From Limnomonas spitsbergensis (Eukaryota; Chlorophyta; Chlorophyceae; Chlamydomonadales), in assembly GCA_037349105.1 (NCBI GenBank), contig JAYJMM010000083.1, forward strand, positions 1,364,001 to 1,428,000: a DNA stretch of 64,000 nucleotides, in the 5' to 3' direction. The position numbers and the translations under genes were made by a program. Positions 1 to 64,000 of the stretch are shown in pieces (the stretch's first letter is position 1; every line of letters starts with the position of its first letter). The notes beneath the pieces were generated by a model, which did not search any database, had not been told where the DNA came from, and worked only from the letters and a program-made list of their open reading frames with translations.

Positions 1-1200
1 TACAGCTTTATTGAAGCCCTGTTGATGGTAGCCAAGCGCTACCTCAACGTTGCAACATCAGCTGAATTGGCCATTTGGACCCAGGGCTGCATCATGGGTA
101 AGCAGAATCAGCTTGACAGGACGGTACTAGTCAGTGAGAACCCCAGGCAGTTTGGGATCAGGTGTCTGTCAGTTTACTCAGCGTTTCAGGGGTCTAACAA
201 GATCGCTTACAATGGGACGATTGAGAGGACATCTATCATTGATGTGATCATGCGTGGTGTACCAGTGTACCTCCAGGAGGTGTGTGAGAGAGAGCTTCAG
301 GGCTTGGGTGTTGAAGATGACAACTTCAGAGTCCAGGCAAGTGTGATCATTGAGGCCATGCAGAATGCCTATGAGTACCGTGTGAGGACACAAGTCAGGA
401 AGGGCATCAGGTATGAGGACCTGACTGCAGAGGGAAGCAAAGATGCTGGAAGAAGAAACCAGAATTCTGGTCAGCATGCTACACCGCGGAGTCATGCCAC
501 TGAGGTGAGATCTAGTGCAGGGGGTTACCCTAGCACAATGCACCCGCATCGCGGCCCGAGCGCCGGGTCATCCAGGCCTTTCCAGGCTGGAAGAGGAGGA
601 GGTGGGTACAGCAATGTGCAGAGACCAACAGGATCGGGTTACCCTTCCAACAGACCGATGGCTGTTAAAAACTGTCAGATCTGCCACGGTGATCACTACC
701 TGGATGAGTGTGACCAGTTGCCTGCGTTCCTCGCGTCGGCAGCCAGAGGTAGAGCCATGGAGGCTTTGGAGAAGGGACCGAAGACTGCTGCAGCTAAACC
801 TGCAGCGGACGGCGCTCCTATGCCAACTGCTGCAGTAGCAAGGGCGCAGGTGGATCCAGGTGAACTGCAAAGGGCTGTGCCATATGTATCTTTAGGGCCT
901 GAGTACAGGCCGGAGGCTGAGGTAAAGTTCAATCTGGACAACCACTATGCCGCGCGTGCGGTGGAGGAGGATCAGAGTGGTGTTAGGTTCTATCAACGGG
1001 ACAATGGTGAGGACTACGAGCACATAAATGATACTGCCTACAGAAGGCCAGAGCTTCATGCGCATGCAACAGAGTACAGAGGTGAGGAAATGCACAGAGC
1101 GCAGCTAGCGCAATACAATGATGGTTGGGATGAACCGGGTGACCCTGATCAATGCCCAGGGGTTGAAGCACAGGGGTGCTTTGGCTCCAATTACAACTGA
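1..1200 (+). CDS. Gag-like protein with C-terminal zinc knuckle (5' partial)
   Basis: The frame is open from base 1, so the true start is upstream of the window; the ATG at 25 is only the first one visible. A capsid-like helical region is followed by a Gly/Ser/Arg/Pro-rich stretch at about 450-650. A zinc knuckle, CQICHGDHYLDEC, lies at about 668-712; its C-x2-C-x3-H-x4-C spacing is one residue shorter than the retroviral consensus. Such proteins form the virus-like particle and bind genomic RNA; here that is inferred from the knuckle and position. The ORF ends in TGA at 1198, and the same frame then stays open into the protease ORF, so stop readthrough could make a Gag-Pro fusion. Confidence 0.75.
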   Translation, partial: YSFIEALLMVAKRYLNVATSAELAIWTQGCIMGKQNQLDRTVLVSENPRQFGIRCLSVYSAFQGSNKIAYNGTIERTSIIDVIMRGVPVYLQEVCERELQGLGVEDDNFRVQASVIIEAMQNAYEYRVRTQVRKGIRYEDLTAEGSKDAGRRNQNSGQHATPRSHATEVRSSAGGYPSTMHPHRGPSAGSSRPFQAGRGGGGYSNVQRPTGSGYPSNRPMAVKNCQICHGDHYLDECDQLPAFLASAARGRAMEALEKGPKTAAAKPAADGAPMPTAAVARAQVDPGELQRAVPYVSLGPEYRPEAEVKFNLDNHYAARAVEEDQSGVRFYQRDNGEDYEHINDTAYRRPELHAHATEYRGEEMHRAQLAQYNDGWDEPGDPDQCPGVEAQGCFGSNYN

Positions 1201-1233
1201 CATGGAGTACCTGGCACCCATCACCTGACTGCA

Positions 1234-2205
1234 ATGGCTGCAGTATTAGGGAGTTTTCGAGATGACTTTGCTAAAAAGGGGTCTAAAAATTTTCCAGACG
1301 GGTTCCAGGGGAGATCCAGAGTCCCTGCCCCGATTTCCAAGTTAGATACACTGGTTGCGTTTTCAGTAGCTGAGAGTGACTCGCGCCGATCCCGCATAGT
1401 TGGGGATCCATTTGTGGACAGGGGGGCAGCTTCTGCTTCACGTTTTCAGACTGAAGTTCCGACCACGTTGCTTACGCACGGTCCAGGTTCTCGCTGGTCT
1501 GAGGTTAGGGTTCCGACGAACCAACGGCAGGGGGTGAATGAACCTACTATATTATCTTCTGACGTTTCTCTATCAGAGACTTCACAACACCTACTATTCG
1601 ATCGATCTATTTCTCATCGTGCGACTGTTGCATCTGTACCAGCGCCTGAATCATTCCTGGTGAGCAATCTGCCTGAACCTGACCCTGTGCGTATGAGTGC
1701 CCTCATTGCTAACGCTTCGGACATTTGTGCCTATTTTCGCTCTCTTACAGGCTCATTGTTTTACTTTGCAAACCCCGAAGAGGCGCCAGGTGAGCAAGTT
1801 GGCTTGATCTATAATGGCGGCCCGAAACAATTGCCTGATAGGGCCATGTTAGATTTTGGATCGAATTGCCATTTGATCACCGACAGGGAGGCGCACCGCC
1901 TAGGCATACCTGTTCTTCCATACCCCATGAAGCTCGCCACTAGTGGTGGTGTTGACACGATTAGGGGCATTACACCTATTATCAAGATTTCTTATGGGTC
2001 AGGGTCGGCGGAGCTTACCAGTGAGCATTGTTTTCTTGTCATTGCCTGGGCTCCGTCGCATTCGTTTACTGCACTGTTCGGGAATCCTGATAGCATACAT
2101 TTCAGAGCGATTCATGATGTTGCCAGAGGGATCCTCACATTCAGGCCAAACTGGTCTTCAGATGTTCTTGAGCTGCCAGTATCGACTGTGAGATCTGATA
2201 ACTAG
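1234..2205 (+). CDS. Retroviral-type aspartic protease ORF
   Basis: The start is the ATG at 1234, but the frame is already open from the TGA at 1198 and is the same as that of Gag. The first 190 or so residues are Ser/Arg-rich and unrecognised. A pepsin-like retroviral protease core follows: the loop MLDFGSNCHLIT at about 1846-1881 has Asp-Phe-Gly-Ser in place of Asp-Ser/Thr-Gly-Ala/Ser, followed by beta-rich sequence and a glycine-containing AFxGNPD-like segment near the end. The family processes Gag and Pol polyproteins. Phe after the catalytic Asp is unusual. The ORF ends in TAG at 2203 and the frame closes. Confidence 0.65.
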   Translation: MAAVLGSFRDDFAKKGSKNFPDGFQGRSRVPAPISKLDTLVAFSVAESDSRRSRIVGDPFVDRGAASASRFQTEVPTTLLTHGPGSRWSEVRVPTNQRQGVNEPTILSSDVSLSETSQHLLFDRSISHRATVASVPAPESFLVSNLPEPDPVRMSALIANASDICAYFRSLTGSLFYFANPEEAPGEQVGLIYNGGPKQLPDRAMLDFGSNCHLITDREAHRLGIPVLPYPMKLATSGGVDTIRGITPIIKISYGSGSAELTSEHCFLVIAWAPSHSFTALFGNPDSIHFRAIHDVARGILTFRPNWSSDVLELPVSTVRSDN

Positions 2206-2251
2206 ATTTCTACAGCACTTTTCAACTCTGCACGATTGCATCGTGAAGAGT

Positions 2252-2265
2252 TGGGGGGGGGAAGT
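2252..2265 (+). promoter_or_regulatory. Internal G-rich polypurine tract 1
   Basis: A run of G followed by AAG, directly after the protease ORF. It resembles the tract at 12,230 that precedes the presumed 3' LTR and the one at 4,239. Its position before an accessory ORF rather than an LTR suggests either an internal plus-strand priming site or a transcript element. Confidence 0.35.
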
Positions 2266-2329
2266 GTGCTGCTGATTGTGATGACACTGTATTACATCTC
2301 TTCACATCACTCAATCTGCTTCCCTCCTC

Positions 2330-2477
2330 CTCACTGCTGCAGATCTACTCCTTCAAGTGAGTACCAGTCTTCAAACTGCACTACCCCCTGATTACGGTGT
2401 AGTGGACTCTGTTAGTATCAGTAGTTAGTAATTGCTTGTATAATGCTGAGCACCTTGGTGCCTGTCATTTTGCGCAG
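2330..2477 (+). promoter_or_regulatory. Putative mini-exon and splice cassette A ahead of the first accessory ORF
   Basis: A pyrimidine-rich stretch ending CTGCTGCAG (acceptor-like, AG at 2341-2342) is followed by 14 bases (2343-2356) and then GTGAGTACC (donor-like, GT at 2357). Downstream are TTACGGTGTAGT, ATTGCTTG and a second acceptor-like TTTGCGCAG ending at 2477, exactly before the ATG at 2478. The same arrangement recurs at 3,300-3,400. I infer a splicing cassette for making a subgenomic mRNA; no transcript evidence is available here. Confidence 0.45.
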
Positions 2478-3266
2478 ATGGCTATTCCGCCGCCTCGAGT
2501 TAGGCCTATGATAAGAACTTGGCTTGGGGAACAACACCCCATAGCAGTACCGCGAGAATACTCGCGTACTTTGCACTGCTGGAGCAACGAGCTCCACGGT
2601 ATTGATTGGCCGACATTACACAATCATCGGACCGTAAATCAATTTAATCAGCTAGAAAAGCTGCCGCGTCGCCGCTGGTGGGACAGTCTCACTCCTGATG
2701 AGGCCACCGAGCATCTCCTTAAATATGCTCAGCGGACCACCAGAGCAGCCAATACTGTGACAGAGGAAATGAACTTTATCGCAGCAGATATAGAACTCCT
2801 CTGTACTGTATATAGAACACCTGCATTGCTGTACGCACTAGGAGCTGGCATCCATGGATTGGATGCAGTTTCGTGGAATGGGCCATGGGATGAGCCCAAC
2901 TGGAGCCTCCATAGATGCGGCTTTGGAGTGCTGCAATGCGACAACTCTTACCCAGATGCGTTGCACTTTGTAGAGCAGCATTACATTATAGAGGGAAGGC
3001 AGCAGGTCAGGGCCAAGTGTATGATTCTCAGAGACTTCTGGATTCTGTATCAGCATCAGCGGTTCAGACTGGCTGAATGGGCAAGGTCTCTGATAGGATT
3101 CTCAGCACCTGAGTTTCCATTAGGCGCAGCTGGAGCGATGTTGTGGCTCGGCAGACCTCTAAACATCTTCAGGGAGAATGGAGTTCGGCACGGCCCATCA
3201 GCGCCCATCCCTCTTATTCCTGGAGACGTCGTGTTTGGTCCTGAGCCTGCGCCTGCCGCACTATAG
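2478..3266 (+). CDS. Accessory ORF 1 of element 1, unrecognised
   Basis: I chose the ATG at 2478 because it directly follows an acceptor-like TTTGCGCAG; the frame is open further upstream. The product is about 262 residues, rich in Trp, Arg and His, without a clear transmembrane segment or zinc motif. I do not recognise the family. It lies between protease and RT, in a different frame from the protease, and is preceded by a splice-like cassette. That suggests expression from a separate, possibly spliced, mRNA rather than as part of Pol. Confidence 0.55.
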   Translation: MAIPPPRVRPMIRTWLGEQHPIAVPREYSRTLHCWSNELHGIDWPTLHNHRTVNQFNQLEKLPRRRWWDSLTPDEATEHLLKYAQRTTRAANTVTEEMNFIAADIELLCTVYRTPALLYALGAGIHGLDAVSWNGPWDEPNWSLHRCGFGVLQCDNSYPDALHFVEQHYIIEGRQQVRAKCMILRDFWILYQHQRFRLAEWARSLIGFSAPEFPLGAAGAMLWLGRPLNIFRENGVRHGPSAPIPLIPGDVVFGPEPAPAAL

Positions 3267-3299
3267 GTAATTGAACTGATAAATTAACTCGTGTCTTTC

Positions 3300-3494
3300 A
3301 ATTAATGCTTGCGCAGATCCAAGTACTTCAAGTGAGTACTTCTGCGATCAACTAACATCGATCAACCACCGTCTGAATACGGTGTAGTTAATTGCTTGAC
3401 ATCAGCAGTTGTTTTGTCATGAAGTCCTTCTCATGCCAGAATAGCTTCTGGTGTAAATCTAGACTCTCGTAGATTTAGACATGCTTCACAATTG
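3300..3494 (+). promoter_or_regulatory. Putative mini-exon and splice cassette B ahead of the second accessory ORF
   Basis: Acceptor-like CTTGCGCAG (AG at 3315-3316), a 15-base exon-like piece (3317-3331) ending CTTCAA, then donor-like GTGAGTAC (GT at 3332). AATACGGTGTAGT and ATTGCTTG follow. Cassette A has the same parts in the same order, with divergent bases between them. Confidence 0.45.
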
Positions 3495-4157
3495 ATGTCT
3501 GGAAAGGCTTACCGCCTGGAATATATTGGGAGTTCAGCTGTCGCTTGCATGTTCAGAATTCCTGGCATGGGTGACACTGAACTTAGTATTGAGGATGCTA
3601 GTGCACTGTACCCCTCTGCAGCGATAGCAGCAGATAAACCTGTTAGCAAATCCTTAGCGCAGTACCGCTTTGATGTAATCAAAGAGGTCATTAGGTTGCA
3701 GGATTACAGACTGTTGACCAGTATCACACAGCTAAAAGATGCTAGGGATGAACTTGACCAGGATTCGGATGCGTCTGAAGACCTCACGGTCAACATAATC
3801 TCTGAATTAAGGTTGACCTGCGAGAGTGCAAAATTAGACATCATCAGTCATCAGCTACTGTTTGATTGGTACAAATACATTGCTATGTCTGAGTTTGAAT
3901 ACCCTTTGCCTAGAGCATTTGATATTGCTTGGGAAACTGAGGCAAGCCTTAAATGGCAATACCGCCCAACAGTAGAACCCTTATCTGATGATGATGAAAT
4001 TCTATTGAATAAATGTGACTTACATGTGTACAAAGAAAGACCTGCTGATGTGCAGCAACCTGATGGCACATTTGATGTGCCAGTAAAATTCATCATATCT
4101 CCCTGGGTGTTTGGGGTTGGTCCCTCAAATAGACCAATCCCAACTCAATTGTCTTAA
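3495..4157 (+). CDS. Accessory ORF 2 of element 1, unrecognised
   Basis: Starts at the ATG at 3495 (MSGKAYRLEY...), 220 residues, acidic in the middle and C-terminal part. No zinc motif, membrane segment or catalytic signature is visible, and I do not recognise the family. It is in the same frame as accessory ORF 1 but separated from it by a spacer holding splice cassette B. Function unknown. Confidence 0.5.
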   Translation: MSGKAYRLEYIGSSAVACMFRIPGMGDTELSIEDASALYPSAAIAADKPVSKSLAQYRFDVIKEVIRLQDYRLLTSITQLKDARDELDQDSDASEDLTVNIISELRLTCESAKLDIISHQLLFDWYKYIAMSEFEYPLPRAFDIAWETEASLKWQYRPTVEPLSDDDEILLNKCDLHVYKERPADVQQPDGTFDVPVKFIISPWVFGVGPSNRPIPTQLS

Positions 4158-4320
4158 CATTTTTTTTTATGATGGGACACTGTCCAGCACTCATCTTACC
4201 TAAACTAACAAGTCACTCCTTTCAGCAATGACTGTTAGTGGGGGGGGAAGGTTGTCATGAAGTGCTGTTCATTATCCAATGATGTGATAACTAATTATTA
4301 ATTACTTATCACACCTTCAG
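4158..4320 (+). promoter_or_regulatory. Spacer with second internal polypurine tract and acceptor-like site
   Basis: Contains CTCCTTTCAG (about 4216-4225), a G-tract followed by AAGGTTGT at about 4239-4254, and a pyrimidine-containing stretch ending CACCTTCAG exactly before the ATG at 4321. GGGAAGGTTGT closely matches the GGGAAAGGTTGT before the presumed 3' LTR. Confidence 0.4.
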
Positions 4321-5208
4321 ATGCCCAGAAAGCCCAGCGCCAACAATGACGCCCGCGATGCCGAGCAGCGGGCCAGCGATAAGGCCGTAATCAACGACGG
4401 TTACAAGATGATTAACGCATCCGCACGGATGTTCTTGAAGGAGCGATCAGCAGCCATCGCACGGATAGAAGACAGGCGTCGTCAAGCCGCGCTTTTAACT
4501 AAGCGCAAGGCAACTGGCGGCGCCTCTGGCTCCAACCCTGGCCGTGGTGAAAACCTGGCCGGCGGAAGGAGCCAGACTGAAGGGCTGATGCAATCGCCTC
4601 AGGGCATGCATGGGGCCCGGACGTCCGGTGGTGATGAGGCACCTCCTCTAGTGAGGGCGCCCAAGCCACCGCTCAGCACAGAGGAGCGGAAGCAGCGCAA
4701 GGAGCGCAAACAGCAGAGGAGGCAACAGAAAAGGGAAGCAGAGCTGAACCGTGATTTGGATCAGCACAACCAGCTGCGCCCCATTCCTGAAGCTGCGGGC
4801 GAGTCCGGACTTGACCGCATGGACCTCGATGATCAGGCGGCGGAAACCTCAGAGCTTGCCGCCGCTCCATCCAGCGGTGGTGGATCCGCAAGGCAGCTGC
4901 GCAGTGCAGCAAGGTTCTTCGTCCCTACAACATCTATTGAGGGCGCATACCGGTACGATGGACGAGGCACGCCATCCTACCGCGAGGAGATTAAGACTAG
5001 CCTCACGCCTACTATGATGGCGCAGCTCACCATCCTCGTTCGTAGAAATGACTACGAGCAGGTACGTGAGTGGTGGAAGGTGTACGGTGCCAACTGTGTG
5101 TTCCGCAAGCGCAAGGACAAAACCGACATCTTGGCAGATATAGCAGTGTTTGCTGCTGAGGTTGCAGAGGTGACTGTTCAGGAGATTCTGGGCAGCCCTA
5201 ACTCCTGA
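4321..5208 (+). CDS. Accessory ORF 3 of element 1: basic, low-complexity protein, unrecognised
   Basis: The ATG at 4321 directly follows an acceptor-like CACCTTCAG. The product is 295 residues. Residues about 1-60 are charged and helical; about 115-140 form a highly basic run (ERKQRKERKQQRRQQKREAE) that could be a nuclear localisation or nucleic-acid-binding segment; a Ser/Gly/Ala linker follows; residues about 205-290 form a more ordered C-terminal domain with WWKVYGANC. No known family recognised. It ends in TGA at 5206, after which the same frame is open for another 100 codons. Confidence 0.5.
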   Translation: MPRKPSANNDARDAEQRASDKAVINDGYKMINASARMFLKERSAAIARIEDRRRQAALLTKRKATGGASGSNPGRGENLAGGRSQTEGLMQSPQGMHGARTSGGDEAPPLVRAPKPPLSTEERKQRKERKQQRRQQKREAELNRDLDQHNQLRPIPEAAGESGLDRMDLDDQAAETSELAAAPSSGGGSARQLRSAARFFVPTTSIEGAYRYDGRGTPSYREEIKTSLTPTMMAQLTILVRRNDYEQVREWWKVYGANCVFRKRKDKTDILADIAVFAAEVAEVTVQEILGSPNS

Positions 5209-5511
5209 AGTGTTGCGCAGGCTAGGAAGTGCAGTTTAGAGGCTCTCATCAGAAGGCGTCATCCTGATTTTCGACCTGCGCATCCCCTCAGGGGCTCTGC
5301 TTTTGTTGTTCCTTTGCAGAGTTTGGGTAACAAGCCTAGGCTGCGTCGTGCTAGAGCTAGGGAACTTGCTCAGTTGCGCGCCAAGCGTATTGCTATTCTT
5401 ATTGAGTTCTGGGCCAAGAGAGTCAGGAGATCTCGCAGGGTACAGAGGATTGCTGATGACAAGCTCAAGGCTGAACTGCTTAGGTCTGACAGGTTACGCG
5501 TTTTGACTTAG
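5209..5511 (+). CDS. In-frame basic extension after accessory ORF 3 (possible readthrough product)
   Basis: Frame-continuous with accessory ORF 3 across the single TGA at 5206; it has no in-frame ATG. It encodes about 100 residues, strongly Arg/Lys-rich, with runs such as RLRRARARELAQLRAKR. It ends in TAG at 5509, and the RT frame is open from there. It could be a readthrough C-terminus, an exon joined through the TTGCGCAG acceptor-like site at 5213-5220 or the CCTTTGCAG site near 5320, or a relic. Bias toward basic residues argues it was coding. Confidence 0.4.
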   Translation, partial: SVAQARKCSLEALIRRRHPDFRPAHPLRGSAFVVPLQSLGNKPRLRRARARELAQLRAKRIAILIEFWAKRVRRSRRVQRIADDKLKAELLRSDRLRVLT

Positions 5512-5583
5512 AAAATTGATGTCTGTAAATCTGTGCGGTGCCCTGGTCCTGCTATCACTCACAGAACGCAGCATCTCCTCAGA

Positions 5584-7629
5584 ATGCAACCCACCATAAT
5601 GAAATGGATCTTCTATCTCTGGCTGATAGTCACAGCATTTATGTTCACACCTGTTAACAGTATGAGAACTCACAATGCCCCAGCTCAGGTTTTTGACTTA
5701 ACTCGCAGCATCGCACGAGACCAGTATTCAAGAGAAGTATTAGGATCTTCACTGATCACGCAGACAGGTATCTCTTACTCAGCAGATATTCAACATTACT
5801 CAGATCCAGCGTTGCTGAATGACCTGTTGTCACCTGATGAGCTGCACGAGGGAGTCCCTATTGAGGGATCTTGGTCTTTAGATAATATGACACCTGATAG
5901 TCCAGCAGATCCTGTAGAACCTGATAAACATTTCAATTTGGAACAAGGTTGGACCCTGGGCAATCATGCTGATATTAGTGAGATTGAGAGGCAGCAGTTC
6001 CAGGATGAACTAGGAGATATTATCCAGGCACAAAGCGCTTATAAATTGTCTGACTTGACAGGTTATGAAGGATCAGTTCTTCCCTTCACCATAGGTCCCC
6101 CTGGAGAGACTATAACTTTGCCCCCAGGTATTATTCTCAGAAAGGCTCGCAGGAGGTCGCCCATGGAGAAAGAAGTTATGGACGAACACATGACCCCTCT
6201 CATGGAAGCTGGATTTATCAGTGAGTGTCCTCGGCCCCTTATGATACATGAAGCAGTTATAGCTGCCAAGAAGGATCCCGTGACTGGCGCATGGACTGAT
6301 AAAAGATGCTGTATTAATTATGGTAAAGCATCTGGAGGCATTAATGCCTTTACACCTCCCGACGTGTACCCTTTACCCTTGCCTGAAGAATTGTTTGGAA
6401 GGACTGAAGGTTGTACTGTGTTCTCTGTTTGTGATATGAAATCAGGTTTCGGTCAAACTTCACTGTCTGAAGAATGCAGGGACATGACTGCGTTCTGGTG
6501 GAATGATCGGTGTTGGAAGACTAACCGAAATACCTTTGGCCTTACTAATATGCCTGCATACTTCCAGAGAGTCATGAATACTGTAATAACTGAAGCAGGC
6601 CTTGATCACTGTTGTGTATGTTTTATAGATGATATCCTGGTCTTTACCAAAGATCTTGCATCACACAAAGCTGCACTTAAACTCTTGTTTGCTGCCCTCA
6701 AGAATTGTCATATGAAGGTGCATCCAGGAAAATGCAAGTTTCTGTTTAACAGCCTGGAGTACTTGGGCCATATGATTGGAACCACAGGTATTTCACCTAG
6801 TAAAACCAAGGTCTTGGCAATCAGGGCTTTACCCACGCCCACTACTGTGCATGAACTGCGTCGTGTCATTGGTTTTGCTAATTATTACCGATGTTATGTT
6901 CCTAACTTTTCTGTCATCTCCAGCCCCCTTACAGAGTTGTTTAAGAAGGACACTCCTTGGCTGTGGACAGCTGAGAGAGATAAGGCATGGGAACACCTAA
7001 AAGATGAACTCTGCAAACCTGGTAACGCATTGCGCACACCTAATAAAAATCGCCGTTACATCCTTCACACCGATTGGTCCCAGAAAGGCATGTCAGCTGT
7101 TCTGGGTCAGAAGGATGATGATGGGAAGGAATATCTAGTAGCCTGCATTAGCAGGACTTGCAACGTGCATGAGGCTAATTATGGGTCTTACAAGGGTGAA
7201 ATGTTAGCCGCAGTATGGGGAGTGCGAGCCTTCCGCTATTATCTGCTTGGGGCTAAAATACCATTTCTAATAATAAGCGATCATAAAGGATTGTCTTGGT
7301 TAATGTCTAATAAAGAGTTAGAGGGGCAGTATGCTCGCTGGTCTGTTATGCTTTCGCCATTCTCATATGAGCTTGAATACAAACCAGGTGTTAAACATAT
7401 TGTTGCCGATGTCCCCAGCAGGTTCCCTGTTCAGTCAGATCTGGACTGGACAGGCACAAAGGAGAGTCACTTCGCAACAACGTGGCCCTTTTACTACAAC
7501 TCAGCATTCTGTGGATCAGGTGTAGACACTGATTTGACTGCTAATAGTTCTAAAAGAGCGTATTCCCTTATGGCTGCTTGTTTGTCAAGAACGCCCCAGA
7601 GTGCAGTCCCGTGGGGATTTGCCATATAA
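5584..7629 (+). CDS. Reverse transcriptase / RNase H polyprotein with N-terminal hydrophobic leader
   Basis: Starts at ATG 5584 (or 5599) and encodes about 681 residues. Residues 6-24 (MKWIFYLWLIVTAFMFTPV) look like a signal peptide or membrane anchor, which is odd for Pol. RT covers about residues 195-430, with FIDD catalytic aspartates at 6628-6633 (residues 349-350) and the palm strand FSVCDMKSGF upstream. RNase H follows, with catalytic residues D497 (YILHTDWS), E539 (KGEMLAAV), D566 (IISDHKG) and D609 (VADVPSRFP). The enzyme converts element RNA to DNA. Catalytic residues are present, so it may be active. The frame ends in TAA at 7627 but stays open to about 7834 beyond it. Confidence 0.9.
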   Translation: MQPTIMKWIFYLWLIVTAFMFTPVNSMRTHNAPAQVFDLTRSIARDQYSREVLGSSLITQTGISYSADIQHYSDPALLNDLLSPDELHEGVPIEGSWSLDNMTPDSPADPVEPDKHFNLEQGWTLGNHADISEIERQQFQDELGDIIQAQSAYKLSDLTGYEGSVLPFTIGPPGETITLPPGIILRKARRRSPMEKEVMDEHMTPLMEAGFISECPRPLMIHEAVIAAKKDPVTGAWTDKRCCINYGKASGGINAFTPPDVYPLPLPEELFGRTEGCTVFSVCDMKSGFGQTSLSEECRDMTAFWWNDRCWKTNRNTFGLTNMPAYFQRVMNTVITEAGLDHCCVCFIDDILVFTKDLASHKAALKLLFAALKNCHMKVHPGKCKFLFNSLEYLGHMIGTTGISPSKTKVLAIRALPTPTTVHELRRVIGFANYYRCYVPNFSVISSPLTELFKKDTPWLWTAERDKAWEHLKDELCKPGNALRTPNKNRRYILHTDWSQKGMSAVLGQKDDDGKEYLVACISRTCNVHEANYGSYKGEMLAAVWGVRAFRYYLLGAKIPFLIISDHKGLSWLMSNKELEGQYARWSVMLSPFSYELEYKPGVKHIVADVPSRFPVQSDLDWTGTKESHFATTWPFYYNSAFCGSGVDTDLTANSSKRAYSLMAACLSRTPQSAVPWGFAI

Positions 7630-7772
7630 CCTTTTGGTCCTGCAATTGATCCTGATCCAGTTCCTGATAAGGAGCAAGCTGTTTCTGGATTACAAATGAT
7701 TTCTGAGGATGCTGAAGTGTCTTTTCCTTTACCTACCGAGTGGCCAGGCCTACCTAGAACGGGCGAGCTATT
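7630..7772 (+). other. Linker between RNase H and methyltransferase with apparent frame change
   Basis: After the TAA at 7627 the RT frame continues open (PFGPAIDPDPVP... type sequence, Pro/Glu-rich). Around 7768-7775, at CTATTTTG, coding character moves to the next frame (-1 or +2), which runs into the methyltransferase. This could be a programmed -1 frameshift plus stop bypass, or ordinary decay. Confidence 0.4.
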
Positions 7773-8741
7773 TTGCCTTCTCCCACCTTCGGTCCATCTG
7801 TTACAAACCACATTCATTCGTTGGCTACTAGACTGATGCTTCCTGATGATATGGATGATATGAGTTGCTGTAATGCATTTGATACTGCAGCTGCTTTTGA
7901 TTTCGAAATTAATGGCATTTCTTCATTTTCCACTCGCATTCGTGTGCCGCAGATGGACACGCTGTCGGAAAAACAGAAAGCCTTAAGGGGAACAGCTTCT
8001 TCAAGAGTTGAAGATTGTCGCCTGCATTTGCAGGAATTGCCTCCTTCCCACTATACTTCACTGCAGGTGCAAGAACAGTCAAAAGAAGGCAATCCTACTG
8101 GAAAAGGGATTCGGTCAATAAATTCTACACCTGTTCCTCAAACCAGCATTCTTACTGCTATGCAGGAAGGTGTGTCACTAATTGAGCTGTTTGGTGGTAT
8201 GTGCGGAGGATTAGAATGCATGCTGAAAAATGGCATCCGCATCAACCACTATTACTATGCTGACATTGATAATGGCGCAAGGGTTTGTGCCAAACACAGA
8301 CTTAAATTGCTCATGGAGGAATATCCCAATCTTTTGAGTCATGATGCTGTTACTAACACATTCAACCGGCTGCCGCAGGATGTGTACGAAATTAATGAAA
8401 GACATCTCATTGACATTGGATGCCTTGATGGTACCCAATGGATGCTAACAGCAGGGTTTATGTGCACTGACCTGTCTTCTGCAGGGAAACGTACAGGATT
8501 ACAAGGAGAGAAAAGTTCCACATTTTTCCCTCTTATTAAAATTCTAGGATCTCTGCAGCATATGCAACAAGGGAGACGGCCACCCATGTACTTCATTGAG
8601 AATGTTGCTGTACAATTTGCTATTGCAAAATCGCAGGCTATGACAGAGGGATTCCAGGAACTTACAGAGAGGCTGGGACACCCAGTTTGCTTTGACGCAG
8701 TTGCTGTAGGCAGCTATGCCCACCGGCTGCGTAACTATTGA
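7773..8741 (+). CDS. DNMT3-like cytosine-5 DNA methyltransferase, N-terminal and catalytic part
   Basis: The listed start is where the frame becomes open with a TTG; no confident ATG. After about 125 unrecognised residues come C5-methyltransferase motifs: I, IELFGGMCGGLE (about 8181-8216, SAM binding); IV, GFMCTDLSSAGKRTG with the catalytic Cys codon at 8463-8465; VI, FIENV (8592-8606); VIII, AHRLRNY just before the stop. C-x-D-L-S in motif IV and AHRxRNYW in VIII resemble DNMT3 (PCNDLS; AHRARYFWGN) more than DNMT1. Met replaces the usual Pro before Cys. TGA at 8739 sits exactly where the related element 2 copy has Trp, so this is a single Trp-to-stop change or a readthrough site. Confidence 0.85.
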   Translation: MPSPTFGPSVTNHIHSLATRLMLPDDMDDMSCCNAFDTAAAFDFEINGISSFSTRIRVPQMDTLSEKQKALRGTASSRVEDCRLHLQELPPSHYTSLQVQEQSKEGNPTGKGIRSINSTPVPQTSILTAMQEGVSLIELFGGMCGGLECMLKNGIRINHYYYADIDNGARVCAKHRLKLLMEEYPNLLSHDAVTNTFNRLPQDVYEINERHLIDIGCLDGTQWMLTAGFMCTDLSSAGKRTGLQGEKSSTFFPLIKILGSLQHMQQGRRPPMYFIENVAVQFAIAKSQAMTEGFQELTERLGHPVCFDAVAVGSYAHRLRNY

Positions 8742-11700
8742 CAAAATATATGTTCCCCCGCTTCTTTGCAGTTGGTTATGATGTCCTTCGTCCGTGATGA
8801 TACATTGCGCCTAACTGACATATTGGACCATGGAAGAAGTCCCCGTACCTGTTTCAAAGTTAACAGGTACCCATATCATCCAGCCAATGTATTGAACGAA
8901 CCTCTACGAGTTTTTCCTACAATGGTTGCTAGGATTGAATCTTATGCGTTCCGTCCTAACCCTGAATATGAACCTGGACTTGTTTTGGAAACTGATCAAG
9001 CAGGAATTATCACTAGACACGCTCTGACTATTCATGAGCGTGAACGCGCCATGGGATATGCGACTGACTGTACTGCTGGCAAAGACCTGATCTTTTCTGT
9101 GTGTCACAGGATTGTTGGAGGTGCTTTTGATGCAAATGCTGTCAGTCACCTACTTGCTGTTGGACTTGCGGTTCGATTTGCAGATGTTCCGCCTTCGCAG
9201 GAAATTTTTTCTGCTTTCAATAACTTTCTCCCTCATTCCTTTGCCATTTCAGGCCTGGAGCTGGGGGGAGATGGTGATCAGATATCTCAGCAGCTTAATC
9301 ATTTATTTGCTGCTGGAGATTCCCTGATCTTACATGCAGCTCAGTCCTTAGCGGCTGAGTTCATAGAGCAACCCATGACTCGTGAGGAAGAGTCTCATTC
9401 ATTTGCAGATATCTGGCTGGATAATAATGCTATGCAATATTTGAGGCGTACCACTGACACAATGTTTCCCATGCTGACCCCTGTAGAACGCAAGCGTCTT
9501 CAACGACGAGCTGCGCTCTATCTCTGGTCTGCTGAAAAGAGTATTCTATATCGACGAATGCCAGGCGGTACAACCAAGGTGGTACCACCCCCTGGTGACC
9601 GGTTGGCACTCGTTCACAAAATGCATGTAGAAAATGGTCATTATGGTAGGCGCCGCACGACGGGGCTTGTCATGATGACCCACTGGTGGGTTGGTTTATA
9701 TAACGACTGCAAAAGAGTGGTCCAGTGCTGCGAGGCCTGCGATTACACTAAAGTATCGTTTAATGCTATGCAGCCTGTTATGCATCCCTTACCCATCAGA
9801 GGACTTATGTACCGATGGCACCTGGATCTTTCTGGTCCTTATACGGCTTCTAACCGTGGCCACACCTATGTTATGGTAGCTGTAGAAAGCTACTCTAAAT
9901 GGGTTGAGGTATTTCCCATGACTGCTAAATCATCTAAAGAAGTAGCTTACCATTTCCTGCACGGCATATTGGCACGATTTGGGGCATGCGCTGAAGTTGT
10001 CACAGACGGTGGTGGGGAGTTTCAAGGTGAAATGGACTCGCTGCTTGTCCGTGCCATGATTGATCATAGAGTCACCAGTTCTTTCCATCCCCAAGCCAAT
10101 GGGCAAGCGGAAAGGCTAGTGAAGACAGTAAAAACTGCATTATCAAGGCACTTGCACGTTTCAAGAGAGCCTCGAGAATGGGACATGTATTTACCCTGGA
10201 TAGCACTCGGGTACCGAGTCACAAAGCATGCCAGCACCTTGATGAGTCCCTACCAGCTGCTGTTTTCCTGTGAACCAGTCATCCCTCCCGCTATCATGGA
10301 AAGGTTGAATGGGGATCAGACAGTGGATTACCTGGATGTGGATTCTGCTGCTGAACTTGTACTGTCCCGTTCTGAATTGCTAGCCAAGAACTGCGTGATG
10401 GTCGGCCAGAATCTTCTGGTTGCTCAACAGCGAAATACCCTGCGTTACGCAAGGCTTCGTAGTGGAGGTTACCTCCCATCAATAGCTAAGTATACTGAGG
10501 GGCAGTTTGTGTATGTGCGGGATGAGAACCGGCTGCACTCCACTGCAAGACCTTATGTGCTTCGGGTGTTTGATGTACGGCAAAGTGGAGTCATTATCCT
10601 GGTTGGTCGCAATGGGGTGACTGTGGCTGAGAACGCTATTAACTGCGCACCATGTCATCTGCCCATAGAGGGACTCTTACCCCCATCCAAAAGATGGCAA
10701 AAGCCAGCACCTGACTTCCCTTGCCAGAGATGTCTGCTGCCTGATAATGCTAAGAAAATGATTCTGTGTGGCAGTTGTGGTCGAGGCACTCACACGTATT
10801 GTTTGGTACCACGGCTTACTACTGTCCCTGCTGGTTACTGGATTTGTGAGCAATGTAGGACTGCTGGAGCTGACGCTACTGGTGCTGCAAGACGTGATGT
10901 TGCGGCGGAACTGGAGGAACCAGCGGCCGCCGTGACAGGTTACCAGCTGCGGCCTGCTAAGCAAAAGAAGGCAGGAAGGGTGATGGGAGCCGCCAATGGC
11001 GGTGGCCTTGTTGAGGATGAAGGAGAAGGACCCGCTGAAGACAGGGAAGATGACGCAGATTGTCTTGCCGGGACCGCCGCAGGCGGTGCCGGAAGCAATG
11101 CGATTGAGCTTGGCGGGACCGGCGCAGTTGTCAGCAAGGAGGAAATCGCTGAGGAGGCGCAACCTGATGATCAGCGCCCTACCCGTGCATCCGTGAGAAT
11201 CCGCGTCCCCAACAAGAGGTTCGAAAGCCATGTCACTCATCCTTGGGTGCCCCCAGATTTCATCAACTGGGGTGTCCGCGGAGATGCGGTGGAAGCTCTC
11301 AAGTCCTTAATGCCTGGAGTGTGGCGAGAGCGCGATGAGGCTGCGGTCTACTTGGGCAACAGGGTGCCGGGAGGATGGTCGTACCAACTCCACCCTCCTT
11401 CACCTCTCACCATTGAAGACAGCGACTGCAACACCCTGCTGGACTGCCTTGACCTATCCCTGTCCCCCAGCATTCTTTTGCTGTTCAAGGATAATGGGCA
11501 AGCCACCGGGCTTCTGCAGAACAGCCAGCTTTACCCTTACCCTCGATCCCTCCATGTTCTTACCAATTCGGGCATCGGTGTCAACGTCCCTGCAGACTAC
11601 TGTGCTGATTCGCTGCAACCCTCCACCTACGAGTTTCTGCTGCGACAGCATGGGCTGCACGTTCTTATCACAAACCCTCCGGCTGAATACGCTGATATCT

Positions 11701-11753
11701 CCTGTGCTCTTGCGGTCAAGGCAAGTACGCACGGCACGTTGCATGCTGCTTAG
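8742..11753 (+). CDS. Methyltransferase C-terminus, integrase, PHD finger and C-terminal domain
   Basis: Same frame as the preceding ORF across one TGA; the first ATG after the stop is 8778. Order: methyltransferase motifs IX-X (ERERAMGYATDCTA about 9036-9077, GGAFDANAVSHLL about 9117-9155); integrase H2C2 zinc domain (about 9616-9750, HxxxH...CCEAC); integrase core with Asp in HLDLSGPY (near 9827), Asp in VVTDGGGEF (near 10003) and Glu in ANGQAERL (near 10115); PHD finger at 10722-10856 (Cys4-His-Cys3); Ala/Gly-rich linker; about 190-residue C-terminal domain, unrecognised. It would methylate DNA and insert the cDNA. The PHD may guide insertion to histone marks, as chromodomains do in chromoviruses (inference). 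Confidence 0.88.
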   Translation, partial: QNICSPASLQLVMMSFVRDDTLRLTDILDHGRSPRTCFKVNRYPYHPANVLNEPLRVFPTMVARIESYAFRPNPEYEPGLVLETDQAGIITRHALTIHERERAMGYATDCTAGKDLIFSVCHRIVGGAFDANAVSHLLAVGLAVRFADVPPSQEIFSAFNNFLPHSFAISGLELGGDGDQISQQLNHLFAAGDSLILHAAQSLAAEFIEQPMTREEESHSFADIWLDNNAMQYLRRTTDTMFPMLTPVERKRLQRRAALYLWSAEKSILYRRMPGGTTKVVPPPGDRLALVHKMHVENGHYGRRRTTGLVMMTHWWVGLYNDCKRVVQCCEACDYTKVSFNAMQPVMHPLPIRGLMYRWHLDLSGPYTASNRGHTYVMVAVESYSKWVEVFPMTAKSSKEVAYHFLHGILARFGACAEVVTDGGGEFQGEMDSLLVRAMIDHRVTSSFHPQANGQAERLVKTVKTALSRHLHVSREPREWDMYLPWIALGYRVTKHASTLMSPYQLLFSCEPVIPPAIMERLNGDQTVDYLDVDSAAELVLSRSELLAKNCVMVGQNLLVAQQRNTLRYARLRSGGYLPSIAKYTEGQFVYVRDENRLHSTARPYVLRVFDVRQSGVIILVGRNGVTVAENAINCAPCHLPIEGLLPPSKRWQKPAPDFPCQRCLLPDNAKKMILCGSCGRGTHTYCLVPRLTTVPAGYWICEQCRTAGADATGAARRDVAAELEEPAAAVTGYQLRPAKQKKAGRVMGAANGGGLVEDEGEGPAEDREDDADCLAGTAAGGAGSNAIELGGTGAVVSKEEIAEEAQPDDQRPTRASVRIRVPNKRFESHVTHPWVPPDFINWGVRGDAVEALKSLMPGVWRERDEAAVYLGNRVPGGWSYQLHPPSPLTIEDSDCNTLLDCLDLSLSPSILLLFKDNGQATGLLQNSQLYPYPRSLHVLTNSGIGVNVPADYCADSLQPSTYEFLLRQHGLHVLITNPPAEYADISCALAVKASTHGTLHAA

Positions 11754-12229
11754 TTTCCCAAGAATTTTAACGTGCCATCCAGCAAGGTTTGAGTGGTTGT
11801 CCCAGCTACGCCGAGAAAGGCGGCTAGTGATCCTGCAGTCTGTCAGCTTCACAGCAGGCCTGGGAGCTAACCGGTCCATTCACGGCTGTTGCAGTAATAA
11901 AGTGTGGATCCTCGTGTTTGCAACCGCAGCTATTCGGGCAAGGATGGTCCCACCAATGCACACGTTTATCCGTTAACTCTTAAGTGTACTGCTTTCTAAT
12001 GACAAGATATGACTGAACTTTCTTCGTTTGATTTGACAATTGACTGTGTATCTGAACGGGATTTTCACTGGATCTGGGGGGGGGGGGGTTCTGGAACATA
12101 GATTTGAATTTAGGAATTGAATTTGGTGCTGAGATTGGTGAGCCAAAGCTGGAACTGGATGACTATGAATATTTGACTGAGAATATTTGATTTCAAACAA
12201 AAAAAAATTGTGTGCAGTTTTCAATATCT
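11754..12229 (+). other. 3' untranslated region of element 1
   Basis: No convincing ORF. Contains a long pure G run at about 12,078-12,091 and an A-run at about 12,200. An overlapping ORF in another frame to 11,976 looks like a shadow of the C-terminal domain. Confidence 0.5.
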
Positions 12230-12243
12230 GGGGGGGGGAAAGG
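12230..12243 (+). promoter_or_regulatory. Polypurine tract of element 1
   Basis: A G run followed by AAAGG, immediately before TGTTGTGCATAATACGC, which has the TG start expected of an LTR. This is the usual priming site for plus-strand DNA synthesis. Confidence 0.6.
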
Positions 12244-12244
12244 T

Positions 12245-12560
12245 TGTTGTGCATAATACGCACTTTTAGGGTTTAGGAGGTGTCTACCGTGAGGTGGCAT
12301 TCTCATATGTCTGGCGCGAGCCTATAGGCATCCTCGATCAGGTGTTAGTTAGGTGATCGGGAAGTTTGAGATGGTGTGGATTGGGAAACCAATTGCACTA
12401 GAGCAGGGCTGATGTAGTCTTCTGGACTTGGGGTCGATTGGGCCCTGGGGGAAGGTGAACAGTACCGATGGTGACGAGAACTGGGCTCTTCAGCTTGAAG
12501 AGGGTCCCTTAAAGCGACTGTGGCGAGTTACGGTAATGCGTAAAAGTCACAGCTAACGTA
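12245..12560 (+). repeat. Probable 3' LTR of element 1 (end uncertain)
   Basis: Begins TGTTGTGCATAATACGCAC right after the polypurine tract. The end is not defined: candidates ending in CA occur near 12,550-12,565 (GTACGCA), but the 5' LTR is outside the window so no alignment is possible. Sequence beyond about 12,580 belongs to the decayed 3' part of element 2. Confidence 0.4.
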
Positions 12561-12745
12561 CGCATTATATCGGAGGTTATTTTTCCTACCGGTACTTGTG
12601 CCCCATGGACTCTGGGCAGGGCCCAGGGGTGGGAAGTCTGAATGTCTTGTGTTCTTTTCGCTTGGTGCACCCATTCCTTAGGGTGCACCTCTGTGCCGCG
12701 ACAATGCGACCACTTGGGCCATGCTGCCCTTGTCCAGAGTGTCAT

Positions 12746-13497
12746 CTACGACCCCCCGTGGGGCCTCTTTGAGGCACAGATAACATACTCAATATCCGCT
12801 GCTGGGGCGATATTTCCCCAATAGTTTCGCGTGCGGTGGGCGTAAGACCCCACTTGCGCCGCATCAAACAGTGATGGCGTCCCCAGGACCTTGCACACCT
12901 CATCGAAAGCATCCACACTGGCCTTTGCGCTCCTCTGATTTAACTGCATCGCTACATTTTCAATCAGGTATGCGGGCGGCCTAGGCCTCTGCAGGATTTG
13001 CAAAGTGCCTAACAGCTTGACCAACGGTAAGAAAGACTTGCTTCTTTCCCCCGTGAGCCCACGCCCCCTGCCGGCGGATGAGAGATACTGGCACTCCCAA
13101 CCTGTCACCATGAACCATTGGCACCCGTCTTGGGCGCCTGTCCCCTGGAGGTGCTCCGCCGTGATGGCATACACATCCTGGGGCAGCGCTCTGAACACAT
13201 CATCAAACGCCTTTACTGGGAGCAACTGGGGGTACCGCTTGTGCAACTGCACCATGCGACCCCAGCTATCTCTCTCACTTCCTCACTGATATCCGCGTAC
13301 AGGTACCGCAACACAGGGATACCTACCCTGAGGACCATTTCGAGCCTTGAGCACATACCTCCAAAGGGCTCGAAAAGGACCACTCCCTCTGCCTCCATGG
13401 TCCGAACATCCTGGACTGGCAGGCACATTGTGTCCACTCCTGCGTGCGCGTGGGGCGGCGTTGACCGAGGCAGGTTAGACAGTACATCTCTGATCAT
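12746..13497 (-). pseudogene. DNMT3-like methyltransferase of element 2 (frameshifted, C-terminus lost)
   Basis: Two overlapping - strand frames make up the domain: 13,497-13,213 with motif I (LFEPFGGMCSRLE, about 13,345-13,385), then 13,255-12,746 with motif IV (GWECQYLSSAGRGRG, about 13,065-13,110, catalytic Cys present, Glu in place of Pro), motif VI (LIENVAMQ, about 12,950-12,975) and motif VIII (AHRTRNYWGNI, about 12,815-12,847). One frameshift lies near 13,230. Motifs IX-X are not intact; only shifted remnants such as LDKGSMAQVV remain below 12,746. It aligns by eye with element 1's enzyme through the whole core and shows Trp where element 1 has TGA. Confidence 0.8.
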
Positions 13498-13724
13498 ACT
13501 CCTGGCTCGTTACCGGTTGCCGAACGCCTGTTCTACCGTACTGACAGGCTGTACCTGCTCGTCATTCTCAGTGGCGGCGGAGGATATTTCCTGTCCCACC
13601 GAGGCTGTAATGCAAGCTGCCTCTGCAGCCCTCAACATTTGCACGCTCCTTCTTCCTTCCTGCGCCATGCGCACCACCTGGTCTGCATGCCACTGGTTCA
13701 CTCTGCCCAATCCTGTGAGCATGG

Positions 13725-15670
13725 CTACCTGCCTCCCGCTCTCCTCCCCCTGACCACTGGCTCGTGGGTGGCTGCATCCAGCCTAGCCCCCGTGCGATCA
13801 GCTGAGGAGGGGAGCGGCGACCTGGACGGTATGTCCGCATTCTGGTGGCATGCTCCTGAGCGGTGGACCATGGTAATGTCCAGCTCTTGGAGCATGAGAG
13901 GCTCATTGAGAGCCCACCGAGCGTGCTGGCCCACCAACGTCTGGTTGTCCATGAGGTAGGTGAGCGGCTCATGGTCAGTGATGAGGTGCACCTTGCACCC
14001 AAAAAACATGTGGCTGTACGTGCGCGCTGCATACACTGCAGCCAGCATCTCCCCCTGGAACGAGGAATAGTTCCTCTCGCTCTTGTTCAGGGATCTGGAT
14101 GTGCATGCTACCATATATTCCGCCCACTGTCATCACACTGCCCTAGCACGGCGCCAATGCCATGCTTACAGAAGTCAATGTACAGCAAGAAAGGCCTTGG
14201 CGGCCCTCGGCCATCCGGCCTTGTCCCACTGTAATCCGGCATGCGTAGGACTCTACCGCCCTCGCACATCTCCGTTTTGATCAGGTGGAACGCCTGCGAC
14301 TGCTCTGGCCCCCACACAAACGGGACCCCCTTGACCAGCAATGCATTGATACATGCCGCCTTTTTCGAGAAATCCGGTATGTAGCACCGGTAGAAGTTCA
14401 AGAATCCCATGACTTCCTGGATGTTTTTCACCGTTGCTGGCTCAGGCAACGCCATAACTGCCGCTATCTTAGCCGCATGCGGCGTGAGCCCCTGGGCCGA
14501 CACATTGTGACCCAGCCAGGTACTCCACCGTCGCACACCCAAACAGGGACTTGTCGGGGCGTGCTCTCTATCCTACACTGTGGAGCATGTCCAACATCAA
14601 TTCCACATGTCTGATGTGTTCTGCTGGCGTATCGTTGTACACTAGCAGATCATCAATGAATGCCACGAAAAAGCACTCAGGCCTGCCCTGGCAATCTCTT
14701 CTTCCATCATACGCTGGAAGAAAGGAGGCCCATTACGCAGCCCAAAGTTGAGCTTGGTGTACATCCAAAGCTCAGGACCCATCCAAAAAGCTGTCTTAGG
14801 CTGGTCCTCAGCCTTGATAGGGATTTGCATGAACCCCGACCTGAGATCCACCTTGCTGAAGATCTTGGCCATCCCCAGGTTTTGAAAAATAGTCTCCATT
14901 CTGGGGATGGCGAACTCCTGCTTAGCCGTACGCAGGTTCAACCTGCGCATATCGTGCGCTATACGGTGGTCAGTCCACTCGCCCGTCTCAGCACTCTTTT
15001 TGGCTGCTACCACCGAGTTGGCTGCAAACTTGATAGGCCCCCCCTGGGGTACCTTGACGATGATACCTGCCTGTATCATCGGCTGGCACTTTTCCTTAAA
15101 GATGGCCGCCTTAGGAGGCGGCATGTCCTTGGACTTCTGAAAGCACGAGCTGACCTCGTCTTCCAAAGCCAGCGTAAACTCACCTTGCGTGCCGCAGTAG
15201 CCGGGTAGATCCTCCATTGAGTAAGCGAATGCTCCTTGGCGGTCCCTGAGGCTCTGCTCAAGGCTCTCTTGCTTCTCCGCAGTGAAGTCAGGGTGCTGGC
15301 CCAGCAGCCACCCCTCCTTTGTTTTGACGTACTCCGAGGGGGGTTCCACCACCACCCCCGGCTGGAACATGTCTATCATCTCCGCCGCCTGCGGGTCGTC
15401 CTCCGCGGGCGGTGATTCCTCGCCAGTGTTGTTGTTGCGTCGCCAGTCCTCATGCTGGCTATAGGCGCCCCCAGCCCTGCTGGCACCCCCCATAGGAATG
15501 ACAGCCGGCGGGCGCAGCCAGCCAGATGTAAGCTTTGTTGCTGCTTCCCGTCTGGACATAAATGCCCCCTGGCTCGCTGTGAACCCTCCACCTCGTACTC
15601 CTTGCCCGGTGGCTCGCGCATCCGGGACACACACTGACAGCAGGAGCCACACCAGTACCAGCTTGAGCAT
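13725..15670 (-). pseudogene. RT / RNase H of element 2 with N-terminal hydrophobic leader (frameshifted)
   Basis: ORF 15,670-14,642 starts MLKLVLVWLLLSVCVPDA, a signal-peptide-like segment as in element 1, then an RT N-terminal half with VDLRSGF and LNFGLRNGPPFFQRMM. A frameshift near 14,670 precedes FIDDLLVY (about 14,645-14,663). RT connection and RNase H continue in 14,542-14,108 and 14,114-13,725: IDFCKHGIGAVLG, FQGEMLAAVYAART, LITDHEPLTYL, NADIPSRSP supply the four acidic residues. The sequence is diverged from element 1 but co-linear. Frame breaks make it a pseudogene unless some are sequence errors. Upstream, near 15,910-15,960, lies a basic KKSKKARRRAR stretch reminiscent of the basic ORF before element 1's RT. 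Confidence 0.85.
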
Positions 15671-15993
15671 CCCTGTGAGGATCCCCTTGAATGCTGTACA
15701 AGTGAGGAGTCATCTGCATGCTGACGGCTGCTGTGCAGTCTCCTGCGGCTGGTGTGCTGTGGGCTGCGCTACCTGTGGATATGCAGCCGGCTCTGGCCTC
15801 TGCTGCTCTCTGGCCCATGTTATCTCCAGGTTCACCTGGCTGATCGTGGCCGGCGGTACTGGGCAATCCACTCCTGGCCTGCTGCCGCGGTCCCTGTCCG
15901 CGGCCTTCCTCTGCGCCTACCTTGCACGACGCCTAGCCTTCTTTGACTTCTTTCCCTGCAGCTCGGCCGTTTCAGCCCAGGCTGCTTCGGCCC

Positions 15994-16369
15994 CTACTGG
16001 CCGCTCCCTTGTGCTTTGTCCCTTGCGGCCTTTTGCCTGCTGCCCCTGCATGTGAGCGGGGCGCGGCGCTTCCCCGCTGCCGCCTGCGCGTGCGGACCCT
16101 TCTGGTCATGCGCACTGCCTCCTGTCCCTCCTAGCGTTGGCCAGCTGCATAGCATGATAGTCCCTACCGCTGGCATGCGCTGGGTTGCGCCAATGTTCCA
16201 GCCAGCCATTAATTGGCCTGCCCTGGCCAGGCTTGACCCCGTCTGCATACGCTTGTGCCAGCATGCTCCCAAAAGTCATCGCAGACGACGGGCCCATGCA
16301 AGGATCTGCGTGCGCTGGACAGCATACATTGATCCTTGCATGGGCCCGTCGTCTGCGATCCTGTACCAT
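15994..16369 (-). pseudogene. Broken accessory ORF remnant next to a perfect palindrome
   Basis: Two - strand frames (16,369-16,106 and 16,272-15,994) carry plausible coding pieces such as GSMLAQAYADGVKPGQGRP, separated from the zinc-knuckle ORF above by the 29-bp inverted repeat at 16,278-16,359. I do not recognise the protein. The palindrome seems to have disrupted the original frame. Confidence 0.35.
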
Positions 16370-17740
16370 TCCCTGATCCGCAGAGGCTGCCTGCCCTTAG
16401 CCTTAGCCACGGCCGCTTCCTTCTCCCAACGTGTCTCCCTGGCGTGCTGCACTTCACCTGGCAGGTCCAGACCTTGGACTGCCCGTAACACTACAGCCCT
16501 TTCGCTAGGCAGGTCCTCTTCCCAGGCGCAATACCATTTGCAGCCTTCCGCTGCGTCCGCAGCCAACTGCCGTTTCCTGATGATACCCAAGGGCATATCC
16601 CCCTCTGGACACTCCTTGGCCCGATGGCCTCTCTGGGAACAAATGAGGCACCTGCCTCCCAGCCCCTCAGGAACTGGGCATGCAGGGAAATCATGCCCCA
16701 TCTTGCCGCATCTCAGGCACGGCTCCCCAGTAGCCGAGCCATGGCCCCAGGCTGGCGGCGCCATGTCGCTGCACCTGTAGCAAGCCCATTCTCCTCTGCG
16801 GCTGCCGCCGATGCCCTTTGTGCCTGCGCACACCTCACAGGCGGCAAAACGGCACATGCAGCACCTTCTGCTGGTCCCTTCCGCAGTGTCTAAGCTGTTC
16901 ATAGCACTGCTGAGGCGCGATTGCGACACTCGGGCACCGCGGCTCCTTGTTGCTAGCCTTGTTGCCCCTGCGGTCTAGCTCTCCGCTGTCCCCGCTGTAG
17001 CTGTTTTGGCTGCCCGCCTCTATGGCTGCGCCTCCAGCCCGGCCCTCTGGCCTGGGCGGATGCAGCACTGGCGCCTGGCTGATGCAGCTGCCCGCCAGCT
17101 GTTGGGTGATGACTCCCTCAGATTCCCTTTTTCTGAGGGCTGCCATTCTGACAACTAACTCCTCTTGCAGATCTTCCAGCGCCTGGTTGTACCCGCCCAT
17201 CCATGGGTCCGGATCGGGCTCTGGCAGCGTCCTCAGTCTGAACAACAGGCTGGACTCGACCATGACCGTGCTGCTGGTGCCCAATTCCTGGTCTGCCCCC
17301 TGCAGGCCCATGTCTTCCTTTCTCTGCTCATCCAGCTGGTCCACAAAGCTCCTCAGTGTTGCCGTCCAGCGCCCAGTGCTGTACATTGCTGGGTCACCCC
17401 AGGGTTCCCTTGCCCATGCCGGCACCGGCGTGCTGGGCTGGGCACTTCCTGGGCTGCCACTGCCTGCCCCACAGGCCGCTGTGTCTCCTGAAGCTGAGGT
17501 TTGCGGAGCCGCTGCCTGTCGCAGGTTCACCCTTACTGCGGACTGGCGCGCCCCATGCTCAAGCTCCCTTTCGAGGCTGCGTCTCCTCTCCTCGAGGGCG
17601 GCCTTCTCCCAATTTCCCTTGCTCATCCATTCCTGTTGCATCTGTTCCATGGCCTCCTCGAGGCTCCGCCCTGGACTCCTTGGTCCTGGGCCCGTGGCGG
17701 CTGGCTCCTCCATCCTGTCTGCATCCCGGGCCTCTGCCAT
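16276..17740 (-). pseudogene. Accessory ORF of element 2 with Cys-rich finger and two zinc knuckles
   Basis: ORF 17,740-16,835 (MAEARDADRMEEP..., acidic and Gln-rich, with an EEAMEQMQQEW helix) runs by a frameshift near 16,880 into 16,929-16,276. The second part has a Cys-rich segment (CCMCRFAACEVCAG...CYRC, about 16,780-16,865) and then two CCHC knuckles, CLRCGKMGHDFPAC and CLICSQRGHRAKEC (about 16,635-16,730). The pattern is that of a nucleic-acid-binding Gag nucleocapsid, yet a separate Gag lies at 29,641-31,127. I infer a second Gag-like or RNA-binding accessory protein. Confidence 0.6.
16278..16359. repeat. Perfect 29-bp inverted repeat with 24-base loop
   Basis: Arms 16,278-16,306 and 16,331-16,359 are exact reverse complements (ATCGCAGACGACGGGCCC... 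and its complement). It lies within accessory coding sequence of element 2. Confidence 0.9.
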
Positions 17741-17782
17741 GTTGATGCTGACCCGGTCAGGGTAATGAGCTCTGCTAGTGTA

Positions 17783-18214
17783 CTACTCCTCCTCTGACTC
17801 TGAATCCTCCATCAGTGGTGGCGGCCCCTCCGAAGGGTCTTCACTCTCCCCACCTAGTAGACTCGTGTCCTCATGGCTGGGATAAAAACCCTCGCGGAAC
17901 CCAAGGTTCCCGCGGCCTGGTTCCCCTGCAACTGTCCTGCTATCATCGCGTGTTCCCTGGTCTACGGCCCCGCTGTTACTGCCCGAGGGTGTTTGGGGCT
18001 CCGCCCGATCCCTGGGCTCAGCCTCAAGCGCTGACACCTCCATTTCCTCCTTTGGTTCAAGCCATTCCCATTCGGATGCTGTCTCACCAAGTGTGGTGAC
18101 AAACGCCGCCTGGAACGGTCCAGGCAGCTCAAATAGCTCTTGTGACCCTTCATCGCTGTCAGAGCCGGGGTCCCACCAGTGAGCTCCCCATCTGCCCACT
18201 CTCCAGCGACCCAA
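17783..18214 (-). CDS. Acidic ORF of element 2, unrecognised
   Basis: 143 residues, strongly Glu/Asp/Ser-rich, ending in an acidic tail (MEDSESEEE). It lies directly downstream (on the - strand) of the large accessory ORF split by the chromovirus, and upstream of the zinc-knuckle ORF. No motif seen. Possibly part of a longer polyprotein with frame breaks. Confidence 0.35.
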   Translation of the reverse strand: MGRWRVGRWGAHWWDPGSDSDEGSQELFELPGPFQAAFVTTLGETASEWEWLEPKEEMEVSALEAEPRDRAEPQTPSGSNSGAVDQGTRDDSRTVAGEPGRGNLGFREGFYPSHEDTSLLGGESEDPSEGPPPLMEDSESEEE

Positions 18215-18835
18215 CGCGGGTTAGTCTCGCAGCTCCTCCAGCTCTGCTTCGTACGTGTCTGATCCTGCCCCCCTGAACAGGGGGTGCAGTGTGCGCACTC
18301 TAGCGGGATGCGCCTGCCTCCACAGTTGCACCGTCACGCCGTTCGCCTGCCAATAAGGCACCACGCTGCTGGCCCTGGTATTATGCCAGGCTCTCCTTTC
18401 CAAACGCACCCACGGGTGCACGCAGGCCTCCAACCGTTCCAACGCGAACGGCGAGTGCGTCAGCTCTTCTTCTCCTTCCCACATGGACCCATCTTTTGGT
18501 GACAGCTGGGTCCCATATGGCCACGTGGGGCAGTCTGCCATCTCCACATGCGCCCACTGATCATCCACTCCCCACACAGACTGCATGGCTGCTGACAGCT
18601 GTCCAGGTAGCAGGACCCTTTGCATCGCCATCATCATGATTGCCCACGTTGTTGGGTATGCTCCCCTGGCATGCGTGTGCGCGTGGGATTCCGCCTCCTC
18701 AACCGACGCGCACTTGGTGATTGCTACGTTCCCTTCGCTCCTTGCGAACAGGAAGACTGGCTGGTCATCCCTAGTCGCGTGCATGTGGATCCATGCTGAT
18801 GAAACGGGCATCTCATCCTCCTGCGCCTCCCCATA

Positions 18836-18840
18836 GTAGT
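18836..18840. other. Target-site duplication (GTAGT), left copy
   Basis: Five bases GTAGT directly before the 5' LTR; repeated at 24,858-24,862 directly after the 3' LTR. Confidence 0.85.
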
Positions 18841-19265
18841 TGTAGTGGTCTTGGACCCCCCAGTCCAGTTAACTCAGTACATGTCTCCTAGTATCCAGTA
18901 CGCGAACACAACCGTTGTCACACTGCGTAGCTAACAGTGTGAGAGCAGTTGCGTGTCGTTAAGATCTCTAACAACCTTCGGTTGTACGACATGAACCTTC
19001 CAGCCTTTAGAGCCTTATCCGGGCTTGCCATCTGCCGAGCGCCTACATAACTGCGCCCCGCTAGTAATCCGGGAGTCTCTCGACAGAGATAAGTTCATTC
19101 TACCAAGCTCAATACTTGGCTCCCACTTGCAAACCCTTCAGCCAACGCCCCAGTCCCGGAGTCGACATAGCTCCCACGCACCACGTGCGCCTCCCTAGTC
19201 TTCCAGCCCAGCCTCTAGCCTAGTATCAGTAGTCTTTGTCCCCTCCCGGGCAGTAGATCACTTCA
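18841..19265 (+). repeat. 5' LTR of nested chromovirus
   Basis: Starts TGTAGTGGTCTTGG and ends GATCACTTCA. The right copy at 24,434-24,857 is nearly identical. Confidence 0.92.
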
Positions 19266-21151
19266 GTGGTTTCACGAGCCAAGGTCTCTTTACCGTAGTG
19301 TCGAGCCACCCGAATGGAAACCATCGGACACAACCAGTATCCCCGAGTTTCCTCGCGTGCCCAGTCTTCGAGTATCCTCCGGCATCCTCTCGAGGATCAA
19401 GTCCTTGACTCTCCCAGACCTTCAATTTTGCACTCCAATCTCTCAACAGCAAACTTGAGATACATAGATATCAAAGAGTCGCTGCAGATTGAAAGGAATT
19501 GTGAATTGTTGGAATCTCCCAGTCCCAGCCATTGATCCACCGAGCATTTTTTTCGCGCCAAGCCTAGCCACAAACTCAGTCCCAGTCATCAGTCATGATG
19601 TACCACGTCAAAATTTGTTCGACGCGATTACGCGCGTGCCACCCTGTCATACGTGTCAAGCTTCTGTCTAGTCAAGCCAAGCTATGGTCACTCATTTCCA
19701 ATCTCGCAACCCGGCTCTCAGAGTTCCGTTGAGTTAAGCCACCCCAGCACCTAGCGCATGTCGCGGACAAGCACCTTGGGTTCAGCATCAGCCTGTCGAC
19801 GCCTACAGGCTACGGCGCGAAGCTCCCCCCCCCATGCTGTCGTACCGCAACCTGTCGACGCCTACAGGCTACTGCGCGAAGCTCCCCCCCCCCATGCTGT
19901 CGTACCGCATCCTGTCGACGCCTACAGGCTACTGCGCGAAGCTCCCCCCCCTGGTCGTACAACAACCTGTCAACGCCTACAGGCGACATATCGACAAGCT
20001 CCCCTCCCCTTCTAGCCATTTCCAGCCGCTTACTAAGCGTTGCCTTCGCAATTATCATGACGCTGTTTCCATGTCTTCCAGTGGGGTCGCTATCGCTGTC
20101 ACCCCGACGGATCAAGTTGTTGCCGTCGCAATTCCAGTCCAGGCCGATATCATTGCAGCCCAACCGTTGCTGCTCCTGCCCAAGCCAAGCGTATAATGGG
20201 CGATATACTGCCATCTCTCTCGCGTATCTGCAGCTCAAGTCACTCACATGTCCAGTCGCTGACTACCTAGCTCCTCTGCAAATCGAGAGACTACCAGACC
20301 CAGTCAATCAGAGCTATGCAAGCAAATCTACCAAAATGTATCGTACCCTTGCTGACACGTTATGTAACGTGGCGGAACAGTTCGAGATCGAGTCCAGATT
20401 CCAGCCGAGTCGCACCCAGGCCCGAGTCCAGGTCAGACATTTTTTAATTTCGCGAGTACGAATATTTGCCCACCCCAAGCTGTCGCTACAGCCCCAGGCA
20501 TTGGTTCCTCCAATCTCAGCTCTCCCTGCTGTCCATACTAGTTCCAGCTCAAGAGAACAAATATCGCGGCCCTGCCTTGTCTAAACATGCATGGGCTCTT
20601 CTAGTTCCTTCAGATTTACGCGACACAGCAAAATGCCGAGCCTTTCAGATGACCCAGCCGCTGTCCGTGATGGAAGTGGACTTCCCCTAGTCCAGTCCCT
20701 AGCATCAATCTATGACGGCCAGCACATGGTCAAAGTCTCCCTAGTCTATTTCATACTGGATCTAGCTCTAGTTCCTGATTTCCCAAGAAAATGGGACTCC
20801 CCGTTCGTATGTCGCGATTCAAGCCGGTGGCCACCGCTTCCGATCAAGTTGTCCCTGTAGCCAGGGCAGTGACTTTAAAATTATGCTCGGCCGGGCTGCT
20901 TTTGAAATCATTGCCCACATCCTGTCCATATTCTTGTCGATGCATCTTGTGGCTAACATACAATCTTGACTCGATGAGGCTTCCATCACCCAATGGGGAT
21001 GGAGTCGTGTAAACCTAGTGCGTCTACCGTGGCACTCGCGGTGCAACAGCCCGTGTAGTGAAGACCACCGCCCCTATGCCCACGGTTACTGATTTTCAGA
21101 ACTCCGCGGAAGACGAACGCCCCGCCAGATGAAATCCCAGCTGACCTCGCC
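19266..21151 (+). other. Leader / degenerate gag region of nested chromovirus
   Basis: GTGGTTTCACGAGCC directly after the LTR is a candidate primer-binding site; I cannot name the tRNA. No ORF longer than about 175 codons and no zinc knuckle was found where Gag should be. A 55-60 bp tandem repeat lies at 19,792-20,010. Gag is probably degenerate or absent. Confidence 0.5.
19792..20010 (+). repeat. 55-60 bp tandem repeat, about 3.7 copies
   Basis: Units start with CCTGTCGACGCCTACAGG at 19,792, 19,851, 19,911 and (CCTGTCAACG...) 19,966. Each start can fold as a CCTGT/ACAGG hairpin and is followed by a C run and GTCGTAC. Confidence 0.85.
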
Positions 21152-22438
21152 GTGAGATACCTCAACTCCGGTCGATACAAGTCCTTCGTCGCGGTCCTTA
21201 CGCCTCACGAGCTAAGCCCAGACGACAGTGAGGTCGACCTTGATAGGGTACCAAACCAACCCAGTGGAGAACCAGTCGATGCCCAGCCATGCAAACTTGA
21301 CGTGAACATGGACCATGTGCACCCAGCCATGCAAACTGAAATGTGCAACGTAATTGACAGTTTTGCAGACATTTTCAGTGAAACTCCTCAAGCCGGTGGA
21401 GCTAATATCCCACCCCTCGAGCACACAATCGATCTTGTCCCCGGTGCGAAGCCCCCTTTCCGAAGGAACTGTCGCCTTTCTCCCAGTGAAATGATCGAGC
21501 TCAAGTCACAAGTTACCGAACTCCTAGCGAAGGGAATCATCACCCCTATCAATTCTCCATACGGAGCTCCAGTCCTCTTTGTCAAGAAACCAAGCGGTGG
21601 CTTCAGGTTTTGCCTTGATTACCGAGCCCTCAATGAAATAACTCTCAAGCTCCGCTATCCGCTACCGCGCATTGATGACCTGCTGGATGCAGCCCGCGGT
21701 GCCACTTGTTACTCCAGCCTTGACATGGCAGGTGGCTTTCACCAGCTGCTGATTTCCGAGGAAGACGTGCCTAAAACCGCGTTCGCGACACCATTCGGTC
21801 ACTATGCATGGCGATGTCTGCCTATGGGACTTTCCAACGCGCCCAGCCAGTACCAGAGTACAGTTAACAAGATCTTCCAGTCCCTGTCCTTCGTGCTGAT
21901 TTACATCGATGACATCCTCATCCTGTTGCAATCCACAGCAGAACATCTAGACCACTTGAACCAGGTGTTTACGAAGATTCGTGAAGCCGGGCTGCAAGTG
22001 CGCTTTTCGAAGTGCAGATTTTTACAAGAACAAGTCAAGTACCTAGGCCACATTCTTTCCAAAGAGGGAGTGCGCGCAGACCCAGAAAAACTTCGTACCC
22101 TGACCGAGTGGGAATTCCCAACCAATGCCACAGGCATACTCCAATTCTTGGGACTTGCGAATAATTTTCGCAAATTCGTACCTAACCTATCGCGACTAGC
22201 AGCTCCCCTGCACCAGCTCACCAGGAAAAAAGTACAATTCACCAAGAGCGAAGATGCCATCCTAGCATTTGAAGCCATCAAGGAGGCGTTAGCTTCACCT
22301 CCAGTCCTAGCGTACCCGAATCCAGACTTGCCCTACGAACTAGTATCTGACGCATCCATGAGGTTGCGGTGCAGTACTCACCCAGCAGGGCCGACCAGTC
22401 GCGTACTTCTCCTCCAAGTTCAGCCCAGCCGAGCATAA
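21152..22438 (+). pseudogene. Chromovirus Pol, part 1: reverse transcriptase
   Basis: About 428 residues, open before the first ATG. RT begins around LEHTIDLVPGAKPPFRR, with FCLDYRALNEIT, SSLDMAGGFHQL, LPMGLSNAPSQYQ and catalytic YIDD at about 21,902-21,913. The RNase H start SDASM near 22,345 is followed by a frameshift at about 22,362; true RNase H (CGAVLTQQGRPVAYF) continues in the next frame. The last 25 residues of this frame are out of phase. Confidence 0.85.
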
Positions 22439-23740
22439 TTACACCACAGGTGAACAAGAACTTCTAGTAATCATCAAGGCACTCAAAGAATGGCGCTGCT
22501 ATCTTGAGGGCAGCCAAGGACTTTCAATTGTCACTGATCACAATCCCTTGACATTTTTCACCAAGCAACCGACCCTGTCCAGAAGACAAGCGCGATGGAG
22601 CGAATTCATGTCGAGGTTCCAGTTTTCAGTCCGCTACCGGCCCGGTGCAACCAACCCTGCTGACTCCCTGTCGAGATTGCCATACCAAGGTGAAGCAGCA
22701 GCGCTCATGCTTTTCGCGATCACAGTAAACGAGTCCAGTCCAGACCTCATGCAGCAAATAAAAGCTGAATCCCTGACAGATCTAGATTTCAAGGACCCAA
22801 CTGTCACAAAACAGTGGTCACTCCAGCATGGCTACTGGTCATTCCGCGGTCGAATCATTGTTCCAGCCACTGTCCGAGCACGTGTCCTGAAAGAGCACCA
22901 TGCAACCCTCATTGCCGGCCATTTCAGCTGGACCAAGACCCTAGACTTGGTTCAGCGACAGTTCTGGTGGCCCAGCATGGCTGCTGATGTCCAACAGTTC
23001 GTGTCCACATGCCAAACATGCCAAGCAAACAAGGCCTCATGCAAACGACCGTATGGGTTGCTCCAGCCCTTGCCCATCCCAGACACTAGGTGGCACACTG
23101 TCACTATGGACTTCGTGTTCGATCTTCCCATGTCTTCAGAGAAAAACGATGGAATCATGGTCATTGTTGACAAGCTTACCAAGTATGTCTGCCTAGCACC
23201 AGTCCAGAAATCCAGTACCTCAGAGGACATAGCACGAGCCTTTATCAAACATGTTTACCAACACCATGGCCTACCGAAAAATATTATATCGGATCGAGAT
23301 GTGCGTTTTACCTCACAGTTCTGGCGCAATATGTGCACCCGCATGCGAATCGAGCCGCGTTTTTCAACTGCTTTCCACCCTCAAACCGATGGGCAAACCG
23401 AGCGCATGAACCGAGTCGTTGAAGAAATGCTGAGGCATTTCATTGATGGAAATCATGTCACATGGGAAGAACTCTTGCCCATAGTCGCCCTGACTAAAAA
23501 TAATGCAAAATCCAGTGTCACCGGACAGAGCCCATTTTACTTGAACACCGCAAGGCACCCAAACACACCCTTGTCTGTCCAGATGCCTGACAAGCAAATC
23601 CCAGCCCTTGACGCGGTATTCGCAGACCTAGACATCACATTTGTACGAGTCAAGCAGCTTTTGCGCTCTGCCCGCTCTGAAAAGACAGACAGAAAACGTA
23701 CGCTGATTCAAGATTCCGAGCACCATACTCCTTTAAAACA
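22363..23740 (+). pseudogene. Chromovirus Pol, part 2: RNase H and integrase
   Basis: Same frame throughout, in register after the frameshift near 22,362. RNase H continues with EQELLVIIKALKEW and VTDHNPLTFF. Integrase has the HHCC zinc domain (HHATLIAGHFSW...CQTCQANKASC), then core Asp in VTMDFVFDLP, Asp in IISDRDVRF and Glu in HPQTDGQTERMNR. A second frameshift near 23,735 moves the GPY/F-like C-terminus (LHPKYIGLVQIL) into another frame. Confidence 0.85.
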
Positions 23741-24170
23741 GGAGATCAAGTCATGGTCTCCACCAGAAATTTCAAGTACAAGGCAGGTGTTCAGAAATTG
23801 CATCCCAAGTACATTGGCCTAGTCCAGATCCTGTCAATGAAACAAGGAGGCACCGCTGCGAAACTAGCATTGCCTGCCAATTACGAACGAGTTCACCCAG
23901 TTTTTCATGTACCGTATCCTTGCTCAAGCCCTTCCAATCCTCAAGCGATTCCATGCTTGTACCCGCTGGACCTGAAATGGAAGACGGCCTTCCTTTCTAT
24001 CAAGTTGAGGCACTCTTGTCCCACCGAATCCGCAAGGTTGGCAAAAAAAAAAAAAAATCAAACAAGTCCTAGTCAAGTGGAAAGCATACGACGACACCCA
24101 CAATTCATGGGAACCGCTCGCTAACCTCACTCCAGCCGTGCTCGAGCAACCTAAAACATTTCGCAAGTAA
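23741..24170 (+). pseudogene. Chromovirus integrase C-terminus and chromodomain (frameshifted)
   Basis: Frame changes at about 23,735, between 23,950 and 23,980, and at the A run 24,043-24,056 divide this part. A chromodomain can be recognised: YQVEALLSHRI, then after the A run VLVKWKAYDDTHNSWEPLAN and a terminal TAA at 24,168. The chromodomain is the module that lets chromoviruses recognise histone methylation in heterochromatin. Confidence 0.8.
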
Positions 24171-24420
24171 TGTTGCAGCCTTCCTTGTCATTAAGGGAAC
24201 ATATTTAACACTGTCCAAGTGTCTCTTATTTACCAGCCTAGCCCAGACTATTCTCTCCAGATCTTGCCAAGCAGAATTAAAATCCAGCCTAGCAAATGAA
24301 AAAAAAAAAATCGTGTCAAGTCATGTAAATTTACAAGATTAATCCCTGTCTTACCAGCCGAGTTATCCAGCTACAAGTCGCTACAGCCTACGCTCCTTGC
24401 AGCGCGTTATGCACGCAGCA

Positions 24421-24433
24421 AAGGGGGAGGTGT
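24421..24433 (+). promoter_or_regulatory. Polypurine tract of nested chromovirus
   Basis: AAAGGGGGAGGTG directly before the TG of the 3' LTR. Confidence 0.8.
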
Positions 24434-24857
24434 GTAGTGGTCTTGGACCCCCCAGTCCAGTTAACTCAGTACATGTCTCCTAGTATCCAGTACGCGAACA
24501 CAACCGTTGTCACACTGCGTAGCTAACAGTGTGAGAGCAGTTGCGTGTCGTTAAGATCTCTAACAACCTTCGGTTGTACGACATGAACCTTCCAGCCTTT
24601 AGAGCCTTATCCGGGCTTGCCATCTGCCGAGCGCCTACATAAGTGCGCCCCGCTAGTAAACCGGGAGTCTCTCGACAGAGATAAGTTCATTCTACCAAGC
24701 TCAATACTTGGCTCCCACTTGCAAACCCTTCAGCCAACGCCCCAGTCCCGGAGTCGACATAGCTCCCACGCACCACGTGCGCCTCCCTAGTCTTCCAGCC
24801 CAGCCTCTAGCCTAGTATCAGTAGTCTTTGTCCCCTCCCGGGCAGTAGATCACTTCA
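24434..24857 (+). repeat. 3' LTR of nested chromovirus
   Basis: Starts TGTAGTGGTCTTGG, ends GATCACTTCA, followed by GTAGT, the right target-site duplication (24,858-24,862). Confidence 0.92.
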
Positions 24858-25579
24858 GTAGTACGACACCAGCTGCTGCACTGGGATGGCTGCTCTGGCG
24901 TCCCCCGGAGCCAGTCCCCACGGCACAGCTTGGCCCGCCACCACCCTTGGTATGAGGATTGCCGCCTCAATCGTATCCTCGCATCGTCTGGGCATGCTGT
25001 AGTGGCAAAGCCCAGCACCGTCGTAGCTCCCCACAGCCGACCCGTCGCCCCTTCTGTGCCCTCCTGTGGCTATTGCATGCACGGGCACAAAGAATGCGTA
25101 GTCTCTCAGGCTGGGGTGCTCCATCAGCTGATGGACGCAGTCCTCTGCCCACGGCGTGCACATGAATCCTGGTAGCGCGCCTCGCCACACTCCCTCTGTG
25201 CGTGCGCTGTCAGGCACCTCCAGGCGCGCCCTGTCGGCTGCATCCACTGCTGTAACGCCTTCTCTGATTACATGGCCCACAAGCTCGTTGACGCAGTATG
25301 CATAGATGGGGTGCGCCCACTCCCGCTGCATATACTCGTCCATCACCGTTCCGGTTCGGATGTACCCTTTGATTGCTGCAATCAGCAGCTCTGCCGTCAC
25401 TGCATCCCATGGAAAGACCAGTCTGGCAACTGTCTGCATGGCAGCCTTCCTGTTGACGCAGATCTGCTCCCTGTCTGCGAGGAGCCTGTGTTTTTGCAAC
25501 CTACACAGCCCATCCTTGTAATCCGCTGGCAGCGTGATCGTGGCCCCCGTTGCTGACGCCTCTGGCAGCTGGTATTCCC

Positions 25580-26362
25580 CTAGGCGGTACCATTGCACAA
25601 AGCTCCTGCTCTCTGGCGGGCTAGGCTGCCCTGGCCTGGGGCTAATGCGCTCTCTGCTGCTAGACCTGTCGCGGCGGTCCTCACCAGCCTCGTCATACTC
25701 CAAATCCTGTTCCTTCCAGCGGACCACCTGTCCAAGCTGCTGCTGCGTAGCGGCCCTCTGGCCATCTCGGTCCATCCTCCAGGGTTGTACTTAGAGGTGG
25801 TAATATGATGGGTCCTGACGGGCCTTGCCGTGTCCTCCTCCTGGCTCATTGCTGCAGCCCCCCGGCCCCTCGGGTGGCGACCTCGCCCGCTGAGTGGATC
25901 CAGGGTCTTGGCGGCTGCTCCCGCTTCCTGTGTCGCCTTGGCCACACGGTGTACCTGGGTATAACAAGGTGGGACTGGCTCATTGCCTTGAGGTTCTGCG
26001 TCTCTTTCAGCGGTCTCAAAGCTGTCCTCAATGGAACTGGCTTCCCACTCTTCTACTCCGTGCGGGTGCACTGCCTCCCACATCCTTATGTCAATCTCAT
26101 CCATTCGGACATGGTAGTCCACCCACTCCTTGTCCAGGAATATCTGTAACAAGCTGGGCCACCCCTCACACGGGGCTGGGCACCCCCTGTGCTGGAGGTC
26201 CCTCAGGAAGCCTACTGCGTGGTCAATGGATCTGGCTGACCCTGCAAGCATAGTACCGTAATGGTTCATTGCTAGTGATTCCACCACCATCTTCCAGTGG
26301 TGCTTTTGCTGGGCCACCTGCCCCTCTGGCACCCCCTGGAAGGCCACAGGTAGTTCTGCCAC
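25580..26362 (-). pseudogene. Accessory ORF of element 2, unrecognised
   Basis: 260 residues, with an ordered N-terminal part (MAELPVAFQGVPEGQ..., LLQIFLDKEWVDYHVRMDE) and a charged, low-complexity C-terminal part. It overlaps, in another frame, the start of the ORF split by the chromovirus; a frameshift near 25,770 may join them. No motif recognised. Confidence 0.4.
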
Positions 26363-26485
26363 CTGGTTCTCCTCAACTTGGGCTGTTGTGGCCTGGTCGT
26401 ATCCTCCGTGGATAGAGACTAGACAAACGTGCTCTTCTTGCTCTGCCCACCTGGGACCCTCTAGCTGCTCTGCTGCTCCCGGCCA

Positions 26486-27327
26486 TCATGGCGGGCCTGG
26501 CAGCGCGCTTGGGCATGCTGCAGACTGCTGTGCCCTCCAGTCCTCGAACGAGACCCCTTGGGCCGCTGCATAGGCCTGCCGCATGAGTTCGTCCTCGCCC
26601 TCCTGGCCGCGGCCAGGTCCCCTGGCTTCCATGCCATGCTCTAGGCCTGCTGGTGCCCGCAGCCTGTCAAGGCGGCTGCTCTCGCATGCTTGCAAGGCGT
26701 CCCCTTCCGGGCACGCACTTGAAAAGTGCCATGGCCTCAGGCACTTGAAGCATACACCCCCATCGTGGGGACCGAGGACGGTTTATCTACCTCCGGTCCA
26801 GCCTCGCCCTGCCTGGGCCCTGCCCGGCAGACTCTGGCCGGAGGCTCTCCTCCTGTTCTGCTCATACCCCTCTCGCCTTTGCGTCCTGGCTAGGCCCCCC
26901 GAGCCTCGCTCTGGGGACCTGCCTCTAGGCTGGCTCATATGCTGCCCTCCTGAGCTCTCCTCTCGCCGCCCCCTGAATCTATCACTGCCCTCCATGCTGG
27001 CCGACCGGCGCCTCCTGCCCCTGCCATGTTCGTCAGGCGGGTTGCGTGCCCTGGTGGCTGGTTCTGACCGCTGGGTCCTAGCCTCGGGTGTGGGTACCAC
27101 CTCATGGTGCCTCCCAACTTGGACCCTCTGGGAGCTCCTGCTGCGCTCTCTGGGCTCCTGAGCCCTGTTAGCGTCACCAGAAGCTGTCCCCTTCCGCTGC
27201 GCGCGGGCATCCTCACTGGCCTCCCTGGCCCTGTCGTCTTCCTCTGGTCCTTTATGACCAGGATCCTCCTCAGCCAGCACATGTCGCTCCTCCTGACCAG
27301 GGTGCTCGTTCTAGTCGTCTGTGTCAT
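26486..27327 (-). pseudogene. Arg/Ser-rich accessory ORF of element 2 with zinc knuckle
   Basis: ORF 27,280-26,783 is Arg/Ser/Glu-rich (ARAQRKGTASGD, GRGRRRRSASMEGS). After a frame change, a CCHC knuckle CFKCLRPWHFSSAC follows at about 26,710-26,755, then RLRAPAGLEHGMEARGPGR and a stop near 26,486. The arrangement, basic low-complexity then one knuckle, suits an RNA-binding protein. Frame breaks make it a probable pseudogene. Confidence 0.5.
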
Positions 27328-27830
27328 TCTCCCAGGGAGACGCCGGGCGGAACATCTCCTGGATGCAAGCTGCCAACTCTGGGTCGACAGGGACTGGTGG
27401 TGAGGCGCCCTCGGCGCCCCTCATCCCGTGGCTTAACGGCTGCCCCGCCTGCTGATCTCCAATTGACTTGTACAGGTGTCGCAGCTGATCTGCGTGCAGG
27501 ATGTATTGCTGCTGCACCTCAGTGAGCTGCTCATTGGCATCCTGAATGTCTGTCCACCTGGCCTGTTGCAGGCGCAGATATTCCACTGAGGCCGCCGCCT
27601 GGCGGAACAACTCCTCCTCCTTCCTCTTCAGATCCTTCTGCAGGATCTTCACCTGGCTGGGCAGCCTGTCCGTTTCCCAGGACTTCCTGCTAGGAGGTAC
27701 CTCCTGGGGCTCCTCCTCCTCATTGTCTGCTTCTTCCTCCTCCTCGTCTTCCCTGCCAGGCTGTCCCTGGCCGCGGTCCGCGTCACCGCGCTGGCCTTTC
27801 GTGCCCCGCGCTTTGCCTTCCGCTCATGGA
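27311..27830 (-). pseudogene. Acidic and coiled-coil ORF of element 2
   Basis: The - strand frame is open from about 27,830 without an ATG. An acidic run (EDEEEEEADNEEEEP, about 27,700-27,750) leads into a coiled coil (VKILQKDLKRKEEELFRQ, WTDIQDANEQLTEVQQQY) and a tail ending NDTDD. No family recognised. The lack of a start suggests a frameshift from the ORF upstream (28,095 or 28,933). Confidence 0.4.
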
Positions 27831-27955
27831 GTGACTCTGTTATCACCACCTCGGGTTTCTTGCGCGTGTTCGCTGAGCCCTCCGCTGTCCCTTGACCCAG
27901 CCACGGTTGGCGGTGTCTCCACAACCTGCCTATTCCTGCTGTCTTCCTGCTGCGG

Positions 27956-28933
27956 CTAAGGCGGCTGCTCAACAACGGCCCTCTCGTCTGTGCTAGGCAC
28001 TCGCACCTCCGAGCGTAGCGCTGTCTCTGATGACGCAGCTCTCCCTGCTGCAGCTGCGCCGTAGGGCACCCTCGGCTTTGTTGCCAGCGGGGCAATCTGG
28101 TCCTTTGGGGCTTCCGCAGGATCTCCTTGCCGAATCAGCTCCTGTATCCTCCGCTCACACTCCTCTGGAGAATGCTGGCCCGGCGCTCCGCATAAGACGC
28201 ACGGGTTGCCCGGGCATGCTGCTAAGCATCTCCGGATGATTGCCTTCTCTTCCTGTGGCATTACGGCTGCCTGGCGTGCCCTGCGCGTATCCTCATATAC
28301 AGATGCAGCGGTCACTGCCCTCACTGCTGCGTGGCTTTGCTGTGATCCAGCAGCCTTTGCCTTGTCCCGGCTTTCCCTAGGCGCGGCTGTCGCAAGCCCA
28401 GCATGCACCTTCCCGTGTCGCTGCTGTTCCGCTCGCGCTTGGTGTGACCCTGAAGGGGCCTCCTGTGGGCCCCCACGGCCGCTCCTGCTAGGCTCAGCGG
28501 CTTTTGCACGGCCCTGTCCCACATCTTGTCCAGCTCTCATGGCTGCTGCACCTGCGCGCGTTGCCATGGCATTCTGTAAGAGTGGTTCGTGTTCCTCTTC
28601 AACACTGGCTGCAGGCCATCCTTCTTGTTCCGCGAAACCACACTGGATTCCGGCCCAGGCCACCGCCGTTGCCTGGTATCCCTCTGCATGTGATGCCAGC
28701 ACCAGCGGCAACGTGAGGTCCTTGAACCCCCGTGCCCCATGAGGACCCTCTCTGGGTCGTAAGGTCAGCCTGCCTGCTGCCTCCAATACCCCGTCATACT
28801 TGAGGAACTCAGGGTTCCCTACCAAGTGCTCATGCATACGCGTCGGGTGGCGTCTTAACGACTCTGACCACTGTGGGCTCCATAATGGCATTGGGCCCAC
28901 CATATCCGTACACCACGTAAATGAAGAGCACAC
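27956..28933 (-). CDS. Accessory ORF of element 2 with one zinc-knuckle-like motif
   Basis: About 325 residues in the listed frame; the first 30 or so overlap the preceding protease frame and may not be real. An ordered region (HPTRMHEHLVGNPEFLKYDG...) is followed by an Ala/Gln/Arg-rich stretch and CVLCGAPGQHSPEEC at about 28,155-28,200, a C-x2-C-x5-H-x4-C variant. The ordered part may continue the protease reading frame. Possibly RNA-binding. Confidence 0.45.
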   Translation of the reverse strand: MCSSFTWCTDMVGPMPLWSPQWSESLRRHPTRMHEHLVGNPEFLKYDGVLEAAGRLTLRPREGPHGARGFKDLTLPLVLASHAEGYQATAVAWAGIQCGFAEQEGWPAASVEEEHEPLLQNAMATRAGAAAMRAGQDVGQGRAKAAEPSRSGRGGPQEAPSGSHQARAEQQRHGKVHAGLATAAPRESRDKAKAAGSQQSHAAVRAVTAASVYEDTRRARQAAVMPQEEKAIIRRCLAACPGNPCVLCGAPGQHSPEECERRIQELIRQGDPAEAPKDQIAPLATKPRVPYGAAAAGRAASSETALRSEVRVPSTDERAVVEQPP

Positions 28934-29565
28934 CGTTTAAGTCTGCCCCTGCATTGTCTATAGTGCGATTTTTCATCCGTGCGGATCAGCTCTGCCCCCA
29001 TGGCGACTAACTGCTCAGCAATATGCACAGTGATGACGTGGCAAGAGCACGCCGAGCCCATGAGGGCCTTCTGAGCTACCAGGACTTTGCCCTTGACCAT
29101 AAGTCCAACACACTGTTCCATATTACTCCTGTCATTCCGGAAAACCTGCAGCTTGGGAGCAGTGGTCACAGCGTTTCTCTCCTGTCTGCCCCTACTGGCC
29201 TCACCACGGTGGTCATCAGGACCCATGGGCATATTGGCGAAGGACGACGATATCAACCTCTCGTTCAGCCTGAACACCTGCAGACGGATGTCAGACATAT
29301 CGTCAGCCAATTTGCTCAAAACCAGCCTCTTTGCCCCCTTTCTGGTAGAAGGTTCCGTGAGCATGCGCTCAGGTTCCTCCTCCTGGCAAGGCTCAGGCAA
29401 AAATGACTTAGGACGGGCGTTGTGGACCGCCTGTTTGAATTCCGCAGGCTTGGGCACCAGCCCAACTTGCGTCATCAGTGCTACAGACTCGCTGAGCATC
29501 TCAACCATAGTCTGGTGCCAACCTTCTGGCTCAGCCTGCCCTGTTGGGCTGCTCAGGTGCGACAC
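28855..29565 (-). pseudogene. Protease-like ORF of element 2 with altered active site
   Basis: About 200 residues before a C-terminal frameshift. A helical N-terminal part precedes VGLMVKGKVLVAQKALMGSA, then CSCHVITVHIAEQL (about 29,000-29,100). This lines up with element 1's LDFGSNCHLIT, but Gly stands where the catalytic Asp should be (GGC; one base from GAC). The remaining C-terminal strand (GADLNGVLFIYVV) is in another frame near 28,920-28,960. Probably an inactive protease. Confidence 0.5.
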
Positions 29566-29640
29566 GTGTGCCGCCTGCTAAGTCTGGCCTCCCTGGCCAG
29601 GCCCAGGCCTTTGGTACTGCTTGTTATTCTGATTCCGCTC

Positions 29641-31127
29641 TTACGGCCGGCCTGCAGTCTGTCCCTGTTGCGGCCTTGGCGGTAGAGGGTACTGCTGCTG
29701 TGGCGGCCTGGCCTGCCCAGCTGTTATGTCAGTAGCCAGTGGCGCGGGCATGCGCTCATCCCTGGCCCGGGGCACCCTGCAGCCCCTGGCCAGGTGCACT
29801 GTACTGCCACACTGGTAGCACGCCTTGGGCGCCCCCATAGCGGCTCCTGCGCTGTTATTCGGCCCCGAAGGTTGGTCTGCCCAGGTAACTCCTCTGGGTT
29901 TGCCATAAATCCTCATTTGCTGGACAGCTGTCGAGCATGCGGGGATCATTGCCCCTTCCAGGCGCGTCCGCATCTCCCATTGTCTTGTCCTATCTCTTTT
30001 TCCCCTGTTTGCTTGTGCCTCCCCCTGGCTGGACCCGCTGTTGGTCACCTGCCTGAGGCTTGCACCTCCCACGTCCCCCATTTCCAGGGCAAACTTCTCC
30101 CTCAGCACCACATGTTGTGTTAGCACGGTGATCTGATCTTCATCCGTCATACAGAGGTACCCAGGCACCGTGATAACGAACTTGCTCAGCTTTGTTTTAA
30201 CAGCAGCTGGCAGTCCGTCATGGAACATGTGCGAGACAGAGTGTCGTCTGCCGAAGTGGTCCACTGCATCCCTTGAGATATGCAGCAACTCTGTTGTTGA
30301 CAGCACTCTGTGAGCAAACGCCTCTACTGTCTCCTCTGGTTTAACGTCAGGGTCGAGAGTGGCCCTCACCCCCAATCTGAGGTTGGAGATTGCTGGCCTC
30401 TCATCTGAGTTTGGCTTCCCCACCTCCGTTTGAACCACCTTGATCCACAAGGTTAGCAGCGAGGACTCGCAGTCATGCTCCCCTGTTGGGACGTCCACAG
30501 CCCCCTGATCCTTTCCACCTCTCTGGTGGCCTTGTCCCCTGCATGGGGCGCCGCCCTGATGGCTACCATCAGCGGCCCCACGCTAGCAGGCTTGCTGTCC
30601 CACAACTTGACCAGCGATTTCACCAGCATTGCCATAGCTGACGGCGACTGGCACGATCCAGCTATTTCTCCAGCCACCACAGCCAGTGCCGGCGGGTCAT
30701 CCACAAGCGCCAGCCTGTTGTGTGACCCCCAATAGCCGCACGCCTGGCAATATTTCCTGGCTGCAACCGCACCCGGGTGCGACATATCCAACACTGGCAC
30801 GTTGCCTTGGATAGCTGGATTTTTTGTAAATTTGGCCACCCCTGCCAGCTGCATGACCATCTGCTGCTGCAGCTGCAGATTCACCCTTGCCTGTTCCCTA
30901 TCGAGCCTCTTCATTTCCTGTTCGCTGGACTCCCGCCTGGCCCCTAGACCGCGCCTGTCCGCTCCTCTTGATCCTGAATCCTCTGACATTGAGCGTGATC
31001 CAGATTCACCTCCGCCGCCCCCTGATGGGCTGTGACCCTGTTGGTATCTGTTATGTCTGTTTTCAACCCCCTCCTTGTCATGATCTTCACGCGACGGCTG
31101 TCTGCCTGCTCTGCCCAAGGAGCCCAT
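29641..31127 (-). pseudogene. Gag of element 2 (two frames)
   Basis: ORF 31,127-30,453 has a Gly/Ser-rich start, a coiled coil (EQEMKRLDREQARVNLQLQQ) and an ordered part. By a frameshift near 30,470 it joins 30,498-29,641, which has capsid-like helices (VEAFAHRVLSTTELL, FHDGLPAAVKTKLSKF), a basic segment and the knuckle CYQCGSTVHLARGC (about 29,775-29,820). This is the standard Ty3-type Gag order, capsid then nucleocapsid. Confidence 0.65.
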
Positions 31128-31224
31128 GCTCCCTTCTGGTGGCGGTTGCCCAACTTCACTTCTGCTTGGTCTTTCCTCAGGGTTGGACCTCCCAGGCTGT
31201 GTTCCTCTGCCAGGTTCTGCCTGC

Positions 31225-31490
31225 TCCCTGGGCGGCTCCTAGCTCTGCCAGCCTTGCTGCGTCCCCCCGCTGTATTCGGCTTGCCCCCTGGGCAGCTCCT
31301 GGCTTTGCCAACTTGGTTGTTCCCTGCCATCTGCCTGCCCCCTGGGCGGCTCCTAGCTCTGCCAGCTTGGTTGCTCCCTGCCGTCTGCATGCCCCCTGGG
31401 CGGCTCCTGGCTCCGCCACCTTGGCTGTCCGTCGTCTGCCTGCCCCCTGGGCGGCTCCTGGCTCTGCCAGCTTGGCTGCGTCCCGCCTGT
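31225..31490 (-). repeat. About 57-60 bp tandem repeat, five copies, inside an element 2 ORF
   Basis: Each unit contains CCCCCTGGGCGGCTCCTGGC followed by a CTCTGCCAGCTTGG-like piece. On the - strand it encodes repeats of the type QPSWQSQEPPRGQADG at the C-terminus of the 31,353-32,810 ORF. Confidence 0.8.
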
Positions 31491-32810
31491 GTAATTCCTG
31501 GCGTAAGCATCTGACCGCGCCTCCTCTCTAGCTTCTTGCCTTCTTGGCCCACTGCTCATGGCGCTGCATGCAGGCTCAATGTCCTGCGGGGTTGCTCTCA
31601 CTGGGCATGCTTGCTTGTTCCTCAGGAATTCCTCGATGTAATTCACCTGGGCCTCCTGGCATGTGTTCTCCTTGTCCTCGACTATGCGCAGCATCGCATA
31701 AGACTCTTGCATGTTTGCTCTGCGCGTCACTATGCCTTGCTCTGCCATTCTGGCAAGCGATCGGCTAGTCAACTCCGCCCTCTCGCTGGCGGCTGGGCTG
31801 CTGGCCCTGGGTGCTGCCCCATCTCTTGGCCGCCCCCTGAGGCTTGGCTCACTGCTGATTTCAAAAACTTCAGATCTGGGTTTTGGGGTTGGCGCGGCCC
31901 TTGCCTGCTGCTGCCACCTTTGGACCTCCCTGAGCTCCTCTGGCCGCTGCACCGCTGTTTCAAATCCCTCCCACATATGGTCCTCCTCATCTTCTGGCTC
32001 AGATCCAGGTTCAACCTGATTTCCTGTCACCCCGTTGCACCACTCGTATGCGAAGGTCTTAACAGCTAGGGCTGCTTCGCGTCCCGCCCCTCCCTTGGAC
32101 GCCTGTCCAAGGGCGGCTAATAGCGTCGCCCTGTCTTGCCCCGTATGGGGAATACCCATCATGGCCTTTGTTGCTCGTTCCCGCAGATGGTGGGCCTTGA
32201 ACTCCTCAATGGCTGTTACTTGGTCTTGGAAGTGCAAGAACGTCTTGGAGCAGATTTGCTTCCACATGTTTGTTGCCCACTGCAAAATTCCTGCCCAACC
32301 GATTGGCTGCATGTCCTCCTCTAACGCCTCCTTGGCGTTCACCACCTCCCTTGTCCTGGGGCGCTTTGGTTGTGTAGGGCTGTCCTCCTGCGCCCACGCT
32401 GGATTGTGAAAAAATCCGTACAGGCCGCCCTTGTGGTTATCGCCTCTCTGCACCTGGCTTCTAGATCCCTCCTTGGATTTTTGCACAGGTTTGCCCACAC
32501 TGGGTGGGAACCTGGACAGAGGCGTCCCGTAGGCTGTGGATCTTGTCCCTCTTCTAACCAGCACTCTGCGCGGTCGCATCTGCTGCTTTGGACGCAGACC
32601 TGCCTTTGGCTGCCGTCCCTTCTCTTCTTGAACTGGGTGTGACAGCTCTTCCTCGGATATTAGGTCGGCCCAAGGCTTTCCCACCGGCACAGCTGACTTT
32701 TTGATTGTTTCTTGTTGTTCTTTGCTGATCTGCGAGACCTGCCTGGTCACCGCTGGTTGGGCTCCTGTCCCCTCGCGTTTGACCGCTGCAGGCGCACGCC
32801 TGCCCCCCAT
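31353..32810 (-). CDS. Large ORF upstream of Gag in element 2, unrecognised
   Basis: 485 residues from the ATG at 32,810. A basic N-terminal third (PKAGLRPKQQMRPRRVLVRR) is followed by an ordered helical centre (WAGILQWATNMWKQICSKTF, AALGQASKGGAGREAALAVK), an acidic stretch and a repetitive C-terminus. No family recognised. It is 5' of Gag on the element's transcript, an unusual place for an extra ORF. The same frame is open upstream across one TAG at 32,814. Confidence 0.5.
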   Translation of the reverse strand: MGGRRAPAAVKREGTGAQPAVTRQVSQISKEQQETIKKSAVPVGKPWADLISEEELSHPVQEEKGRQPKAGLRPKQQMRPRRVLVRRGTRSTAYGTPLSRFPPSVGKPVQKSKEGSRSQVQRGDNHKGGLYGFFHNPAWAQEDSPTQPKRPRTREVVNAKEALEEDMQPIGWAGILQWATNMWKQICSKTFLHFQDQVTAIEEFKAHHLRERATKAMMGIPHTGQDRATLLAALGQASKGGAGREAALAVKTFAYEWCNGVTGNQVEPGSEPEDEEDHMWEGFETAVQRPEELREVQRWQQQARAAPTPKPRSEVFEISSEPSLRGRPRDGAAPRASSPAASERAELTSRSLARMAEQGIVTRRANMQESYAMLRIVEDKENTCQEAQVNYIEEFLRNKQACPVRATPQDIEPACSAMSSGPRRQEAREEARSDAYARNYTGGTQPSWQSQEPPRGQADDGQPRWRSQEPPRGHADGREQPSWQS

Positions 32811-32813
32811 TTC

Positions 32814-33423
32814 CTATGCTTCTCTTCGCGGTTCGCCTGGCCAGGTTCCATCCTGGCCTGCCAACCCCTCAGGGGCTGCGGCAACCTCCGCTCTGTGATC
32901 AGAATGGCATGGCTCTTCTTTGACCCGCAGCGCAACCCTTGCCACCCGGGGCGGATTCTGCTGCGGAGCGGCGTCATGACCACAGTCTCGCCTTGTGTCA
33001 CCGCCCTGGGAGACTTCAGCTGCCTGATCCAAGATCAGGTATGGGGTTACCGCTTGAGTCGGCCACTGCTCAAATTCCAGGCTGGTCCTGGAATCAGCGG
33101 GCACTGGACCACTCGACCGATGCCTTTGCGCATCACGCACACTGAGCCATCATGGGTAGGGAGCGGTCGGGCTCTGGCACCTTGCAGGCCCTTGCGGCCG
33201 GATCCACTGGCCCTGCCAGCTTCTCCGCCATCCGCATGGCTTCCTCTGCAATTAGTGCATCACTAGCCTCCATCAGGCATGCACCTAGCGCCAGCCCCCT
33301 CACACGCCCACTCTTCCATTGGGCGTCAGGGTGCAGGTGCCTATCAAGATGCAGATTTACTTCTGCCATTCCTACAGGCAGTCTACGAACCACACGGTCC
33401 TGCAGTTGTGCTGGCAACACCAA
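32814..33423 (-). pseudogene. First ORF remnants of element 2
   Basis: ORF 33,423-33,133 (MVLPAQLQDRVVRRLPVG...) and, in another frame, 33,140-32,814, which is in frame with the 485-residue ORF below and separated from it by one TAG. Together they may be the N-terminal part of one protein. Not recognised. Confidence 0.35.
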
Positions 33424-34703
33424 ATACAGGGTCTGCTAACGTCAGGCTTCTGTCTTATGTTCCTACTGCGGCCTGGTGAGGGCCTGCAAGTCAGGTTCAG
33501 ACGACAGGTACAGCAAATTGCAGGGCATGTCTCGCCTTCCTGCTTTTCTTGCTAAACAATCCCAGGTCTGGCGGAATTTTCCCTCGCCTTCAGCACCTCA
33601 CACCTTTTGCTGGGCAGCTTCTTGTAGTCGCACGCCTTGCGTGGTTCTAGCCTCTTGCGTGTTGTCCGCTCAGCTTCGTGGTCCTGCACAAAGGCTTGGA
33701 CCACCAGGTTTTAAACTCGGATCCTTGATCCTTCGGGTTTACTTCTGTAAATGCTTGGCGGATTGGATCCACCTGAATCACAATCCTCAAGCACACAGGT
33801 AATTTATCTGCTGGGTGTATGAATCCACAGCCAAATCTTCAAGCCTCTCCTGGACCCAACACTGAGAAGCCACGCTCAATGATTCACATGGCTTAACTTG
33901 GCAATCTCTCTCTGGAGATTTCCTCAGCAAGGTGCAGTTCGAGCACTGTCCAAGGCTGACTGCTGACAAGCAAAAATCAAATTTCACAGCACAAGCACCT
34001 TCTACAGACACTGGCGAATCAGCTTGATCAGGCTAGATCCACTTCGTCCCTTTCAAAAGGACACGCGATGTGCGCCTCGGGTCCGTGGCGGACTTCTTTC
34101 CTCACGACAGGGATGGTCGCCTACGGGCAGACTCAGTGACTACACACTGGCTGCGAGTGCTCAGCGAGTTAAGCTGTGAAACTGACTGTTGTATGTCAAG
34201 CAATCGAGACTAGGGAGCGCATGCCTTCTGGCCGTCTGGGCGCGATCCAGCAGGGCTGTGTTAAGGGGCACTTACCGCGCGACACGCGGTGAGGTGACGG
34301 TGACGTAGACTGCGTACTTCTTTTCTACAGTTGTGTCGTCCCTCGACTGGGGAATCTCTTATCTCCAGCTATAACAGCGGAGGCTGGTATAGACTTGACT
34401 TGAGTAAGGGTACTGACTTATGGGAACGCTGAAGGCCTCATTCACAGATGGCGGCCGGTGCTTGTTACAAATAGAGGTCTGTCCTTTAGAAAGGGACGAA
34501 GTAACTAGTTTAGGCAATTGCCGGGATACAGGGACCCGGCAGGCCCAATTCAGAGTACAGAGAATCTGCTAAATCCCCCTGCGTAAGCGGGTTTCTGGGT
34601 TCCAGTTCAAATCAGGAGACTCCGCAGAGAAGCTGCGGAGGCTCCGTGGCCGCTAACAGCGGCCTAAACGGTTCTGTCACGTATACGGTAATATACTGTG
34701 ACA
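33424..34703 (-). other. 5' non-coding / candidate LTR region of element 2
   Basis: No ORF with coding character. Holds an imperfect 22-bp inverted repeat (34,031-34,052 and 34,481-34,502) and, at 34,675-34,703, a near-palindrome (TGTCACGTATA ... TATACTGTGACA). TGTCACAG read down from 34,703 could be an LTR start, but there is no second copy to confirm it. Confidence 0.3.
34031..34502. repeat. Inverted repeat pair, 22 bp arms about 430 bp apart
   Basis: ACTTCGTCCCTTTCAAAAGGAC at the left and the reverse complement of ACTTCGTCCCTTTCTAAAGGAC at the right, with one mismatch. No convincing target duplication outside the arms. Confidence 0.6.
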
Positions 34704-35894
34704 CGCTTCATACGCTACATCAGGAGAATCTTATGATGTTATAAGTTCTGTCATTCCCGGCCATATGGGTGCCCAACTGTCACTTGGGAGAAACGGATAT
34801 AGATGAGAAATTAGGTGGACTGAGTGCACTGCTGCCATCGATGTTGGGCTAGGGGAGACGGCGAGCATGCTTGCTTCCAATGTCCCAACGTACAACTTAA
34901 ACTTCGTTTGGAAGGGCAGGCCTCGCAAGTTTAAAACTTCCACGAATAGTACCAGAGATGGATGGGATGAAATGCCATGGCTATTGTGGAGGATGTGGTA
35001 GAAATAGTCGGAAGTAGATGTTTGAGAGGCCGGAACTCCCTATGCATGACCTTTTCCCAGCCTTTTGTGTGTACCTTCACTTTATTTCCCCTTTTTCCTG
35101 TTTCTTTCCAGACCCACTGTAGGGCCTACAGGCGTCACGTAATCTTCAGAAATTGAGAGGATCTGCAGAAGCAATGAGCAGCACATCATGTCATGAGAAC
35201 AGGTCGCGCCTCGTTTATTCCCAGCAATGCGCCCAGGCAATCATTCCCTGCCACTGATAGAATAATCCTTCATTTATTTCTGACCCATGAGTTCGAGGTG
35301 ACCCCCGCGAAACGCACAAAAGGAACAAGCTGTCTGCAACAGCTTTTCATGCTGCACTTCCTGAACCATTTCAAAAAGGCTTTAGTGTTAAAGTCATGGC
35401 AATAATAATTTCAAATACATTAGCGCACTAGGCACCCACCCGGCCATTCATACAGCAACAGGGCCTGGAGGTGATGTGTGCAAAAGCTCATTGTGGTAAC
35501 CCTGAAGTCTGAAGCGACTTTGAAGCAACCCGCCCCCCTGGATCCGCCCCTCCCTCCAACAATATTTTAACTTGCTGAAATCCAGTGAACAAACCGGAAT
35601 ATGACATCAGATACACTCCGGCGTCAGGCCGCAAGGAGATTCGTTAGCCGCTGATGCAGCAGTGACTCGCTCTGTTAAGCCAGCGAAATGTCAATGCCAT
35701 AACACCTCTGGACCATGCTGAAATAGGCTCGTCAAGCCAACGACATGTGTGGGCCGTTCTGTCACACAGTCGGCAAGCTGATGCTAGCCAGAAGGGCCAA
35801 GCAGGCGCCCATTAAAGCCCCCTACTGCCCAGAAGCTACCCTTGGTAACTTTGTTTATCTCACAGCACACAAATGACAAAAAGCTGCCCTTATG
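34704..35894. other. Intergenic region between element 2 and the host gene
   Basis: No ORF with coding character. A stretch near 34,757-34,790 resembles the GGGCGCCCAACTGTC core of the repeats at 48.2 and 49.3 kb. The part next to 35,894 should be the 3' UTR of the - strand host gene; I found no clear polyadenylation signal. Confidence 0.4.
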
Positions 35895-38800
35895 CTATGT
35901 CTGCAGTGTCCTTATCCCCAACCGACTCTGGTCCAAGCACTGAACTAGGTCATCGACCAATGAGTCAATGGCAGGTCCATCCTTCAGTGCACCCTGCTCG
36001 GAGACCTTCGCTACACTCTGGTTCAGCCTTGGCGGCGCAGCGCTACCGGGCTGGTTTTCCGACGGCGGCGTGCGCGGCGGTGCGGCCTCCGCTGCTGCCG
36101 ACGATGTGGGTCTCGAGGATCGTAGCTTGTCCCGCGCTGCTCTTAGCGAGAGCAAGCTTTGGAATGGCGAAGTGCCCTGCCCGCCCGAGTTCGGCACAAA
36201 CGCGGTCAATGCACTGAGCGGCGTCCCCGGACCCTCCTCCCCGTCTTTCCCCTCCTCAATGCCCAAGATGAGCCTGTCGAGCTGCCGGTCGATTTCCCAG
36301 CCGGACACGGTGAACGTCCCTGTCTTCATCGTACTGACATAGGGTTCCTCAATGGACGAGACAATTGCGTTGATCATGTAGTCCAGGAACTGGCCGTCAT
36401 CCAGGTCTATCGCCAGCTCACCCTCAGCCAGCATGCTCATGAACAGAACATCATCCTGCCTCTCTTGCTCCTGCTCCCAATCAGCCTCCTCGGCGTCAGC
36501 ATCCTCCACAGCGGCGGTAGCCAGTGCTGGATGCTCCTCCACCGCCTCCGCCACCACGGCCGCATCTTCAAGAGCCTGCGCCGAGGATACCGAAGTGTCA
36601 TCAACAGCCGGCGCAGCGGACAGCACAACTTCCAATCTCAAAGCCTCCTTTTCAAGGACGGATTGCACTGCTCCCACAGCCAACGCATGGACAGCAGCCT
36701 TGACCACCTCCTCCTCCTCCACTTCCACCTCTTCAGGAGGAGATTGCACAGCAGCAGGCTCTGATACCTCTCCAGGCTCTCTCCGTGATTCCTCTGCCTC
36801 TGCCCCCTCCTCGTCCTCCTCTTCTTCCTCTTCTTCCCCTTCACCCTCCTGGTCTTCTCCCCCTTCCCAATCCGCCTTCTCTGCTAGCACTGCAGCCTCC
36901 AGAGCTGCTTCAGAGCTTGCTTGCATTCTGGCCGTCGCCTGGTCAGCGCTCTCCTCACTCAAAGCACCGAGCGCCTTATTCTCCTCAGTCAAAGCGCCAA
37001 GCGCCTTATTCCCCGAGGTCTCTGCCGGAGCACGATCCACAGTTGCGTTGTAGGCGGTGACGGTGAGGGGCGACGCCTCCTTCCCGCTCGCTGCGTACTG
37101 CATCACCTCGAGGAGCGAGGGCGGTGTAGTAATGGGGCTACTAGGCACCGCGGGGAGGGGCCTGTGGCGGGCCGCGTAATTTGCGAGCACCTTGCGGGCT
37201 GCTCGGATGCGCAGAGACTCTGATGAGAACCGCATGCCGCCTGCAACAAGGGGGGGGGAGAGGGAAGGGAGGTGGAGGACAGGACTGGACTGCATACTGC
37301 CTAGACAGGGGGAAGTGGGCAAAGGGAAGGGGGGTGGAGGACAGGACAGGACTGCATAGTGCCTAGAGAGGGGGGAGGGGGGAGAGGGTTGGAGGGCAGG
37401 ACAAATTTGCACTTAAGCTGGACTTAAGGTATATAATTATATAAAACGCAAACGGCTGAGGAAAGGGGGGACTGATGCAGCCTGCCCTACTGCTTAGACC
37501 GGTGAAGGTTTGGTCCACATGGTTTTCGTTTTGGATTGCCTGGCTCACACCCCAATGTGGTTCCTGGAGCACACGCTCAATTGTGGTATGGAACATGGGA
37601 CCCATCCTGATGTATTTTTTGCTGTGGAACAAGAACCTAGGGTAGACTAATTTGATGCTGCCTTGCTGGGAACAGGGCCAGGCTAGAATCTTTGATACTC
37701 GCTTGCTGACGTGCCGGCATGGTGGCACATCCGCTATGAGGAGATTTTGTCTCTAGCACCAGGGGGGAATAGCAGCCAGGTAATTGGCACTGGTGCATAC
37801 CTCTACGTAGGTCGCACGTGGTTGCCTCCTCTATGGGGATGCCGTCGGGTGTGACTTCCAGCAGGAATGGGTCGTCGACGGCGCGGCCCTGGACCAGCCT
37901 TGTAGACAGGAAGGCCTGTTGGTCAAGGAACTGCAAGGAAAAGAGGGGGTGTCAGCAGGAGAGGTACGTTGCCCCTAGCAGCCAAGCAGCATGTATGTTG
38001 CCCCTAGAAGCCCAGCAGCATGTACGTTGAACTAGTAGTGGGGAGCCAGGCAGGTGAAAAGCCAGGGCAGCCATGTCTACCTGAAGCCAATCATATATTG
38101 AAATATGCCTGTCTCTCAAATGTTTCCTTCATCTGCAATGCTGGCGCAACGCAATGTGTTGCCTGTAGGGCTTCATGCATCAAGCCCTGCTGCTGAGGAC
38201 CACTTGCCGCAGGACGGGCAGGGATCAATCCTCATTGGCCCAGTTGTGGCCGCCTGGTGGCCCCTGCTAAGGTGGTCTGGCGTGCATTGGAATGGACACT
38301 GGACCACTCCTACGTTCAGTTAAGACAATCCATATATTCTGCCTGTGTCACACCTTCAGATCTGCACCAATGTTTGATAGGTAGTCCACGCCGTAGTAGA
38401 CAAAGGCGTCTTGCGAGGCTGTCTTCCGCTGCCATGCAGCGATGGCCTCCACCGCGTCCAGCGTTCGCTGTCGCATGGTTCCCACCAGCCTGCTCACCAG
38501 GACATGAGGAGAACATGCCGGGTTCAGAGGTGACGAATTGTGCGCAATACCGTACTTCAAGCATGATAATTGAAGTTTTTCATCTATGCACCACCTGTTG
38601 TGTCTGGGCACCAGGGGTGAACTAAGCCCCCCGGCCCCGAGCAGGAGGGGCTCAGGCCTCCCATGCAGCCTCCTTTCACCGCGGCTTTTGCGTGTTTTCA
38701 CCTCACCCCCCTCCCGCTTGGGGCTACAGATCATTCATTCAGACAAAAAGTGGAAAACATTGGTCACAAGTTGTCACTGACAAACTCATGTTTCAGACTG

Positions 38801-41504
38801 TCAGACCAGCCTGCTCGTAAGGAGAAGATGTCCCGGTACATGTTACATTTACTTGCGAGAGACGGTATCATCAACGCTGGACGCGTTCAGACTTGCACAG
38901 CGCTGGCTGGAGCAGGACTGCTGCTCCCCTTCCCCTAAACAGTCTTTCATTTTTCTCGACTCAGCTACATGTCAGCTACACTCCAGCCTCCGCAACCAGC
39001 AGCCATGCTGCTTTGAACGCCGGCTCAAGGCTGATCCAGGTACCGGTATTAAATATTAATAGAGAATCTTCTTTCCTTTTAAAGGGTTTGATTTAAGACA
39101 AGAAGTAGGGATTGCTTTCCGTTGTTTTGTCTCAATTGTACCTTGGGTGGCCTTGCAGCCCACAAATAATAACCATACCATCCACTGACCTGTAAAAGAG
39201 TCGGACGAGTGGGTCTGTCTGGGACAGCACTAGTGGTGAGCTCCCGCCAAAGCTTCCGTCCAGCTTTTCGCACGCCACCCTCAGCCTGTCCAGAACATCT
39301 TCCCGCCCCTTGATGGCCTTGAGCACGGACAGCTCCATCTGCAGCATAACCAGCCCTTGTTTAGAACGCTTCAGCTGCGACTCAGCTACAATTCGAACAA
39401 ATCTCGGCCTGTGGCTGTGGCGGACTGGTGCAGCAAGCCCTGATGCTATGGACACCAGCCACAGGACGGTAGCGATTTAAACCCACTTGGATGAGCGGTG
39501 GTTGCCCGGCGGCCACCCAAAGGTGGTATGGCACGCCCCAAAAAAACTGACAACAACGAACGGCCATGTTGAGGATGGGCAGAGCAAGGAAGGCAAATGG
39601 AAGGAGGCGAAGAGCAGTTACGGTGGCCAAGGGAGCTGGAAGCAAGCAAGAACTCAAAAGGCAGCCTCAAAGGTCCAGGCAGGTGAGGTCACAGGCCTAA
39701 GACCTCGCAAGGGACAATTTTCCATTACCATGACTCAGCTACATGTCAGCTACATATCAGCGTAAATCCAGCTGGAGGCCGGAGGCATGGACAGCCATGT
39801 TGCTTGGGCTGCCAGCCGTAGGTCGGTCCAAGTTTGGTTCCAATATGGCCGTTGCCGGCTGCGCTACCAATGGTGCCCATTTGGCCGGAAAATTTAATGA
39901 CTGGCAAGGGTTATCTGGGCTGGGGTCTACCCCTCACTGCAAGATGACTGCTTCCTGCCCTGGCTAGGACAAACACTGCTGAGTTCGCAAGGTCTGGCAA
40001 TGGCAATCATGACATCTCGCACCATACTGTCGATTTGCTTTGCCTTCCCTCATAGTTAACGTTGATTAAGGTTGAGGGGTCAATGTATTTACTAATTATT
40101 AATTGTAAACGCCAGTTTTTAGTCGGAAATTAAGAGGTTTTGTGGACAATTGGCCCTGAGAGCAGCATTCAAATAAACATTTCTTTCATGCCTGAGGGAA
40201 GGCAATTAAAATCTACGGTCAAGAGTGGCCTTTATTAACATGAAACGCTCTAATGCGTTAGATTTCCAACGCTGTCCCCTTATTGAACTCACCTGTATTA
40301 TTAGGCATACCCTGTCAACCTACCCTGCAAAACCCTATGAACCCACCTCACAAAATTTATCTTTCAAAACACTGCATGTTTCCCGCCTATAACAGCAGGA
40401 CAACTGGACAAGCCGGTGTAAGGCATGCATTGTCTCTGCGTCAGCACCCGCCCAAACAGTTTTTTTCGTGACTCGGCTACATTTCTGCCACTTCTTGGCT
40501 TTCGACCAGAGGCCCCAGACATGACCAGCAATGCTGCTTGGCCGCCGGCTGGTCAAGCTTTGGTCCTCATCAATCCTAAGGCGTCCCCAAGTCAGCCCCC
40601 CTTCAGGTGGACAGGTAGCCGTAAAAATAAACACAGGCCTTCCTACCTGGAGGTCCCGCACGGCTTGCTTGCGGTGTGCCACCTTGGGGCTGGGACCTTG
40701 CACTGACAAGGTGCTGGCCTCCTGGCTATAGCCTCCCATACCGGGGTGACCAAGCAGCGCTCGCCCCTCAACAGCCACCAGCGGAGAGAGCTGGTGCTGG
40801 TGAAGGGGTGGGAGAGAGGGGGGCGCGTGCAGCAGTGCCGACAGCTGAGGGAACGGCATTAAGTGCTCCTCTTGTGCCACGGCCGCGGGGACAAACGCGG
40901 GCGTGTCGAAAGTCTCAGGCGCTCCGAAAGCATTGATGGGCGAACGTCTCTCCTTGGCGGAGCCGGAGGGAGATATGCCAGCGTCTTGCATGGCCGTATG
41001 CTTGAGGGGTGGCAGGACCACCGCGGGGTGGTATGGGATGGCGCCGGCGCGGTGCATGCGGTCCGGGTTCATGGGGGGTGCGCCTTTGGAAGGGAAGCTG
41101 CTTAATGGGCCGTTGGCCTGGAACATGGCTGGGCGGCCACCGCCAGGTGGGATGAGCGGTGGGAGCTGACCCCCCGGTGGGCCGGCAGGCCTATCTGCAG
41201 GTGGGACCAGGACCTGCATGGCACCACAAGGCAACGTAAACAGTGAAAGGTTGGGCTGTCAGGATGAGAGGGGGGTGCGGCCATCAGGATGTGCCTGGAA
41301 CAGCCTGAGCGATTGAGAGGGCTGCAGGTTGCAGGGCCCCTGAGGAGTTTCGAAGTGGAACCCGCTGGCTAACATGCCAATTGCTCACACTCTTACCCTC
41401 CCGTATTTCCGCAACCAGTAGTCCTCTTTCCTCCTTTGTTTGTTGAGCAAGTAATCGTGCATACGCCTGCTGGCATCGTTGGGGTCCGGCTCGGGCTTCG
41501 ACAT
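35895..41504 (-). CDS. Host gene of unknown function, six exons, 811 residues
   Basis: Exons on the - strand: 41504-41397, 41213-40647, 39338-39190, 38489-38354, 37930-37801, 37240-35895. All introns are GT...AG, and phases join without a break from ATG 41,504 (MSKPEPDPNDASRRMHDYLL) to the stop at 35,895. Exon 1 is basic and helical; exon 2 is Pro/Gly-rich; exons 3-5 encode a compact helical region (MELSVLKAIKGREDVLDRLR, LDAVEAIAAWQRK, FVYYGVDYLSNIGADLK); exon 6 has a basic helix (SLRIRAARKVLANYAARHR), a long acidic Glu-rich stretch, and an ordered C-terminus (GWEIDRQLDRLILGIEEG). I do not recognise the family. It starts 646 bp from VPS23 on the opposite strand. The phase match supports the model; a small extra exon in the 1.3 kb intron 2 cannot be excluded. 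Confidence 0.8.
38131..38300 (+). repeat. Intronic dispersed repeat family, partial copy (host gene intron 4)
   Basis: Shares GGCCGCCTGGTGGCCCCT, then AAGGTGGTCTGGCGTGC, with the other copies; the CAGCTACA start is not recognisable. Confidence 0.5.
38955..39045 (+). repeat. Intronic dispersed repeat family, partial copy (host gene intron 3)
   Basis: Starts GACTCAGCTACATGTCAGCT and resembles the first 90 bases of the copies at 39,730 and 45,545. Confidence 0.7.
39370..39560 (+). repeat. Intronic dispersed repeat family, copy (host gene intron 2)
   Basis: Starts CGACTCAGCTACA, contains GGCGGCCACCCAAAGGTGG and ends in an A-rich CCCCAAAAAAACTGAC. Confidence 0.7.
39727..39915 (+). repeat. Intronic dispersed repeat family, copy (host gene intron 2)
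   Basis: Starts TGACTCAGCTACATGTCAGC and continues with TTGCTTGGGCTGCCAGCCGT and CGGTCCAAGTTTGG; the 3' end is diverged. Confidence 0.7.
40465..40645 (+). repeat. Intronic dispersed repeat family, copy touching a splice donor (host gene intron 2)
   Basis: Starts CGTGACTCGGCTACATTTC, contains TGCTTGGCCGCCGGCTGGTC and ends AAAAATAAACACAGG a few bases from the exon 2 donor at 40,646 of the - strand gene. Confidence 0.7.
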
Positions 41505-42150
41505 GGCAACGTTCCGAACTCAGACGTTTTTATAGCAATGTAGATGAAGGGTCGAGAAAGATAGCTTTTGGAATGGGACAGTTAAGGTGTTCCGCTGATG
41601 TCAGGCACTCCCTATGAGACTGGGTTGACTGGAATTATGTGTGAAGCGTTTCTCAGAATACAAGATTATCCTCAATCGCTCATGTCATGACGAATTTGTG
41701 ATGCACCAACAATAACGTGTCAAGTTCAGTCAGGACAGGCTATTCACCAGGAGAGAGTGAAATGGTGCAATTAATTATGAAAAACTGTTTGGGTTCGGTA
41801 GGCTAGCTAATGACGCAGTTCCCTGCCTTAGAACTGCACCTGGTCTAGTATGGGCGGTGTGGGGCTGTACACAAAATGCCGAGATCTATCCTCTCTGGGC
41901 CTGTCCTCTCTGACGGATTGCCGTATTCCCCAAGCTTCGGTTAGGCGTTTTCGTTCTTTCGTTGATGGCTTCCATATCCTCACGTCAATTTTACATTCGC
42001 GCCAATTCTCAGACTGGTAATTAATTAGTCATCATCAGAAACTGTTTGTCACTTGGTACTCCTGAGACCTGTGTGTGTGGAGTGTTTCGGGTCGAGAGGG
42101 TTGTTCTCCACTCGTCCGGCGTGGATAGTGCCTGTATCATCGAACACACC
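41505..42150. promoter_or_regulatory. Shared divergent promoter region of the two host genes
   Basis: 646 bp between the two opposed start codons, with no ORF of its own. I see no recognisable TATA box or motif that can be assigned. Head-to-head spacing suggests shared regulation. Confidence 0.4.
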
Positions 42151-45100
42151 ATGACAGTCAGCGATTACCTGAACAGCGTGCTTCAGCAATATGGACCGAT
42201 TGCTCTACCTTACGCTCAAAATGTCAAGTGGACTATCAGGGATCATTGCGTGGAGCTTCAAAAGGTGGAGCTTACTATAAACATGGTGGCACTGTGTGTG
42301 ACTCCCGTCACCTTCTATTTACCGGCATTTCTCTCCGGGCAGGTGTTTCCCACGCTAGGGATAAACGTCGGAGAATTCTTTGCTACCGATGGAAGGCAAG
42401 CGATATTCCTTGCTTATTGCGTGCATTTATTGGGAAGCTGTGTAGCTGCCGTGCCATCAATACCTTCTGTCTACGCAGGCGAACCTTCCTCATCAAATCG
42501 GAGGGGACTATCCCAGTGCACTATCAGGCAAGATATTCCGTGTCTCGCGCACCCAGTCGCTCTTTGAACGCTGGGTCCACGCTGGTAATCAGCCACCTTC
42601 CTCCGTTCCTCTCTGCAGGGGAGCAAGTACAACATCCCGATTTTGGTTTGGGTGCTCGAGCATTATCCCATGCAGCCACCTCTCGGCTACGTCGTCCCGA
42701 CGCAGGCCATGGTCATCAAAGGCGGACACCCCTTCGTAGATCGGAATGGGCAGGTCCGAACATTTCAAGGACCTGTTGGAGCTAGAAGCCATGTGCAAGC
42801 ATAATAAATTATCTGCATGGCTGGGGTCACTTGGAGCCTCTCCCCATCACTGGCCGCAGCCTCATCTTCACCTGCAAGAATCTTTCCCTCCTCATATCAC
42901 CATGCAGATAATCTTTCCTCTCACTTACTTTCTTGTCCCATGCTATGTGCTTTGGGTCAGTTCCATCAGCATGCACAGGCACCGATGCCTGTATCATTCA
43001 ACTCAATAATCTTATGGCCCTCTCCCCATCGTGACATGTGCCATGCAGGTGTCCACCCCGCTGCTTCGGAACTGGAACCCTGGCAGCAACCTAGTTGAGG
43101 TAGTGCTGCAGATGGCGCACTTGTTTGGCGCCGACCCTCCACTGTATTCCAACCCGAGCCCTGGCAGGCCTCCCTCTAGTGAGGTCCGTCCACCTTCCCA
43201 GCCCAGCAGCGGCGGCATCGTGCAGCCGCCATCTGGGTACCCTGGGTATGGGCAGACGGGGCCGTCAAGCGGCGGGACGTATGGGAACCCTCTCATGCAG
43301 CAACAGTACTCTGGTAGCGGTGCCAACCCGGCACCGACCGGGACGGCCTCCATCGCTGGCTCGCACCCGATTTGGGGCGGTGCTTTCCAAGCAGCTGCTG
43401 CTGCTGATGCTGCCTCACATAGCCGCCCCATGGCACAGAGCCAGCCCTCAGATCCATATTCAAACCAGTCCAGCTCGGGCGGCATGGGAGGCTTCGCGGG
43501 GGCGCCCGCGCCTTACGGACGATACGACTCTTTGGGGCTGTCTAGCGGGGGCACCGGCGACGCAGGCTTTTGTCGGCCGCCAGTGCCAGGGGTTGGCAAG
43601 CCCCCACCCCCACCATCCGTCAGCTGTGGTGAGATCGAGGCTGCTTTCCGGGTGCTGTCTGAGACTGCGTTGGCACTGCAGCTGCGCGCGGCTGAGAGGG
43701 CCTGCCAGGTGCGCATGGTTGATTGTCCCGGTCACGCCGATTATGTAAAAAATTGCCCCTGCCCCGATACGATGCCTTCCGATGCGGGTCTATGGTGGTT
43801 CGGTGTTGATTTTAGTGGGTACCGGACCACCTTTGCTGGGTCGCCCCGCGGCCACCCGTGGGCCGATTCCCATCAAACCTGGACCGGCCTCTGGCCGGTG
43901 GCCAAAGCAGTAGGGCTGGCTGCACCTGGGGCTTGTGGCTGGTGGACACAGTGTAGCAGAACTGTAGCTGATAGTGGTATATTACTCAGTACTCACTAAA
44001 AATAACATTGTGGTGGTTCATGGAGCACAGCAGCCTGCACTTGGGAGGCAGAAGGACGGCCATATCTTGACTGGCACATAGCCAATGGGCTTGGCCCAAG
44101 CGTACCTGAAGCACCCTAGAATGAGCACTGGTCTGCGTGTGTACCCTCAGGACCTGGGTTCAGTGTGAAGTACTACCTGATGGCTGCTAGGCGAAAATAC
44201 AAACCACCAGTAGAGCACTCACCTCTTTCAAAAAGGCACTAGGGCAGGTTTTAGACATCAGTATCTAGGCGGGTTAAAGGCATTAGGCGTGTTACAGACA
44301 TAAGTTTCTCGGCTATCCCAACTGGGAGAGCCCCGGCTGCCGTGAAACTCTTAACTAGTCCTCGTTGCCCCTGCCAAGTTGAAGTCTTGAAGATATTGTT
44401 ATGTACACAATGCGAGAATAAATCTGATTTGTCACTGCCCCACCGTTGTTGGTTTGTCTAGGATTTACGCGGATGTGCTATTGCGTAATAAACCATGCTA
44501 CACATGGCTTGACTGGAATTTTAGTTCAATAGCTTCACTGGATTTTCTCTTTCGAGGGCTTCACCTGCAATCCTCTGAGCGCACTTGCTTAAAGCGGCAA
44601 GCATTTCCCCCGAACCCTGGCCCCTGCCCCTGCCCTCCCCAAAGTGCAGCATTGAGCACTCAGAGCGATTCGTGCCTGATTCTGTGCCCTCTCAAATACT
44701 TCATTTACCTCTCAAGCTCATCGGTTTGTAAGGGCATATGTTGCCGCTGCTGTTGGGTGCAGGAGCATGTTGAGCTGGAGATGGACTCCTTGTTTGAGAT
44801 GCAGCGGACGCTCAGCGAACGCAAGACGCAGCTGCAGTCAGCGGTAGGTGCAGGAAGAGCAGTTTTTTTTTGCTACAAGCCCAACTTCAACAGGCCGCCC
44901 CGCGGCCGCCATAGGCCCGATTAGGACCAAACCTGCGCTGGCCTGCGGCTGGCGTCCCAAGCAGCTTGGCTCGCCACCCCAAGGCCTTTGGCGGGGAGCC
45001 GGGTTGTAGCTAAAATGTAGCTGAGTCACGGAAGAAAAAACACTGAGGAAGAAGGCACCTGGTACTGAGGTACACGCCGCAGTGCTTGGTTCATGTGTCT

Positions 45101-47639
45101 CATATATTTATTGCAGGCACCTCAAACCCTTAAACCTTAGGTGTGGCCTGCCACGCTGCTTGGGCTGCTAGCTCAATCCTGTAGGCCTACCAAGCTTTGA
45201 TCCTATTCGGGCCTTTGCCTGCCCACGGGGCAGTGCACAGAACATGTCCTCGTCAGAAAAAAAATCCACACTGTGCACGTGCTTGCATCTCTGTGCAGCG
45301 ATTGAACAGCATCCCGCACTGCGCTGTCCTGCCCGCTCCAGGTCAGCATGCTCAAGGCCGAGCGGCAAGGCACTGAGGGAGCTGTCAAGGACATGGGACA
45401 TAAGGCCACTCAGCTACAACGGTGGCTGGAGGTCAACGAAGTGAAGGCGTCCGCCTTGTCGGAAGGTGCTGACCTGACCAAGGGCGTGGCGCCAGCTGAC
45501 GACCTCTCCAAGCAGGTAGGATACGCACCATGTTTTTCTTGCGTGACTCAGCTACATGTCAGCTACATTCTGGCTGCCGGCCCTAGGCCGCTTGTAGGCC
45601 AGCCAGGATTTGGTCCCCATGGCTCCTGTGGTCTCCTGTAGCCGCCTGGCTGCCCCCCAAAGGTGGTCTAGTGCGCACAAAAACAAACACCGGGGCACTT
45701 GCCAGGCTTGCGGGGGCAAAATGATCATGCGAGCAAAAAGCATAAAATAGCTAATATTCTTACTTCGAAATATACCTGCTGTAACAGCCTCAGGACAGGA
45801 TAGTCTAGTTCCCGCTCTCGGCAGCTTTTTGAACACGGCGTCCCCAAAGAGGGGAACTCGCGGAATGTACTCCTTGACAACCCTTTTAAAAGTATGTGAG
45901 GGGTGAAGGCTTGTTTCCTCCCCAAGGGAGACTGAAGGAGTGGGAGAGCATCGCCCTGCTATAGTTAAGCATCATTAGCCCAAGGCTCCGGGGGCCTGCT
46001 GCAGGAACCCCTTGTTGCTTGGTTTGGTCCCCCAAAGGCCCAGGGGTGTGGCAATACCCCAGAGGTAGCCTGGCACGCACAATAAACATAAGGACACCTG
46101 CTACCGAGAGACGATGATGCATAGGCCAAGTGGCCGACCCTCGTTTAATTCTTTCCCGAACTAGAAGCTTGCTCCAAGGCTGATGGGGTTGGGGCCCGCA
46201 AGCCTGACACTTAAGCCGGCACACTGATCTCTAACTCCTTGTCTAGATCGCTGGTTTCCATATTTCTGCCCCCCTCACATAGGAGTGTGGCATGGCTACA
46301 CCATGGTCCTGGCTGTGCATAGTAGCTGGAATTGAGCTTAGTTATTCCCTACCAGCCCCAGGCAGCCAAGCGTTCAGCAGGGCCCAGCAGGTTTGCACCG
46401 TTCTAAAGATTTTTCTAGAGGGGCAGTGTGCTGTATTGATCAGGATGCCTGCCACTGTTTTATAGTGTGTGCTTCAGCCATGACCCGGATACGGCCGACA
46501 GGTCTCGGTGCAGGAAACCGCTAACGACGTGGTAGTACAGATGAGAGAAGCCTCTGACCCATACTTCAGGCAGGCTCGTAGTAGCCCACCCAGTGTTACG
46601 GCTGAACGGGTGGCTTCCTGAATCCACGCTCTCTTTCTTGAATCGTTGATTCTGACGCGTTTTGCGATGAGTACTGTTTTGTTATGTCTCAAGTCGTTAC
46701 CCTGCTCCCATCCAGGTCCTTGACTCTCATGCCGAGGATCAGGCTATCGAGGATGCGATCCTGGTTCTGGATAGGGCGCTGCAGGCAGGCAAGGCAGGGC
46801 TGACACCCGAGTCCTATCTCAAGCAGGTGGGCTGGGCTGGGCAGGGCAGGGCAGGCAAGGCAGGGCTGACGCCCGAGTCATATCTTAAGCAGGTGGGCTG
46901 GGCTTTGCAGGGCAGGGCAGGCAAGGCAGGGCTGACGCCCGAGTCCTATCTCAAGCAGGTGGGCTGGGCTGGGCAGGGCAGGGCAGGGCAGGCAAGGCAG
47001 GGCTAACGCCCGAGTCATATCTCAAGCAGGTGGGCTGGGCAGGGCAGGGCAGGTAAGGCAGGGCTGACGCCCGAGTCGTATCTTCAGCAAGTGGGCAGGT
47101 AGGTAAGGCGGGGCTGACGCCTGTCCATTGTCGAGCAGGTGGGATGATGGGCTGTGCATGGCAATACAAGGGTCTTGGTAATCCTGGTTCTGGATATAGG
47201 GCAGATGGGGACCACCTGACATTGACTGGCCTTCGGCGGGTTGTCCAAGCAGCAGGGCTTGCTACACCAGCCCTCTGCGGCGGCTGGCGGTGATGTAGCT
47301 GAAGCACCCTAAAGTGTTGCCAGAACAAAGCACTGAGCTCCATATTCGCGCTCTTCCCACACCGTGCAGGTTTTTGCATATGATTCAAACAAACCCAGAT
47401 CATCAAAACCATGAATCCATTATTCCTTGACCCCTTCTGTTCAGGTCCGAGCCCTTTGCCGCCAACAGTTCTTTGCCCGAGCACTTGGCCTTAAGGTTGC
47501 CGAGGCACAGCGACGCGCCCCGCTACAGCCACTCCAGCCTGGGCAAGCACCGCCCTATGCAGTCGGGCATGGGGACACATGGTCGGGGGTTCTACCGGTG
47601 GCCGCTCCCCCGCCACCGCCGCCGCCACCCATGCGGTAG
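42151..47639 (+). CDS. VPS23: ESCRT-I subunit VPS23 / TSG101 (ELC in plants), nine exons, 523 residues
   Basis: Exons: 42151-42264, 42343-42395, 42479-42527, 42619-42753, 43049-43708, 44763-44843, 45342-45515, 46716-46826, 47445-47639. Phases join without a break. Residues 1 to about 150 form the UEV domain (TIPVHYQ|GSKYNIP, LEHYPMQPPLGYVVP, HPFVDRNGQV, LRNWNPGSNLVEV), an E2 fold with no catalytic Cys at the expected site. Then come a Pro/Ser/Gly/Gln-rich linker, a coiled coil (about 320-415) and the steadiness box (DSHAEDQAIEDAILVLDRAL, YLKQ|VRALCRQQFFARALG, about 423-490), with a Pro-rich tail. The family binds ubiquitinated cargo at endosomes with VPS28 and VPS37. It is longer than the about 390-residue human protein, mostly in the linker. 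Introns 2 and 3 are GC-AG. Confidence 0.95.
43800..43985 (-). repeat. Intronic dispersed repeat family, copy in reverse orientation (VPS23 intron 5)
   Basis: On the - strand it starts CAGCTACAGTTCTGC and ends AAGGTGGTCCGGTACCCAC then TAAAATCAACACC. Confidence 0.7.
44868..45030 (-). repeat. Intronic dispersed repeat family, copy in reverse orientation (VPS23 intron 6)
   Basis: On the - strand it starts GTGACTCAGCTACATTTTAGC and ends with an A run after GGGCTTGTAGC. It lies 25 bases from the exon 6 donor. Confidence 0.75.
45545..45702 (+). repeat. Intronic dispersed repeat family, copy (VPS23 intron 7)
   Basis: Starts TGACTCAGCTACATGTCAGC, contains CCCCAAAGGTGGTCTAGTGC and ends CACAAAAACAAACACC. 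It begins about 30 bases after the exon 7 donor. Confidence 0.8.
46240..46410 (+). repeat. Diverged direct repeat, copy 1 (VPS23 intron 7)
   Basis: CTAGATCGCTGGTTTCCAT through AGCAGGGCCCAGCAGG; matches 48,372-48,530 over about 150 bases with scattered differences. Confidence 0.7.
46781..47150 (+). repeat. VPS23: Minisatellite built from the exon 8 / intron 8 boundary of VPS23
   Basis: Five or six copies of a unit of about 60-70 bp: GGCAAGGCAGGGCTGAC, CCCGAGTC.TATCTCAAGCAG, then donor GTGGGCTGGGC. The first copy is the real end of exon 8 (donor at 46,827). Later copies lie in intron 8 and keep the exon-like sequence followed by GTGGG; the last two are degraded. Confidence 0.9.
47205..47305 (-). 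repeat. Intronic dispersed repeat family, copy in reverse orientation (VPS23 intron 8)
   Basis: On the - strand starts CTTCAGCTACATCACCG and includes GCAAGCCCTGCTGCTTGGAC; ends at ATGTCAGGTGGTCCCC. Confidence 0.6.
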
Positions 47640-48177
47640 TGTGAACATGGCGATGGTATACATGTTTTCCGGTTTATGACATTACACCTCCTCGAAATAC
47701 TTATAAAACACAGCCACGCCGGCGCCCAAGTTTTACTTTCCTCCCAATTGGTCATCCTGTCCATGGTATTTTGACCGTCCTTCATGAAAGGAAGAAAAAA
47801 AATGCTGAAGCGTGGCTTGAGGAATGCGGCACTGTTGAAGATGCTCTAGGCCGAAGGCGATAGTTGAACTCCGCAGTGAAGCTGAAGAAAGTCAGTTTCT
47901 TGGGCGTAACTCCGGAGTTTAGTTTCTGTGAACACACTACCAGGTACTTGGAATGCTCAGAATTATATCATGCTAAAAAATATAGCGCTTCTAAAGAGTC
48001 AAAGAAAGTTAAAGAATAGTTGGGGACATTTCAGAATAATGATGAAGAAGCTTCGAACCAGTAGTTCAAACTAGAAGTTCTGGAGGGTTCCGATACATTA
48101 CATTGGTTTTGGCAACTCATGAAAGGCATACCGTTTCATTGCTTCATTCTCACACTCCTATGCCAATGATATTACAC

Positions 48178-48240
48178 CTTTGGGCCCTGCTCAAAAAGGC
48201 TCAGCCGCATGGGCGCCCAACTGTCCTGTTGGGAGGAAAG
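48178..48240 (+). repeat. Short dispersed repeat (GGGCCCTGCTCAAAAAGGCT type), copy 1
   Basis: TTTGGGCCCTGCTCAAAAAGG, then CATGGGCGCCCAACTGTCC. Further copies at about 48,535-48,590 and 49,343-49,410. Confidence 0.75.
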
Positions 48241-48371
48241 GATCTTAAGGAAAGCAGGAGATGATTCACTCCCATGCAGGCTGATCTCTCATGAAACCTC
48301 CGCCTCGGCACATATTGATGGCATCCATACCCAATAGTTGTGGGACCGAAACAAATCCTCTCTCCCCCCGT

Positions 48372-48530
48372 CTAGATCATCGGGTTCCATGTTCCTGCCC
48401 CCCTCGCACAGGAGGATGACATGGCTTCACCATGCTCCTGGCTGTGCAAGGTAGCTGGAATTGAGCTTGGCCATTCCCTACCCGCCCCATGCAGCCGAGC
48501 GTTAAGCAGGGCCCAGCGGGTCAATTGCGC
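48372..48530 (+). repeat. Diverged direct repeat, copy 2
   Basis: CTAGATCATCGGGTTCCATG through AGCAGGGCCCAGCGGG, matching 46,240-46,410. Confidence 0.7.
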
Positions 48531-48534
48531 CACC

Positions 48535-48590
48535 CCTCTGGGCCCTGCTAAAAAGGGCTCGGGTGCATGGGCGCCTAACTTCAGGGTGGA
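48535..48590 (+). repeat. Short dispersed repeat, copy 2
   Basis: CTCTGGGCCCTGCTAAAAAGG, then GCATGGGCGCCTAACTTC. Confidence 0.7.
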
Positions 48591-49342
48591 AAGAACGAAA
48601 CAAGCACAAGGCATCGCAGAGCAGCAAGGCGTGCAGTGTGGACAACAAACGAAGTGCCACATTTACTGAGATTGAAATATACAAAACTAGCTCGAGACAC
48701 GAACCGGTACATAAACAGCCGCCTCTTTTACCTCGAGCATACTTGACCTCCCTTGCCAGCTGGGCAAAGGCACCAGGAGCAGGTCTTGACACTGTTCCTC
48801 CCATTGTTTGCATGGCTCAACATCGCACCTATTGCCTCCCGCAGCACTCTCACTGAGCTTGAGCTCAACATGATAACCAGCTGGGCGATGGCACCCGGAG
48901 CATTGGCAATCTTGACTTAGTTCTCAGTATCGGTTGTAAGGCCCAGCGGGTATGTACTGTTCTAAACATGCAGTGTACATCGGCCCGAGCATCGGCCTTG
49001 CAACATTCCATGCACCTATGATGAGAATCGTAGTGCCTAATGGAATAATTCCATTTTGCTTAGTGGCAACGACTGGGTGCAGATGTGCGCCACCAGCTCT
49101 TATGTGGTGCTTGTACCGGTTTACGGAATTACGGGCACAAGTCCCATGTATCATTTGATGCCCCGTTTGACTGTAAAACTTCACAAATTTCCTTTGTGGT
49201 ACAGTATTCAAACGCCGCGAGCTTCCCACTCTCAATACATCAATAAGCTAACAGGTAGTGCGCAGAGTGGAAATTTGGTGCTTCAAGAGCCTGATAGCAG
49301 TCCAGTGCTCCCCAGTTGGTTTGGAAGTTAACGACGTTACAC

Positions 49343-49410
49343 CTCTGGGCCCTGCTCAAAAAAAAGGCTCGACCGCGTGGGCGCCCAACTGTCCCGTTGC
49401 AAGAAAAGGA
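49343..49410 (+). repeat. Short dispersed repeat, copy 3
   Basis: CTCTGGGCCCTGCTCAAAAA, then GTGGGCGCCCAACTGTCCCG, ending about 130 bases before the satellite array. Confidence 0.75.
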
Positions 49411-49539
49411 ACTGGAGGTAAGCGAAGAACACAAATGAGAAAGAAATACCCCCCTAAAAGGAAAAGCAGCCCGAAGGTTTGGAAGTGTATCTGACCAATC
49501 CTCCCACAGAGTAGGCGATGTAAGGGCGTGTAGAAACAG

Positions 49540-64000
<14,461 letters not shown>

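Follow-up and report, generated by a model that had tools for sequence, protein, structure and literature searches.

Why should a retroelement carry a cytosine methyltransferase within its polyprotein, and what might the enzyme do there? The question is raised by a 64,000-nucleotide stretch of the genome of the green alga Limnomonas spitsbergensis (the window), in which the initial annotation proposed an LTR retroelement encoding its own DNMT3-like methyltransferase (MTase) at 7773..9180, between RNase H and integrase.

Organization of the locus

The MTase belongs to element E1, a copy of a family here called A, which is nested within E2, an old copy of a second family, B. The features of the window are as follows.

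1..12703, + strand: element E1 (family A), 5'-truncated; left end outside the window, at about G000:C83:1362269; 3' terminus ..GCGACA at 12703 (from alignments with sister copies and with the C41 terminal repeats)
1..1200, + strand: gag-like ORF, extending left of the window (open frame; position and CxxC..H motif, by eye)
1234..2205, + strand: aspartic protease-like ORF (PF13650, E=0.0011, below the curated cut-off)
2436..5208, + strand: accessory ORFs 2436-3266, 3492-4157 and 4321-5208 (open frames; sister copy L013 has ORFs at the same place)
5533..7629, + strand: reverse transcriptase (RT, ~6400-6777; PF00078, 4e-21) and RNase H (~6964-7362; PF17917, 6.4e-28), in a frame different from that of the MTase
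8154..9180, + strand: DNMT3-like C5-MTase domain (PF00145, PDB profile search, conserved columns)
8190, + strand: start of MTase motif I, FGGM (in FGGMCGGLE)
8460, + strand: MTase motif IV, MCTDLS (in MCTDLSSAG; Cys codon 8463-8465)
8598-8606, + strand: MTase motif VI, ENV
8718, + strand: MTase motif VIII, AHRLR (AHRLRNY, 8718-8738)
8739..8741, + strand: in-frame TGA breaking the MTase, at the Trp of AHRxRNYW (Trp in 48/49 relatives with a letter there)
9036, + strand: start of MTase motif IX-like ERERAMGYATD
near 9180, + strand: motif X-like end of the MTase
9588..10088, + strand: integrase, with H2C2 zinc finger 9588-9752 (PF17921, 3.4e-10) and rve core 9810-10088 (PF00665, 1.7e-8)
10722..10856, + strand: PHD finger, C-terminal to the integrase (PF00628, 8.5e-9; nearest PDB sequences KMT2D, KAT6A and BAZ2B)
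12642..12703, + strand: 62-bp terminal repeat B of family A, ending GCGACA (identical to the B repeats of C41 and C90)
12704..18838, - strand: element E2 (family B), the old copy receiving E1 (Pfam; blastn and tblastn against family B copy C40)
12749-13509, 13728-14572, 14645-15709 and 16279-16974, - strand: E2 remnants of MTase, RNase H, RT and gag with CCHC knuckle, respectively
21152-23822: ordinary Ty3/Gypsy element

The integrase-PHD part of E2 lies to the left of E1, outside the window. Neither the gag-like ORF nor its counterpart in C41 has a Pfam match, and no Pfam family matches the accessory ORFs above its cut-off; two of the latter were compared for selection, the third failing to align. 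The Pfam matches place the MTase between RNase H and integrase as proposed, and no MTase match is present between RT and integrase of the ordinary Ty3/Gypsy element. E1 is a dead copy, since RT and MTase lie in different frames and the MTase frame is further interrupted by the TGA, so that the ORF at 7773-8741 contains only the N-terminal part of the MTase. There is no LTR pair within the first 20 kb of the window: E1 is 5'-truncated, and its sister copies have split repeats.

Identity of the methyltransferase domain

The segment at 8154-9180 is shown to be a DNMT3-type C5-cytosine methyltransferase domain that forms a regular part of Pol. The motifs originally quoted (FGGMCGGLE, MCTDLSSAG, ENV, AHRLRNY, ERERAMGYATD and a motif X-like segment) are all present in one frame, and their order is unpermuted, unlike that of DRM. 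The match to PF00145 (30.6 bits, E 3e-7, curated cut-off 22) and a PDB search with a profile built from eight relatives, which returned DNMT3A at 2.2e-15, 4onj (PDB title 'DNA methyltransferase', which we take to be tobacco DRM) at 1.3e-10 and M.HhaI at ~1e-6, place the segment inside, not outside, the C5-methyltransferases. The predicted fold of a relative (P0053, not the window copy) likewise has DNMT3A/B as its closest known enzymes, and by profile and predicted fold together these are the nearest known counterparts of the MTase, in keeping with the DNMT3-like identity first suggested. All 50 entries listed by VIA-align are C5-MTases, which discriminates nothing. The reference rows of a 101-row tree were a partial DNMT3A sequence and two bacterial ones, with long branches that join one another; the tree had no DNMT1, DRM or CMT rows.

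The resemblance to the catalytic domain of mammalian DNMT3A and DNMT3B extends to motif order, C-x-D-L-S and AHRxRxxWxN as well as to the predicted fold of the relative. By contrast with those enzymes, no ADD or PWWP domain was found in cis, a PHD finger being located beyond the integrase instead, the Pro-Cys dipeptide is replaced in most members, and identity over structural matches is ~18-26%.

C5-MTase folds can also act on tRNA, as in DNMT2, raising the idea that the MTase methylates RNA, either that of the element itself or a primer tRNA. RNA methylation has been raised for SymbioLINE-Dnmt (PMC5890265). However, the profile is nearest to DNMT3, with DNMT2 far weaker in the same search (E ~0.009), and no obvious tRNA primer site was seen after the 5' repeat when read by eye, making an RNA substrate very improbable.

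Distribution and conservation

The MTase is not confined to this copy. Family A has 94 matches at 85-100% identity in the L. spitsbergensis genome, the window included, and family B has 113 scored copies, 30 of them in open frames of >5,000 aa (e.g. C40, a single 5,291-aa frame), giving >200 copies or fragments of the two families in one genome. MTase-bearing relatives are also present in Chlamydomonas eustigma. A chance insertion, a single-copy artefact or a recent capture of a host MTase by this copy only finds no support in these data; the first two are ruled out by the copies and relatives, and the probability left to such an origin is negligible.

All 43 relatives that span the three enzymes have the domain order RT-RNaseH-MTase-integrase; the integrase D-D-E is present in 43/43 of these pols, and a PHD-like finger follows the integrase in 42/43. 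MTase, RT and integrase co-diverge, and codon comparison shows the MTase sequence to be under purifying selection, with an estimated dN/dS of ~0.11, higher than those of RT (0.02) and integrase (0.03) in the same pair. In both families the termini consist of split direct repeats (A1-coding-B1-A2-B2) and not of one pair of whole identical LTRs, the ends read TG..CA, and the target duplications are of 4 bp. These duplications are perfect in 5/5 sister copies with both ends found (seven tried), the five inserts in which both long repeats were compared are young, and sister copies with uninterrupted frames exist, unlike E1. The element set is apparently recently active.

As to the source of the MTase, a single scan of one collection of viral contigs with an MTase profile gave 22 candidate stretches, of which one was a relative, namely a C5-MTase whose contig reads like a phage; the PHROG families matched by the MTase are named only 'DNA methyltransferase', and a viral source is possible.

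Relation to described elements

Methyltransferase-carrying retroelements have been described in dinoflagellates and in the charophyte Klebsormidium (PMC5890265), so that the initial mention of reports from a few other algal and protist lineages was correct. KnitGypsy-Dnmt3 of Klebsormidium nitens has a DNMT3-like domain in a Gypsy-type Pol ORF, DIRS-like repeats (A-coding-B-A-B) with Gypsy domains, and a DNMT Ka/Ks < 0.2 (de Mendoza et al. 2018, PMC5890265). The present elements share with it the Gypsy pol with DNMT3, the repeat layout and the purifying selection, a likeness of architecture that need not reflect shared descent; no Klebsormidium-named sequences were among the protein search matches. 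Since DNMT3-bearing Gypsy elements with such repeats are known from Klebsormidium, the present set is a variant of a described kind. Compared by description, it is set apart by its occurrence in chlorophytes, the >200 matches in one genome, the single long frame of C40, and the target duplications and TG..CA ends that were read; the PHD-like finger of nearly all pols and the mostly replaced motif IV Pro may be further differences.

The SymbioDIRS-Dnmt3 elements of Symbiodinium likewise have a DNMT3-like domain within Pol and split direct repeats, and they too are present in many copies. They possess a tyrosine recombinase, whereas the present elements have a DDE integrase and 4-bp target duplications; nine family A and B ORFs that were scanned gave matches to rve but none with E up to 0.1 to the tyrosine recombinase profile PF00589. 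In ordinary Ty3/Gypsy elements the terminal repeats are whole, not split; the ends are TG..CA and the target duplications short. The present elements have RT, RNase H, H2C2 and rve in the same order as those elements, but with the MTase between RT and integrase and with split terminal repeats. They make up a sizeable set in a green alga, built differently and, it appears, active in recent times.

Candidate functions

The catalytic Cys (motif IV), Glu (motif VI) and Arg (motif VIII) are all kept in the window copy. In an alignment of 51 rows, the Cys, the Glu of ENV/ENT and HRxR are conserved in 50/50 rows with letters there, and FGG of the SAM site in 47-48/48. The departure concerns a single residue, the motif IV Pro, and the MTase is therefore filed as a C5-MTase variant: the residue before the Cys, across 103 scored sequences, is Glu in 62, Pro in 31, Met in 4, Ser in 4 and Ala in 2, the window copy having Met-Cys in place of Pro-Cys. 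Because this Pro is replaced in most members (72/103), enzymatic activity is not assured. The chemistry may have been lost or changed, with the MTase serving as a nucleic-acid-binding or Pol assembly module, or binding cDNA or RNA and aiding strand transfer or circle formation. DNMT3L plays such an assembly role for DNMT3A, and the location between RNase H and integrase is one where a DNA-binding linker would be useful. However, a scaffold would not be expected to retain the catalytic Cys and Glu, and this reading is a possible but unlikely one.

Self-methylation of cDNA is the likeliest function, and we put the probability at roughly 0.55 that the MTase in these chlorophyte Gypsy-type Pols, including those of C. 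eustigma, methylates new cDNA ahead of or during integration, with the PHD finger tethering integrase to histones. As a Pol domain, the MTase would accompany RT and integrase on the newly made cDNA, methylating its cytosines, most likely at CpG and de novo, as in the SymbioDIRS-Dnmt3 family, for which de novo CG activity was shown in yeast (PMC5890265); KnitGypsy-Dnmt3 gave no methylation in yeast, a result its authors call inconclusive (PMC5890265). Through the PHD finger, the integrase complex would be held at histone tails. Methylated from the outset, new copies would pass as host DNA, and their early silencing may allow hundreds of long near-identical copies to be tolerated.

CpG transitions were about twice as frequent as other C/G transitions on the branches of E1 (12/353 vs 44/2729, p 0.03) and of a further copy, L011 (17/366 vs 58/2751, p 0.006), a modest excess that fits 5-methylcytosine; changes on two branches of family B were too few for such a comparison. 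CpG depletion was rejected as a sign of element-specific methylation and dropped as a discriminator because the elements (0.54-0.59), 12 tubulin loci (0.56-0.68) and seven random stretches (0.28-0.65) are equally depleted. Three other, foreign-looking MTase loci are not depleted (1.05-1.15). This pattern could be the long-term trace of an MTase acting in trans, on the host's chromatin at and around insertion sites or on competing invaders such as DNA viruses. Antiviral roles of retrotransposon-encoded methylases have been discussed (PMC6338049), and Symbiodinium is reported to have genome-wide CG methylation. Yet ordinary host DNMTs would yield the same depletion, and Klebsormidium carries such elements without an odd methylome, so that action in trans appears improbable.

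A further-reaching reading is likewise improbable. One transcriptome survey reported no host DNMT3 in chlorophyte algae (PMC9998398); on this reading, DNMT3-type enzymes are kept there within Gypsy-type elements of an ancient order that is active to this day (RT-RNaseH-MTase-integrase-PHD, split repeats) and integrates from an end-to-end joined form. The altered Glu-Cys/Met-Cys site and the PHD reader would let each new copy write its own methylation, and the enzymes would have helped to shape the genome-wide CpG methylation regime of the host.

Implications

DNA methylation is a classic weapon against transposons, and elements that bring and maintain a methyltransferase of their own turn the logic of this defence round. 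Here split direct repeats accompany a DDE integrase and duplications of 4 bp, a combination that bears on the origin of DIRS-like repeat layouts. With >200 matches in one alga and relatives in C. eustigma, these green-algal elements amount to an extensive natural data set. They offer both Pro-Cys and Glu-Cys active sites as they occur in nature and fuse a reader domain to the polyprotein of the writer, so that the question of why a retroelement keeps a methyltransferase becomes testable.

Domain organization of the window copy

E1, a 5'-truncated family A retroelement at the left end of the window, contains a conserved DNMT3-like C5-cytosine methyltransferase (MTase) domain within its Pol. The C5-MTase motifs named in the initial annotation were all found in the E1 sequence, and the Pfam scan of the window placed the segment among the C5-methyltransferase families (PF00145, 3e-7, over the cut-off). 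The following features were assigned:

1-1200 (+), gag-like ORF of E1, open frame
1234-2205 (+), aspartic-protease ORF of E1, weak match
2436-5208 (in copy L013, elsewhere in the genome, 3894-6339), two to three accessory ORFs of family A (three in E1), between protease and pol
5533-7629 (+), reverse transcriptase (RT) and RNase H of E1, Pfam
8154-9180 (+), C5-MTase domain of E1, PF00145 match
3' of the MTase (+), integrase (IN) H2C2 and rve, then PHD finger, of E1, Pfam

The E1 copy itself is dead, because its MTase frame is broken by a TGA (8739-8741) and differs from the RT-RNase H frame. The accessory ORFs match no Pfam family over its cut-off; comparison of L013 with E1 gave dN/dS of 0.48 and 0.37 for two of them, and no alignment in a third comparison. 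A strongly hydrophobic, membrane-like segment of 19 residues precedes the RT in 13 of the 16 family pols with a long N-terminal region; its position in E1 is approximately 5593-5650, with family A falling just below the threshold used.

E1 sits within E2 (12704-18838, minus strand), a second MTase-bearing element and a divergent, old copy of family B, which is distant from family A. The 3' end of E1 falls in the MTase region of E2, which adjoins E1 at 12704 and picks up again left of the truncated 5' end of E1, with some E2 sequence missing there. Because E1 inserted into E2 and the remainder of E2 lies to its left, no E2 integrase is present in the window. Elsewhere in the window, a Gypsy-type element (21152-23822, plus strand; RT, partial RNase H and integrase) lacks an MTase match and offers a contrast, and a satellite array occupies 49541-63993 (period 45 bp, ~327 copies, GC ~72%, strong AT skew).

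Copy number and selection

The genome of the host alga Limnomonas spitsbergensis (Chlorophyta, Chlamydomonadales; 260,226,709 bases in 124 contigs) was searched with the MTase. For family A, 107 of 959 candidates were scored, making the counts a lower bound: at least 94 matches, some of them fragments and the window copy included, have 85-100% identity, at least four have 68-75%, and at least nine, which represent a related family, have 56%. Of the 107, 13 lie in stop-free pol frames of 2,243-2,253 aa. The best 113 of 1,066 family B candidates were scored and are 96-100% identical, with no stops within the matched MTase, the unscored remainder being expected to include poorer copies. Open frames exceeding 5,000 aa occur in 30 of these 113. 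In copy C40, a single 5,291-aa frame encodes gag (two CCHC knuckles, one under the Pfam cut-off), RT, RNase H, MTase, integrase and PHD finger in that order. The at least 94 family A matches and best 113 of family B argue against a chance MTase insertion in one copy.

The MTase median dN/dS is 0.11 (206 of 276 pairs, dS 0.03-1) among 24 sequences, comprising E1, 19 copies chosen as stop-free and four fetched otherwise, a choice that biases the value towards constraint, although the silent-site excess holds regardless. Between copies L011 and L014, dN/dS is 0.09 for MTase, 0.02 for RT, 0.03 for IN, 0.10 for the PHD finger and 0.24 for the C-terminal tail. The long repeats within each of five copies are 99.7-100% identical, so these inserts are young.

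Termini and integration

Both families have split direct repeats arranged A1-coding-B1-A2-B2, with A and B of ~727 and 62 bp in C41 (family A) and 634 and 233 bp in C40 (family B). The elements start with TGTCAC and end with GCGACA, and the B1-A2 joint reads GCGACA-GC-TGTCAC in all four copies read. Among seven copies tried, the five with both ends are all flanked by perfect 4-bp duplications (AAGT, CTAC, TGTC, CCCA, ACAG); for C3 and C120, the 3' end was not found in the fetched stretch. The repeat layout resembles that of DIRS elements, but families A and B encode a DDE integrase, which appears to paste in an element with DIRS-looking repeats. Element DNA whose two ends are joined to each other across a 2-bp spacer may be an intermediate.

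Relatives among database proteins

Querying protein databases with the MTase segment yielded 50 matches. Pfam domains for RT, RNase H or integrase are present in 49 of them, and the remaining one has PF13975, which we take to be a retroviral-type protease. Six of the 50, the top match among them, are from Chlamydomonas eustigma; most others (jgi, ena and lgn sources) are probably from metagenomes. Further searches gave 15 matches, nine of them family relatives, and 61 matches, some already in the set and the last few aligning outside the MTase; one match from these searches is labelled jgi/Chrzof1, presumably Chromochloris zofingiensis. RT-RNase H, MTase and IN are each at least 80% covered in 43 of 120 proteins (119 from databases and one family A pol). 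All 43 have the order RT, MTase, IN and keep the integrase D, D and E, and 42 have a PHD-like pattern after IN, the exception, P0025, nonetheless having a PHD entry in the database search. Pairwise RT, MTase and IN distances correlate equally well (Mantel r 0.76-0.79, p 0.001), and the MTase therefore travelled with pol. P0115 is a pol with RT and IN that lacks the MTase; relatives were collected by MTase queries, and the share of such Gypsy pols is not readable from this set. Some relatives (P0014, P0025, P0041) contain a G-patch domain, directly after the MTase in P0014. In the divergent P0061, RT-like sequence follows rather than precedes the MTase by eye, with no Pfam RT listed.

CpG content and proposed mechanism

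The CpG content speaks against element-specific self-methylation: observed/expected CpG in the elements is 0.54-0.59, but depletion is also seen at 12 of 12 tubulin loci (0.56-0.68, two overlapping) and in seven of seven random stretches (0.28-0.65). This uniformity suggests a generally CpG-methylated host genome. Three further C5-MTase genes were located in the host assembly:

C30:291933-295874, L002
C93:388691-392236, L003
C14:271408-274935, L004

By eye, their MTases differ from those of the elements, L003 resembling L004, which has a weak HMG-box match. CpG is undepleted at all three (1.05-1.15) and GC is low at L003 (43%), which makes a foreign origin possible, perhaps by insertion from giant viruses.

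The closest solved relatives of the PHD fingers include CHD4, KMT2D, KDM5, UHRF1/2 and AIRE, several of whose PHD fingers read unmodified H3K4, and the element finger may act as a chromatin tether. By analogy with the Symbiodinium element SymbioDIRS-Dnmt3, the MTase would methylate newly made element DNA, either ahead of integration or as it takes place, in line with the initial proposal. One study reported de novo CG methylation in yeast by isolated SymbioDIRS-Dnmt3 domains, and no activity of the Klebsormidium element KnitGypsy-Dnmt3 in a yeast test that its authors called inconclusive (PMC5890265).

Relation to known elements

DNMT-bearing retroelements were described in dinoflagellates and Klebsormidium (PMC5890265) and were still cited from streptophytes and dinoflagellates in a 2025 survey (PMC12344493). 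Among the transcriptomes surveyed in a 2023 study, those of green algae showed no DNMT3 (PMC9998398), and a sentence in a review names green algae as one of several groups whose retrotransposons encode DAM or DCM (PMC6338049). No description of chlorophyte DNMT3 elements was found in the literature searched, a scope outside which most subscription-journal papers fall, and the word methyltransferase is absent from the main text of the L. spitsbergensis assembly paper (PMC11228838). The MTase element family is real, selected and abundant, and apparently recently active, and we infer its function. Its Pol combines an unusual active-site motif with a PHD finger, and the family further shows a giant polyprotein in its B branch and a hybrid repeat/integration layout.
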